Under the pieces are notes generated by a model. That model saw nothing but the letters and a program-made list of their open reading frames with translations. It searched no databases and had not been told where the DNA came from. From contig JBBHKE010000603.1 of NCBI GenBank assembly GCA_037447655.1, forward strand, positions 18,009-82,008: 64,000 bases of DNA, read 5' to 3'. A program made the position numbers and the translations under genes. Position 1 is the first letter of the stretch; each line of letters opens with the position of its first letter. The DNA comes from Zygnema cylindricum. Its lineage: Eukaryota > Streptophyta > Zygnematophyceae > Zygnematales > Zygnemataceae. Of this stretch, positions 1 to 64,000 are shown piece by piece.

Positions 1-213
1 TTGATCCGCAATCCTGTTCACCACAAGCGGAAGAAGCACATCGACATTCAATATCACTACTCTCGGGAGCGGGTCGACGATGGCACTCTCCAATTTCTTT
101 ATGTCAAATCCGCCGACCAAGTGGCCGATTATCTCACCAAGGCTCTTCATCGCCCTCACTTTGAGCAGCACCTCCTCTCCTATGGCCTTCGTCTCCCTTT
201 TCCTCTTGGCTAA
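1..213 (+). CDS. Copia RNase H C-terminus (partial, 5' end outside window)
   Basis: This is the last 70 residues of a Ty1/copia polyprotein. It shows the family's C-terminal signature: an HHKRKKHIDIQYH block (the copia form is usually SKHIDIRYHFIRE), then residues close to VKSADQVADYLTKAL and a final FEQHLLSYGL. In copia elements this segment closes the RNase H domain, which removes the RNA template during reverse transcription. It is followed by a purine run (about 255-265) and an LTR, as expected for the 3' end of an element. The reading frame enters open from the left edge, so the rest of pol lies outside the window. The family is unlike the minus-strand copia elements further right. Confidence 0.85.
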   Translation: MIRNPVHHKRKKHIDIQYHYSRERVDDGTLQFLYVKSADQVADYLTKALHRPHFEQHLLSYGLRLPFPLG

Positions 214-265
214 ATTTCCTTTGTTTTCATCTCAATCTACTTTCTAGTTTTCGCTTGAGGGGGGG

Positions 266-686
266 TGTTAAGGGACATTTAGCGTTAGGTTATATTTGTC
301 TTGTCCGTACTTTTTCTTACGTCGATCAAGTCTTGTTGACCGTTTTATCCGGACGTCTCACTTTTGGTCCTGTACGTACTTCCATACGTCGGTCCAGTCA
401 TTTGTACTTTTTCGTTACATACGTCAGTCTAGTCTTTTTACGTAGAAGTCCTTTGACAGTCGATCCAGTCTCTTGGGCGATGGTCCAGTCTTTTGTCTTA
501 CATACATTTGTTAGAATATAGACTAGGATCTCTTTGTTATAGCGCACCATAGAGCGCTTAGACTCCACAGTAGTTAGCATTGTATATTTTGTATATAAGT
601 GACTCTTCTCACTTAATGAAATTATCCCAAATACAATTCAATTCCTCTCTCCAATGCATTGATCTTTCTCTTGTGTATAATTTCAT
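266..686 (+). repeat. 3' LTR of the left-edge copia element
   Basis: The LTR starts with TGTTAAGGGAC directly after the polypurine tract TTGAGGGGGGG. It holds about five imperfect copies of a GTCGATCCAGTC-like motif between 313 and 512. A TATA-like TATATAAG lies near 592-599. The right end is uncertain; I place it near 686 because the sequence changes character there. The 5' LTR is outside the window, so neither the pair nor a target duplication can be checked. Confidence 0.6.
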
Positions 687-689
687 GGC

Positions 690-1720
690 TTTCGCCAATC
701 CACCTCCAATAGTTAAGAGATTTTTTTTTGGTGTTTACTTTTCATATTAACTTCTTTCTGTAGTTTTGAATGTAAAATAAACAACAATGTAAATCAGCAA
801 TGGAGGCTCAGTTTATAACTCTTGTGTCAACTCCTGTATGTGATTTATTTACGGAATTGCTAATGGTCAAAGTTCGAAAGAGAGTTTAAAAGAGGTTTTA
901 GAAGAAAGTTTTAATAAAAATTTAGAAGATATTTAGAAGAAAATTACCACATAATTTTTTTTTTTTTTTTAATGTGTAGCCTCTGTTTGACGGAGACATA
1001 GGCTTTGAATTGCAGTATAAGCCGAAGTTGGGCTGATATCGAGCTCTCTCTCCATACTGATCTTGGTTGTGATATTACCCTTAACATACTAGGCTGTAGT
1101 GATACTTCATCCTCCTTCCATCACCCAAACAAGGTGAGTTTTTTCAACTCCAAAATGCTATGTTATTACATCTAAGTGATTCGGTGTGGTTTTTTGAAGC
1201 GGAGATTGTGAGGTATTCTTTAACTTAATATTCATTATTGTCTGTGTTTTGCAATTTTCTTTGTGTTGATAAATAAGTTATGCATGTTTAGTTTAAAGAG
1301 TTTAACTTGAGACGTAATAATAGTAAAGTAGTAAAAAAAACGATTCAAATTGCCTTTGTTTTTGTGATTGTGGACAACAAACTTAAGATGGTTGATCTGC
1401 TTGTGTTGATACTATTTTTATGAAAACCGATTCATTTACACATGGTTTTGTACCTAGTTTGCATTTTGAACGAATTTAATGTCGATATATTGTAAAATTG
1501 GTATTTATCAATTTTGCGACATTTGAAATTCGGTATACATAAAATTGCCCGATGTATAACACTATTCATACTCACGTTCATTTCTGTTTCCATTTTAATT
1601 GTAGTTTAAAGGCATTTCTTTTTTCAGCAAATTAGTGAGTATCCACACTATTTATGGTGTATACGTCGAATACTACACCTTGAATCTTTATTAGCGTATA
1701 GAAATTATTAGTGTAAAGAA
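690..1720. other. AT-rich intergenic stretch, no gene recognised
   Basis: No ORF of note and no familiar protein. An AG|GTGAG-type junction near 1132 could be an exon end, but nothing supports a gene around it. The stretch contains poly-T and generally AT-rich sequence. Confidence 0.5.
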
Positions 1721-1815
1721 AAAAATAGCGACATTCATTCTAATTTAGTGCTAGGAGACGTGGCAGATTATGGTCCACGTCCTTAAATAGTGTAATTTAT
1801 TATATTTAAGGTATC
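1720..1815. repeat. MITE-like element with the GGAGACGTGGCAG core
   Basis: Positions 1754-1791 carry a 38-bp core that recurs with few changes at 25137-25174. It starts GGAGACGTGGCAG and contains an ACGTGG...CCACGT inverted repeat. The flanks (ACATTCATTCTAATTT on the left, a weakly inverted counterpart on the right) resemble the terminal repeats of the better-preserved copy at 25074-25224. The borders here are approximate. Confidence 0.4.
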
Positions 1816-2239
1816 AATGTCAAAATTTTGGGGTGCCGATATAGCGTACATAAGGCTAGAAAGCGGGTTGCCAAACACAACGAATCAACAGCCTAATAAA
1901 AAACTTGGAACACTTCGGTACATCTCTCCTCCGATTACTTTACCTACTTTCCCCGCAACATCTCAGGTTTTCGTCCCCGCAACATCTCAGCTCTATATTC
2001 ATTAATTTTTCTGTTTCTGTTTGTTAAAGCTTTGCATCATTGTGTAAGCTTTCAAAGACATTACTAGAACGCCAACACTATTGCTATTTCCTTTTCCTAT
2101 TAAATGTTTTCTCTCTCGATGAAATAATTCCCAGGTCATCACTATTGAAGTTGACATAAAATTTTGTTTACGAGAAATACATAATAAATATTAACTAATA
2201 CCTGTTACTAAACTAATATTTATGCTTTTATTCTGACAG

Positions 2240-2657
2240 GTCATCACTGAGTCTCTCATCAAGCAAACTGTGAACCCTGCGACTTTTGACTACGCTGTCA
2301 TCACTGGAATCCAGATCCACTCTGGAGCCCAGGTAAGAAAGACATCTCTTTTCTCTTCTGTTTCAATTTTTTACTCTTGCTACTCCTTGCTCTGATTTTT
2401 ACCTTTACACTACGTGGAATTGCTTTTACAAGACATTCCTGAAAAAATAAAATTTGTTCTTTCTGTTTACTACTTAATGTTTACAAACATTTTCTCTACC
2501 ACTCAAACGGCACTGAAAAACAATCTCATTTTTCTCCCTTCAAGTTCTCGGTGAGCCTTTCCGCATGGACCGTTTGATCGACTACATCTCCCCCGGAACC
2601 ATGTATGTGGTCGTCAGAGGCAAGCGATTTGAGATTGAGGTCACTCCCGGAAGCTAG
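2240..2657 (+). pseudogene. Two-exon gene fragment, unrecognised protein
   Basis: The first exon (2240-2332, 93 nt) is bounded by CAG and GTAAG and reads 31 residues starting VITESLIKQTVNPATF. A second coding block (2544-2657) reads VLGEPFRMDRLIDYISPG and ends with TAG. The blocks join in frame only if the second starts at the G of 2544, but the AG that should precede it is AA there. Using the available AG shifts the frame and soon hits a stop. I therefore read this as a gene fragment with a damaged 3' splice site, possibly captured by a transposon. Codon choice is C-rich at third positions, unlike its surroundings. I do not recognise the protein, and no upstream exons or start codon could be placed. 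Confidence 0.45.
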
Positions 2658-3450
2658 GGAGTGAAGGTCGTGGAGAAGGTTTCTACATAAGAAAAGAAGA
2701 TACTATTTCTGTGTACTTTGTAAAGTGACTGCGTGTTTTGATTATGTGGTAGCAAAGGACCAGATTCAATTTGTTTGTTTACTATACGATCGCAGCGTGC
2801 TTCTGCGATAATCTGTAGTTGTGCAACTTTGTTTTTAATATTTGATAGGTTTTGAAGAGCTCTAGCAAAAGAGTAGTGTCTTGACTTCCGCCTATCAACG
2901 TAGGCAGGAGCAGTAGGGCAGTGTTTAGTCTCAGAGGTGGACAATAAGGTTAATTTAGTGTGTAGCCTATTTCTCCACATTGTTAATAATGGTTCGTTTA
3001 TTTATAAAAAATGTGAAGTTTGTTAAATTCGTTCTCTTTCAAGAACTTGTTTTGAATTTTGGAGTAATTGGTGCAATCTAAATATAATGTACCATGTGCA
3101 AGTAAGGGTGTCTGTCTATCTACTTCCTTCAAAATTAAACGCTAAACCAAGAAATGAAAAAGTGTCATACGAAAAAAGTGCAGAAGCCGAAATACAATTC
3201 ATGTTATCCTCAAACTTAGCTTCGAATTACTGCGTCTTTCAATCTTCAAAATTAATGGTTACCCACCTTGAGAACCGAGTGAAACAAAATGACGCCGACC
3301 AACAAATAGGAAAACACATTTCACAGGATATCAATCATCTTGGGGGAGAGAAATAGATGTAATTATTTTTTGCTGTCACCAGTATGTAGGGAAAAAACAT
3401 TCGTAGAAGTCTCGGAACATAATATCATTTTGAAAACTCTTCGCCGCAAT
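2658..3450. other. Intergenic, no gene recognised
   Basis: Only short ORFs without recognisable domains on either strand. Nothing repeat-like stands out apart from AT-rich composition. Confidence 0.5.
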
Positions 3451-3454
3451 AGCG

Positions 3455-3845
3455 ACTTTTCCTCCCTTTCCCACTCTTCCCCACTCCTTGCTGGAATGTT
3501 TCAACATAGCATTATTGTGAGAAGAAAGAGCTTTGGAAAAGAAAAAAAATGGCTACCTCTTTGCGGAATTTGGTGTCAACGAAAAAACAAAATCAGGAAG
3601 TATGGAGGAAAGCTATAGAATTAGTGATGTCGACAGTGTCATCAATATGTATGAACTCGATAATGTTACAAGATACCAGATGTCTGCAATGACACGAAAA
3701 AGCCGAAGTCTACAATAGCCACGACTTTGAGTGACAACTTTTGTTTTCAAAAATCGGAACATCCATAAACCATGTAGGGAGAATCTCCACTACAAAACTT
3801 TGTGCGCTCAAGTTACAGTTGCATCGGTACACACCCTAAGATGCC
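3455..3845 (+). repeat. Interspersed repeat family R, copy 1
   Basis: This copy starts with a pyrimidine-rich block followed by a GGAATG motif. It continues through GTGATGTCGACAGTGTCA-like sequence and GTGACAACTTTTGTTTT, then an AATCTYCAC block near its end. The same order of blocks recurs at 8835-9345 and 12490-13045, so these are copies of one non-coding transposon-like family. Confidence 0.45.
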
Positions 3846-4184
3846 TTCAAAAGGTTAAATGTCTTGCAAGGGAAAGGCATGGTTCAGAAGTGTTTCGAGA
3901 TTTAAAAATAGTTCAGATGAATGCTCACAAAGGCTAGCTCCAATTTTATGTTCAATTAATGTTCTGAAGTTGGAAGCCAATACCTAGTTTAGTATTTGAT
4001 TCAGTAGTTAGTTCAGTTCAGTATCTAGTAGATCAGTTATTTCAGTATATTTCTAATTGAGTATGTCATATAGTTTTCGGTTCAGTATCCACTGTAATAT
4101 TTGGTTAGGTTTTCTGTTAAATATTTTGTTCAGTTTACTAGTTCAGCTTTCAATTCAATAACTAGTTAGGTATTTGATTCAGTA

Positions 4185-4749
4185 CACCGCCAATCGCTAT
4201 TAGCGTAGTGTACGCTAATTCCGTCCCGTTTTTTTTTTTTTTTTTATATTCTCCATTAGCGTAGTTCATTCTAATTTTTTCTTTACTCTATTTAGGGTTA
4301 ATTTTTTAGTACCGTACAAAACGAAAGTACGTCATCATTAATTTTGTGTGGTGTACGGACAGTGTCAGACCGTACAAAACTGTACCTTTTTAAGTGAAAA
4401 AGTATAATTAATGAGTTTTAGTAACCGCAGACGCATGAGAATGTGCGCTCTAAAAAGAGGATATAATCGGATCGTAAAATATCACGTTCGCAGATATTCG
4501 TCCAGCAACCATGTTTCGACTGTGTGAACGTATGATTTGTGTACGATCTGTCAGATTCTGTATGAATACCTATATTAGTGTAAGCATGTTTGTGACCGAC
4601 GTTTATTTTTTTCAAAGACCCAAATTATAATTATTAAACAATTATAATATATGTTTATTTTCAAAATTTTCAAATTCTTAATTAGCGTAAACCACGGTAA
4701 TTATTCATGTACGCTAAAGAAACTTCTACGCTAATAGCGATTGGCGGTG
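4185..4749. mobile_element. MITE with 24-bp terminal inverted repeats, TA target duplication
   Basis: Both ends carry the same inverted repeat: CACCGCCAATCGCTATTAGC on the left, its reverse complement ending TTGGCGGTG on the right. TA flanks each side. The 565-bp interior has no transposase. TA target sites point to a Tc1/mariner (Stowaway-type) origin, which is an inference from the target site only. Confidence 0.7.
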
Positions 4750-4759
4750 TACTAAGTTC

Positions 4760-5640
4760 AACATCTAGTTCAGTTTCCTAATAAGTAAGCAGGTCGGTAA
4801 GAAGTTAATATTCATTTATAACCCTAAAGGACACCCTCAAAAAAAAAAAACCAAACAAAAAATAATAAGATAACATCTCATTAGCAACAACATTAAGTTA
4901 GTAGAATTCATCCGAAACACCGCAGAAGATCAAAATATGACGTAAATATTTAATGTTTTTTTTCAAATGACTGTAAAAACGATAGCTCCAACATGCAACA
5001 TTCCGACCTTCTTCTCCTGTGCTTCCAAAGCGGGTGCTTTTTAATGCCAACGAAGTCAAACAAGACTAATAACACTTCTAGCATAGTGGTTATGAAAGCC
5101 TAAAACCGCTTAACAACAAAAACCTTGTGGATGCCAAAGTGGAATTGGAGGGGAAGTTACTTTCTTAAAATCTTACCTCATTCTGCAACGTGCAGATGTT
5201 TGGGGAAAGGAAGTCAAATAGAGGTTCAAAGCGCGAAAAATCTTCCAAAGAGGCAACTGTACAGCGAAGGCAGGGGAAACGTCACTTCTTCAACCATGGA
5301 TAGCATCCATGGACAGAGGGTTGGTACTTGGAAAGGTGTGGCGTGTACAAAATGTCACGTAAATTTTTGCAACGTCACAAACAAATTAAAAGGTGCGCCA
5401 CCACAACTTGTACACGGTGACAGTTGTCACGAGCGTTGTCGACGTATACAATTGCTAAAAACTAAAGTTACAATTTCGAGAGAATACATAGAGACACTTG
5501 AAATCCGGGTCCGCCGGATCCGCGCTAAAATCCAAAGTAAGTACGCTAAGTTACAACTACATGGGGCCGTACCCTAAGCATTTGCTTGTTTCTTAAATTT
5601 CATAAATTTCTTACGTCTCACCCTGTACGAAAAATTGTAC
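4760..5640. other. Intergenic, no supported gene
   Basis: The longest open frame (5125-5577, 150 codons) has no recognisable domain. It overlaps sequence related to the dispersed GTCGACGTATACAATTG-type repeats, so I do not call it a gene. Confidence 0.45.
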
Positions 5641-5714
5641 GGACATAAAAAAAAAGTTGCTTTTGCGCGCGCGTATTTTTTTGGTCCTCCACTACGTCTT
5701 CAAAAATAAGTCGT

Positions 5715-5884
5715 CGTTGGACACGCCATATATTCCGCAGCTCGCCGCTCGTTCGTTGCACTTTTCAGTTTTGCTTCATTTACGCCTATTTTTATATGAG
5801 GGGCGAGCCGCGGAAATCTATGGCGTCTCTCGCGGTCATATTTTTATCTAAGCGGCGAGCCGGGAATCTATGGCGTCTCCAACG
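5715..5884. mobile_element. Short foldback element (about 170 bp)
   Basis: The termini are imperfect inverted repeats of about 24 bp: CGTTGGACACGCCATATATT on the left against CGTTGGAGACGCCATAGATT on the complementary strand on the right. The right arm is partly duplicated: a GGCGAGCCG...ATCTATGGCGTCTC unit occurs at about 5803 and again at about 5852. No clear target duplication is visible. Confidence 0.5.
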
Positions 5885-6175
5885 GTGGTATAAAATTTTA
5901 AATTGTTTTATGTGCACTCTACGTAGTATTCGTTAGTTTTATGCGCATAGGATATATATGCCCCAAATTGAAGCCGAGTTGGAAATTTCGCCACATTTTG
6001 TGTACCACTTCATGTGTCACATTGTTTCCTTCAGGTCTAAGTAAATCAATTTTACAAAAAGTAACAATCTATTGGCGTTTACATCCGAATGCTTTGAAAG
6101 TTGTACAGAGAATCTTCGCTGAAAAACAAAATAACAAGACTAAGTTTCGGTTACATGTGAAAGTACCCTTACTTA

Positions 6176-6955
6176 GGGTGCGTCTCTATGTAACTTAAAC
6201 TTGGAGTATTTACTTTTTTTTTTAACGCAGATCCGGCGCATCCGAATTTCGGGTGTCCCTGTGTGTACCAAACGAAGTTTTCACTTAAAGGCGTGACGAT
6301 TGTATACGTCGACAAAGCCCTTGACGGTTGTCGACAGTGTACAATGTGTGACCACGCGCGATATTTTTTGGAACTGCGTGTGACGTCGCATGACTTTTCG
6401 TGACATTGTAGACGTACCGCCATCCTCCGTGTGCCGTTTCATGGTTGAAGAAAATGCATTTTGCCTTTGCGTCTCTTGTGCGCTCGATGTGAAATGGCAT
6501 TAGATCTTAAGACCCCAGACGAAATAAAATCCGTACCAGGCGCAAACGGAAAAAATCAAACAAATTGTGTACTTTGTTTTGTCGTACCTGATCGCAAACG
6601 GACAAAACATAGCGGATCCTGCACTTTTCGTTGTCGCTTAAATTCTTTTGAAATTTCTTGAAATTTTTTTACACGTGCGACTAGGTGTTTCTATTTGTTT
6701 TTCAAAAATTCATTGTTTGAAAACACATCTTCCCTGTGTTTTAAAGTAAAATTTGAAGATGATGTTTTATAGCGTGGCCGTGGGTCGTAGAACATAAAAC
6801 GACAACATGTAGTACATCCTAAATTCGACGATGACGTAAAATGTATTTCTTATTTTCTCTATTTTGTTATACGGTTGAAACTTACGCGGTACGGCTCTCA
6901 GTTTTACAAGAAAACAACAGAAAAAACCCTTACTTAGGCACATGGAGACGCACCC
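6176..6955. mobile_element. PIF/Harbinger-like MITE nested in repeat Z
   Basis: The 780-bp element has terminal inverted repeats starting GGGTGCGTCTCTATG on the left and GGGTGCGTCTCCATG on the complementary strand on the right. It is flanked by TTA on both sides. Comparison with repeat Z copy 2, which lacks it, confirms an insertion. The TTA target is typical of PIF/Harbinger elements. No transposase is encoded. Confidence 0.65.
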
Positions 6956-7095
6956 TTAGATACTTCGATCAAGTAAAAAGTCATTTGCGAAAGCCTCTTT
7001 TGTTTCCTGCATCCCTTTTATCCATCTTCAGTAGTCAGCCACATGTGCAGTTTTCCTTTCGAAAGTTACACCTCTCTAAGCCACTAAACCGCTAG

Positions 7096-7722
7096 CAGAG
7101 GCCGCAAACGGTCAACCGAAACTGTGACCGACTGTTAACTGACCACCTGCGCCGGATCCGGAATGGATTCGGTTGCCAAATTTTGAGGGCCGGGCGATTG
7201 CGGTTGGTTGATTCACCAGAAAAAAAAAGACAATCGGTTAAGGTCGGTCAACCAAAAAACCAAAAAAAATGAAATTTTAAACTGTCCATACAATCCAACA
7301 TTATTGTACTTTGTACTCTTTGGTATCTTGGAAGTAAGTGACATCATGATTAGCGTCGCAAATTTGACACGGTAGTAACACTATTTTTTTTTCGCAAATC
7401 TTTCGGAACGCAACAAAGCGTCCCAAATCTGACACATAGTAACACTATTCATTTCGCAAATCTAAGGGAGCGCGACAAATTGTAATTATTGGTTTATTCA
7501 TACGTCGTACATTAGATAATTTTGTACTTTTTCGGTTACGGGCGGGCACGGTTAGTCGCGAGAAATCGAGTTTCGGTTAACTTTTAATTTTCGTAAACGC
7601 CGGTCGGTTAACGGTTAACAATTCTGGAGCGTGACATAACTCGGTCGGGCGTCGGTTACTCAGATTTTGAAAAAAAAACGGTCGGTTTCGGTTATGTAAA
7701 ATTTTGACTTTTGCGACCTCTG
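7096..7722. mobile_element. Non-autonomous hAT element (627 bp)
   Basis: The ends are CAGAGGCCGCAAAC and, inverted, CAGAGGTCGCAAAA. The 8-bp flanks ACCGCTAG and ACCGGTAG differ at one base, as expected for a hAT target duplication. Both ends, and part of the interior (the GGGCGGGCACGGTTAGTCGC region near 7542), match the larger hAT element at 24865-28717. This is therefore an internally deleted relative that could have been moved by that element's transposase. Confidence 0.8.
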
Positions 7723-8137
7723 ACCGGTAGCGGTTAAGTTCGTCAAGGGATATCGCTGTTTCATAATGATGCCTAAGCATATAGTCGATACTTCATGAGA
7801 GCGGTCATTGACGACGGGAGTGAATCGTCGCAGAATTTTTCCATGGAGGGAGCGTCACGTCACAGGAGAATCCGACGTGGAACATTTCTACAAACGTTTC
7901 GCTCAACTTTCTCTTTCTTCTTTTAAGGTTATGAAACTTAGGGTTATGAAACTTGAAGCATGGCGAGGAAACTCGACGACCAATTCCAAAAGTTCCAAAC
8001 CCTAATCCAGTCTCACACAACAAACTCGCCACGTGGCTCATCTACAGCAATGCCACGTGGCGTTTTCGCAGCCATGGCGCCTTGGACTGCAGTCGCCACG
8101 ATCGTACTTCTTTTTTCTCGCGTCAATTCTGTACGAG

Positions 8138-8722
8138 CGGTGGTAGGTAACGTACGGCTGGTATGCCTCCGTACATTCAGTAGTGAACTCTCTCAGTTTA
8201 ATTTGTACGACTTACAATATTTTGATAATCACAGTCAATTTTATCAAAGCAACTCTCTCAGTTTAAGTTGTACGACTTACAATATTTTGATAATCACAGT
8301 CAATTTTATCAAAGCAATGGCAAACTGTTTTTTGCATCTTTGACCTGTTGGTGTGATCATTCTATTTGATGCTTTCATGTGAAACTTTGTGAAGTTATTC
8401 TATGATATAGAATCTATATGTTTGTGCAGTTTCATTCTATTCTATTATCTGTGTGAGATTTTGTGGGAAGTCAAAGTGGTTAGTTTGCAAAGCTGTCAGC
8501 TGGTTTTTGGGAAACTCTGGAGCTTATATCTTCCAGATCCCTCTGTGAATTTGTCTATTACTTTGGGAATTTAGAGTGTCTATATTTTACTACCTATTGG
8601 TGCAGTTTAGGGTGATTTTGTTGATTTTGGAGTAATCTCTGCTGTCGCAAACAGAGCTGTTTGAAGGGTAGTCTGTGGTGCTTTCGAGAGTAACCCATGG
8701 CTGAATTAGGCTATGGACAACA
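8138..8722 (+). repeat. 3' portion of a copia LTR (family E/F), 5' truncated
   Basis: From TACGGCTGGTATGCCTCCGT onward this matches the solo LTR at 49744-51011. It ends in a Gag-start sequence (ATG at 8698, reading MAELGYGQQ) and the terminal ACAACA at 8717-8722. The 5' half of the LTR is missing; the break falls where repeat Z ends. No primer-binding site follows, so this is not an active element end. Confidence 0.65.
8186..8315. repeat. Tandem duplication, 65 bp x 2, inside the LTR fragment
   Basis: Two adjacent 65-bp units start AACTCTCTCAGTTTAA at 8186 and 8251. They are nearly identical. Each contains TTGTACGACTTACAA, a one-base variant of the TAGGACTTA motif found in the other LTRs. 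Confidence 0.85.
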
Positions 8723-8834
8723 AGTACACACTAGATTTTTGTGCCTATCACGTGCGTGTACTAAAAAACGTTTAAAATTCTCGGACTTCAGCTTTCTTTT
8801 CATGGATCCTCTGCAAAATGTTATGACTTCGTCA

Positions 8835-9345
8835 ACTCTCTCTAACCTTTCTCTATACCACTTCCCTCTCCCTTTTCCTTGAAATGAAATACGGAGATGT
8901 TTACAGGTAGAGGAAAGAACTCAAAAGTATGTACTTTTATATATTTTGATGACGTATCTAGAGGTAAAACAAAAATAAAAAATATTGAAGGTATTGCGAT
9001 AAGTTATAAAAGTAGTGGCGTTGACGTTGTCATAAGCACGCACGATGTCACAATACCATAAGAGCCTAAACATTTACAATATCACAAAAAAATAAACGTT
9101 TAGAATGTCACAAAAAAATTGACGCATACTGTATTAAATTTTCACAGAATTATTTAACATCTACACATGTCATCATTTTAAGTGACGACTTTTGTTGTTG
9201 AATATTGAAACTCATGGATACATCATTGTTTAGCGTCTACGGATATCATTTCTTTCATTGATGACTTTTTGTTTTTGAACATTCAAACACATGTATACAT
9301 CAAATCTTCACAAGAAAACAAGGTGTCATTGCTAAGTTAGGGTTA
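8835..9345 (+). repeat. Interspersed repeat family R, copy 2
   Basis: Same block order as copies at 3455 and 12490: a pyrimidine-rich start, GAAATGAAATACGG, a GTTGACGTTGTCATAAGC region with several AATGTCACAAAAA motifs, GTGACGACTTTTGTT, and an AATCTTCACAA block followed by AAGTTAGGGTTACATGG. No coding capacity is visible. Confidence 0.5.
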
Positions 9346-10190
9346 CATGGGCACATTCAACCATTAAGTCGTTCTACCATTAAGATTTGTTACTACTTAG
9401 TCATAGACAAGTGCCAATAAAATTCACCGTGTATCGCTATTAGTGTTTAAGTTTTTGTTACCACTTAAAACATCTTTCGCCATACACGCTGGTCCGATTA
9501 TCGATCTAACGGTTAGGATTGAAATTTACGATTCCCACCTTCTGATTAGCGGTTCTCTATGTGAAAATTGGACAAATGTGTGCAAAAAAGATGTTTTAAG
9601 GCAGTATGCCCATGTAACTGAAACAATGGAATGAAACTATGCATTTTAGCGAAGTTTCTCTATAATACTTTTGAAAGTTTTCCTATGTGCGAGAACAAAA
9701 TCGTAACTTTGAAATGTGACGGTTGTAGACGTGGGTACAACTTGTGATGACTAAGGAAGACTACGGAATTTTTGAAAGTTGATGATGTTTACAAAAACAT
9801 CGACGGTTATAGACATGTTGTTTTTTGTGACATTGTAGATGTTTTAGGTTTTGTGACATAGTGAAGTCATGCTACCTTCTGACTTCATTAGTACAAAAAA
9901 TTTCTGCCACCATAAATTTTTCTATCTTTCAACACTCGATATGCAATCGAACTATAACCAAAGGTATTCAAAACAAAGAAAAAAAAAAAGCTCTTTCATT
10001 TCATACCATTATTGTTGTATTTCATTTGGAAAAGATGAAGATAAGAGCGGCAGAGTGAGAAGTGGGAGAGATGAGGACAATGTAAACTTTTGCAAAAGAC
10101 CTATGAATAACAGTGGAGGTTTAAGACTCCTGTAATTTTTTTTTAAAGTCGTTCCGTTTCTTACAATTTATTCGTGTTCTGTATGATTAG
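9346..10190. other. Intergenic with diverged family R sequence, no gene
   Basis: Fragments such as GTGACGGTTGTAGACGTGG and TTTGTGACATTGTAGATG resemble family R in the reverse direction. No protein-coding evidence. Confidence 0.4.
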
Positions 10191-10199
10191 GCAAATATT

Positions 10200-10985
10200 A
10201 CAAAACATTTTTTTGGATGGAGGAGGGGGGAAGTACAATGGAGTGCACCTATTTGCAGAAAGATAAAAGAAGCTCAATACATATTACATGGCTAGATGGG
10301 AGATGACACATAGCCCCACGGATGTTATCAGTTGTGTACTTGATCTTGATTACCAAATTGTTGTCAATGAGCAATATAAAAATTTGGAAGTTATGGAAGG
10401 CTTCCACACTATGTTGGGTAGGTAATTACCAGATGTGAACAACCAAACATAAGAACACATTTAGTTGACAAATTATGTAGAGGTTTTGTGGATGTATTTT
10501 TGGAGAGAGGTAACTACAGCTTGTGCTTAAACTCTAATGTAGTGCAATTTGTGGAAATAGCTTGCAGTTGTCACCCGTACTATACAAAAGATAGCCATTG
10601 TAGTCTGTGTCCAATTCTCGATTGTCACCTCGTATAATAGGAACGAGTCATTCGATAGTCATCCTATAACAATACATCATATAGTCTTCCATTAACCATA
10701 AAGTGAACGCGTTAACTTATGACCATACTCACTCTACTATAAAGAACAAACTCACAAATTGTATAGCCTATAACTCAACTAAGTGTGTAGCAATATGAGG
10801 TAGGTTAACAAGAGCAAGGATGTCAACTATGAGGACGCTATGATAGCATGGGAGGAAAGAGGGGGGAGGGGGTAGTGGAAATGGATTTTGGGCAAGACGT
10901 TGATGACCAAGATTTGGATAAAAACTCTAACATTATTTTCGGGTGCCAATGAGTTGAGCCAGTTTTTATATGAAGTCTAAGTCAT
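10200..10985 (+). pseudogene. Decayed hAT-type transposase remnant
   Basis: One forward frame, interrupted by many stops, gives segments resembling the C-terminal half of plant hAT transposases. One reads WEMTHSPTDVISCVLDLDYQ and another, near 10830, reads KDVNYEDAMIAWEERGE. In intact hAT proteins the corresponding region leads into the dimerisation domain and an acidic tail. This remnant is unrelated to the copy at 24865-28717 and has no visible TIRs. The assignment rests on weak residue patterns. Confidence 0.35.
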
Positions 10986-11239
10986 ATTGCTCACATAAAT
11001 GCAGCTTGGGTGACTTCGCTTCTATATATGATTCCTAACATATTTTTTTTTTTTTTGTTGTTTCAAAATTTAATGCTTGTCAACGCATTTTATGGACATT
11101 GCGTTTTAGTCTTCCGAATGTTCATAATATTTCGGTTTCTTTGCCATGCATTTTATACGTATGATGTAATTAGGCGTCACAATTTCACAATGATTTATAC
11201 ATGTAAAATGCCATAAAATTCTCGTCACAAAATTACAAA

Positions 11240-11770
11240 GCGCCTATAGAAAAACATTTTTTTATGTGACTGCTTCAGCGATAATTTTCACTAAAAACAA
11301 ATATTTATCGCTAAGTTAAGGTTACACGGGCACATACCTTTTGGTTTTGTGCCCTTGTATTTTAAACTCTAGAATGTATGCATTGAATATCCTCTGCCAT
11401 TTTTTTCAACGTGTTTCAATGTTCGAAACCCAAATCGTAACTTAATATAGTGACAGTTGCGAGAAATTGTAGACGTTGACGAAATTAGCAACATTTGTAG
11501 ACGTTGACGAAGTAGCGGCAATTGTAGACGTATACAAATGAATGTTGACAAATAACATCTTGTGGATTTTTTGTGACATCTATGGCTTGTGTGTGGCAAT
11601 GTAGACGTGGAGCGAGAGAGAGGCGGGTGCCATAAATGACTTCTCTTTCGTGAAACAACATTCGTTGCCATTAGATCCTGGCCAAAAAGAAAAAAATTGT
11701 TCAAGTTGGAAACAGACAAAAATCTTTTTATGTTAATCTTCGTCGTGTAAAAAAAAATCAAAAATGTGTG
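11240..11770 (-). repeat. Interspersed repeat family R, diverged copy
   Basis: Contains AAGTTAAGGTTACACGGGC followed by several GTAGACGTTGACGA and AATTGTAGACGTATAC motifs, in an order that mirrors the family R copies. Alignment with the 9640-9850 segment is visible by eye (AAATCGTAACTT, GTGACAGTTG). Borders are approximate. Confidence 0.4.
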
Positions 11771-12489
11771 ATGCGCGCGACAAAGTTTTCTATTCGTTGC
11801 TCAAGTGTTATTTTTAAATCGACTCTCAAGTCAATTTTTAATAAAAGTTTGAAAATGTGATGGCGCGACGTGGTAGGGTGTTGAAAAGATTATAACGACA
11901 ATTTGGAGTACATCAACACCAAATTATATTTCTAAGTTTTAAGATGACGAAAAATGTATTCTGGTTTTTCACATATTTTTCGTACGGTGAAAGGTTTCCT
12001 TATTAAAAGTTCAAATTTGGAGGGAAACGATAGTAAAAATACCCTTACTTTAAAAGACAACCTTTAAGGTGTACGCCCATGTGTTAAAGAGAAAGGGTTT
12101 TCTCGGTCGTTTTTCCTCGAAATTGAACCTACAACGAGAAAATCGTCCGTCGTACGAAATATGTGTGAAAACCATAGTTCATTTCCCATCATCTTAAAAC
12201 TTGAATGTAATCTACTTTGGCGTTGTTCTCGTTTCGACCCATTGCCACGTGGTGCGAGTTGATCTCCAAACTTCAACTAAAATCAACTTGTGAGTCAAAT
12301 TTGTTAAAAGTAAATGTAAAGAGACGAACAAAAAAAATTTGACGCAAGCGTCAAACTTTTTGCTTAATTTTGTAGGAGGAGAGGACACACTATTTTTTTT
12401 CTTATTGTCACATGCATATACAAATAAATGATTGCAAGGGTCTCGTACCTCTGTTTTCAATCATGGGTCATTAGTAGAAGTTTACATCG

Positions 12490-13045
12490 TTGTCGTCTCT
12501 CCGCCTCCCTCTCACACTGCCCCTCCTCTCTCCCTCTTCTTGGAATGAATTATGTAACACTCGTATAAAATGAAAAAAAACAAAAATTCTTTCATTTTTG
12601 ACTACCTTTGGTCGTATTTTGATAGCTAATCGAGTCATTAAAGGCATGAAAACAAAATCATGAAACCATGGGCAAAAGTGTTAAAATTGGTGATGTCGAC
12701 GTTGGCCGAAGTGAGCATGACGATACAATGTCACAATATCTTAAACCTTCGATGTCACAAAAATTCGACAAAATGCGGTTTGACAACATGCATTTGTAGA
12801 CGTGTACAATTTTCTTCAGTTTTGTGGACATTTACAATTGTCGCTAGCTTTGTCGAAGTTTATAATTTAGCGCATTTTTTGTAGACATATAAAACCGTCG
12901 CAGGTTTTATAAATGTCTTTAGCCGTCACAATTAAAACAACGACAATTAACGATTTTATTTTCGAACATTGGAATACTCTAGATATTTGCACGAAGAATC
13001 TTCACAATAACTTAAAGTTACATTTCAAGTTTGCCATCCTGCAAG
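12490..13045 (+). repeat. Interspersed repeat family R, copy 3
   Basis: Begins with a pyrimidine tract and TTGGAATGAATTATG. It then shows GTGATGTCGACGTTGGCC, repeated GATGTCACAA motifs, GTAGACGTGTACAAT, and an AATCTTCACAATAAC block. It matches copies at 3455 and 8835 in order and spacing. Confidence 0.5.
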
Positions 13046-13049
13046 TACT

Positions 13050-14025
13050 AAAAATTGTTGTTAGTTCTTAGTAACAAGACATAGACGCCCTTAAAGTACG
13101 ACCCTAAGACCTAAAATGTTATTAATGTTTCAAAATTTCTTTTACGTTAATGTATGTACGATTAAAGTAGTGTAATTTATGACATTGTCGACTAGGAAAT
13201 AGAACCACATAACTCAAGGATTTTTAAATACATTTTCTTTCACAATAGTCGGAGTCACAAAATTGAAAGATAGTACACAAGAATAAGCATGGACGCAAAC
13301 ATACGAAAGTGAAAAAGGTAGACTACGAGAATAGTCAAAGATTACAAAAGCACAAAATTTGAATGTCGTATTTGTAGGGACAGGCAAAATTTAAGATTTG
13401 TATAAAAGTATTAAATGTTAAGATCTGTCCGCGTGTACTTCACCATTGTTCGATTTCGCCATTATGTTTTAAATTCAAAATGTCCTTTCGACGAAGGTCG
13501 ATAGATGTCAAAAATATTGTTAGAGGATATCCTACGACAAAGATTTTTTCATTGGTTTCAGTGGATTTGAATCCACTTCTACGAAGGCACATGGCTATTG
13601 CAAATTGTTAGGTTGTCGTGGCTCGTCCGCCGTGAATCATAACTTTTTTTTCCACATGTCCAGTGTGTGGCTAGTCTCCTCCTTGAAAGAAATAGGCTAG
13701 TGTGAAGGATACTAGCCAAACACTGGAAAAAATGAGCGTTTGCTTCGAAAGCACCGAATCGGATGGTTGACATTGTCACCTTAAAACTGGAAAATCTTTG
13801 CCGAATCTCCAGTTAACATGCTTAAAAATACCAAAAAAAATTCAGTACGGCCATGTACTAAAATGCACATTTTCTAGTAAACAACCTCACTTTCCCTTGA
13901 TGTAGGTTCACATACAAAACCACACGGAACAAAGCGTACGATCAAAACGATGCGAAACGTACAGTTGAAGCTTAGAAGTGTGACACATCGAGCGATCGAC
14001 ATTAAACCACACTAAATACAAACAA
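13050..14025. other. Intergenic, no gene recognised
   Basis: Short ORFs only, without recognisable domains on either strand. Confidence 0.5.
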
Positions 14026-14029
14026 GCAA

Positions 14030-14510
14030 TGCAGACCCGTACTTTGATTCAAAACTTAGCAATCCCTAACACACTCCACTCCTCCCTCCCTCGCACTATC
14101 CCTTCCCTCTCATCCCCATACCTCACCTCCCCCTCCTTTATCCCCTCCTTTACTTTTTCGTCTCTTTCCATTCTCTATCCTCTCCTCCTCCCGTCCCCTT
14201 CTTTCTATCGCCTCCTCTAATCTCCTCTCCTTTTCCCTCCCTTCTCCTCTTAGCCTTCATTCCTTCCCTTCCCCTCACCCTTTACCATGCCCTCTTCCCC
14301 TCCCTCTCAACCGTTCTACCTCCTCCCTCCTCTTGATACATCTCCTCCACTTTGCCATCTCTCTCGCCCTCCTCCCCTCTCGCTCTCCTCCCTCTCCTCC
14401 CTCCCTTTCCTCCGTCCTCCCCCCTCCATCTCCACCTTCCCTCTTCCCCCTTCCCCCCCCGCCTTCCTCTCACCCCTCCCTATCCCCACCCTCTCTCCCC
14501 CGTAGGCTAG
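14030..14510. repeat. Pyrimidine-rich (CT) low-complexity tract
   Basis: Almost entirely C and T on the plus strand, with CTCC and CCCT units of irregular spacing. Open frames across it are composition artefacts rich in Pro, Ser and Leu, or Gly, Arg and Glu on the other strand. Confidence 0.9.
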
Positions 14511-14679
14511 AGTTGAGTAACCTCGTCTATATGGCTTCACACTGTGTCGTCAATGGCAAACTTATTTTCTGAATTTTGAGCGCCAAGATAATGCAAAAAA
14601 ATATTTAGGTCAAACCCGAGAAGACCATGGAAAAAAGCTCCATGGCTACTAAATACCAAATGGGTCAATTATTGCTTAG

Positions 14680-15062
14680 AGGGGGAGGGAAAGTGAGAAG
14701 GAGAGGGAGAATGAGAGGGAGAGGGAGAGGGAGAGGGAGAGGGAGAGGGAGAGGGAGAGGGAGAGGGAGAGGGAGAGGGAGAGGGAGAGGGAGAGGGAGA
14801 GGGAGAGGGAGAGGGGGAGGGAATAGGAAGAAGGAGAGGAGAGGAGAGGGGAGGGGGAGCTGGGATAGAGGGAGGAAGGGGAAGGGAGAGGGAGAGGAGA
14901 AGGGGGAGGGAGAGGGAGAGGGAGAGGGGAAAGGGGAGGGAGAGGGAGACGGAGAGGTTAAGGGAGACGGAGAGGTTAAGGGAGAGGGAGAGGGAGAGGA
15001 AGTGTGAAAGGGAGAGGGAGAGGGAGAGGGAGAAGGAGACGGAGAGGGAGATGTAGAGGGTG
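14680..15062. repeat. (GGGAGA)n hexanucleotide array
   Basis: A nearly perfect GGGAGA array runs from about 14700 to 14815, followed by degenerate GGGAGA/GGAGAC units to 15062. The strand bias is opposite to the CT tract 170 bp upstream. The Gly-Arg and Ser-Pro reading frames over it are artefacts of the repeat. Confidence 0.95.
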
Positions 15063-15064
15063 AG

Positions 15065-15650
15065 GTGACCCGGAACCTTAAAAACGTCTAAGATGCTCAA
15101 GGTAGTCTACGTAGGCATCAATTTTTTTTCCAAAAAACCAAGATCATTATTTCGTGAACTAAGTTGAAAGATAAAGTTACATTTCATACTACGTTGTTAT
15201 AATTTAATGGGGAAGACGCTCGTCAAAGTATGACGATATACTAGTGGAGACCCCGCCGTTACAATGGACATTCCGGGGGAATTCAAACTAAATGAAAATG
15301 CTTGACAGAGAAAATTCGTATTTTATTGTGGGTTGGTTGAACGATCATATGAACGACAAAGAATAACTTTCAGAGGGTCGACTGATAAAATTTAGTGTAA
15401 CTTTGGAGGAAACATTTGATGCTATGTCATGGAAAACTTGTATTGCCTTAAGATCTATTTCCAGCCATAGTAGGAACATGATCTTCCATGGATAAAAAAA
15501 ACATGCGAATATTTCACAACAAGGTACAAAGATTTCCCCACAAAAATACCTAGATGGGCCGGTTTTATAGCAGTTTTGTTTTTCTTTCATGATTTTGTTT
15601 AGCTGCGGGTACTCCCCTATAAAAATACAAATAAAACTGCATATAAGTGG
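15065..15650. other. 3' flank of the receptor gene, no other gene
   Basis: No recognisable coding sequence. A minus-strand open frame at 15345-15713 overlaps the receptor's last exon in another frame, and its residues do not resemble a known family. Confidence 0.5.
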
Positions 15651-15654
15651 ACCT

Positions 15655-16342
15655 TCAATTACAGTTTTGGACATCCATGCGTGGAAGAATATCCCTAAAA
15701 CCTTCTCCTCCAATCACAGCACGGCAGTCTCGCATATCCGGTCGATTCTGGCTTTGATTGGCAATGCAGATTAATCCGAGACGCAACAACCTTTCGAGGT
15801 AATCGAGCATTCCAGGGGAAACTCTTTCGGTTTGACTGACGTCCTTTCGAAGCACGTGAATTGTCTGCATTCAAAAGAATGAAGGAAACCAAAGACCGAA
15901 ATGAAATTAAAGAGTGGTGCTTCAAAAAAGCTATTGTCAAGATCGTTTCTCAGGAAACTTGGGACGGAAAAATAACCACTTGTCATGGCATATCAAATTG
16001 AAGAGCTTGTACGATGCTTAAGTCAATAATCAACTCATTGTGAACCAAAATAAACGGATCGAGATCTTCGAATTTCCGTGTGTATACCAACGCAAGAGGA
16101 CTTTCAGCAATGGCAACATTTAAGTACGACACATCTTTCATCATTTTTCTAGAATCGATGATAGAGGAAAGACGGACTCACCCACTGTTGGAAAGTGAAA
16201 GTATCGGGAATGCTTCCAGCAAGCTCTGTAATGGACATGCCGATAATAAGCTCAATCAAGAATTCTCCAAAGGAATATACGTCTGTCTCCCTAGGCGGGA
16301 GATTCACCGGCATCTGAAAATCTGAGGGATGGTCGAATCCAA
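15655..16342 (-). CDS. Kinase C-lobe exons (16182-16342, 15655-15864)
   Basis: The first exon reads PPRETDVYSFGEFLIELIIG, matching the DVYSFG subdomain IX signature. The last exon reads LRLGLICIANQSQNRPDMRD, matching the subdomain XI pattern that includes the conserved Arg. It ends with TGA after about 70 residues. The conservation of these structural motifs next to lost catalytic residues suggests a fold under selection. Confidence 0.75.
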
Positions 16343-19300
16343 CTGCCGCCAATTTTGAATCTTCGTAAGTAAATTAGAATTACCTTTGAGCTTGAACCAA
16401 GTAAAATTAACATAATCTCACACTAGTTTATTTCACGTAAGCGAGCGAAAAACCTATTGTTATGATGCATATCCCCTCCCATGTATTCTCACATGTTTAT
16501 GTCAACATGTGATTCAACAATCGCCAAAAAGAGCGTGTCCCATTTTAAGTCGAATTTTCCCAAAGTTATCAAAAATTAAATAAAACAAAAATATAAAATC
16601 TAAGCGGAAAGGCACAAGAGCTTTTACATTTGTTAAATCTTCGCATTTGGCTTGATCCAAATTTGGCAACCACTGGCTTCCAATCGTGTTCGAGAAACAC
16701 AACATCAGCCTGTTGGGCATCCCAAAGTGTTTGATTTAAATACTGTTCACAAATATTCAGCCACAAATGCTTGCACAGACAATAAATTTACACCACAAAA
16801 ATAGTACAAGTCATTCACAACTCTACTTCTTTATTGGCCTTGCAGGTGAGAAAAAGATGTCACACACCCATCATTGAAACACCTTTGCAATCCATTTCTA
16901 CACCCGCTTTAAAACTGCCTCATTTTTCATGTCCAGCTTCATGAATCAATACTACACATATAATCTTTAGATGATTTACATAGTTGGTAAAGTTGCAAGT
17001 CCTCACTTGGAGGTCGCCATGCACAATCGGGGGATCACACTCCCAGTGAAGGAAACTGATGGCCGATGCCACCCCCTTTGCAATGATTGGCCTGTACTTG
17101 ATGGGGATTGGTGGTAAAGGTCCTCCTGCCATGTCATACTCCATCGTTGTGAAATAAGAATTACTAATTAAACCCCAATTTTTTAACAAGAAAAATCAGT
17201 ATTTCAGATATCACATTCAGAATCTGTGACCACATCAACTAAGTCGTTTACGGTTGTGGAAATGTACAGCTATTATTTGTTGTGAGAAGAAAGATTTCAA
17301 AGTGTATATGCCATCCTTGACCATTCATTTTTAAGGATTTTAAAAATATTAAAGTATGTTGATGCCATTTTGAACACTAGGAGGTCTACCCCACAGTTCC
17401 GATTAAGTCATGCATTTGATCACTGTCTACATCCATGAAAAAAATAATTATTAAAACTATCTAGAATTGTTTCTTGTTGTTTTAACTGAGAAGGTATACA
17501 TGTTTCTTCTAAATCCCACAAATTTTCAAGAAAAGAAAAAAGTTATGAGAAGCATTATTTGTACACAAGATCAACATAATTCAGAAAAATATGGGAACTC
17601 GGTTAACACTTTCTCCTGGATTGCCATACAAGTCACCGCTCGTGTGACAGATGTAATACTCCAAATGTGGATGCAAATCTGGTGAGCATTTTATTCTTGT
17701 TTCTTAGGTGTTGACTATAAAGAGGGAAAGCAACGGTGGGCTGTGATTCAAGCAAAGGAATGTCAAAAATATATTCGCCCCTACGCCCATTCCTCCCTGC
17801 CACAAGTTGGAAGCAGAACTACCTCTTCGATGGCTTGCCACAGAGTCATTCGGTGGCATGGCATAGAGCAAAACGCCCTCTTCTGGCTCTATGCATAACC
17901 CCTGGGCTTGGAGGAGATTGGGGTCACCCATCCGAGTTGTGTCGTCAAGTGCTTTCAAGAAGGGCTTTAACCCTCTCACGTTCGAATACTGCAAAAGAAA
18001 AAATGAAAAGAAAAACAAACGATAATTTCAAAAGTACACCTGTTTTTTAGGTTGGCAAATTGTGGCATAACGTATATCTCTGTTTGCTTTAGGTGCAAAG
18101 TGCTTGTAAAAATCAATACAATCATTGCTATGAAATTAGATGCGAGTGGTATAAACCAACTATCGAACTCTACAAAGCTTGCAAAAGAAACTATCACAGG
18201 CCAGAATTGATTGAGGTTAAGCAGAACAACACGCCAAAAAAAGAGGTAAGGATTTTTATTGAAAGTTGTATTCCAGACGGACTAACACCGAGGAAGGTGC
18301 CGGCCAAAGAAACTTGTTTTCATGGATAGGACTCCATAGTTATTGGTTGAAGTCTTTATTACATGAAAGACAACAAACAATATCCACAACAAATGTAATG
18401 TTATTTGTTCTTAAGACACATTGTTAGTCCTATACAATGATACATATCTTTTAGCATGTTTTGATTTGCTCTTATCGACATATGTTAATTCAATCCACAA
18501 AAATGATTATGCAACAAAGTCAATGGTGACATCACAAACATACGGGGAAATACCACGCAGGTGGTTTGGAAGCATAGGTCCCAATTTTGGGAAATATTAG
18601 CTGCATGGAAAGAGAGGGAAGTTTTCACCTTGAACCTGTTGAGTAACACTGGTTGCCCTTCATAACGATCTTTGCAAACGACATAATCTTGTCCTTCTTT
18701 GAAGGGTAAAGAAGCTCGAAAAGGAGATATCTCTCGTGAAGAGAACCGTCGTAACCCATCCAGAGTTTTTCCAGCTGCATTGAAGATGACAAATTATAAG
18801 TTCATTATCTCTTTCTAGAGATGTGTACCATGAATGGCAGTTAGAAATTCCCTCCTACAAACTGGAAATTGTCGGCTGTCATTATCCAAATGTAGGTAAT
18901 GTCTGGGGCCTTCTGGGTTCCGCCTTTCGTTTTGTAGTGTTAAAGAAACAATATAAGCTCGACGTCAGCAAGGAAATCTTGTTTTCATGTAGTCAACAAA
19001 AGTCCTTCTATAATTACATCTTATTATTGGGTGTAACTTGTGCTAATGTCCTTTTTTTAAACGTACATCTAGAAGCACAAGTAATTTATTGTCTTTTCAT
19101 CCAGAAATCTCGTTTTAAGATAGAATAGCTTACGGGGTGTGATGGGGTTCGCTTCAATGTGAAAACGTACGGAGATGTCTCGTTGAGGATGAGTTGGTTG
19201 CCGGGGACAACAAAAAAAATAAAACAAACAGTATAAAAGTACGTAAAATACCGTCGACGTCACAATAGGTAGAATGACGTTGAGGTATGACTTCCGTATT

Positions 19301-22300
19301 TTATTCCCTGCCAAAGCACAACAATTGGACTCCAAGGTTGTTTATATGAAAAAAACACGATCAATAATAGTCCAAATCTCCATCTGTAATTTGTTTTACA
19401 ATAGAGTTATAACAAGTGTCTTGTCATCAAAACCAACTTGCAATCTACATACGTCACAAACACGTGTCATCGGATCCAACTTTCAATCTACACAGTTTGT
19501 TCCCAAACAACGTATTACATGTTCGCGCGATTTGTTGTTTTACAATGTAGATGCTTTACACGTGACTTCTGATATGCACCATAAGAAAAAAATTATGATT
19601 TAGCTCTCCAATATTTTGAATGCTCTTGTATATCTTGATAGAAGTGATATGAACCTCATTATGCAAGATCTTGGAAAGAAAACTCCAACCACCACCTGTG
19701 ATTGTGACCAAGTTGCCACTCATTTTCACTTTTGCACTTGCATAAAAATTGAAAAGCTTGCCATGTTATTGTTGTGAGAAGAGACATTCTTGTTGTAATG
19801 GCTGGTGAGTTATCTATTGGCATTTCCAACAAACCACAAACAGCGACATCAAGGGCCACGCGACTCAAACAAAACATAACCATGAAATGGATTGCATGAT
19901 AGGATGTTACCTAAAAATTTGTAATCTAAACGTAAATGGTGGCATCCTACATAAACAACACAACATCACTGGCTGTCGGTCCCAGGACACATGTACAAAA
20001 GTAATAAACATCCATAATTTGGGTTAACTACATAAGTATGTTATAAGTAGTTATTTGTTTTTTGTGAAACAAATAAGCCATGGTAGCCTAATACCTAAAT
20101 ATTTTAGTGATTTCAGTTAGCGTTTTACGAAAGCTCTTCTACGTTCATGAGAACATTACTACCATGTGAACAACAACTACCAACGAGGGGTCTTGAGTTC
20201 CACGAGGCCGTACATCTGCATGTGTATACGGAGTTGAAGAGTTCGTAGCAGTTTTCACATGCACACACAGGTGTCACCCCGTCCGTATCATTGGAGCATG
20301 TGCCACCTCCTCCACAAGAACCACCAACTTGTGTGATGTTGCAATTGTAAAATGATTCACATTCGGACGTAGAACGTTTTTCTTGACACGTTGTAGAAAT
20401 GCAATTGTAAATATTTTGGTGACATTCTCCACCAACTTCCCCTATCAAGTAGTTATAGGAAACATTCCTGCGAAAAGAGGATTATAAATAAGAAATACCA
20501 TCTAAAAAACGTGAGAAAAGTGAGGCCTTTGACCCGTTTGGACCAATATCCAATCATTCCACCCAGCTTCTAAAAAATAGGAATGGAGAAGGAAAGCATA
20601 TTGAGTGAAATAAAAAAACTAGAAGCAACATTACATCTAGCGAGATATGGGAAACGAACAACTTTCTCACTTCAGCATGCAGACGTCGTCCAATAATACG
20701 AGGCCATTAGGACCCGGGCAATAGTAATATTTCATCAAAAAAAATACTTGAACCGAGTGAGACAAACAAATCCACCCTTATCCTAGATTATCTAGACGTT
20801 GGATGCGATCAAAAGGGTGGCCGAACATATTATCTGATAGAAGATAACAATTTCGGATATCTTTGTCTATCATTTGGCTATCCGTACTGTAGATTTCCAA
20901 ACTAAGTAACTTCGAAAACATCTTCAGAAAGATTCATACAAGATAATTTAGATAATTATGGAGTTCATGAATCAACAGTATTTTCGTTAAATCAAACCAG
21001 GAATTACTTTAATGGGAATCCAAAATATACGATGCAAAAGTGTGACACGTCATACTGAGTGTATATTTCTTAAAATTACAATGGGATTTTGAGTTGGGTT
21101 CACAAGAAGAGTTGAGTTCTTGTGACGTTATGGTGGAATCGAAAGGTTTGATTGAAACAAACGACACAAGCTACGCTAAAATTAAAAATAATTAGTGAAG
21201 AAAGTTTGAAATGGATGGATGAAATGTATATACTTCTGAGGAACATTTATGCAACAAATTTTCAGTCATCACGTTTCAATTAGAATCAGATAAAAACAAA
21301 ACACACACTCGGACTAAAAAGTCTTCATACGTAAATTCTTTTCCGCTCTTCCTTCATTAACTGGTCCCTCAAAATGACTCTTAAATACAGAATCGACGCT
21401 GGTCCATGGAGAAAGTGTCATGCTTTAGAAAAAAAAAAAAACCCAGGGGGTGAATAAATTGCCAATATCTTTATATCAACAATACTACTCTTACCAATAA
21501 CTGAGGGACATGAACTGGTCCGAAGGAATGCTTCCAGAAAAAAAGTTGTGAGATAGGTCCCTGTTGTAACCACCATCCCACACCCCACCCCCACCCCCAC
21601 CCAGCCATATCTGCATAGTGTAAATTGTAGCTTCTGATCTCATAAACGGACGATCACAAGTTTTTTTCGCGGCATTTAATTGTTATATTTTTATGTCAAT
21701 GCATGAATGGTGAAACTTAAATGGAACTCCCTACAAATATTGGAGGGACGTCAGTATTGTGATGGACGATGGAATGCTTCCACGCAATCGGTTTTTGGAT
21801 AAATCTCTGTGAAACCTCTCGCCAGGCAATTTACCATTTTTTTATCAGGTCGCAATGATATTTAATATTGAAATTGGACTTTACAGCGATTGGAGTTCCA
21901 AACAAATAGTTATAATAATGGTCTCTATTTTCACCAGCCCATTTACAATAGATGACATGGATATTTAGAGTTGGACTTAACAGCAATTGGTGTTGAATTT
22001 TTTTAAAGGTATTGTATGGTTTGAGCTGTTTAAAAATGTGTTTAGTTACAAAACAGCATGCAAATGAACCATGATTTTCAGGAAGGATGTCCTCATGGAC
22101 ATTTAGAGAATGAATCCTTTATTTTTAATTTAATGTAAGAAACATAAAATTTTATTGAAAGTTTGAGTGTAACTTCTTACAAATGTGTGAGGGATGTCAA
22201 TTTAGTGATGGACAGTGGAATTCTCCCACGCAATTTGTTTCTGGATAGATCTCTGTGAGCCCTCCCACCAAACCATTTACGATAGGTCACAAAGATAATT

Positions 22301-22984
22301 AAAAATAAAATTGGACTTGTGTTACAGACAAGTTGTTACAAGACAGGTTTCTCTGTTGTAACCAACTCAAAACTACTCTCACCACTCCTCCATACACAAG
22401 GTAAACTGTAACTTTACTTGTCGTAAACGGACAATTAAATTTTATTTCGCAACATTCAATAGTTGTATTCTTTTGTTGATGCAGGAATTGCAATTTTGTT
22501 TAATAATATAAATAAACTGTTTTTTTTAATATTGGAGAGATGTTAATTTACTAATCGATAGAGGAATGCTCCAAGTCAAATGTTTTTTCAACAACACTTT
22601 GTGACATCTCCCAGCAGCCTCAATCGCTCCCATGTATGCAACTTACAACACAAAGTACAATATCATGATAAGGATCTCATTCGGAATTGAGATTTCTACA
22701 TCTAACGACAAAATCAAGAAAATTACCAACTTTGAACTTCAAAAGTTCATCATACCTGAACAACTCCCATAATGCCAATCGATCACTAGCGGTAGCCGGT
22801 TTAAAAACAAAAGCCTCCCATGCATACGCACTCCCCCTATAACTTTTAAGCTACATTTGATTAGGCGATCAAAAAAATCATGCAAATTATCGAACTCCGA
22901 AGTCGCACTTACAAGTACACTAGTTTTGTAAGGTTGCCGATTTGGGGAGCAATGCGTCCCACCATCTGGTAGCCTTGGAGTCTT
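15655..22984 (-). CDS. LRR receptor-like gene with a kinase-dead (pseudokinase) domain
   Basis: The predicted product is a membrane receptor with extracellular leucine-rich repeats, a cysteine-rich segment, one transmembrane helix and a cytoplasmic kinase-like domain. Exons I can place, 5' to 3' on the minus strand: LRR exons 22913-22984, 22181-22252, 21735-21806 and 21495-21560; a cysteine-rich exon starting at 20467; the transmembrane exon 19134-19307; and kinase exons 18629-18774, 17823-17988, 17007-17125, 16628-16709, 16182-16342 and 15655-15864. From the transmembrane exon to the stop every junction has GT-AG borders and a compatible phase, which argues for a maintained gene. The kinase has lost the VAIK Lys, the Asn after HGD and the Asp of DFG. 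The signal peptide and first exon were not found, and some LRR exons are decayed or missed. Confidence 0.75.
16628..17125 (-). CDS. Catalytic-loop and DFG-position exons (17007-17125, 16628-16709)
   Basis: The upstream exon ends with ISFLHWECDPPIVHGDLQ, and the next begins ADVVFLEHDWKPVVAKFGSS. In active relatives these read HGDLKSSNVLLD and VVADFG. The catalytic-loop Lys is Gln, the metal-binding Asn is Val and the DFG Asp is Lys. The HGD aspartate remains. Confidence 0.75.
17823..18774 (-). CDS. Kinase N-lobe and hinge exons (18629-18774, 17823-17988)
   Basis: The first exon ends with CKDRYEGQPVLLNRFK, which aligns with the VYKA...GQPVAVKRF pattern of subdomain II but has Asn in place of the ATP-binding Lys. 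No glycine-rich loop is clear. The second exon carries the hinge, GLCIEPEEGVLLYAMPPNDS, comparable with the CIEPEERLLVYEFMPNGS-type sequence of LRR kinases. Splice phases agree across both. Confidence 0.7.
19134..19307 (-). CDS. Transmembrane exon
   Basis: Bounded by TTGGCAG and GTAAGC. It encodes a hydrophobic helix starting about residue 10 (ILPIVTSTVFYVLLYCLF), followed by a CCPRQ stop-transfer stretch. It leaves phase 1, matching the two-base start of the kinase N-lobe exon at 18774. Confidence 0.75.
20180..20467 (-). CDS. Last LRR plus cysteine-rich juxtamembrane exon
   Basis: It starts after CGCAG with NVSYNYLIGEVG, the usual end of a plant LRR array (LNVSYNNLSGEVP-type). About 85 residues with some 16 cysteines follow, including the spacing CACENCYELFNSVYTCRC. 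Cysteine-rich segments at this position are uncommon in LRR receptors. The 3' border is uncertain: several GT sites between 20130 and 20185 would join the transmembrane exon in phase. I do not recognise the cysteine pattern as a named domain. Confidence 0.6.
21495..21560 (-). CDS. LRR exon (66 nt, one short)
   Basis: Bounded by CAACAG and GTAAGAG, this exon reads DLSHNFFSGSIPSDQFMSLS. It is 66 nt instead of 72, so the repeat is two residues shorter, but the phase is kept. Confidence 0.65.
21735..21806 (-). CDS. LRR exon
   Basis: A 72-nt exon with acceptor TCACAG and donor GTAGGG. It reads DLSKNRLRGSIPSSITILTS. A related, degraded copy at about 22528-22598 has a WSIPLSISKLTSLQY-type core but no donor GT, so I treat that one as a dead exon. 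Confidence 0.75.
22181..22252 (-). CDS. LRR exon
   Basis: A 72-nt exon with acceptor TCACAG and donor GTAAGA. It reads DLSRNKLRGRIPLSITKLTS, a standard plant LRR. It is a close paralogue of the exon at 21735, and the intron sequence next to it is similar as well, so the two arose by duplication of exon plus intron. Confidence 0.75.
22913..22984 (-). CDS. LRR exon (first repeat recognised)
   Basis: A 72-nt exon between CACAG and GTAAGT. Its translation matches the LRR consensus around a VGRIAPQIGNLTKLVYL core, the pattern of the first repeat in plant LRR receptors. The exon ends in phase 2, as do the next LRR exons. Confidence 0.75.
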
Positions 22985-23089
22985 CTGTGCACATCAGAGA
23001 GATATGAAGAAAGTGAACAAGGGACTTCGCATAACAAGCTAAGTCAATCATTTTTTTCTGGTTCCCTCCCGTTCCCACTCTCCCACACA

Positions 23090-23985
23090 TGAGTGAGAAA
23101 TCTGTCTATCTGCCCACACCCTTCACTTTTAATCAAAAAGGAATTCTAATATTTGCCTCCTGCCGATCCTGTATGCCTCTCCCTTTCTCTCCCTTTCTTT
23201 GCTCGCACTGTCTTCCTCCCACCTCACATTCCCCTCTGCATCCCCGACTCCCTATATATCTTCCCCCTTCTTTTTATCTCCCGAATCTTTCCTCGGAATC
23301 TTTTCCAATAACCAACTTTTGTTCCTCTCCCACACTATCTCCATTCCTCTCCCTCTTTCCCCTCTCTTCGACCTCCCCTCCTTCCTCCCATTTTCTCTAC
23401 ATTTCCATTCCTGTCCTCGTCCTCCTCCCTCGCTTACCCTCTTTTCCTTCCATACCTTCTTCTTCCTGCTAGACTCCCTCACCTTCCTCCCACTTTCTCA
23501 ACTCCCGTACCTCGCCCATCGTTCCTCGTATCTCTGTCCTTCACCATTTAACTCCTATCCCACTTTCCCTTTTCTTCCCTTCCAAACTTTTTTCTCGAAG
23601 GCCCTTCATCTGGTTTCGAGAAAAGCGTAAGAAGGAGAAGTAGGTGAAGAATTTGAGAAGTAGAAGAACGAGGTTAAAAAGAAGGACGATTACAAGAAAG
23701 AGACGGAGGATGAGGAGAGTCATGAGAAGAAAAAAAAGGGGGAAACCAGAAAAGCAGAATTATCCCTGCCTCTCTCTGTCCGCCCTACCCTCCATCCCTT
23801 CGTCTCCAACGTCGTCTGCTTTGTTCTATCCCAACCATTAACATCCATTTACCCTCCCTCCCTCCCTCCATCCCTCCCACTCTCGCCAATTTTCTTCCTT
23901 CCCCTCCCCTTCCCTCCCTTCCCTCCCTTCCCCTCTCCCTCCTTCCAAATTCCTTCGTCCATTCTACCCTCCCCATAATGTGTGC
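23090..23985. repeat. CT-rich low-complexity tract upstream of the receptor gene
   Basis: Mostly C and T on the plus strand, with a purine-rich switch at 23625-23745 (AGAAG-type) before returning to CT. It would be transcribed as GA-rich sequence if the receptor's promoter lies here. No gene is supported; the open frames are low-complexity. Confidence 0.8.
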
Positions 23986-24119
23986 ACGCAGCAACTCACA
24001 CATGGGTCACACGGCCAAAAATGTCGCATACAAAAGCAATCGACCGAATGTAATCGCATTCGATATTCGGAAAGCCATTCATTGCGTTACCAACCAACAC
24101 CAGCGCCGCCTCTGCAGCA

Positions 24120-24345
24120 GCAATGGGAACCGCACGAGCCAATGTGAGTGTTTTTACGCACGTGCGAATCCAATGTGACAAGGACACGAGATCCAAACGG
24201 GCCAATGTGAGTGAGTTTACAGACACTTGCGAAAATCGCGGCTGACATGGGAACCAATGGAGTTCTACACACGTGGCAATGCTCTGCTACAGTAAAATGG
24301 AATCTAAAGGAGCCAATGAGAGGGAGAGTTTTTCCCACGTGTGAG
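24120..24345. repeat. Degenerate tandem units with CCAAT and ACGTG motifs
   Basis: Four loosely repeated units of about 55-65 bp each carry AGCCAATG or ACCAATG. Most also carry an ACGTG core (GCACGTGC, ACACGTGG, CCACGTGT). CCAAT and G-box motifs are common in plant promoters, but no gene start can be tied to this block. Confidence 0.45.
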
Positions 24346-24455
24346 CTGATCGGTCGCCACCATAGCGGCCGCCATGAGGGAAGGAAAAAGGCGGAAAGGG
24401 AGGTAGTAACTTACTGTCGTCCCAATCCATATAACGCGTAAAATTTGTCCGTACA

Positions 24456-24864
24456 GAATTGACGCGAGAAAAAAGAAGTATGATCGTGGCGACTGCAATC
24501 CAAGGCGCCATGGCTGCGAAAACGCCACGTGGCACTGCTGTAAATGAGCAACGTGGCGAGTTTGTTGTGTGAGACTGGATTAGGGTTTGGAACTTTTGGA
24601 CTTGGTCTTCAGAGTTCCCTCGGCACTCTTCAAGTTTCATTGCCCCAGAAGAAGAAAGTTGAGCGAAACGTTTGTAGAACCGTTCCACGTCGGATTCTCC
24701 TGTGACGTGACGCTCGCTTCATGGACAAGACTGCGACTGTTCCCTCCCGTCGTCAGAGACCGCTCTCATGAAGTATCGACGATATGCGGCATCATTATGA
24801 AACAGCGATATGCTTTAACGAACTTAACCGCTACCGGTTTTATCGCCGCGGAAGTGGCTCAGGG
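24456..24864 (+). repeat. Dispersed repeat Z, copy 2, first part (inverted to copy 1)
   Basis: Reverse-complement match to 7730-8135, including the CGCGAGAAAAAAGAAGTA and CATCATTATGAAACAGCGATAT blocks. It is interrupted at 24865 by the hAT element and resumes at 28718. Confidence 0.8.
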
Positions 24865-25073
24865 CAGAGATCGTAAAAGTCAAAATTTTACATAATCGAA
24901 ACCGACCTCTTTTTTTTTTTTCAAAATCTGAGTAACCGACGCCCGACCGGGTTATGTCACGCTCCAAAATTGTTAACCGTTAACCGACCGGCGTTTACGA
25001 AAATAAAAGTTAACTGAAACTCGATATCTCGCGACTAACCGTACCCGCCCGTAACCGAAAAAGTACAAAATTA

Positions 25074-25224
25074 CAACGCTCATTGTTATTACCGTTAAGC
25101 ATCTATTACTGTTAATGAAAAATTATGATAATACAAGGAGACGTGGCAGGTTGTAATCCACGTCTTTAAATAGTAAAGACTATAAATAGTAGCAACTTAT
25201 TAACACTAATAACAATGAGCGATG
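25074..25224. mobile_element. MITE nested in the hAT element (151 bp)
   Basis: Inverted ends of about 18 bp (CAACGCTCATTGTTATTA and CATCGCTCATTGTTATTA) are flanked by TA. The centre holds the GGAGACGTGGCAG core also present at 1754. It is absent from the corresponding place in the small hAT element. Confidence 0.65.
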
Positions 25225-25789
25225 TAGTGTTACATCTCCCTTTGCGTGTAACTCTTATATTAATGTTTAAACTCTTATGTTAATGTTTTTTTTCTCGCGA
25301 ATCTAATTTTTTCGCTATATGTTTTGGACGGTTTTTCTTTCGACTACGATACTATGTTATGAATTATGCAAAAAATGTAAAGTTTTTATTATGTATGCTT
25401 AACAAAAAATCTTAGTTTTTCACATGGAAAACCAATTAATAAAAAACACATTAAGATAGGCAAAAAAAAGCAAAAAATATTTTGTAGTATCAAATATAGA
25501 AATAAACAAATAACAACCTCGTTCTATTTTCGACTCTATTATACAAATTCTCAACCTTAAACTTAAAAACTACACAAAATCTATAAATCTAAATTTGGTA
25601 TACATACTGCGGTTTAGTAATTTGATAAAACTAAGCATTCCGGTTTAAAAAAAAAAACAAAATAACACTAGAAAAATTGTGAAATAAAACAAAAATTTAA
25701 AAGGAAAAAAAAAACAATAAAACAAAAACAAAAAAAATAAAAAAAAACTAAAAACAAAACAACATAAAAAGTTATGCATTTAAAAGATC

Positions 25790-27967
25790 TCGGTTAGATC
25801 TAACAAACAAAAGATCACCAACAATTGAAACAGCTTGTGAGCTCCTCTTCTTTGTTATCGTGTTCACGACATCCGAAAAATTGCATTCGGAAATGGAGCT
25901 AGAATGATGGAATAGCTAGACTAGATCTAGCAACACCGGCTAGAATAGGAAATCCTCCATCTTTTGCACGTACATTTTTTATTTTTATTTCCACCATTCA
26001 AGTATGTTAAAGTTCAATCTTTTGTCGTTGGTTAATTTAAAATCAAAATAGCGTTTCATTTCGTCGTTAACGAGCATTTTTTTGTCGGTGGTAATAAGAA
26101 CCTCAATTTCGTCATCGCTCTCACCAAAAAAATTGTGGAAACCGTCCATACTTTGCGATGTTTTTCGTTTTTTTATGATACATTGAGGACTACCGAAATC
26201 AACGTCATCAACGAGGTCGTTTGCGAGTTCTCAAAGTTTGACCCTTGCGCTTTCAATTTCGGTTTTCGATACCCCAATAATTTCAATATTTTTTTTTGTC
26301 GGGGATCTAAGAGAGCCGCGACAATACGATACTCATGAAGGCCCCACTTCGGTAGTGCAAATTTCACAAAAAATTGTTTCAAGTTTTGCAAGTTTGGGGA
26401 ATCGTCGGGGCATTTTTTTTGACCGTCACTGTAACATGTTTTTCTTATCTTACAATGGTTATGGAGAGACGATAGTTCAAGCAAAACCAAAGGTAAAGTT
26501 GGTTCTTTGAATTTTTCCAACTTTATGGTCGCTTCTTGAAACCTTTCCAACTTTATGGTCGCTTCTTGAAACCTTTCCAAAAATCGTATAAGTTCGGTAA
26601 AGTGAGTCTTATCAATACAAGCAAAAAGTATCAATTTATTTTTTGCTTGAGCGACTGGTCCTATCTCATTGAATGCATCGTAAATACTCTTAAGCATTTG
26701 GAGCAAAGAATTCCACCGCGTTGCCTTTTCTTGTTTTAAAGTGTTTTTCAAAAGATTTTGTAAATTACTCTGTTTGAAAATCTTGACCAAAGATTTACAC
26801 GCGTCAATAAGATCAAAAAAATCAAAAACTTCTAAATTGTATTTGCCTTTTTTGGAAGTTCCGCTCTTATTCAAGTTCGTTGTCACAATTGTAGCAATTT
26901 CATGGTTCGCAGAAGGTATCCAAGTCAACATACTCGGTATACCTTCAGCCGCAGACATGTTAGAGCCACTATCAATCACAACAACGCAGAGATCAAAATT
27001 GGACATTGAAAAATTGGTCAAACAATTTTTGAAAGCCGTTAAAACACTTTCCGCGGTGTGTTTTTCCTCCAAAAAATGATCGACTTGAAGCTTCCGTGCA
27101 TGAAGTTTGAAATCTTTGTTAATACAATGAACGGTTACTGACATGAATGAGGTTTTATTTATTGTCTTGGTCCGAAGATCGGTGGTGAATGCGACAGAAA
27201 TGTTCTAATCAATATTTTCTCTAAGTTTTGGGATGATCAAACCACGAATATCTTTTGCATAAGATATAATGTAGTTTTTTACGCTATTGACGGACGGCAG
27301 TAGTTGGTTGATGTGAACACTTTTGTTGGACAAAACACAAACATTAAACAATGCTTGCCAAAATGCTTGAAAATCTAGGAAAAAAACAAAAAATATAATA
27401 ATAAGAATATATCATACAATTACTAACGATGAAACATTTTTTTTTTAAGGATAGACAAATAAAAAACAACATCATGACAAACCAAATAATAATAAAAAAA
27501 TAAAAATAAACGTATGAATATAAATTATTTATAAAGAAATAGCGATGAAGCTCAAATATTCAGGTTTATTAACAAAACAAGTTCTAATGGCATTTACACT
27601 AAAGCTATCTTAAATAGAATTTAAAATAAATCATAGTTGAACCATTAACTATCAAAAATGGTCGAAGGTCCTCATAACACATCAACGCCACCATTTTCAC
27701 AGAAAAAAATTGGTCACTTGTTTTCGCCTCCGTTTTTGAAAGAAACTTACGAAGAAGTCCTCTTAAATTATCCATGTCGGCCAAATCTAAACATTTGTGA
27801 GTGTTGATTGTTGAAGTACCGTTTGTTGACTTGTATTGATAAACTATAAAACATGTATTACAAGCCACAAAACTTGCCCCCTTTACCATATATTTGTTTG
27901 ATGTTTTAACTTCATAGATATGTTGAAATTCGTTCAAAAAACTTGAAGTAGCCCTGCTTTCTTTCAC
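25790..27967 (-). pseudogene. hAT transposase pseudogene (BED finger, RNase H-like core, dimerisation domain)
   Basis: The N-terminal block (27605-27967) has a BED-type zinc finger pattern: CNTC, then GTSTINTHKC. The central block (26173-27144, about 320 residues) follows an LLPSVNSV...VAFTTDL region near 27200 and includes VVIDSGSNM, EKATRWNSLLQML and LDPRQK, typical of hAT cores. Pieces of the hATC dimerisation domain (FNILEWWK, TKKRSSQA, LLFVRSNRDLL) lie at about 25790-26015 in shifting frames. There is an in-frame TAG near 27208 and several frameshifts, so it cannot make transposase now. The protein would have cut and pasted this element and its deleted relative at 7096-7722. Confidence 0.75.
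26516..26582 (-). repeat. In-frame 30-bp tandem duplication in the transposase
   Basis: Two direct copies of a 30-bp unit (CTTTATGGTCGCTTCTTGAA plus 10 bases on the plus strand) encode FQEATIKLER twice. A third, diverged copy (FKEPTLPLV) is adjacent. The duplication keeps frame. Confidence 0.85.
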
Positions 27968-28717
27968 TAGATAATACCTAGCAATTTCTCTATTTTTTTT
28001 TTTCGAAGTTCGTTTTGGATTGTAGTTTTAAAGGAAGCAAAGATGTTTTTCTCCATTTTAGTGTATGACTAAGTTTTGTTTGAATTGTGGTCGAGTTTCT
28101 TTAACTGAAATAGCAATTCAATTTATCGATTTATTGTTTGACACATGTGAGTAAGCCAATAATAAGGATTTGTTGTGGGAAATTGACTTAATAGTTTGAT
28201 TTCTGTTGATTTATTAACTAATAATAATTACATGTCGCGTGACATTTGCATAATAATATGATATATTTGTGGAAATATGTACGATATACGAGTAAGCCAA
28301 TAATTATGATTGTCACGTGATATTGACATAATAATTTGAGATATTTTTGGAAACACCGTATAAATTGCATAATTAACACTTTACAATAAATAAGGATTTG
28401 CTGCCTTTATCTTTTAGTAAGATTCGCGAAATGAATATTGTTAGTACCGTGTCCGATTTGCAACGTTAATCATGATGTCACGCAGTTCCACGATTCCAGA
28501 AGTACAACTTACAATAATGTTGAAAAAAAATAGCACTAAATATTCAAATTTTTTTCGTCTTTTGCGTGCAGACCGTAACCAATTTTTTTTTTTTCTATGA
28601 ATCAACCGCCTGAATCCGTCCGACCCCCCAAATTTGGCAAACAATTTTGTTCCGCAACCGGCGCTAGTGATCGGTTAACGGTCGGTCACGGTTTCGGTTG
28701 ACCTTTTGCGACCTCTA

Positions 28718-29095
28718 GCTCACGAAGGTGTACTTTCCCAAAAGAAAACTACACGTGTGGCAAACTACTGAAGATGCATAAAAGGGATGCGCTAAACAAA
28801 AGACGCTTTTGTAAATCAATTTTTATTTGATCGAAGTATCTAAGTAAGGTACTTTCGCATGTACCGAATCTTAGTCTTGTTTCTTTGTTTTTTAACGAAG
28901 ATTCTCCGTACAACTTTCAGAGCAATCGGATGTAAAAACAAATAACTTGTTACATTAAAAAAGTGACTTACGTAGACGTGGACGAAACAATATGACATGT
29001 AAAGTGTTACACACAATGAAGGAAACTTCCACTTGGCTTCGGTTTCAAGCGTCTCTCCACACGCTGTACAATTATTGTGACTTCGTAATGTTCGT
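28718..29095 (+). repeat. Dispersed repeat Z, copy 2, second part
   Basis: Continues the reverse-complement match to copy 1 beyond the hAT element: AACTACTGAAGATG, TTGATCGAAGTATCTAAG and ACTTTCAGAGCAATCGGATG. At 28847 it runs straight through the point where copy 1 carries its TTA-flanked insertion. Confidence 0.75.
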
Positions 29096-29099
29096 ATGC

Positions 29100-29213
29100 C
29101 ACATTGTCAACATGGATGCTTTCAGCACATTGCCATAATGAGCACTCCACAACACTCACATTGTCGACGTGGATGCTTTCAACACACTGCCATAGTGAGA
29201 ACTCTATAACACT
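29100..29213. repeat. Tandem repeat, 57 bp x 2
   Basis: Two adjacent copies start CACATTGTCAACATGGATGC (29100) and CACATTGTCGACGTGGATGC (29157). They differ at a handful of positions. Confidence 0.85.
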
Positions 29214-29560
29214 CCAAAGAACGTCTTTTTACTTCTTTGCCATGTCGTGTCTTTGTGCTTTCCACCATTGATTTTCCACATTCTTGCAAAACCGGATTCA
29301 AAGCATATCAACATAGTGTAATGAAATAGGGAAAGAGGACAAACATTTAATTTACATGCTTCTATACAACTATGTATGTTAAAAATTGCATGTGACATTA
29401 GCAAATGTTGTTGGGTAATGAAAACAAAATAATGCCAAATGAGTTTAAACATACATTATGCCACAAAAACCAAAGATGTCACATGAAATAAACAACAAAA
29501 AACTAATTTACTTAACATGAAAAAAACAAGAAAGAAAAATTACTTTGTAGTTTTCAGATC
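29214..29560. other. Intergenic, no gene recognised
   Basis: AT-rich sequence with short ORFs lacking recognisable domains. The left end of the element B LTR must lie near its right border. Confidence 0.45.
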
Positions 29561-29569
29561 ATTTAAATT

Positions 29570-30237
29570 GTAGAATAGTTCACAATCTGAATTATTTTCT
29601 TTATTTCCTTTTAATGAAATTCTATGTCCTCCATTGGATTACTGAATCGAGGAAGCTTCTAGAAAGTGTTTAACTAACACACTTAGAGCCACAACCCCTG
29701 CTGCCCAAGAAGGCAAACTAACAATCTGACAACTCCCCTGTGCAGCTAGGACTCCTCTAAGTCTGCAGGAAATAGAATCACTGAAAACGGATTACCAACT
29801 GATTAATTATGAGGTGGCAAACATGCCAAGTTTATATAAACTCTCAAAGGGAGAGAGGTCACTTCCTACCAAATTGTATAAGTCCTAAACCCCTCTCACA
29901 ACCCCTATCTACTAACGTAAAAACGAATCAAATCACTGTAGGGTACAGAAAGGTACTACGGCCGATATACTTTTTGTATGGCCAATGTACAGCAACGCCA
30001 TCGAGTGGACGCGTGTCCACTTTTAACTTGTCCTTGTGTTCTCCAAAATTTCCGCAACTAAATGTTATCTATCCTCATGTTGCCAGGTCGCTTCACGTCC
30101 ACAACATGCCAAGATGACCACTCCGCGATTTCGGCAGCGATATGTGCCGTCGGATCACAAATCGACAATCAATATTGGCCGTCAAAACAAATGTCCAATT
30201 CATTTGTTTCGTGCGAGATAATGTTCGCACTATATAA
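29570..30237 (-). repeat. Element B 3' LTR, distal part (split by element A)
   Basis: Contains the conserved TAAGTCCTA (29879-29887; TAGGACTTA in the sense direction) and a CAACTCCCCTGTGCAG block like other copia LTRs here. It joins 36456 after removal of element A and its TATAA duplication. The left end is uncertain, since no clear CA-type terminus or target duplication was found. Confidence 0.55.
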
Positions 30238-31274
30238 TGTTGTTCTACAACCACCGTTGCAGGCGGTGAACCAGCAGTAGTAGTGGAAGTAGACATGAAA
30301 AACAGCAGAAACAATCAAAGTACCTACTCAACAGCCAACTTAGATCTGACACAAAATATGAGTCAGAAAGCCAATATGCTTAAAATTTCCCACAGTGATA
30401 CACAATACAATAAACTGACAATTCCCAAAATTGCAGCCCAAATGACCCAGTAAACCATAAGATATGATGTCTGGAAGTTTCCCAAAAACTGCCCTTAGAA
30501 AATCATATTCCCAAAACTGGATACTACAAAATTGTCTAAGTCCTAAGTTATATACTCACAGTGTGTATCTACTGATCTACACTAATTCGGGTAACCGTTA
30601 CTACTGTTATTATCCTGACTAACGACAAAGCATCCTACAAGTACGTTATTGTACCTTAAAAACCTAATTACTATTTTCTAAAACCTGATTAACGGAACAC
30701 TATTTTTTATCACACTAAACTACAAACTAATGTTATTCAGATATTTACAGAAATTGATCCGCACACAAAACGTTCTAATCGTACACAAAACGTTCCAAAT
30801 GCTTTGTCAGCGGTGACCGCTAAAGTCCAACCCAATGTGGTCATGTAGTACGAAGCACCTGAGTGCTTCGTCACTTGTGGTCCCACGCGAATCACGCTTG
30901 TGGTCCCTCATGAATCGCGCTTGTGGTCCCAGGTGAATCGCGTCCATTGGAACAAATTCGATCGACGATGGTACCGTCGAGCTGTACCATATGTTTCCGG
31001 AATACTCGGAACAGATCCCATTCGTCCGATCATGTGAATCGCATCGTCAACTTTTTGACTCGTATGGCTGATTGTCGGCGCTACTCCAAAAACCTGCATA
31101 CGTTATTTCGCCGACACGTGTCCCTGCAAAAGTACGATACAGTACGATACACTCTACTGTACCTCTTGCTACTGTAACACTAATTAAGGTAAGTCTTACA
31201 GTAGACTACTAGGAAAAATATCCTAAGTTATTTTTACCCCTATTAACTGAAATAAAGATTTATAAATTACAACA
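30238..31274 (-). repeat. Element A 3' LTR
   Basis: In sense orientation it starts TGTTGTAATTT after the polypurine tract and ends ACAACA. It carries a 23-bp repeat x3 (CTTGTGGTCCC at 30874, 30897, 30920), an 8-bp-stem hairpin at 30851-30870 and the TAGGACTTA motif (30537-30545). Confidence 0.95.
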
Positions 31275-31297
31275 CTCCCCTAAATCTTTAGACTCAG

Positions 31298-33271
31298 TTA
31301 CTCACTTAGTCCAATAGCATCTCTGCAAAATTGTAACTTAGGAGCAGGAAGGGCTTTTGTTAACATGTCAGCCACCATCTTCTCATCTGGTAAATAACAC
31401 AATTTAACGACTTTTGCAAGTACTTTTTCTCTAACAAAATGTAGTCTAACATCCATGTGTTTGCTCTTAAAGTGATGGCTGGGGTTAGAGGCAATAGCTA
31501 TGGCAGCTTGGTTGTCACACCAGATAGCTTGAGGGCCAATTTGCATATACCCAAGTTCTTGTAAAATGGACTTGACCCATAGGAGCTCCTTGAGGGCGGA
31601 AGCTGCTGCCATATATTCTGACTCCATTGTGGATTGAGCTGTAACCTTTTGTAATTTGCTACTCCAGCAGCAAGTTCCGTCTCCAATCTTCAGAACGAAG
31701 CCGGTTGTAGATTTCCGGCTTGGCATGTCCCCATAGCTAGCATCGCTCCACGTCTGGATTTTCACCTCTCCTCCTCCGAGAACAAGCTTGAGATTTCGAG
31801 TACCTGCAAGATATCTCAACACTCTTTTCGCTGCTTCCCAGTCTGCCCTTTTAGGATTCTGCAGACTTCTACTCAAGACTCCCACAGCTGCTGCAATGTC
31901 GGGTCTCGTACAATTCATAAAATATATAAGACTTCCAACTACTTGTCTATATGGCTTTGAAGCCATAAACTCTTCCTCCCCTGTCTCTAAACTCTCACCG
32001 ACAATTATGCCTGAATCTGTATCCATTCCTTCTAATTTCTGCCTGAATTCCATGGGAGTTACGGATCCTTTCACATCTTTCATTTCAAATCTTTCTAGCA
32101 TATTACCTATTGCTTCTTTCTGAGTCAACATAATCAGCCTCTTGTTTCTGTCTCTTTCTACCTGTATTCCTAAAATGTATTTGGCCTCACCGAGGTCCTT
32201 CATCTCAAACCTAGACCTTAAAGCCGCTTTAATGCGGTTTATTTCATCCATTGACTTACTTATTAATAATAAGTCATCCACATATACAGCAATGTAAAGT
32301 ATCCCATCCTCCCCTTGTAAGACATATACAGAATGATCTGAGCTAATTCTCTTAAATCTCAGCCCAGTCAAAAACTCATCTAACTTCAAATTCCACTGAC
32401 GCGGGGCTTGTTTTAGCCCATACAAAGATTTCATCAATTTACACACTAATTCTTCCTTTCCCTTTTCAACGTACATTTCACGTTGTTTTATATAAATGGT
32501 TTCTTCTAACTCTCCATGCAAGAAAGCAGTTTTAACATCCATCTGTTGTATTTCCATATTCTCTATAGCAGCTAGACTTAGCAAAATTCTAACAGTGGGA
32601 AATCTGACAACGAAAAGAAGGTTTCCTCAAAGTCAATACCTTCTTTTTGATTATACCCCTTGGCCACTAGTCTCGCCTTATATCTTTCGATTGTGTTGTC
32701 CGGGTTCAGCTTCACCTTGAATACCCATTTGCTTCCGATGGCTTTTCTGCCCGGAGGAGGATCCACCAGCTCCCATGTCTGTGCCTCCATAATAGACTTC
32801 ATTTCATCGTTTGCCGCCTCAATCCACTGATTTCTCTCAGGTGATGAGAAGGCCTCCCGGATCGTTAGAGGCTCCTCTGTAGCTGCAGAAAAAGCAAAGT
32901 GAGAGCTTGATTGCAGACGGCTGCTAGATCTCTTTCCCCTCGAAAATTCTGAGGCTGAGATCGTCGGCAACCTCTGATTTTTCTGTTTTGGTTGAACTGT
33001 AACTTGATCCTGTACAAAGTCTGTAGTAGTTCCTTCCACTCGAGGGGTATCTTGTTGCGATGCATCTTGTAAAGGCACCAGAGGAACCGGAGAAAGAGGT
33101 GTCGCACTTGCCGGTGGAAAGTAGACTCGCTGAGTATGGTGAAAAATGACATATTTATGCTTTTCCTTCGCCTGTTGATCTGGCACTTTAAAATGGTCAA
33201 CCGAGTTCTGTTCATCTTTAATCTGGATATTCCTAGAAATAATTACTTTCTGTTTCTCAAATACAAAAACC
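31298..33271 (-). pseudogene. Element A reverse transcriptase-RNase H, broken
   Basis: Downstream of the TAA the same frame continues (33186-32578) through the copia RT start: [20 protein letters not shown] and GIDFEETF. A one-base deletion then shifts to the frame of 32584-31298. That frame has the polymerase motif YVDDLLLIS, the KQAPRQW block, the RNase H signatures (YMAAASALKELLWVKS, IWCDNQAA) and the C-terminal ADMLTKALPAPKL. Without the stop and the deletion the protein would be continuous with Gag. It could not be made as it stands. Confidence 0.9.
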
Positions 33272-33273
33272 CT

Positions 33274-35472
33274 TTATCCTTTTGCGTTATCATCATACCC
33301 CATAAAAATTCTTGGTAAGCCCTTAGGCTCCATTTTCCATCTATCCTGTGAAGTATCTAGAATAAAACACTTGCTGCCAAAGATTTTAAAGTGGCTAACA
33401 TCAGGTTTCTTTCCTGTCCAAAGCTCATAAGGCGTGGTGCTAACAGATCTAGAAGCAATTCTATTCTTAATATAAACAGCACAGTTTAGTGCTTCAGCCC
33501 AGAATTTCAAATCTAGCCCTTTATCTGCAAGCATGGACCGAGCACTCTCTGTCACTGTTCTATTTAATATTTCAGAAACACCATTTCGTTCTGGTGTGTA
33601 AGGAACAATAAGATTGTGACTAATACCTTCTTGAATGAGGAATTCTTCGAATTCCTTTGATATGTATTCTCCCCCATTGTCCGATCTCAACGCCAAGATT
33701 GGAACTCCATCAAGCTTTTCCGCCCACGCTTTGTAATGTTTGAAGTGAGTGAACACTTCACTCTTATGTTGCATGAAGTAGACTTTAGTGTACCTGGAGT
33801 AGTCATCTGTGAATGTAACCATATAGTGGACGCCTCCAGCTGAAGCCACTTGTGAGGGACCGAGAACATCAGAGTGTATTAGTTGTAGAACTTTCTCCGA
33901 TCTGTTGTCCGTTTCCTGTGGAAGTGGCAATTTGTGAATCTTGCCAAGTGAGCAACCATCACATGATTTTATAGGATGAGAACTGAGAGAAACTCCCTCG
34001 ACTTTTCCCAAATTCACTATTTTCTTAAGACTATCATAGTTCATATGTCCTAATCTTTTATGCCACAACTCATTTTCAGATTGTACACTGGAGTATAGAA
34101 CATCATTTTCTTTATATTCCGCCATGTCCATCCGGTACATTTTGCTAGCATCTCTAGTCCCTGTTACTCCTACTTTCCCTTTCTTGCTAACAACCTGTCT
34201 TCCTCCTTTCAGAACAACCTCAAAGCCTTTGCTCTCCACTAATGATGTAGAAAATAGATTTTTCTTAAAGTCTGGTACATACAAAACATTGTGAAGGGTT
34301 CTCTCTACCGACTTTCTCCCCACATCTACCATCAAAGATACATCACTCTGAGCTGAGGTTTGAACACTCATGCCACAAGTATAGTAGATACTCCTTGGAG
34401 ATGTTTGCTGCAGATTCGTAAAAGCCGCCTTTTTCCAACACATATGGGCAGACGCTCCCGTGTCCATGATCCATCCTGCATCCTTTGGACCCTCCATGGC
34501 AGCAGCCATAGCAAATAACTCCGCCTCCTCTTGCTCATTGAAGCTTAGTGACTCATCTGCATTAGTTGCAGAAGCTGAAAAGAGAGCATTTCCACGTGAA
34601 GGATTTCTAGAAAAACCTCTGTAATACTGGCTCTGTTGCCAACATGGCCTGTATAAACCTGTCTCATTAGCCTTCTTCAATTTAGGACAGTACCTGTATC
34701 CGTGACCCTTCTCAGAACAATAGAAACAAGTAGTAGTAGATGGCCTATTCTGCCTCTGATTAAACTGATTCTGATTCTGGTTAAACTGATTCCTATTCTG
34801 ATTTAACTGAATTCTTTTGTCAAAGTCTGTTACAAATGCTTCAACTTTTCCTTCTCCCTCAAGGAGTTTAGTATTTGTTTCTTCCTCCAATATAAGATTA
34901 TATGCTAACTGAAATGACCAGCTAGCTTTATCATGACTCTTTAATTGATTAGACACACCCTTCATGCTATTAGGGAGACCTCTAATAAGCAAAGCTGCCT
35001 GTTGAAACTTAGGAAATGACCCCCCAGAAGAAGAGTGAGCATCAATGAGCGCACGAAAATTGTCACAATACTCTACCATAGATCCCCCCGTGTATTTGTA
35101 TCCCCAAATTTTCCCAGCCACCAAAAGCTCCTCTTGAACATTCGCTTTCTCAAAAGCGGATTTCAGAGACGTCCAAATCTCCCTCGCCTTCTTCATTTTC
35201 AGTCGAGACATGACCAAATTTTCTGAAATACAAAGGATTAGATTGTTCCTTGCCATTGAATTCTTCTTCGCCCAATTTGGATCTGTTTCATCAAGGGAGC
35301 CATCCAAGACCCCCAATAAGTCAGCAGTTTCAAACGACGATTCAACCATCGCCGCCCAATAAGCATACTTTTGGCCATTGAAGATAGGAATCCTTGATGA
35401 AAGGCCCATAACCCGTTGTTCTACAACCACCGTTGCAGGCGGTGAACCAGCAGTAGTAGTGGAAGTAGACAT
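33274..35472 (-). CDS. Element A Gag-protease-integrase
   Basis: A 732-codon frame. Residues about 20-210 match the copia Gag (UBN2-type) pattern. A CCHC zinc knuckle (CFYCSEKGHGYRYC) lies near residue 250 and the protease active site (WIMDTGASAHMC) near 335. The GAG-pre-integrase HHCC region (LWHKRLGHMNYDS, CDGCSLGKIHKLP) lies near 470. The integrase core has the DDE aspartates (HSDVLGP, RSDNGGEY) and the glutamate in NGVSEILNRT. The frame starts in the LTR. It ends at a TAA inside GYDDNAKG, where related copies read on, so the stop separates this part from reverse transcriptase. Confidence 0.9.
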   Translation of the reverse strand: MSTSTTTAGSPPATVVVEQRVMGLSSRIPIFNGQKYAYWAAMVESSFETADLLGVLDGSLDETDPNWAKKNSMARNNLILCISENLVMSRLKMKKAREIWTSLKSAFEKANVQEELLVAGKIWGYKYTGGSMVEYCDNFRALIDAHSSSGGSFPKFQQAALLIRGLPNSMKGVSNQLKSHDKASWSFQLAYNLILEEETNTKLLEGEGKVEAFVTDFDKRIQLNQNRNQFNQNQNQFNQRQNRPSTTTCFYCSEKGHGYRYCPKLKKANETGLYRPCWQQSQYYRGFSRNPSRGNALFSASATNADESLSFNEQEEAELFAMAAAMEGPKDAGWIMDTGASAHMCWKKAAFTNLQQTSPRSIYYTCGMSVQTSAQSDVSLMVDVGRKSVERTLHNVLYVPDFKKNLFSTSLVESKGFEVVLKGGRQVVSKKGKVGVTGTRDASKMYRMDMAEYKENDVLYSSVQSENELWHKRLGHMNYDSLKKIVNLGKVEGVSLSSHPIKSCDGCSLGKIHKLPLPQETDNRSEKVLQLIHSDVLGPSQVASAGGVHYMVTFTDDYSRYTKVYFMQHKSEVFTHFKHYKAWAEKLDGVPILALRSDNGGEYISKEFEEFLIQEGISHNLIVPYTPERNGVSEILNRTVTESARSMLADKGLDLKFWAEALNCAVYIKNRIASRSVSTTPYELWTGKKPDVSHFKIFGSKCFILDTSQDRWKMEPKGLPRIFMGYDDNAKG
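35403..35413 (-). other. Primer-binding site of element A (half-tRNA type)
   Basis: Immediately inside the 5' LTR the sense strand reads GGTTATGGGCC. This complements the anticodon arm of plant initiator tRNA-Met (GGGCCCAUAACC) rather than its 3' end. The usual copia site TGGTATCAGAGC is absent. The bases also encode Gag residues V-M-G. Confidence 0.75.
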
Positions 35473-36450
35473 GAAAAACAGCAGAAACTATCAAAGTACC
35501 TACTCAACAGCCAACTTAGATCTGACACAAAATATGAGTCAGAAAGCCAATATGCTTAAAATTTCCCACAGTGATACACAATACAATAAACTGACAATTC
35601 CCAAAATTGCAGCCCAAATGACCCAATAAACCATAAGATATGATGTCTAGAAGTTTCCCAAAAACTGCCCTTAGAAAATCATATTCCCAAAACTGGATAC
35701 TACAAAATTGTCTAAGTCCTAAGTTATATACTCACAGTGTGTATCTACTGATCTACACTAATTCGGGTAACCGTTACTACGGTTATTATCCTGACTAACG
35801 ACAAAGCATCCTACAAGTACGTTATTGTACCTTAAAAACCTAATTACTATTTTCTAAAACCTGATTAACGGAACACTATTTTTTATCACACTAAACTACA
35901 AACTAATGTTATTCAGATATTTACAGAAATTGATCCGCACACAAAACGTTCTAATCGTACACAAAACGTTCCAAATGCTTTGTCAGCGGTGACCGCTAAA
36001 GTCCAACCCAATGTGGTCATGTAGTACGAAGCACCTGAGTGCTTCGTCACTTGTGGTCCCACGCGAATCACGCTTGTGGTCCCTCGTGAATCGCGCTTGT
36101 GGTCCCAGGTGAATCGCGTCCGTTGGAACAAATTCGATCGACGATGGTACCGTCGAGCTGTACCATATGTTTCCGGAATACTCGGAACAGATCCCATTCA
36201 TCCGATCATGTGAATCGAATCGTCAACTTTTTGACGCGTATGGCTGATTGTCGGCGCTACTCCAAAAAACTGCATACGTTATTTCGCCGACACGTGTCCC
36301 TGCAAAAGTATGATACAGTACGATACACTCTACTGTACCTCTTGCTACTGTAACACTAATTAAGGTAAGTCTTACAGTAGACTACTAGGAAAAATATCCT
36401 AAGTTATTTTTACCCCTATTAACTGAAATAAAGATTTATAAATTACAACG
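35414..36450 (-). repeat. Element A 5' LTR, containing the Gag start codon
   Basis: Same length as the 3' LTR. The Gag ATG is at 35470-35472, 59 bp inside the LTR, so the first 19 Gag residues are LTR-encoded. The terminal base adjoining each flank differs from the 3' LTR, consistent with point mutation. Confidence 0.95.
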
Positions 36451-36455
36451 TATAA

Positions 36456-36841
36456 CACTTGGTTTTATGTTCTTTGGCCCTTCATCCCATTAATCGAATT
36501 CATGGTCTGAACATTGTTTAAATAATTATCAAACCTAATGTATCCTAACGAACTTCTCTAACAAACTGGTTAGAGCTAACGGCTACGGCGTGCTCTGCCA
36601 GTCGGAGGTTTGAGTCTTGCCGGACTCAACCTTTTGTTCAGAGTGACATTAGTCACTCTTTAGTCCTGCCTCCTGAACTAGGACTGCCATGGCTCAACCA
36701 CCCTCTCTATTCCTCAGTGACTACAACAAATATGGTGGGTAAAGAGAAATGGTGGAGGTAGGTTGTTAGTCTTTTTCTTTTCATATTTGTATTGAACTAT
36801 ATAGACATTGAAAATACCATATAAATCTAATAATTTCAACA
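36456..36841 (-). repeat. Element B 3' LTR, proximal part
   Basis: The sense start TGTTGAAATTATTAG follows a polypurine tract (TAAGGGGAG) at 36842-36850. It has an 8-bp-stem hairpin at 36640-36659 (AGAGTGAC, loop ATTA, GTCACTCT). Element A is inserted to its left. Confidence 0.7.
36551..36625 (+). other. tRNA-like sequence (SINE head or tRNA relic) within the element B LTR
   Basis: The segment has a D-arm-like CTAAC...GTTAG, a GGTTAGAGC tract and a B-box-like GGTTTGAGTCT about 40 bp downstream, in tRNA order and spacing. The anticodon stem has only three pairs and the acceptor arm does not pair, so it is not an intact tRNA. It could be an RNA polymerase III promoter of a SINE or a chance similarity. 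Confidence 0.3.
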
Positions 36842-39438
36842 CTCCCCTTATTTTTTAGTCTAACATTAACTTTAGTCCACACTTTTCTCTACAATATTTT
36901 AATTTGGGAGAAGGCACTGTTTTTGTCATACTATCAGCCACCATTTCCTCGTCAGATCTATATACAAGATTCACAATCTTATTCTCAACTTTTTCTCTCA
37001 CAAAAATCACTCTTATGTCCATATGATTAGCCTTGAAATGATGTTTTGGATTAGGTGCAATTGCAATGGAAGTTTGATTATCACAAAACACTTCATGCAC
37101 TCCATTCTTCATATACCCGAATTCTTGCAACAAGGATTTGACCCACATTATCTCTTTCACACCAGAACAAGAGGCCATGTACTCGGCATCTATAGTAGAC
37201 TGAGCAACCACCTTTTGTTGCTTGCTGCTCTAATAACAAGCAACCCCCCCCACATACAACACATACCCAAAAGTGCATTTTCTTATAGGTGCATCCCCAT
37301 AACAGGCATCACTAGAAGTAGTGATATCAGTGTGCTCCCCTGCCAAATGCAACCATCACTCCAAGTAGTGATATCAGTGTGCTCCCTTGCCAAATGCAAC
37401 CATCACTCTGTGGTTCCTACCACACATCTCATGACTCTCTTGGTTGCCTCCCAATCCTTTTTTCGAGGATTGTTAAGACTCCTACTAAGGAATCCTACTG
37501 GTGCCGCTATGTCCGGCCTTGTACATTTCATAAAATAGGTCAAATTTCCTAGGACCTATCTATTAGGAAGAGACTTCATAAACCCTCTCTTCTCTGAACT
37601 CATTTGATCATCTACGATTATCACTCATTCTACACTCCTATCACTTGCTTTCTTCAAGTCAATGGGAGTGGTACAACTGTTTGCCTTTTCTATTTGGAAT
37701 TTATAAAGCATATTACCTATTTTTTTTTTCTGAGTAAGTCTGATTATCCTTTTCCCCCTATCTCTCTTCATTTGGATTCCCAAAATATATCTTTCCTCCC
37801 CTAAATCTTTCATATCAAATTTGCTTCTAAGATCTTTCTTTAACTTATTGATCTTTTCAAAAGATTTACTTAACAGAAGAATTTCATCCACATAAATTGC
37901 AATAAAAATGACACCATTCTCATCTTTAAACATATAGATAGAATGGTCAAAGCTGATCCGGATATATCTCAGACCGGTGAGAAACTCATTTAGTTTTTAA
38001 TTCCACTGTCGAGGAGCTTACTTCAGTTCATATAAGGACTTTATGAGCATGCAGACTTTGCTCTCTTCTCCTTCCTCCGCAAATCCCTCTGATTGCCTCA
38101 TGAAAATTTCTTCCTCTAGCTCACCATTGAGTAAGGCGGTCTTAATATCCATCTAGTGTGTTCCATGTCTTCCAGTGCTGCTAGACTGAGGAGAATCTTT
38201 ACTGATGGGAATCGAAAAACTGGAGCAAAGGTCTCCTCATAGTCAATCCCCTCCTTTTGGGTGAACCCATTTGCTACCAATCGAGCTTTATATCTCTCAA
38301 TAGTATTATTTGGGTTCAGTTTTAGTTTAAACACCCATTTACAGCTAATCAATTTTCTAACTGGAGGATAATCCGCTAGTTCTCAAGTGTTTGCTTCCAT
38401 AATAGAGGCCATCTTATCATTCATGGCTCTAATCCATCTGTCTTTTTTTGGACTGTTTACTACCTCCGAGTATGACTGAGGCTCATTTGGGTGAGATAGC
38501 TTAGTTACCTTGTGAGCTACTTGTTTTTCCTGAATCCTTTTGCCGCTTCACCTCCCTCCGTCAAACTTCGAAGCTGGAATGGAGGGAAATCTTGGATTTC
38601 TCCTTATTGTCTCATAGGCTCCCCTATCCATGGAAGTCGATTGTGGTTCCTCCTCTTCTATCTCCTCGAATCCCATAAGAATATGTGAGGATTCCGGTGG
38701 ATTGCCTAAGTCTTGGATATCCCTTGAATTTGCAATCCCTGTTTCACTCATGTCCCTTTCGAGAAGGATGGAGTCCTCCTCACCATCAGACGCAAATTTG
38801 ATTCTTATATTCTTGGTATATTTAATTGGATCAAATGACTTCCCTTCATCCATGATAACTAGGTGTTTGACCAGAATGATATCTTTTTTTGCTAAGTCAT
38901 AGACTGTATATCCTTAGACATCCTCATCTTATCCTACAAAGTATGCAGGTTTTCCCATAGCATCTAGTTTCCAGTTTTTCTAATCCATGTCCAGACTTTA
39001 AACTTGGCTACCGAATACTTTAAGGTGAGAGATATCAAGGTTCCTTTCCACCCACCTCTCATAAGGTGTTATTTCTTTTACAGCTGAGGTAAGGACTCTT
39101 TTCTTAATGTAGTTGGCAAAGTTCATGGCCTCTGCCTAAAATCTCTATCATATTTTCTTTTCGGCAAACATACTACATGCACTATCTCTTAGTGTTCGGT
39201 TCAACCTCTCACCTACCCCATTTTGTTCCACGTTATATGATATGGTTTTTTGGTTCTAAACTCCCTCATCTCTCAAATACTCCTCAAACTGGTTAGAGGT
39301 ATATTCCCCCTCATTATCACTCCTTATTCTCTTAATGGGGGTTCCATGCAACTTCTCACTCTAAGCTATATATTCTTTAAAGTAAGTTGATGTTATAGAC
39401 TTTGTTTTTAGGAAGTAGACTCTAGAGTATCTAGACTA
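36842..39438 (-). pseudogene. Element B integrase (part), reverse transcriptase and RNase H, heavily decayed
   Basis: Minus-strand segments in several frames give RNase H (VFCDNQTSIAIA, FKANHMDIRVIFVREKV), RT (YVDEILLLSK near 37870, [20 protein letters not shown] near 38320) and integrase C-terminal (SDNEGEY-like and QNGVGERLNRTL) similarity. Stops and frameshifts are frequent, and a 49-bp tandem duplication lies at about 37316-37410. The integrase is cut at 39438, where the C/D tandem was inserted. The reading resumes at 51660 with the same codon series. Confidence 0.8.
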
Positions 39439-40253
39439 TGTTGTTCTACAACCACCGGTGCAGGTGGAGGAGCAGAAGTAGTAGTAGAAGTAGACATGAT
39501 ACACTCTCAGAAGCTATCAAGAATCCTACCAAACAGCTGTTCTTAAGTGCTCACCAATTCTTATACAAGCATCCAAATCTCACAAAACTCTATCAAAATA
39601 TAGAGTAGCATAAACACTGACAACTCCCAAAGTTTCAGCTTAATTGACTTAACAACACTCAAGATATAATACTCAGAAGTTTCCCAAAAACTGTCTGCAG
39701 TTTTACTACTTGGAAGTTTGGATACATAAAAATGCTCTAAGTCCTAAGTCTTATACTTTCGGTGTTCTACCGCCGATAACAGTGTACCTGATAGATACGT
39801 CCAAAATCAACCCACCTACTGAGATCTACGTGTCCTTGATCGTGCCAACCCAATCTATCATTGTACAGTCAATATTACTCAGAATCTAGATTAAGTGTTT
39901 GTACAAATACTTGTCGGCTAAGTCACTTGTGATACTCTTATGAATCTCGTCCGTTGACTAGATTCATATCAATCACAGCTGCGTTGTCCCGTACCGGATC
40001 ACATTTACATCACCCGCGGCTGCGGTGTCCTGCACCGAATCATATCCAAGATAGTAGCAGCTGCGTTGTCCGTACGGATCTTATCCAAAGTAACCGCAGC
40101 TGCGTTTGTCCTGTGTGTGTCGCAGCTTCGCTGCTGCGCTGTTGCGCAGCTCTGCTGTATAGCAGCTGCGCTGCTCTTCCGTATAGCAGCTGCGTTGCTG
40201 TCTGTATAGTTGCTGCGCTGCTCTGAGACTGAAAGCTTTCCAAAAAGACAACA
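39439..40253 (-). repeat. C/D tandem LTR 1 (left)
   Basis: Sense start TGTTGTCTTTTTGG, end ACAACA. Contains the GCAGCTGCG-rich array (about 39975-40232) and TAGGACTTA at 39738-39746. It carries a Gag start (ATG near 39497) that has no downstream Gag because this is the 3' LTR. Confidence 0.93.
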
Positions 40254-40339
40254 CTCCCCTAAAGCTTTAGAATCAGTATACCAGCGCAGCTGCGGTGATA
40301 AACTAGTGCAGTATCGCAGCATAGCAGTATAGCAATTAG

Positions 40340-42432
40340 CTATTCACTTAATCCCACTGCTTCCCTACAATACTTCAGCTTAGGAGCAGGAAGAGCTTTA
40401 GTGAGCATATCAGCAATCATTTTTGCATCTGGTAAGTAACATAATTTAATCACTCTAAAGAACACTTTTTCTCTTACAAAGTGTAATCGTACATCCATGT
40501 GCTTGCTTTTGAAGTGATGACTCGGGTTAGAAGCAATGGCAATGGCAGCCTGGTTATCACACCAGATCACCTGCGGACCAACTTGCATGTATCCTAGTTC
40601 TTGTAACATGGATTTTACCCATAAGAGTTCTTTGAGGGCCGAGCTTGCTACCATATATTCCGACTCCATTATCGACTGTGCTGTCACCTTTTGAAGTTTG
40701 CTGCTCCAGCAGCAAGTACCGTTCCCAACTTGTAGAACGAATCCCGTGGTAGATTTCCGGCTTGGCATGTCGCCATAGCTTGCATCACTCCATGTTTGCA
40801 GCTTGACTTCTCCTCTGCCTAGAGTGAGTTTGAGATCTTTAGTTCCTACCAAATATCTTAAGACTCTCTTTGCTGCATCCAGATCAGATTTTCTCGGATT
40901 TTCTAGACTCCTACTCAGTACCCCGACTGCTGCAGCAATGTCAGGACTGGTACAATTCATGAAGTATATTAAGCTTCCCACTATCTGTCTATAAGGTATT
41001 ATTGCCATAGGATCATTCTCCCCTGATTCTAAATACTCGCTAACAATGACACCTGGTTTTGTCTCTTCTCCCTTTAACTTCTGCCGAAACTCCATTGGAG
41101 TTAAACATCCTTTTGCCCCCCGCATTCCGTACTCATCTAACATGTTTCCAATAGCCTCTTTTTGAGTCAATTTTATTATTTTCTTTTTTATGTCCCTCTC
41201 TACCTGGATACCCAAAATATATTTTGCCTCACCGAGGTCTTTCATCTCGAACCGTGAGTTTAGAGCAGTTTTGATTTTGTTAATTTGAGCCATTAATTTG
41301 CTAATTAATAACAAATCATCTACATATACTGCTATATACACTATCCCATTTTCACCCTTTAGAACGTAGACAGAGTGATCAGAACTTATCCTTTGAAATC
41401 CTAGACTAGTCAGGAATTCATCAAGCTTTATATTTCACTGTCTCGGGGCCTGTTTTAGGCCGTACAAAGATTTTAGCAACTTGCATACTAAGTGCTCTTT
41501 TCCTGGTTCCACATACTTTTCAGGCTGCTGCATGTAAATGGTCTCTTCTAGTTCTCCATGCAAAAAGGCCGTTTTTACATCCATCTAATGAATTTCCATA
41601 TCTTCTATAGCAGCTAGGGACAGCAAAATCCTAACTGTTGGAAATCTTACAACCGGAGAAAATGTTTCTTCAAAATCGATTCCTTCCTTTTGATTGTACC
41701 CCTTTGCCACAAGTCTAGCATTATAGCGTTCAATGGTGTTATCAGGATTTAACTTCACCTTGAATACCCATTTGCTGCCGATCGCTTTTCGGTCAGGAGG
41801 AAGGTCCACGAGCTCCGATGTTTGAGCCTCCATGATCGACTTCATTTCGTCGTTTGCCGCCTCAATCCAGTGATTCCGCTCTGGTGTTGAGAAGGCCTCT
41901 TGGATGGTCAAGGGCTCCTCGAGACTGCCGAGTAGGCAAAGTGAGAGCTTGCTTGCAAGTGACTGCTTGATCTTCTTCCCCCCGTAAATTCTGAGGCTGA
42001 GATCGTCGGATGTCGCGCATTGCGCTGATTGCGCTGATTGCATTGGTTGCGATCCGTGTTTTGCTGGTTGCGCTGGTTGCGATCCGTTTCTTGCTCATTA
42101 CGCTGGTTGCGATCCGTGTGTATTGACTGATCTTGGTCCGTCTGGACCCGAAGTTGGTGAGGAAGTTGGAGAGAGTCTGTTTCCGGAGTCATTACCAGAG
42201 TTTGTGGAATCTGCGGGACAATTTCCTGCATGCAATCTAAAATGACATACTCCTGTACTTTTTGTTTCTTTTGCTGCTCTGTCATGTGAAATAAATCTAT
42301 GGAGTCTAGTTCATCCTTAACAATGATGTTTCTAGCTACAACTATTTTCTGTCTTTCAAACACAAAGACTCTATAACCTTTCGAGTGATCATCATATCCT
42401 AACAGAATACCCGGTAATCCCTTCGGTTCCAT
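40340..42432 (-). pseudogene. Element C reverse transcriptase-RNase H, broken
   Basis: Frames at 41908-42432, 41585-42043 and 40340-41341 together cover the integrase-RT linker, RT and RNase H of unit C. Lesions visible against unit D include a Trp-to-TGA change in the KQAPRQW block near 41433 and a Gln-to-TAA change near 41586. There is also a frame change in the low-complexity linker near 41930. The polymerase motif YVDDLLLIS and the RNase H C-terminus are intact. Confidence 0.88.
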
Positions 42433-42435
42433 TTT

Positions 42436-43608
42436 TCATCTATATGTAGACTTATCCAATTTATAGCATTGACTACCAAAGACCTTGAAATGGCTAACAT
42501 CTGGTTTGCTACCTGTCCAGATTTCGTAAGGAGTTGTGTCTACCGATCTTGATCCTATCCTATTTTTAATATAAACTGCACAATTTAGAGCCTCAGCCAC
42601 GAATTTCGGATCCACATTTTTATCTGCGAGCATAGATCTAGAGCTTTCTGTGAGAGTTCTATTCAGTCTTTCCGACACCCCATTTTGTTCCGGTGAATAT
42701 GGAAGAGTCAATAGATGACTAATGCCTTCCTCGAGTAAAAAGGTTTCAAACTCTTTTGATGTATATTCACCACCATTGTCCGATCGGAGCTGCAAAATAG
42801 ATGAATTATGAAGTTTTTCAGCCCATGCTTTATAGTGTTTGAAGTGACCAAACACTTCACTCTTCTCCTTCATGAAGTAAACTTTTGTAAACCTGGAGAA
42901 ATCATCTGTGAAGGTGACCACATATTTCATCCCTCCGGCAGAAGGAACCTTCGCCGGACCAAAGACATCCGAATGAATTTGTTGTAGAAGTTTCGTCGAC
43001 CGATGCTCAGACTCCTTAGGAAATGGCAATTTGTGGATTTTGCCTAAAGCGCAACCATCGCAAGTCTTGACTGGCCCATCTGTGATTGATACACCCTCTA
43101 TCTTTCCAGCAACAACCATTTTCTTCAAACTATCATAGTTGACATGGCCTAATCTTTTATGCCACAACTCATCTGAGTGCAAAACACCGGAGTACAAAAC
43201 ATCATTTTCTTTTGTATTAGCCATATCCATGCGATACATCTTCCTACTATCTCTAGTACCTGTAACTGCAACCTTGCCGTTTTTGCTAACAACCTGCCGA
43301 CCGTTTTTCAAACTAACTTCAAAGCCTTTACTCTCAACCAACGACGTAGAAAACATATTTTTCTTAAAGTCAGGCACAAATAAGACATTGTGAAGAGTCC
43401 TTTCAATTGCTTTTCCATCCACATCAACTAGCAAGGACACATCACCCATTGCACGAGTTTGGAAACTCATTCCACAAGCATAATAAATATTTTTCTCCGG
43501 CGTGGCTTTCAGATTTTTGAAGATGGCCTTGTTCCAACACATATGCGTTGACGCTCCTGTATCCATAATCCATCCAGGGTCTTTTGCGCCTTCCATTGCT
43601 GCCGTCAT
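42436..43608 (-). CDS. Element C protease-integrase part
   Basis: A 390-codon frame with the protease site WIMDTGASTHMC, the HHCC region (LWHKRLGHVNYDS...CDGCALGKIHKLP) and the DDE residues of integrase (HSDVFGP, RSDNGGEY, NGVSERLNRT). It ends at a TGA that is also present at the same place in unit D. The upstream Gag is in another frame because of changes around the zinc knuckle. Confidence 0.88.
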   Translation of the reverse strand: MTAAMEGAKDPGWIMDTGASTHMCWNKAIFKNLKATPEKNIYYACGMSFQTRAMGDVSLLVDVDGKAIERTLHNVLFVPDFKKNMFSTSLVESKGFEVSLKNGRQVVSKNGKVAVTGTRDSRKMYRMDMANTKENDVLYSGVLHSDELWHKRLGHVNYDSLKKMVVAGKIEGVSITDGPVKTCDGCALGKIHKLPFPKESEHRSTKLLQQIHSDVFGPAKVPSAGGMKYVVTFTDDFSRFTKVYFMKEKSEVFGHFKHYKAWAEKLHNSSILQLRSDNGGEYTSKEFETFLLEEGISHLLTLPYSPEQNGVSERLNRTLTESSRSMLADKNVDPKFVAEALNCAVYIKNRIGSRSVDTTPYEIWTGSKPDVSHFKVFGSQCYKLDKSTYR

Positions 43609-43863
43609 AGCGAATAGATCCGTGTCGTCTTCCTTAGAAAATGTTAGAGGTTCGTCTTGGAGTGATGAAGAAGCTGAAAACAGTGCATTTCCACGAGGTG
43701 TAGGCCTCGTGAAGCTTTTGTAAAACTGACTTTGTTGCCATCCCGGCCTGTATAAACCGGAATCGTTAGCTTGTTTAAGTTTAGGACAGATATTGTATCC
43801 ATGACCTCTCTCACTACAATAAAAACATGCATTGTTTGATTTTCTATTTCCCCCCAGATTAAA

Positions 43864-44565
43864 CTAACTGAATTGGGTAAACTGATTACTTTGCTGATTA
43901 AATTGACCTTTCTTTCCAAATTCTGAATTAAAAGCCTCTACTTGCTCAACATTGAGGATGTTAGATGTAGCTTCCTCCTCTAATAAAATATTGATCGCTA
44001 ATTGTAAAGTCCAGCTAGCTTTATCTTTCTGTTTGAGCATGTCAGATGCTCCTTTCATACTACGAGGGAGACCCCGCATGAGCAATGCTGCCTGTTGAAA
44101 CTGAGGAAATACCCCACCGGCACAAGCATGTGCATCTACAAGAATACGAAATTTGTTAGAATATTCAGCCATTGTACCGCTAGTGTACTTATAGTTCCAA
44201 ATTTTTCCAGCCAATAAAAGTTCTTCCTGAACATTAGCCTTTTCATAATCACTTTTAATGGATTTCCAGATATCAATTGCTTTTTTCATTTTAATCCGAA
44301 ACATAGCTAAGTCCTCAGATATACAAAATTTCAAAATAGAACGAGCCTGCGTATTTTTCTTAGACCATGACGGATCAGATTCATCCAAAGAACCATCCAA
44401 TATATCCAAAAGATTGACATTTTCAAAATGTGTCTCCACCATATCCGCCCAGTAAACATACTTATCCCCGGAAAAGATAGGAATTCTTGATGACAGGCCC
44501 ATAACCTGTTGTTCTACAACCATCGGTGCAGGTGGAGGAGCAGCAGTAGTAGTAGAAGTAGACAT
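43864..44565 (-). CDS. Element C Gag (truncated by a stop)
   Basis: It starts at ATG 44563-44565 inside LTR 2 and runs 233 codons through the copia Gag region, ending at a TAG just before the zinc knuckle. Unit D has a sense codon there. The knuckle itself (HGYNICPKL-type) lies in a neighbouring frame at 43760-43830. Confidence 0.88.
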   Translation of the reverse strand: MSTSTTTAAPPPAPMVVEQQVMGLSSRIPIFSGDKYVYWADMVETHFENVNLLDILDGSLDESDPSWSKKNTQARSILKFCISEDLAMFRIKMKKAIDIWKSIKSDYEKANVQEELLLAGKIWNYKYTSGTMAEYSNKFRILVDAHACAGGVFPQFQQAALLMRGLPRSMKGASDMLKQKDKASWTLQLAINILLEEEATSNILNVEQVEAFNSEFGKKGQFNQQSNQFTQFS

Positions 44566-45313
44566 GATACACTCTCAGAAGCTATCAAGAATCCTACCAA
44601 ACAGCTGTTCTTAAGTGCTCACCAATTCTTATACAAGCATCCAAATCTCACAAAACTATATTAGAATATAGAGTAGCATAAACACTGACAACTCCCAAAG
44701 TTTCAGCTCAATTGACCCTACAACAATCAAGATATAATACTCAGAGGTTTCCCAAAAACTGTCTGCAGTTTTACTACTTGGAAGTCTGGATACATAAAAA
44801 TGCCCTAAGTCCTAAGTCTTTTACTTTCGGTGTTCTACCGCCGATAACAGTGTACCTGAGAGATACGTCCAAAATCAACCCACCTACTGAGATCTACGTG
44901 TCCTTGATCATGCCAACCCAATCTATCATTGTACAGTCAATATTACTCAGAATGTAGATTAAGTGTTTGTACAAATACTTGTCGGCTAAGACACTTGTGA
45001 TACTCATATGAATCTCGTCCGTTGACTAGATTCATATCAATCGCAGCTGCGTTGTCCCATACCAGATCACATTTACATCACCCGCGGCTGCGGTGTCCTG
45101 CACCGAATCATATCCAAGATAGTAGCAGTTGCGTTGTCTGTACGGATCTTATTCAAAGTAACCGCAGCTGCGTTTGTCTTGTCTGTGTCGCAGCTTCGCT
45201 GCTGCGCTGCTCTGCTGCTGCGCTGCTGCGCAGCTCTGCTGTATAGCAGTTGCGCTGCTGTCTGTATAGTTGCTTTGCTGCTCTGAGACTGAAAGCTTTC
45301 CAAAAAGACAACA
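44507..45313 (-). repeat. C/D tandem LTR 2 (shared middle LTR)
   Basis: Serves as 5' LTR of C and 3' LTR of D. It is 807 bp, 8 shorter than the outer two, mainly in the GCAGC-rich array. TAGGACTTA lies at 44806-44814. No target duplication flanks it. Confidence 0.93.
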
Positions 45314-45399
45314 CTCCCGTAAAGCTCTAGAATCAGTATACCATCGCAGCTGCGGTGATAAACTAGCGCAGTATCGCAGCTTAGCAGTATAGCAATTAG

Positions 45400-47492
45400 T
45401 TATTCACTTAATCCCACTGCTTCCCTACAATACTTCAGCTTAGGAGCAGGAAGAGCTTTAGTGAGCATATCAGCAATCATTTTTGCATCTGGTAAGTAAC
45501 ATAATTTAATCACTCTAAAGAACACTTTTTCTCTTACAAAGTGTAATCGTACATCCATGTGCTTGCTTTTGAAGTGATGACTCGGGTTAGAAGCAATGGC
45601 AATGGCAGCCTGGTTATCACACCAGATCACCTGCGGACCAACTTGCATGTATCCTAGTTCTTGTAACATGGATTTTACCCATAAGAGTTCTTTGAGGGCC
45701 GAGCTTGCTACCATATATTCCGACTCCATTATCGACTGTGCTGTCACCTTTTGAAGTTTGCTGCTCCAGCAGCAAGTACCGTTCCCAACTTGTAGAACGA
45801 ATCCCGTGGTAGATTTCCGGCTTGGCATGTCGCCATAGCTTGCATCACTCCATGTTTGCAGCTTGACTTCTCCTCTGCCTAGAGTGAGTTTGAGATCTTT
45901 AGTTCCTACCAAATATCTTAAGACTCTCTTTGCTGCATCCAGATCAGATTTTCTCGGATTTTCTAGACTCCTACTCAGTACCCCGACTGCTGCAGCAATG
46001 TCAAGACTGGTACAATTCATGAAGTATATTAAGCTTCCCACTATCTGTCTATAAGGTATTATTGCCATAGGATCATTCTCCCCTGATTCTAAATACTCGC
46101 TAACAATGACACCTGGTTTTGTCTCTTCTCCCTTTAACTTCTGCCGAAACTCCATTGGAGTTAAACATCCTTTTGCCCCCCGCATTCCGTACTCATCTAA
46201 CATGTTTCCAATAGCCTCTTTTTGAGTCAATTTTATTATTTTCTTATTTCTGTCCCTCTCTACCTGGATACCCAAAATATATTTTGCCTCACCGAGGTCT
46301 TTCATCTCGAACCGTGAGTTTAGAGCAGTTTTGATTTTGTTAATTTGAGCCATTAATTTGCTAATTAATAGCAAATCATCTACATATACTGCTATATACA
46401 CTATCCCATTTTCACCCTTTAGAACGTAGACAGAGTGATCAGAACTTATCCTTTGAAATCCTAGACTAGTCAGGAATTCATCAAGCTTTATATTCCACTG
46501 TCTCGGGGCCTGTTTTAGGCCGTACAAAGATTTTAGCAGCTTGCATACTAAGTGCTCTTTTCCTGGTTCCACATACTTTTCAGGCTGCTGCATGTAAATG
46601 GTCTCTTCTAGTTCTCCATGCAAAAAGGCCGTTTTTACATCCATCTGATGAATTTCCATATCTTCTATAGCAGCTAGGGACAGCAAAATCCTAACTGTTC
46701 GAAATCTTACAACCGGAGAAAATGTTTCTTCAAAATCGATTCCTTCCTTTTGATTGTACCCCTTTGCCACAAGTCTGGCCTTATAGCGTTCAATGGTGTT
46801 ATCAGGATTTAACTTCACCTTGAATACCCATTTGCTGCCGATCGCTTTTCGGTCTGGAGGAAGGTCCACGAGCTCCCATGTTTGAGCCTCCATGATCGAC
46901 TTCATTTCGTCGTTTGCCGCCTCAATCCAGTGATTCCGCTCTGGTGTTGAGAAGGCCTCTTGGATGGTCAAGGGCTCCCCTGAGACTGCCAAGTAGGCAA
47001 AGTGAGAGCTTGCTTGCAAGCGACTGCTTGATCTTGTTCCCCCCGGAAATTCTGAACTGAGATCGTCGGATGCCGCGCATTGCGCTGATTGCGCTGATTG
47101 CGTTGGTTGCGATCCGTGTTTTGCTGGTTGCGCTGGTTGTGATCCGTGTCTTGCTGATTGCGCTAGTTGCGATCCGTGTGTATTGACTGATCTTGGTCCG
47201 TCTGGACCCGAAGTTGGTGAGGAAGTTGGAGAGAGTCTGTTTCCGGAGTCATTACCAGATTTTGTGGAATATGCGGGACAATTTCTTGCATGCAATCTAA
47301 AATGACATACTTCTGTACTTTTTGTTGCTTTTGCTGCTCTGTCATATGAAATAAATCTATGGAGTCTAGTTCATCCTTAACAATGATGTTTCTAGCTACA
47401 ACTATTTTCTGTCTTTCAAACACGAAGACTCTATAACCTTTCGAGTGATCATCATATCCTAACAGAATACCCGGTAATCCCTTCGGTTCCAT
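45400..47492 (-). pseudogene. Element D reverse transcriptase-RNase H (long frame, detached from integrase)
   Basis: The 631-codon frame at 45400-47295 holds the complete RT ([29 protein letters not shown]) and RNase H (IWCDNQAAIAIASNPSHHFK, ADMLTKALPAPKL). A preceding frame at 47163-47492 covers the linker MEPKGLP...HMTEQQK, and the two overlap out of phase near 47200, so there is a frameshift in the linker. A TGA at about 47493 separates both from integrase. RT-RNase H itself shows no lesion. Confidence 0.88.
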
Positions 47493-47495
47493 TTT

Positions 47496-49583
47496 TCATC
47501 TATATGTAGACTTATCCAATATATAGCATTGACTACCAAAGACCTTGAAATGGCTAACATCTGGTTTGCTACCTGTCCAGATTTCGTAAGGAGTTGTGTC
47601 TACCGATCTTGATCCTATCCTATTTTTAATATAAACTGCACAATTTAGAGCCTCAGCCACGAATTTCGGATCCACATTTTTATCTGCGAGCATAGATCTA
47701 GAGCTTTCTGTGAGAGTTCTATTCAGTCTTTCCGACACCCCATTTTGTTCCGGTGAATATGGAAGAGTCAATAGATGACTAATGCCTTCCTGGAGTAAAA
47801 AGGTTTCAAACTCTTTTGATGTATATTCACCACCATTGTCCGATCGGAGCTGCAAAATAGATGAATTATGAAGTTTTTCAGCCCATGCTTTATAGTGTTT
47901 GAAGTGACCAAACACTTCACTCTTCTCCTTCATGAAGTAAACTTTTGTAAACCTGGAGAAATCATCTGTGAAGGTGACCACATATTTCATCCCTCCGGCA
48001 GAAGGAACCTTCGCCGGACCAAAGACATCCGAATGAATTTGTTGTAGAAGTTTCGTCGACCGATGCTCAGACTCCTTAGGAAATGGCAATTTGTGGATTT
48101 TGCCTAAAGCGCAACCATCGCAAGTCTTGACTGGCCCATCTGTGATTGATACACCCTCTATCTTTCCAGCAACAACCATTTTCTTCAAACTATCATAGTT
48201 GACATGGCCTAATCTTTTATGCCACAACTCATCTGAGTGCAAAACACCGGAGTACAAAACATCATTTTCTTTTGTATTAGCCATATCCATGCGATACATC
48301 TTCCTACTATCTCTAGTACCTGTAACTGCAACCTTGCCGTTTTTGCTAACAACCTGCCGACCGTTTTTCAAACTAACTTCAAAGCCTTTACTCTCAACCA
48401 ACGACGTAGAAAACATATTTTTCTTAAAGTCAGGCACAAATAAGACATTGTGAAGAGTCCTTTCAATTGCTTTTCCATCCACATCAACTAGCAAGGACAC
48501 ATCACCCATTGCACGAGTTTGGACACTCATTCCACAAGCATAATAAATATTTTTCTCCGGCGTGGCTTTCAGATTTTTGAAGATAGCCTTGTTCCAACAC
48601 ATATGCGTTGACGCTCCTGTATCCATAATCCATCCAGGGTCCTTTGCGCCTTCCATTGCTGCCGCCATAGCAAATAGATCCGTGTGGTCTTCCTCAGAAA
48701 ATGTTAGAGGTTCGTCTTGGAGTGATGAAGAAGCTGAAAACAGTGCATTTCCACGAGGTGTAGGCCTCGTGAAGCTTTTGTAAAACTGACTTTGTTGCCA
48801 TCCCGGCGTGTATAAACCGGAATCGTTAGCTTGTTTAAGTTTAGGACAGAATTTGTATCGATGACCTCTCTCACTACAATATAAACATGCATTGTTTGAT
48901 TTTCTATTTCCCCCCAGATTAAACTGTCTGAATTGGGTAAATTGATTACTTTGCTGATTAAATTGACCTTTCTTTCCAAATTCTGAATTAAAAGCCTCTA
49001 CTTGCTCAACATTGAGGATGTTAGATGTAGCTTCCTCCTCTAATAAAATATTGATCGCTAATTGTAAAGTCCAGCTAGCTTTATCTTTCTGTTTGAGCAT
49101 GTCAGATGCTCCTTTTATACTACGAGGGAGACCCCGCATGAGCAATGCTGCTTGTTGAAACTGAGGAAATACCCCACCGGCACAAGCATGTGCATCTACA
49201 AGAATACGAAATTTGTTAGAATATTCAGCCATTGTACCGCTAGTGTACTTATAGTCCCAAATTTTTCCAGCCAATAAAAGTTCTTCCTGAACATTAGCCT
49301 TTTCATAATCACTTTTAATGGATTTCCAGATATCAATTGCTTTTTTCATTTTAATCCGAAACATAGCTAAGTCCTCAGATATACAAAATTTCAAAATAGA
49401 ACGAGCCTGCGTATTTTTCTTAGACCATGACGGATCAGATTCATCCAAAGAACCATCCAAAATATCCAAAAGATTGACATTTTCAAAATGTGTCTCCACC
49501 ATATCCGCCCAGTAAACATACTTATCCCCGGAAAAGATAGGAATTCTTGATGACAGGCCCATAACCTGCTGTTCTACAACCAC
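47496..49583 (-). CDS. Element D Gag-protease-integrase
   Basis: A 695-codon open frame. It contains Gag, a CCHC knuckle (CLYCSERGHRYKFC near residue 230), the protease site WIMDTGASTHMC, the HHCC region and integrase with both aspartates and the glutamate. The start codon present in the LTR of unit C is changed here (ATG to ATC at about 49624), so the natural start is lost. The first ATG remaining in frame overlaps the primer-binding site. It ends at the TGA shared with unit C. Confidence 0.88.
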   Translation of the reverse strand: MVVEQQVMGLSSRIPIFSGDKYVYWADMVETHFENVNLLDILDGSLDESDPSWSKKNTQARSILKFCISEDLAMFRIKMKKAIDIWKSIKSDYEKANVQEELLLAGKIWDYKYTSGTMAEYSNKFRILVDAHACAGGVFPQFQQAALLMRGLPRSIKGASDMLKQKDKASWTLQLAINILLEEEATSNILNVEQVEAFNSEFGKKGQFNQQSNQFTQFRQFNLGGNRKSNNACLYCSERGHRYKFCPKLKQANDSGLYTPGWQQSQFYKSFTRPTPRGNALFSASSSLQDEPLTFSEEDHTDLFAMAAAMEGAKDPGWIMDTGASTHMCWNKAIFKNLKATPEKNIYYACGMSVQTRAMGDVSLLVDVDGKAIERTLHNVLFVPDFKKNMFSTSLVESKGFEVSLKNGRQVVSKNGKVAVTGTRDSRKMYRMDMANTKENDVLYSGVLHSDELWHKRLGHVNYDSLKKMVVAGKIEGVSITDGPVKTCDGCALGKIHKLPFPKESEHRSTKLLQQIHSDVFGPAKVPSAGGMKYVVTFTDDFSRFTKVYFMKEKSEVFGHFKHYKAWAEKLHNSSILQLRSDNGGEYTSKEFETFLLQEGISHLLTLPYSPEQNGVSERLNRTLTESSRSMLADKNVDPKFVAEALNCAVYIKNRIGSRSVDTTPYEIWTGSKPDVSHFKVFGSQCYILDKSTYR
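49556..49566 (-). other. Primer-binding site of element D (half-tRNA type)
   Basis: Sense GGTTATGGGCC directly after the LTR, identical to the site of unit C (44496-44506) and element A. It matches the complement of the initiator tRNA-Met anticodon arm. Confidence 0.75.
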
Positions 49584-51654
49584 CGGTGCAGGTGGAGGAG
49601 CAGCAGTAGTAGTAGAAGTAGAGATGATACACTCTCATAAGCTATCAAGAATCCTACCAAACAGCTGTTCTTAAGTGCTCACCAATTCTTATACAAGCAT
49701 CCAAATCTCACAAAACTATATTAGAATATAGAGTAGCATAAACTGTTGTTTTGAAAACGTAGCTTCGTGCGTACGCCACGTTTTGTGCGCACGCGACGTT
49801 TCGTGCGTATGTTATTACCGAAAGTAATGTGGTTATACAAATTGAGGATCGAATGGATTTGTGGATTGGGGGAGTAATTGTATGAGTAAAATTAAAGGGA
49901 CGTGATGGAGTAAATGAGTGGCGCGGAATGCGTTAAGAAATGGACGGCGGATTGCGACGCAATCCGACGTAAAATATTTGAAGAGACTAAAATGGTACGT
50001 CGCACGTACGAAACATAATGCGACAAGTGGCATTTATGGAAAAGGACGCGACGGTACAAAGAATCTTATTTTACAAGAGTACTTAAAATTGGTAGGCGTA
50101 ATTTATGGCGAAGTACGTAATTTCAGTACGGACAAATTTGGATGGTTTGACGTCGTTTCGTCAAGTGGAATTTGGGATCACGTGGCGCGACATCGAGGGT
50201 GCTGAACAAGAGCGACGGACGGCGCACAAAGGCCGCCGGTATTTTTCAAGTAGTGGTGACGCGAAATCGCGTCAATCATACAATATCTATTTTTGGACGG
50301 CTCGGATTGTTTTACGAGATTCGTAGAGTCTTGTTGACTTACACGCAATGACTCAGCATACGATTTTGTTGTCGGTGTAAATATTTGTAAAACATTGTTT
50401 TGTCTTTTTGTGAATTGATTATTAGTGTACTTTTACTCATTTTGACATACCTTGAAGTATTCGGGTATCCTAACATTAATTGAGGTAGCTGGTAGATAGC
50501 GTACGGCTGGTATGCCTCCGTACGTTCAGTAGTGAGCTCTAGTTTACATTTGTAGGACTTAGTCATTTTAAGACATAGGGAACTTTTTGTACCAAAAACT
50601 GTTTATGGTCATTTTTGGTAATTTTGTCTGCGTATTGCACTCAGATCTGTTGGCAAAATTATGTGAAATTTTGCATGTATGTTCTTCCTTTTATTGTTTA
50701 CCTTGCTACAGATTTGCAGACCTATTGTGTGTCTGGTCTGTGTGTAAATTTATTGTGAAGTTGTCAGTTTTATCAGAGTTCTGGCAGACTGTTTTTCTGC
50801 AACTTTGACTAGATGATGTGATCACTCTTTTTATTATTTTTGTCTGAAACTTTGTGAGGTCATTTAATAGCCTAAAAACTATCTCTCTTTAGAGTTTCAG
50901 CTTGGTTTATTATTTCTGTAGAATTCTGTGTTGATTCAAAGTAGGCTGTTTTTGGGTAGTCTGTGGTGCTTCCGAGGGTAAATCCATGGCTGAAAATGGC
51001 TATGGACAACATAAACACTGACAACTCCCAAATTTTCAGCTCAATTGACCCAACAACAATCAAGATATAATACTCAGAGGTTTCCCAAAAACTGTCTGCA
51101 GTTTTACTACTTGGAAGTCTGGATACATAAAAATGCTCTAAGTCCTAAGTCTTATACTTTCGGTGTTCTACCGCCGATAACAGTGTACCTGAGAGATACG
51201 TCCAAAATCAACCCACCTACTGAGATCTACGTGTCCTTGATCATGCCAACCCAATCTATCATTGTACAGTCAATATTACTCAAAATCTAGATTAAGTGTT
51301 TGTACAAATACTTGTCGGCTAAGTCACTTGTGATACTCTTATGAATCTCGTCCGTTGACTAGATTCATATCAATCGCAGCTGCGTTGTCCCGTACCGGAT
51401 CACATTTACATCACCTGCGGCAGCGGTGTCCTGCACCAAATCATATCCAAGATAGTAGCAGCTGCGTTGTCCGTACGGATCTTATCCAAATTAACCGCAG
51501 CTGCGTTTGTCCTGTCTCTGTCGCACCTTCGCTGCTGCGCAGCTCTGCTGTATAGCAACTGCGCTGCTCTTCTGTATAGCAGCTGCGTTGCTGTCTGTAT
51601 AGTTGCTGCGCTGCTGCGCTGCTCTGAGACTGAAAGCTTTCCAAAAAGACAACA
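49567..51654 (-). repeat. C/D tandem LTR 3 (right), split by solo LTR E
   Basis: Parts 49567-49743 and 51017-51654 add to 815 bp, the same as LTR 1. TAGGACTTA lies at 51139-51147. The right end abuts the GACTA duplication and the element B integrase. Confidence 0.93.
49744..51011 (+). mobile_element. Solo LTR E (copia, 1,268 bp)
   Basis: Starts TGTTGTTTTG and ends GGACAACA, with a perfect 5-bp duplication TAAAC (49739-49743, 51012-51016). It lies inside LTR 3, opposite in orientation. It contains a Gag start near its end (ATG at 50986, MAENGYGQQ), a hairpin at 49948-49966 and TAGGACTTA at 50553-50561. No interior is present, which is the signature of LTR-LTR recombination. Confidence 0.92.
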
Positions 51655-52140
51655 GACTAGTCGTCGGTTATTGTCAACATAAACCTTTGGCCTCCAACCG
51701 AAGGTACTTTTGCAACCCTTTAAATATCTGTGTGGACTAGATCTAGAACTTTCTCACCTCTATGTGTGCCGGCTTTGGGAAAGGGAAGTCTATGAGCCTT
51801 ACCTTCAGCACAACCATTACAATCATTCATCATTTCATTATCTCTAAACTGAATGCCTTCTACTACCCCAAGCTTTTTCACTTCCCTCATCCTATCAAAA
51901 TGCACATCCCCTAATCGTTTATGCCAAATCATTTACTTAGGAACCCAACATAATTAGCATTCTTCTTTTTATTACGGAGGTTAAGCCTTAACATTCCTTG
52001 GCTACCCTTATCTGCCGTGAAGTGAACTTCATCCCTATACTTAGCTGTAACGACTCCCTTTTTAGTGAAGGTATCAAACTCTTTATCATCTAACACAGAC
52101 CTAGAGACAATATTTTTACTTAGCTTAGGAATGTAGAGTA
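51655..52140 (-). pseudogene. Element B GAG-pre-integrase and integrase start
   Basis: Reads the HHCC region of element B (IWHKRLGDVHFDRMREV, CNGCAEGKAHRLPFP) and integrase up to the first aspartate (LVHTDI) and TITDD. It continues at 39438 after removal of the C/D tandem. The left part (51929-52140) matches ILYIPKLSKNIVS, the segment before pre-integrase. Frame changes occur between the two parts. Confidence 0.82.
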
Positions 52141-52954
52141 TGTTGATTTGAGGCAACCGATGACCTAGAGGAGGAAGAAGAAGCACCAGCAGTTGCCATA
52201 ATATTCAGATTACAAAAGAGGAAACTCTCACGAAAAACCACAAAAAGACCGACCTCACAATGAAGCCCCAAGCAAACCAGCCACATACTAGATCTGCAAA
52301 TTTGCCACAATATAAACAGTATAACAAAGAATCTACATGCAGATTCTCACAGGGTTCTACAAAAAGATCAAAATGATCTTGCAATTCAAAAAGACACAAA
52401 AACTGCTTCGCAGTTTTCCATTCACTGAATTCCTAACTCCAAAGTAATATAAGTCCTACATATACAAAGTGAACCTACAGCTGATCTAAACCGTACCACC
52501 GTTACCGTGGTGTGTCGGTACACGAAACATTAATCAAACTAAACCCCACCATCTACCGTACAAGTATTTATATCAATCCTTAACCCTAGCCGCTGCTAAA
52601 ATACGCAGTCAAAGTTAGTCCACTGAAATGACGGTTTGGTCAATATTTCCCTTCCAAAAATGACGGCGAACTCCGTCCCTCCTCCGCGTATTCATTCATC
52701 ACCAAAGTTGAACCTCCACGTGTAAATTTGGTCCCTCAACTAAATATGTACTTTGTAAACCAACTCAACCAGACTTCCCCACAGACCGACACGTGTACAT
52801 AGAGTGTACCAAATCTGTGAACTCCCTTTAGAGTTACATACCACACCACATTTTATCTACGTCAACTTAGTCTATACACAAAAAACTGGCTAAGTCTAGA
52901 CTCTCTTTCTCGCACACGAGATATAGAGAGGACTAAAGGTTTCCAAAACCAACA
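52141..52954 (-). repeat. Element G 3' LTR
   Basis: Sense start TGTTGGTTTTGG, end AATCAACA. A Gag start (ATG at 52195-52197, reading MATAGASSSSSRSSVASNQ) lies 57 bp inside its sense 3' end. TAGGACTTA lies at 52450-52458. Confidence 0.9.
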
Positions 52955-52977
52955 CTCCCCTAAACCTTTAGACTCTC

Positions 52978-54795
52978 TCAGCCACTAAGTCCACATGCCT
53001 CTCTACAAAACTTAAACTTAGGTGTAGGTAAAGACTTAGTCATCATATCTGCTACCATCATCTCATCCGGCAAATAGCTGAGTTTTAAAATTTTGTTCAC
53101 CACGTTCTCTCTTACAAAATGCAACTTTATATCAGTATGCTTGCGTTTGAAGTGATGACTTGGGTTAGATGCAATCGCTAAAGCAGCTTGGTTGTCACAC
53201 CACACTATTTGAGGTCGAGATTGCATAAAGTGAAGTTTTTGAAAGAGAGACTTTACCCAAAGTAACTCCTTGACAGCTGAGCTAGCTGACATGTATTCAG
53301 CCTCCATTGTAGACTGAGCTGTGACTTTCTGAAGCTTGTTGCTCCAACAACATGTTCCACTTCTGATCTTTAGAATGAATCCGGTGGTGGAGCGCCAACT
53401 TGGCATGTCCTCGTAGCTCGCATCGCTCCAAGTCTAAATCTTGACCTTTTCTCCACCGCAAGCGAGTCGTAGATTCCGTGTCCCTGCAAGATACCGAATG
53501 ACCCTCTTTGCTGCCTCCCAATCCAATCTCCTCGGATTTTGTAAACTCCGGCTTATAGCACCAACTGGAGCTGCGATGTTCCGGCGTATGCAGTTCATGA
53601 AGTAGATTAGGCTTCCAACAATCTGACGATATGGAATGGCAGCTATAGAATCTGCCTCTCGTGATTCGAAGGTGTCATCAAAAATGACTCCTCCCTCGGT
53701 CTATATGCCTTCCACCTTTTGCTTGAAATCCATGGGAAAAGCACTTTGTTTTGCCTCTGCCATGCCAAACTTCTCAACCATATTCCCAATCGCTTCCCGT
53801 TGTGTTAGATATATTATTCTCCTATCTTTATCCCTTTCTACCTGAATCGCGAGAATATACTTTTCCTCTCCTAAATTTTTCATCTCAGATCTCGATTTCA
53901 AGGCTGCCTTTATTTTCTTAATCTCATTTAATGACTTACTCAATAGCACCAAATCATCCATATACACAGCAATGTAAATAGTCACATCTTTCCCTTCCAT
54001 AACATAGACTGAGTGATCTCAACTAATCCCCAGAAAACTGAGACGAGTTAGAAACACATATAATTTCAAATTCCACTGACGTGGAGCTTGCTTCAAACCG
54101 TACAAAGATTCCAACAATTTACAGACCAAATTTTCTTTTCAGGTCTTTGCATACATTTTAGGATGCCTCATATAAATCACTTCCTCTAAATCTCCTTTCA
54201 AGAAAGCTGTTTTAACATCCATTTGATGGAGTTCCATATCCTTAATGGCTGCTAAAGACAAAAGAATTTCTAACAGTTGGAAACCGGACAACCGGAGAGA
54301 AAGTCTCCTCATGGTCAATTCCCTCCTACTGACTATACCCCTTTGCAATAAGCCGAGCCTTATATCTTTCAATAGAATTATCTGGATTAAGCTTTACTTT
54401 AAAAACCCACTAACAACCAATGGCTTTTCGATCCGGCAAAAGATCCATAAGCTCCCAAGTTTGAGCCTCCATTATCGATTACATTTCATCATTTGCCGCA
54501 GAGATACATTGATCCTTTTCCGGGGCTGAAAAGGCTTCTTGTATGGTGACTGGCTCTATTGCGGTCGGAGAAAATAGGGCATGTTCCGCCGGTTCACCTC
54601 GCAGCCTGCTGCTTTGCCTTCTTCCCCCCTAGAAAATCTGAGGCTGGAACTGTTTGATCCCTAAGCTTCCACCGAGGAGGAGGAAGAGGAGGAGGAGGAG
54701 GAGCTTGCTGTACAGGTTAAACAACAGGAATGACCGGAGTAGGAATAGAGGAAAAACTTGTGAAAGAGGAAAGAGGAACATTTTCAAAAATTACA
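52978..54795 (-). pseudogene. Element G reverse transcriptase-RNase H, broken
   Basis: The linker (about 54540-54790) is proline-rich. RT starts near 54480 (AQTWELMDLLPDRKAIG), with polymerase motif YMDDLVLLSKS near 53940. RNase H is intact at 52978-53406 (IVWCDNQAALAIASNPSHHF, ADMMTKSLPTPKF). Several stops (for example in the KWVFK block) and frameshifts interrupt it. The KQAPRQW block remains at about 54070. Confidence 0.85.
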
Positions 54796-56917
54796 TATTC
54801 ATATTACAAAAGAGGAAACTCTCACGAAAACCACAAAAAGACCCACTTCACAATGAAGCCCCAAACAAACCAGAAACACAATAGGTCTGCAATTTGCCAC
54901 AATATAAACAGTATAACAAAAATTCACATGCAGATTTTTACATGGTTCTACCAAAAGATCAAAATGATCTTGCAATTCAAAAAGACATAAAAACTGCTTC
55001 GCAGTTTTCCATTCACTGAATTTCTAACTCCAAAATAATATAAGTCCTACATTTACAAAGTAAACCTACAGATGATCTAAACCGTACCACATTTACCGTG
55101 GTGTGTCGGTACACGAAACATTAATCAAACTAAACCCCGCCATCTACCGTACAAGTATTTACATCAATCCTTAACCCTAGCCGCTGCTAAAATACGCAGT
55201 CAAAGTTAGTCCATTGAAATGATGGTTTGGTCAATATTTCTCTTCCAAAAATGATGGCGAACTCCGTCCGCCGTCCGCGTATTCATTCAACACGGAAGAT
55301 GTGTTGTTTTGGAAGATTCAGTTTCGTACTTGCGTGCGCGTGTTTTCGTGCGTACGTATTTACCGAAATTAATGTGGTGGCACGAATGCATTTTCGGGTT
55401 AAGGGAGAAGTGAAATTAATTGAAGTTCGACGTACGGAAGTACGAATTGAGTGACGCGAACAAACATATGTAAAAGTATGGTTCGCGTAAGTGAAATGGA
55501 CGGCGGATCGCGAAACGATCCGATGTATGATATTCGAAGTATGTAAAATCGTAAAATTGTACGTCGCACGTACGAAACATAATGCGACAGGTGACATTTA
55601 TTACATGGGACGCCGCCGGTACGGAGCGTCGTATTTGACAGGTGTACTTTAAGTTGTCGCTTATTGCGACATGCATTTATCGAAAATGACGTGTACCTTA
55701 AATGCGACAAGGCGCATTTATGACGAAGTACGTGATTTCGGTACGGACAGAATTGGATCGTACGAATTGATTTCGGCAAGTTGGTCATGGTACACGTGGA
55801 GGGCGAATGTCGTCTACCGATATTTTCAAGGGATCTCATTATCTTTAATGACGCATTATCTAGTGGACCGTACATATGCGATGTCGGTTCACTACGTGGA
55901 CTTATCGACAAGTGACTAAGCAAGTTGTCACTTATGACGCGGATTTTTGGATGCGTCGGTGTAAATATTTGAAGCATCAATGTTTTGTCTTATTTGAATT
56001 AATGATTTAGTGTTGATTAAAATAGTTATATTTTAGGTGATCAATGAGGATATCGACAGTTTAATTGTGTGTCTTTATGTGTCGTATTTGCAGACAAGTG
56101 TACGCTTACGATTGCTTGACTTTCAGGTGTACGCTTACGATTAGTTTGATTTAATGACAGTTATGTAATGTATGTTAGTTATTTTGACACTTAGTGATTT
56201 GTTAACAGCTCACAAGTGTATATATAGATTTGAGCTTCATTAGGAAAATCATCAATGCTGGTTAGAAAAGTAGGGACCGAAGATGTAGACTTTTAGGGTT
56301 GCCGATTAGGTCATGCATTTGAGTAATATGTTTATTGATATACTTTTGTTTATCTAATGTTTATGTGAGATTGCACTCTTTTTGTTATTATTTATTTATG
56401 TTATTTTATGTCTGTTTGATATGCATTGTTTATGCATTTGTCCTAGGGTTTGTTTATGTCGATTATTCCATCAAACCTTAGATGTTGTCATAGGGTTTAT
56501 TTATGTTGATTATTCCATGAAACCCTAAATGTTGTTTGAGTTGTTGTATGTTAAATGGAGGATGCATTTCAAATGATTGTTCGTCGACCTATTTTTGCTT
56601 AGCTTTTTTTTTGCATGATAGTTTGGGTGACTTATGCGGTCTATTTTAGACCAAAGAACAACAAGATGAACCTCCATGTGTAAATCTGGTCCCTCAACTA
56701 AATATGTTTTTTGTAAACCAACTAAACCAAGCTTGACTTCCCCACGGACCGACACGTGAACATAGAGTGTACCAAATCTGTGAACTCCCTTAGGAGTTAC
56801 ATACCACACCACATCTTGTCTACGTCAACTTAGTCTATACACAAAAAACTGGCTAAGTCTAGACTCTCTTTCTCACACACGAGATATAGAGAGGACTAAA
56901 GGTTTCCAAAACCAACA
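54796..56917 (-). repeat. Element G 5' LTR remnant, split by solo LTR H
   Basis: Parts 54796-55301 and 56669-56917 match the 3' LTR closely (for example GAGGAAACTCTCACGAAAA and CTACCGTACAAGTATTTA). TAGGACTTA lies at 55041-55049. The Gag-start end has been deleted together with the adjoining coding region. Confidence 0.88.
55302..56663 (+). mobile_element. Solo LTR H (copia, 1,362 bp)
   Basis: Starts TGTTGTTTTGG and ends AGAACAACA, with a perfect AGATG duplication (55297-55301, 56664-56668). Its first 550 bp align with solo LTR E, including TACGTCGCACGTACGAAACA and a hairpin at 55504-55522. The 3' part differs and lacks the clear Gag start seen in E. Confidence 0.88.
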
Positions 56918-57850
56918 GAGTACATCTGAAAATATGAGTATAGAAGTCTTACCCTCCACAAAGACTTTCAGATCTATTGACCCCACTTGATTTGTAGTAA
57001 CCACTCTCCCATCCCCATACTTTATCTCTACAGTAGGGATATTTCTTAGCTTAGTGAAGAGTTCCTTATCATGACACATATGCATGGATGCACCTGAGTT
57101 GATGATCCATCCTTCTTGTGGAGCTTCCCGAATTACTCCAAGGGCACACTTCTGTCTGCAAGGAATCTCCTTCTCCTCCAGACTCTCGTCAAAAAGAAGT
57201 TCCTCATCCTACTACGAGGACTTGTCCTCGGTTTCTCCTATCACTTTTGTGACCACAAGTGGCTTTTTCTTCCCTCTGGAAGAACCCCCTCCATGGTTCT
57301 ATTGGAGCCTCAGCTTCGACAACTTGACACAATCTGTTATGAAGTGTCCCAGCTATTTGCAAAAATGACAAAGGCCCTTTGGAGGCCTCGGTCCTCTAGA
57401 ATGATATCTTTCCCCTTTGTACGATTTCTTCAGGTCCTTCCCACATCGGTCCCTTCTTGATAGAGCTTGAATGCTCTTTCCTCCCCTCTTAATATCCATT
57501 GTGTTTTCTTGCACAAGTATCATTTGGACCACTATGTTCTATTTCCATGAACTATCAAGTTGTACTCGGTACACTATGTTCCTGTACTCCTGTGGTAACT
57601 TCATAATAAGAGTGTTAACTTTCATTTTAATTGTACCTGTCCTCCTGGCACTTTCAATCTCCATATACAAACAAGAAAGATCATTACAATTATCTAACAT
57701 CTTTCCTCCTTTGTTGGTGCAACTCACTAGGTTTTGCTCAGCCAACTGGAGCTCCTCAATAGTACCAGCTCTATAGATCTCCAAAACTCACCCCCAACTC
57801 CTCGGCCTTGTAAATGTGAAGGTGAGGGAGGGGCAAAGCTTGAGTGAGGT
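56918..57850 (-). pseudogene. Element B Gag and protease, decayed
   Basis: Minus-strand frames show a Gag C-terminal region (57539-57784: NCNDLSCLYMEIESARRTGT), a zinc knuckle CHFCK with LGHFITDC near 57360 interrupted by a stop, and a protease site near 57090. There the catalytic triplet reads NSG (WIINSGASMHMC) in place of the D-S/T-G seen elsewhere. Sequence continues at 52140 after removal of element G. The Gag N-terminus and 5' LTR of B are not found to the right, where element F begins. Confidence 0.8.
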
Positions 57851-59001
57851 TGTTGTCCTTGGCCTATTTCAGCCATGGATTACTCACGGAAGACACCCAT
57901 AGACTACCCCAAAACAGTTGTGTTTCAGACAACACAGATTACTCCAAAATTTAACAAAATCACCTCAAACTGCAGAAATATGCAGTATACTATAGACACC
58001 GTCAACTCCCAAAGTTACAGCTAAATTCACCAAGGAGTCTAGAAGATATAAGCTTCAGAGTTTCCCAAAAAAAACTAACAACTTCTCAAACTAACCAAGC
58101 AGACTTCCCACAAAAATCTACAAAATTAACAAAACAGAATGAAACTTTACACACATTTATTTTGTAGGTCAAAGAATATCTCTACAAAGTTTCATACAAA
58201 AACATCAATCATGGTGATCACATCATCAGGTCAAAGTTGCAGAAAAAAAGTCTGCCATGGCTTTGATAAACTTCAGCTGATAATCAAAAGTATCGTAAGT
58301 CCTACAAGTTATACTTACTCCACTGATTCCTACGCTAATCCTAGAGCTACACGTGTCACTACTTTAAGAGTGAAATACTATTTTATAATGCGCTAAACTA
58401 CAAACAGCTACACGTGTCACTACTTTAAGAGTGAAATACTATTTTATAATGCGCTAAACTACAAACAGATGTTTCTCAAGTATTTACAAATATTTGTCCG
58501 TACAAAAAGTGTTACCGATGCTTAGTCATTTTGTGGTCCCCGAGTGAATCACGTCCTTAAAATAGTGTGAACCTCCAAGTATATCGGTGGCCGCCGTCCG
58601 CACTTCAAATGTACCATGAACCATTTTTGTCAAAGTGGAATCGTGCCACTTACATCGTGTCCGTACCAAGACTTCGTCTTTTACCATAAATGCAAGTAAC
58701 TGATTTATTGTCCACTTGCCAAATATGACTGCTGTACTGTTGCCGTACTTTTCCATAAATTCCGTTTGTTTTATTATGTTACAAATCACACACTTTGTAA
58801 TGTTTCACGTCAGATCGCTTTGACGTCCATTTCAAATGCTTGTTAGCGCCACTCAATTTGACATTCACGTCACTTTAGTATTATCCGTACAATTACTCCC
58901 CCAATCCGCAAATCCATTTGAACCTCCACGTTAAATTAAGTTAGTACTTAATCATTAAAACTCGCGTCAAGTACGCACGAAACTATCTTTTCAAAACAAC
59001 A
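57851..59001 (-). repeat. Element F 3' LTR
   Basis: Ends in TGTTGT/ACAACA. Compared with the other F LTR it has a 60-bp tandem duplication (about 58345-58466: CTACACGTGTCACTACTTTA twice) and lacks about 105 bp near 58527. It has also lost half of the hairpin near 58811. TAGGACTTA lies at 58296-58304. Confidence 0.9.
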
Positions 59002-59293
59002 CTCCCCCGAAAATTTAGTTTCGTGCACCCATAATGAAATATGTTGCATGTAAAGTGTAACTTTACTTTTCCGCACCTCCAAATTTCCTTTTCTTCTCTT
59101 TTTCGTTCAAATGTCACCAGTGCTTCCGCTGACGTCACCACTGCTTCAACTGCCTGTTGCCATCTCTTTCAAAATATGTCCTCCATAAACACACCATAGC
59201 GCTTCCGCTGCCTTCGTCCCAAAATACATCTTATAAATTCTAAAGATAAAATTTCTCCCTAAATTCATTTTCTCAAAAATATCCTCCATAGAA

Positions 59294-59983
59294 TTACTTT
59301 TCACGATATTTTATTTTTATCATTTCGTGCAAATTTTTTCTTCTACGGTTGGTCTTTCGGTATCTGCATCTTTTCTTTATTTTCTTATTGACTTTTGGTG
59401 TTTCTTGACATTTTACATTTCTGTCCCATTTAATGTTATAAAATCTCATTTTCCTTCCTACCTTTATGTCTTTCTCTAGAGATCTGCTACCTCCCTTAAA
59501 TTTACTCAACCGGAAATCTTCAATTTTGATTCCTCTTCTTTTTACCAGGACATTTTTCCTCCTAATTTCCTTTCCTGCATTCCCAATTTTCGCATTTTCT
59601 TTTCCAATAATACTTTCATCTCCTACTTTAATTTTTTGAACACTTTTTCTCTTTCTTTCTCTAAGTTCATTAATTTCTAAAATATTTCCCACTTCTGATG
59701 TTAATACCCCATCTTGTGTGAATTCACCATTTTCTCTCATATCATCTTTCTCCCTAGCTCTAATCTCCTTGTCATCTTCATTTTGCCCTTCTCTAAGTTT
59801 TATTTTCATTTTAGTATTCTCCATATTTAAAAAATAATCTGCATCCAATTGTAAGTGTACTGCACTTCCTTTTACTCCCCTTTTTTCAAAAATCTCATCC
59901 CCTTGTAAGCAGTTTTCACACAACAATCTATCATAAGAAAGAGTCACTAAAACCGAGTCTTTTTCACCCTCTTCTTTCTCCAC
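59294..59983 (-). CDS. Unknown basic ORF of element F
   Basis: A 229-codon open frame between Gag and the polypurine tract, starting from GTG or a later ATG. Its N-terminal half is acidic and mixed. The C-terminal 90 residues are strongly Lys/Arg-rich (RRGIKIEDFRLSKFKGG, KKIKKRCRYRKTNRRRK). It has no copia enzyme motif and no family I recognise. About 180 bp upstream (from 60164) a second copy of its first 60 residues is present (VEKEV...DRLVSD...RGVEGSEWH), in a different frame because of a run of six T. Nucleic-acid binding would be a guess from composition alone. Confidence 0.5.
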   Translation of the reverse strand: MEKEEGEKDSVLVTLSYDRLLCENCLQGDEIFEKRGVKGSAVHLQLDADYFLNMENTKMKIKLREGQNEDDKEIRAREKDDMRENGEFTQDGVLTSEVGNILEINELRERKRKSVQKIKVGDESIIGKENAKIGNAGKEIRRKNVLVKRRGIKIEDFRLSKFKGGSRSLEKDIKVGRKMRFYNIKWDRNVKCQETPKVNKKIKKRCRYRKTNRRRKNLHEMIKIKYREK

Positions 59984-60221
59984 ACTATATTATGTGATAC
60001 CAATTTTTTGAGTCCTTTCCACTTCCACTTCCGGGTGCCATTCACTTCCTTCAACTCCTCTTACTATTGTAACCTCTTCCTTTTGTAAGTTTGTGTCACT
60101 CACCAATCTGTCATGAGAAAAATTGACAGTAAGCAAATCATTTTTTGTCACCTCTTTCTCCACTTTATTTTATGTGACAACATAATTTTCCCTTTCTTCC
60201 ACTTTCATCATATTCCGAAAA

Positions 60222-61058
60222 TTACAAAACAATCGGCAAGTAAACGAATTTGTCGACCGAAGGTGTAAGCCTTGTGTCATCGGTTGAGGCTTGTCTCTCA
60301 CTCATGAAAGCACTTGGTTCCCTCCTAGTTGAGGGTAGAACTCGGTTGTTGTCCCATCCATCTCTGAAATTTCCTGTAACACATGCACTTTTATATGATG
60401 GACATACCCTGAAGGTATGTCCTAAATCATTACAATAAAAACAATTCTTAGGTCCTTTTCCGGACTCACTATTACTTCTAATTTTCTGAAACTGAGACTT
60501 AGAAACTTCTATATTCCTCTCATTTGATAAAACCTCTCTACTAGCCTCTTCATCTAAAACACATCTTCTTGCTAGAGTTAAGTTCCAATCCCGTTTATCA
60601 ATTAATTTCAATCTATCTAATGCACTCTTATAGTCTTTAGGCAAGCTTCTCATTAACAAGAGGGCTTGTTGAGTATCTGTACAGTGTTTCTCCATACTAC
60701 CTCCCTCATACTTCTATTCAACAATTTTTGTAACACTTCTAAGCCAATGATATATAGAGGTCTTTGCATACGTACATTCTAAGCACTTCCATAATTCAGC
60801 TGCACTTTTAAAACTTAGGTGTGACATTACCAGTTTCTCACTCAAAGAGTTCATGATAACCCTTAGACACTCGCGGTTATTCTTGTCCCATCCACTTGAT
60901 GTTTCGGTCAAAGTCCCTTCCACCACATCAATTAGTTCCATCATCTCGAAGTAGCTCTCGAGCACACACTTCCAGTAGTGATAGTTGTTAGTTCCATCAA
61001 ATATGGGTAGCCATGGGCATGGGCCCATAACCTGTTGTCCTTGGCCTATTTCAGCCAT
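60222..61058 (-). CDS. Element F Gag with CCHC zinc knuckle (one in-frame stop)
   Basis: Starts at ATG 61056-61058 inside the LTR (MAEIGQGQQVMGPCPWLPIF) and reads through the copia Gag region (NYHYWKCVLESYFEMM, AAELWKCLE). A TAG at 60711-60713 interrupts it; the same frame continues to 60222 with RSLPKDYKSALDRLKL and the knuckle CFYCNDLGHTFRVC. It ends about 40 residues after the knuckle without a protease. Such a Gag could package F RNA in particles of a partner element, which is an inference. Confidence 0.85.
61020..61032 (-). other. Primer-binding site of element F (half-tRNA type)
   Basis: Sense GGTTATGGGCCCA directly after the LTR: 13 bases complementary to the initiator tRNA-Met anticodon arm, two more than in elements A, C and D. 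It also encodes Gag residues V-M-G-P. Confidence 0.78.
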
Positions 61059-62228
61059 GGATTACTCACTGAAGACACCCACAGACTACCCCAAAACATT
61101 TGTATTTCAGACAACACAGATTACTCCAAAAAAAACAAAATCACCTCAAACTGCAGAAATATGCAGTATATTATAGACAGTGTCAACTCCGAACGTTACA
61201 ACTAAATCCACCAAGGAATCTAGAAGATATAAGCTCGAGAGTTTCCCAAAAACAGCTGACAGCTTCATAAACTAACCAAGTAGACTTCCCACATAAATCT
61301 ACAGAATTGACAAAACAAAATGAAACTTTACACACATATATTTTGTAGATCAAAGAATATCTTTACAAAGTTTCATACAAAAACATCAATCAGGGTGATC
61401 ACACCATCAAGTCAAAGTTGCAGAAAAACAGTCTGCCATGGCTTTGATTAACTTAACTATGATCATCAAAAAGTATTCTAAGTCCTACAAGTTATACTTA
61501 CTCTACTGATTCCTACGCTAACCTTAGAGCTACACGTGTCATTAATTTAAGAGTGAAATACTATTTTATAATGCGCTAAACTACAAACATATGTTTCTCA
61601 AGTATTTACAAATATTTGTCCGTACAAAAAGTGTTACCGATGCTTAGTCAGCATCAGTCACATAAGTCCAGCTGACCTTTGTTGTACAGTGTGAAACTCC
61701 TGAGTATGTGTTGGTGATACGGTAAACGATACGTCGTGCTTAAGTCATTTTGTGGTCCCCGAGTGAATCACGTTCTTAAAATAGTGTGAATCTCCAAGAA
61801 TATCGGCGGCCGCCGGCCGCACCTCAAATGTACCATGAACCATTTTTGTCGAAGTGGAATCGTGCCACTTACATCGTGTCCGTACCTAGACTGCGTCCTT
61901 TACCATAAATGCTGGTAACTGATTTATTGTCCACTTGCCAAATATGACGTGCCGTACTGTTGCCGTACTTTTCCAAAAATTCCGTTTGTTTTATTATGTT
62001 TCAAATCACACACTTTGTAATGTTTCACGTCAGATCGCTATGCGATCTGCTGTCCATTTCAAACGCTTGTTAGCGCCACTCAATTTGACCTTCACGTCAC
62101 TTTAATATTATCCGTACAATTACTCCCCCAATCCGCAAATCCATTTGAACCTCCACGTTAAATCAAGTTAGTACTTAATCATTAAAACTCGCGTCAAGTA
62201 CGCACGAAACTATCTTTTCAAAACAACA
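61033..62228 (-). repeat. Element F 5' LTR, with Gag start
   Basis: Sense TGTTGTTTTG to ACAACA. The Gag ATG is 26 bp from its end. It has the hairpin at 62031-62049 and TAGGACTTA at 61479-61487, and shares long stretches with solo LTRs E and H, so these belong to one clade. Confidence 0.9.
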
Positions 62229-64000
62229 GTATCTCCTCCTCCACCTAAAAACCCATGGCCTCCTAATAGGCCCTAGAAGACGCCAACCATAAGAACTCCA
62301 CCTGTTAGTCCCGGAAACCGAATGTGTTTCTGATGTGGAAAAATCGGGCACGATGCCCGCATGTGTCCTGACAAGGGGGCCACTTGCACTCATTGCCACC
62401 AAAAGAGACATTATGTCTATCGGTGCCACATCAAAGACCCTAATTTCACTTATCAAAATCAGATAAAGAACGGCGAAATTCAGGCCAGTTTCGCAAAACC
62501 AGTCACTTCCCCTAAGTAGACCGAGAAGGAGGAAGCTCCTCCTTAGATCTCTAATAGAGAGAGAGAGAAGGTCGAGCTTCAAGCCACAATTGCGGCCATG
62601 ATGAAAGAGCAATTTGCAGCGTTCATGGCCGAAATGAAACCCCAATTTACCGGGATAACTAAGACAGTTGTCCACATGCCGTTGTTGACCGAGCGAACCC
62701 TTCGGGATTCCGCCGTCCAACAACGAGTGGCCACATTTGAAAATGGCTCAGCAGACCATAACTAAGTGGGCAAATTACAAAATTCTAGTGTCCCACTCTC
62801 ATTTGCAAAAGAGCCTCTACCCTCCCTACGGGAAACCGCTCTTACCATCGCGGCAGAGGCACTGACTATATTTGATGGCACTATTCATGAGGCTCATCGG
62901 GTGAAGGAGTGATTAAGTATTCTTTCAACAAAGTTGGAGGATGTACCGAAAGCCCTTCCCCTCATGGACGAGGTTGCAGCACCAGTCGCTTTAAATGCTC
63001 TACAACTTAACCGCAATCTTTCAGTGGTCCAACCGGTTAGAGCGAATGAGCGTTGTAACCTATATCTCTATATCAGTTTCCTAGATAATTCTCGGGGATC
63101 ATTTTGCGTGAACGGTGTCCACCCCTTGCTTCCCCACATGGACACTGGGGCCAAACGCGTGATCCTCGGATCCGGATTTTCCCTCAAGCTTGGTCTGACC
63201 GCAAACTAGCTTCTAGCTGCACCCACCCGACTTCTCACTTCGGCTAGGACTACGGAGCCGGTCCTGGGAATCACAAAGGACCCGCTCATTTTTCGGTTTC
63301 AAACTGGAACCGAAAATGAGTCTGTTGAAATGTTTGTTCATGCATTAGTCACTAAATGCAACGATTACGAGTGTTTAGTGGGCCAGGATGTTATATTCCG
63401 AGTCGGTGGTGGTGTGGACATGCACGACCAGACATTTTCTTATCGACCAACACACTTTTCGAAGCGCAAAATATATCTACCTCTAATTTCAGCCCGCCGA
63501 CCTTTGCCCACTATGGCCTACTCGGCTTCGGCTCTTCACGCTTTTTCGGGGAACTCCGTTGGGGAGGAGATTTTCCACTCCTTGTGGGCTGAAGAAATCT
63601 TCCAAGATATTTCTCCCTTACCCGAGCTCTTTGCAAAGCGCGGCTTAGTTATCAATTCTCACACATTTGACAATATTTATAAGTCCTCGTTATCTATTCC
63701 ATTAACAACTATCCCTCATATACGTACAGTTGCAACCGATCCTTCGAGTTTCTTTCGTATTAGTTGGAAGCCCGTACAATTGAGTCCTCATACGGACGCG
63801 CTCGTTATTTTAGATCTATTCGCCGGAATCGGAACTTCACTATTGTCATGTTTACGGAATGGTCTCCTCATCCGTCACTACTATGCACTAGAAATTGATG
63901 CATTAGCTAGAAAAGCAGAATTGCACCACTGTAATCTCCTGCATTCACAGTATCCACAATTTTTTCCAAAGTGACCCTTTTTACACATGTACACTGCTCT
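62229..64000 (+). pseudogene. Ty3-type polyprotein: zinc knuckles, aspartic protease, cytosine methyltransferase-like domain
   Basis: One forward frame runs from 62229 to the right edge. In order it shows a Pro-rich stretch; two CCHC knuckles (C-x2-C-x4-H-x4-C at 62325-62366, and CTHCHQKRHYVYRC downstream); a linker with a coiled-coil-like helix (KVELQATIAAMMKEQFAAFM); and a retropepsin (HMDTGAKRVILGSGF at 63135, with the second half ending CLVGQDVIFRVGGGVDMHDQ). Then comes a region with DNA methyltransferase motif I (VILDLFAGIGTSLL at 63804) and a motif II-like YALEIDALARKAELHH. Catalytic motif IV (PCQ) would lie beyond 64000. The frame has eight stops (62274, 62331, 62517, 62544, 62763, 62910, 63207, 63972) and no frameshift, so it is dead as it stands. 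Elements with such a domain are known from the alga Klebsormidium and from dinoflagellates. Confidence 0.75.

Follow-up and report, generated by a model that had tools for sequence, protein, structure and literature searches.

A degenerate Ty3/gypsy-type polyprotein with a Dnmt3-like methyltransferase domain and its copies in the same genome

Polyprotein remnant at the end of the window

The features read at the right-hand end of the window, by which we mean the whole stretch of 64,000 nucleotides that was analysed, are given in Table 1. A degenerate polyprotein remnant is bounded on its 5′ side by a copia LTR and on its 3′ side by the contig end at base 64000; since the last base of the contig is also the last base of the window, motifs IV–X of the window copy are unreadable. 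All motifs of the remnant share one forward-strand register, running through 62913 and 63210, with eight in-frame stops (62274, 62331, 62517, 62544, 62763, 62910, 63207, and 63972), and the window copy is therefore a pseudogene. The longest open stretch of this register is 63210–63971 (254 amino acids), and 62913–63206 is open for 98 amino acids. The initial annotation had placed two CCHC knuckles, a DTGA retropepsin, and methyltransferase (MTase) motifs I and II in one frame, which is true of the register, but the frame is not open; its order of protease followed by MTase holds, and the MTase segment is 67% identical to a full-length copy with a PF00145 match.

Table 1. Features at the right-hand end of the window (positions in the window).
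Feature	Position	Strand	Basis
Fragments of copia gag (Retrotran_gag_2), belonging to the interrupting copia element and not to the gypsy-type remnant	60222..61061	-	Pfam
Copia-type LTR abutting the remnant at 62228/62229	61033..62228	-	Repeat partner at 57851-59001
Degenerate gypsy-type polyprotein remnant (CCHC, protease, first part of MTase)	62229..64000	+	Motif reading, own-genome alignment
CCHC zinc knuckle 1, TGA codon inside	62325..62366	+	zf-CCHC E 0.012, below Pfam cut-off
CCHC zinc knuckle 2	62385..62426	+	Pattern reading
Retropepsin and spacer before MTase; TAG at 63207	63096..63767	+	tblastn, 59% identity to intact copy
DTGA of retropepsin	63141..63152	+	
Dnmt3-type C5 MTase, first part, 76 aligned residues; TGA at 63972	63771..63998	+	tblastn, 67% identity, E 5e-30
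MTase motif I, ILDLFAGIGT	63807..63836	+	Pattern reading; domain alignment
MTase motif II region, YYALEIDALARKAELHH	63879..63929	+	Pattern reading

The zf-CCHC profile scores above the Pfam cut-off in the intact counterpart of knuckle 1 (E 1.5e-4), and Asp_protease_2 stays below it in both the window (E 0.03) and the intact copy (E 0.0014). The window segment alone gave no methylase match in Pfam or NCBIfam and no match in the PDB, protein databases, or viral contigs; phage C5 methylases found by tblastn (best E 0.02) were the sole outside match. A motif I + II expression, composed after the segment had been seen, matches once in the six frames of the window. Overall, the window motifs are confirmed as observed, far beyond chance, on the basis of the best other copy in the genome (E 1.3e-169), the number of scored own-genome matches (149, the window's own counted in), and the tblastn alignment of the full-length copy to window positions 62325–63998 with 57–67% amino-acid identity.

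The right edge of the copia LTR is the same in a twin locus, L025. The copia repeat unit includes the opening codons of the copia gag ORF (ATG near 61058); two such units stand in tandem in the window and a single one in the twin (L025 positions 2943–4025). A search of the window for the upstream half of the gypsy-type copy gave no match to its gag piece. Long copia-type polyprotein frames fill the middle of the window (31298–35487, 40340–44574, and 45400–49634, all on the reverse strand), some of which by eye resemble near-duplicates of each other, and a 343-residue frame at 26173–27204 (reverse strand), likewise judged by eye, looks like a fragment of a hAT-type transposase.

Copies in the same genome and their host

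The matches in the 352.8-Mb assembly (2689 contigs) have 52–100% identity and come from 1513 first-look candidates; by hand count, the matched stretch is stop-free in 45 of them, and some may represent a single insertion present in both haplotypes. L025 (99%) is the closest of the copies, and in it a single copia repeat separates gag from the CCHC region; the locus runs from the CCHC region to MTase residue 150, followed by integrase, RT, and a PHD finger on the opposite strand.

The initial annotation had proposed to look for RT, RNase H, and integrase beyond 64000 and for intact copies elsewhere in the genome; all of these were found in other copies. Locus L017 on contig C1344 is a single open frame of 2395 codons with the order gag, two CCHC knuckles, DTGA protease, MTase, RT, RNase H, H2C2/DDE integrase, and a C-terminal PHD finger, so that the methyltransferase shares its ORF with RT, RNase H, and DDE integrase. 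The gag was assigned from position, with no Pfam gag match, and the other matches were PF00145 (2.1e-12), RVT_1 (1.5e-30), RT_RNaseH (3.5e-35), Integrase_H2C2 (1.9e-15), rve (2e-12), and PHD (2.5e-10). As to whether the arrangement is new, the placing of the protease before the MTase stands, and the order is amended to protease–MTase–RT–RNase H–integrase–PHD. With L017 as reference, gag, protease-to-MTase, MTase, RT, and integrase matches, some of them broken, were found in all 11 longer loci (L017 counted in); the PHD finger lies inside the fetched locus in nine, that of L026 lies in the adjoining piece L081, and L023 ends before it. A separate RT search of the genome, aimed at elements without the MTase, gave 105 matches (4374 first-look candidates).

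The Pol order of Ty3/gypsy elements is PR-RT-RH-IN, and by this order, together with the H2C2 and rve domains, the element is classed from its sequence as Ty3/gypsy-type. DIRS elements have a tyrosine recombinase and make no target duplication; membership among them is ruled out by the DDE integrase (rve 2e-12) and by 4-bp duplications. Chromoviruses are Ty3/gypsy elements with a chromodomain at the integrase C-terminus. They resemble the present element in having a chromatin-reader-like module at this place, but the module here is a PHD finger, with an extra MTase in the polyprotein, and membership was rejected since the Pfam matches of the C-terminal piece include no chromodomain. The nearest solved PHD fingers include those of PHF12, Lid, BAZ2B, WSTF, PHF21A, and ORC1b, several of which we take to be readers of unmodified H3K4. 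The PHD finger of the element is a putative, histone-reader-like module that, beside the integrase, may help in the choice of chromatin by binding histones.

The genome also contains 88 scored LHC-domain matches. One exon product has its best match in CP24/Lhcb6 at 319 bits, against 198 for the next group. For two LHC products the highest-scoring PDB chain is 9vfj_2, an LHC chain of 620 amino acids: in the second product it is followed by 5xnl_3, 7oui_2 (title "Chlorophyll a-b binding protein 3"), and 8z9d_33, well ahead of the rest, and in an LHCII product by 8htu_U and 7xqp_a at 455 bits, the next scoring 430. We take the second product for Lhcb3, and 8htu and 7xqp are presumably moss structures; both CP24 and Lhcb3 are characteristic land-plant proteins. 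These likenesses indicate that the host is probably a land plant, moss-like in character.

It is rather unlikely that the host is instead a streptophyte alga, or that the copies are contamination, so that nothing new would follow for land plants. The named database relatives of the element are algae (Closterium, Haematococcus, and a Mesvir model, which we take to be Mesostigma), and 9vfj_2 stands ahead of the land-plant-type chains for both products; a dirigent search says little, giving no match in this genome and none in the control genomes either. Against this reading are the distance of the CP24/Lhcb6 match from the next group, the presence of 5xnl_3 and 7oui_2 among the three chains that come after 9vfj_2, the lead of 8htu_U and 7xqp_a in the LHCII product, and contigs C519 and C152, each of which carries both LHC matches and element copies; a land-plant host is preferred here.

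It should be noted that contigs C519 and C2590 contain clusters of many similar-scoring LHC matches on both strands, probably tandem gene arrays. Contigs C610, C1077, and C889 contain clusters of weak chlorophyll-binding matches, possibly ELIP-like tandem genes, which are known from desiccation-tolerant plants.

Class, motifs, and relatives of the methyltransferase

Six MTase domains, four from the window family (family 1) and two from a second family (family 2), were combined in a profile that was searched against PDB chains. DNMT3A and DNMT3B were at the top, and the ranking was DNMT3A (4e-17), HhaI (9e-8), DNMT2 (5e-7), DRM2 (9e-6), and DNMT1 (0.25), which bears out the relation to C5-MTases of the DNMT3/DRM kind proposed for profile searches, with DNMT3 first and DRM2 lower. 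The DRM2 match falls in the C-terminal part of that protein, where motifs I–IV align. The domain is colinear with DNMT3A in the un-permuted order I-IV-VI-VIII-IX and is classed from these alignments as an un-permuted, Dnmt3-like C5 methyltransferase. Plant DRM2 and animal DNMT3A have the MTase superfamily in common with it, but DRM2 is permuted and scores lower. The AlphaFold model of the domain is poor (mean pLDDT 50), and a Foldseek search with it gave DNMT3 first (E 2e-5, TM 0.33), which is minor support.

Motifs IV, VI, VIII, and IX can be read in copies elsewhere in the genome. Conservation was counted in 51 loci from the 149, with unbroken ones preferred, of which one duplicate and one without a match were set aside (n = 49). 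The catalytic Cys of motif IV is aligned in 45 of the 49; the residue before it is Glu in 42 and never Pro. EN is conserved in 46 of the loci, and 33 have HRVR. Of the motifs that the initial annotation expected downstream, VI (EN) and VIII (HRxR) are therefore present, as is IX, but motif IV of these copies reads ECQ, not PCQ. Family 1 thus lacks the usual Pro-Cys pair, whereas family 2 has PCQ.

The ECQ motif could mean that catalysis is altered or abolished. Seven clean MTase copies were compared in 21 pairs: in 14 pairs, dN was 0.12–0.18 with dS saturated, and in the other seven, dN/dS was 0.17–0.42, one of these values being based on two changes. This comparison shows purifying selection at the level of the coding sequence, which argues against a dead domain despite ECQ.

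Family 2 was recognized in a PF00145 search of the genome (123 scored matches, 782 candidates), which includes open frames outside family 1, and its domains were identified visually and from alignments. It comprises L083, L084, and L085 (contigs C544 and C1374), has an MTase with WPCQ before RT, and is 42% identical to family 1 in the MTase; C544 extends to the integrase and, by eye, to a diverged PHD-like end.

From a large database we took 52 related proteins, most of them without a name. Their motif IV is ECQ in 41, PCQ in 7, DCA in 2, PCE in 1, and DCR in 1; EN is found in 50 and HRxR in 46, with three gaps. A PHD match is present in 30; of the rest, nine extend to the integrase but lack a PHD match, and 13 gave no match to the integrase. 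A quick tree was built from 61 rows, with three short relatives omitted and five phage C5 methylases as the outgroup; 17 of its 57 inner branches are open, and its base is unresolved. Family 1 groups with P0001/P0002 in this tree (SH-aLRT 97), and the partner of family 2 is the long-branched P0043 (SH-aLRT 96), so that each family lies closer to a database relative than to the other family. The MTase and RT were both located in 41 database proteins: RT precedes the MTase in 33 of 33 from one clade (38 rows), and the MTase precedes RT, as in the window family, in seven of the eight others, the exception, P0046, being too short for the tree. The position of the MTase in Pol thus differs by clade.

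We consider it unlikely that the MTase is inactive or a non-DNA enzyme, such as an RNA methyltransferase acting on element RNA or host tRNA, with a structural or RNA role. Dnmt2 acts on tRNA, and DNMT2 does match the profile; the prevalence of ECQ among the relatives and the Glu in place of Pro in the element's own copies point the same way. The DNMT3A match, however, is far stronger, the catalytic Cys, EN, and HRxR are mostly kept, and the usual PCQ occurs in the second family of this genome.

Repeat order, related elements, and proposed mechanism

The L017 copy on C1344 is flanked by two repeats, A and B, in the layout A (85514–86444), ORF, B (94737–94978), GC, A (94981–95911), B (95912–96154). 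The A copies are identical in 931 of 931 bases, on which ground this copy is seemingly young, as well as intact; the B copies are 99.6% identical. TTGG is duplicated in the flanks, and the ends are TGTCATGCC..GCACGACA. Contig C232, from a diverged subfamily, has the same A-ORF-B-A-B order, GC spacer, and ends, with a CCAT duplication, so that TG..CA ends and 4-bp target duplications occur in two diverged copies. On C1407, only the B-A-B end is present, the 5′ part being missing; compared with C1344, its A piece shows 99.9% identity, and its A2.B2 junction falls 226 bases earlier within A. In C783, both A and B were found, with no second A-B within the fetched 2 kb, and the fetched piece of C2577 gave no repeat match. 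The order is thus complete in two of the five copies examined, partial in one, and unseen in two. A G-rich tract resembling a polypurine tract ends where the first B begins; a tRNA scan of the left flank of C1344 found no tRNA.

The B-GC-A junction suggests integration from a two-LTR circle. Reverse transcription would give LTRs of the form B-GC-A, whose ends would join to form a two-LTR circle in which the A.B junctions are imprecise, and the integrase would open the circle at a GACA-GC-TGTC site inside one LTR, leaving A-ORF-B-GC-A-B. Integrase sites inside the LTR of such a circle would thus produce the A-ORF-B-A-B order without a tyrosine recombinase, and the repeat anatomy offers a concrete possible route from a DDE integrase to DIRS-like repeats.

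The same A-ORF-B-A-B order is published for KnitGypsy-Dnmt3 of Klebsormidium nitens (PMC5890265, de Mendoza et al. 2018, in its accessible portion), which places the element in the KnitGypsy-Dnmt3 class. The proposal that it is a member or relative of the retrotransposon-DNMT class is therefore supported, the repeats fitting the published description of KnitGypsy-Dnmt3. Very probably, then, the window holds what is left of an LTR retrotransposon of the Ty3/gypsy type that carried a Dnmt3 and was of the KnitGypsy-Dnmt3 kind. De novo methylation of CG by retrotransposon DNMTs is reported in the same portion of PMC5890265, which offers no mechanism for the repeat order of the Gypsy element. The MTase of the present element, if active, would most likely act on newly made cDNA or recent insertions of the element itself, which would thus enter the host already methylated. 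A retroelement with its own de novo DNA methyltransferase reverses the arms race, since the parasite writes the silencing mark of the host, and the seemingly young intact copy and the 149 scored matches make the idea of self-marking testable.

That the MTase is aimed at the host or at rivals, methylating host or competing DNA or defending the cell against DNA viruses, a published proposal (PMC6338049, accessible portion), is very unlikely, as it does not account for an MTase fused into Pol together with an integrase that ends in a PHD finger. The window segment gives no profile match when taken alone, but its reading as a motif arisen by chance or as some other protein with a Rossmann fold has a negligible probability in view of the own-genome matches and of the 76 residues that align at 67% identity with a full-length, intact copy with PF00145.

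A relic of the KnitGypsy-Dnmt3 kind thus remains the best explanation. A more specific reading, in which a land-plant gypsy lineage, a Dnmt3 with ECQ, a PHD finger for unmodified H3K4 (a convergent form of the DNMT3-ADD logic), and two-LTR-circle integration all hold jointly, is tentative and on balance doubtful.

The comparisons that follow rest on the accessible portions of the cited papers. KnitGypsy-Dnmt3 is alike in its Dnmt3-type un-permuted DNMT within a Gypsy Pol ORF, DIRS-like repeat order, purifying selection, and intronless copies. It differs in coming from Klebsormidium, whereas here the host is different and apparently a land plant and there are two families; a word search of the main text of PMC5890265 gives neither PHD nor "motif IV", and a PHD finger is present here. 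Beyond that portion of PMC5890265 are the apparently land-plant host, the two MTase families in one genome, the PHD finger, the ECQ motif IV, the clade-dependent place of the MTase in Pol, and the B-GC-A junction. The element is a variant within the KnitGypsy-Dnmt3 class, not a separate class.

Titles and the starts of abstracts, with preprints and most subscription papers outside the scope, mentioned no MTase-bearing gypsy element with a PHD finger and none from a land plant, and methylase-encoding transposons are described as absent from land plants such as tracheophytes (PMC6338049). Some DNMT3s lie inside LTR Copia and DIRS elements of streptophytes and dinoflagellates according to PMC12344493, which says Copia where PMC5890265 says Gypsy; animal DNMT3s have PWWP and ADD domains (PMC12344493). 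SymbioDIRS-Dnmt3 of Symbiodinium (PMC5890265) shares the Dnmt3 in Pol, the A-ORF-B-A-B order, and the occurrence of two domain orders, but has a tyrosine recombinase, whereas the present element has a DDE integrase, TG..CA ends, and target duplications. SymbioLINE-Dnmt (PMC5890265) is likewise a retroelement with a DNMT, but it is a LINE with an orphan DNMT class, and the element described here is of the LTR type with an integrase.
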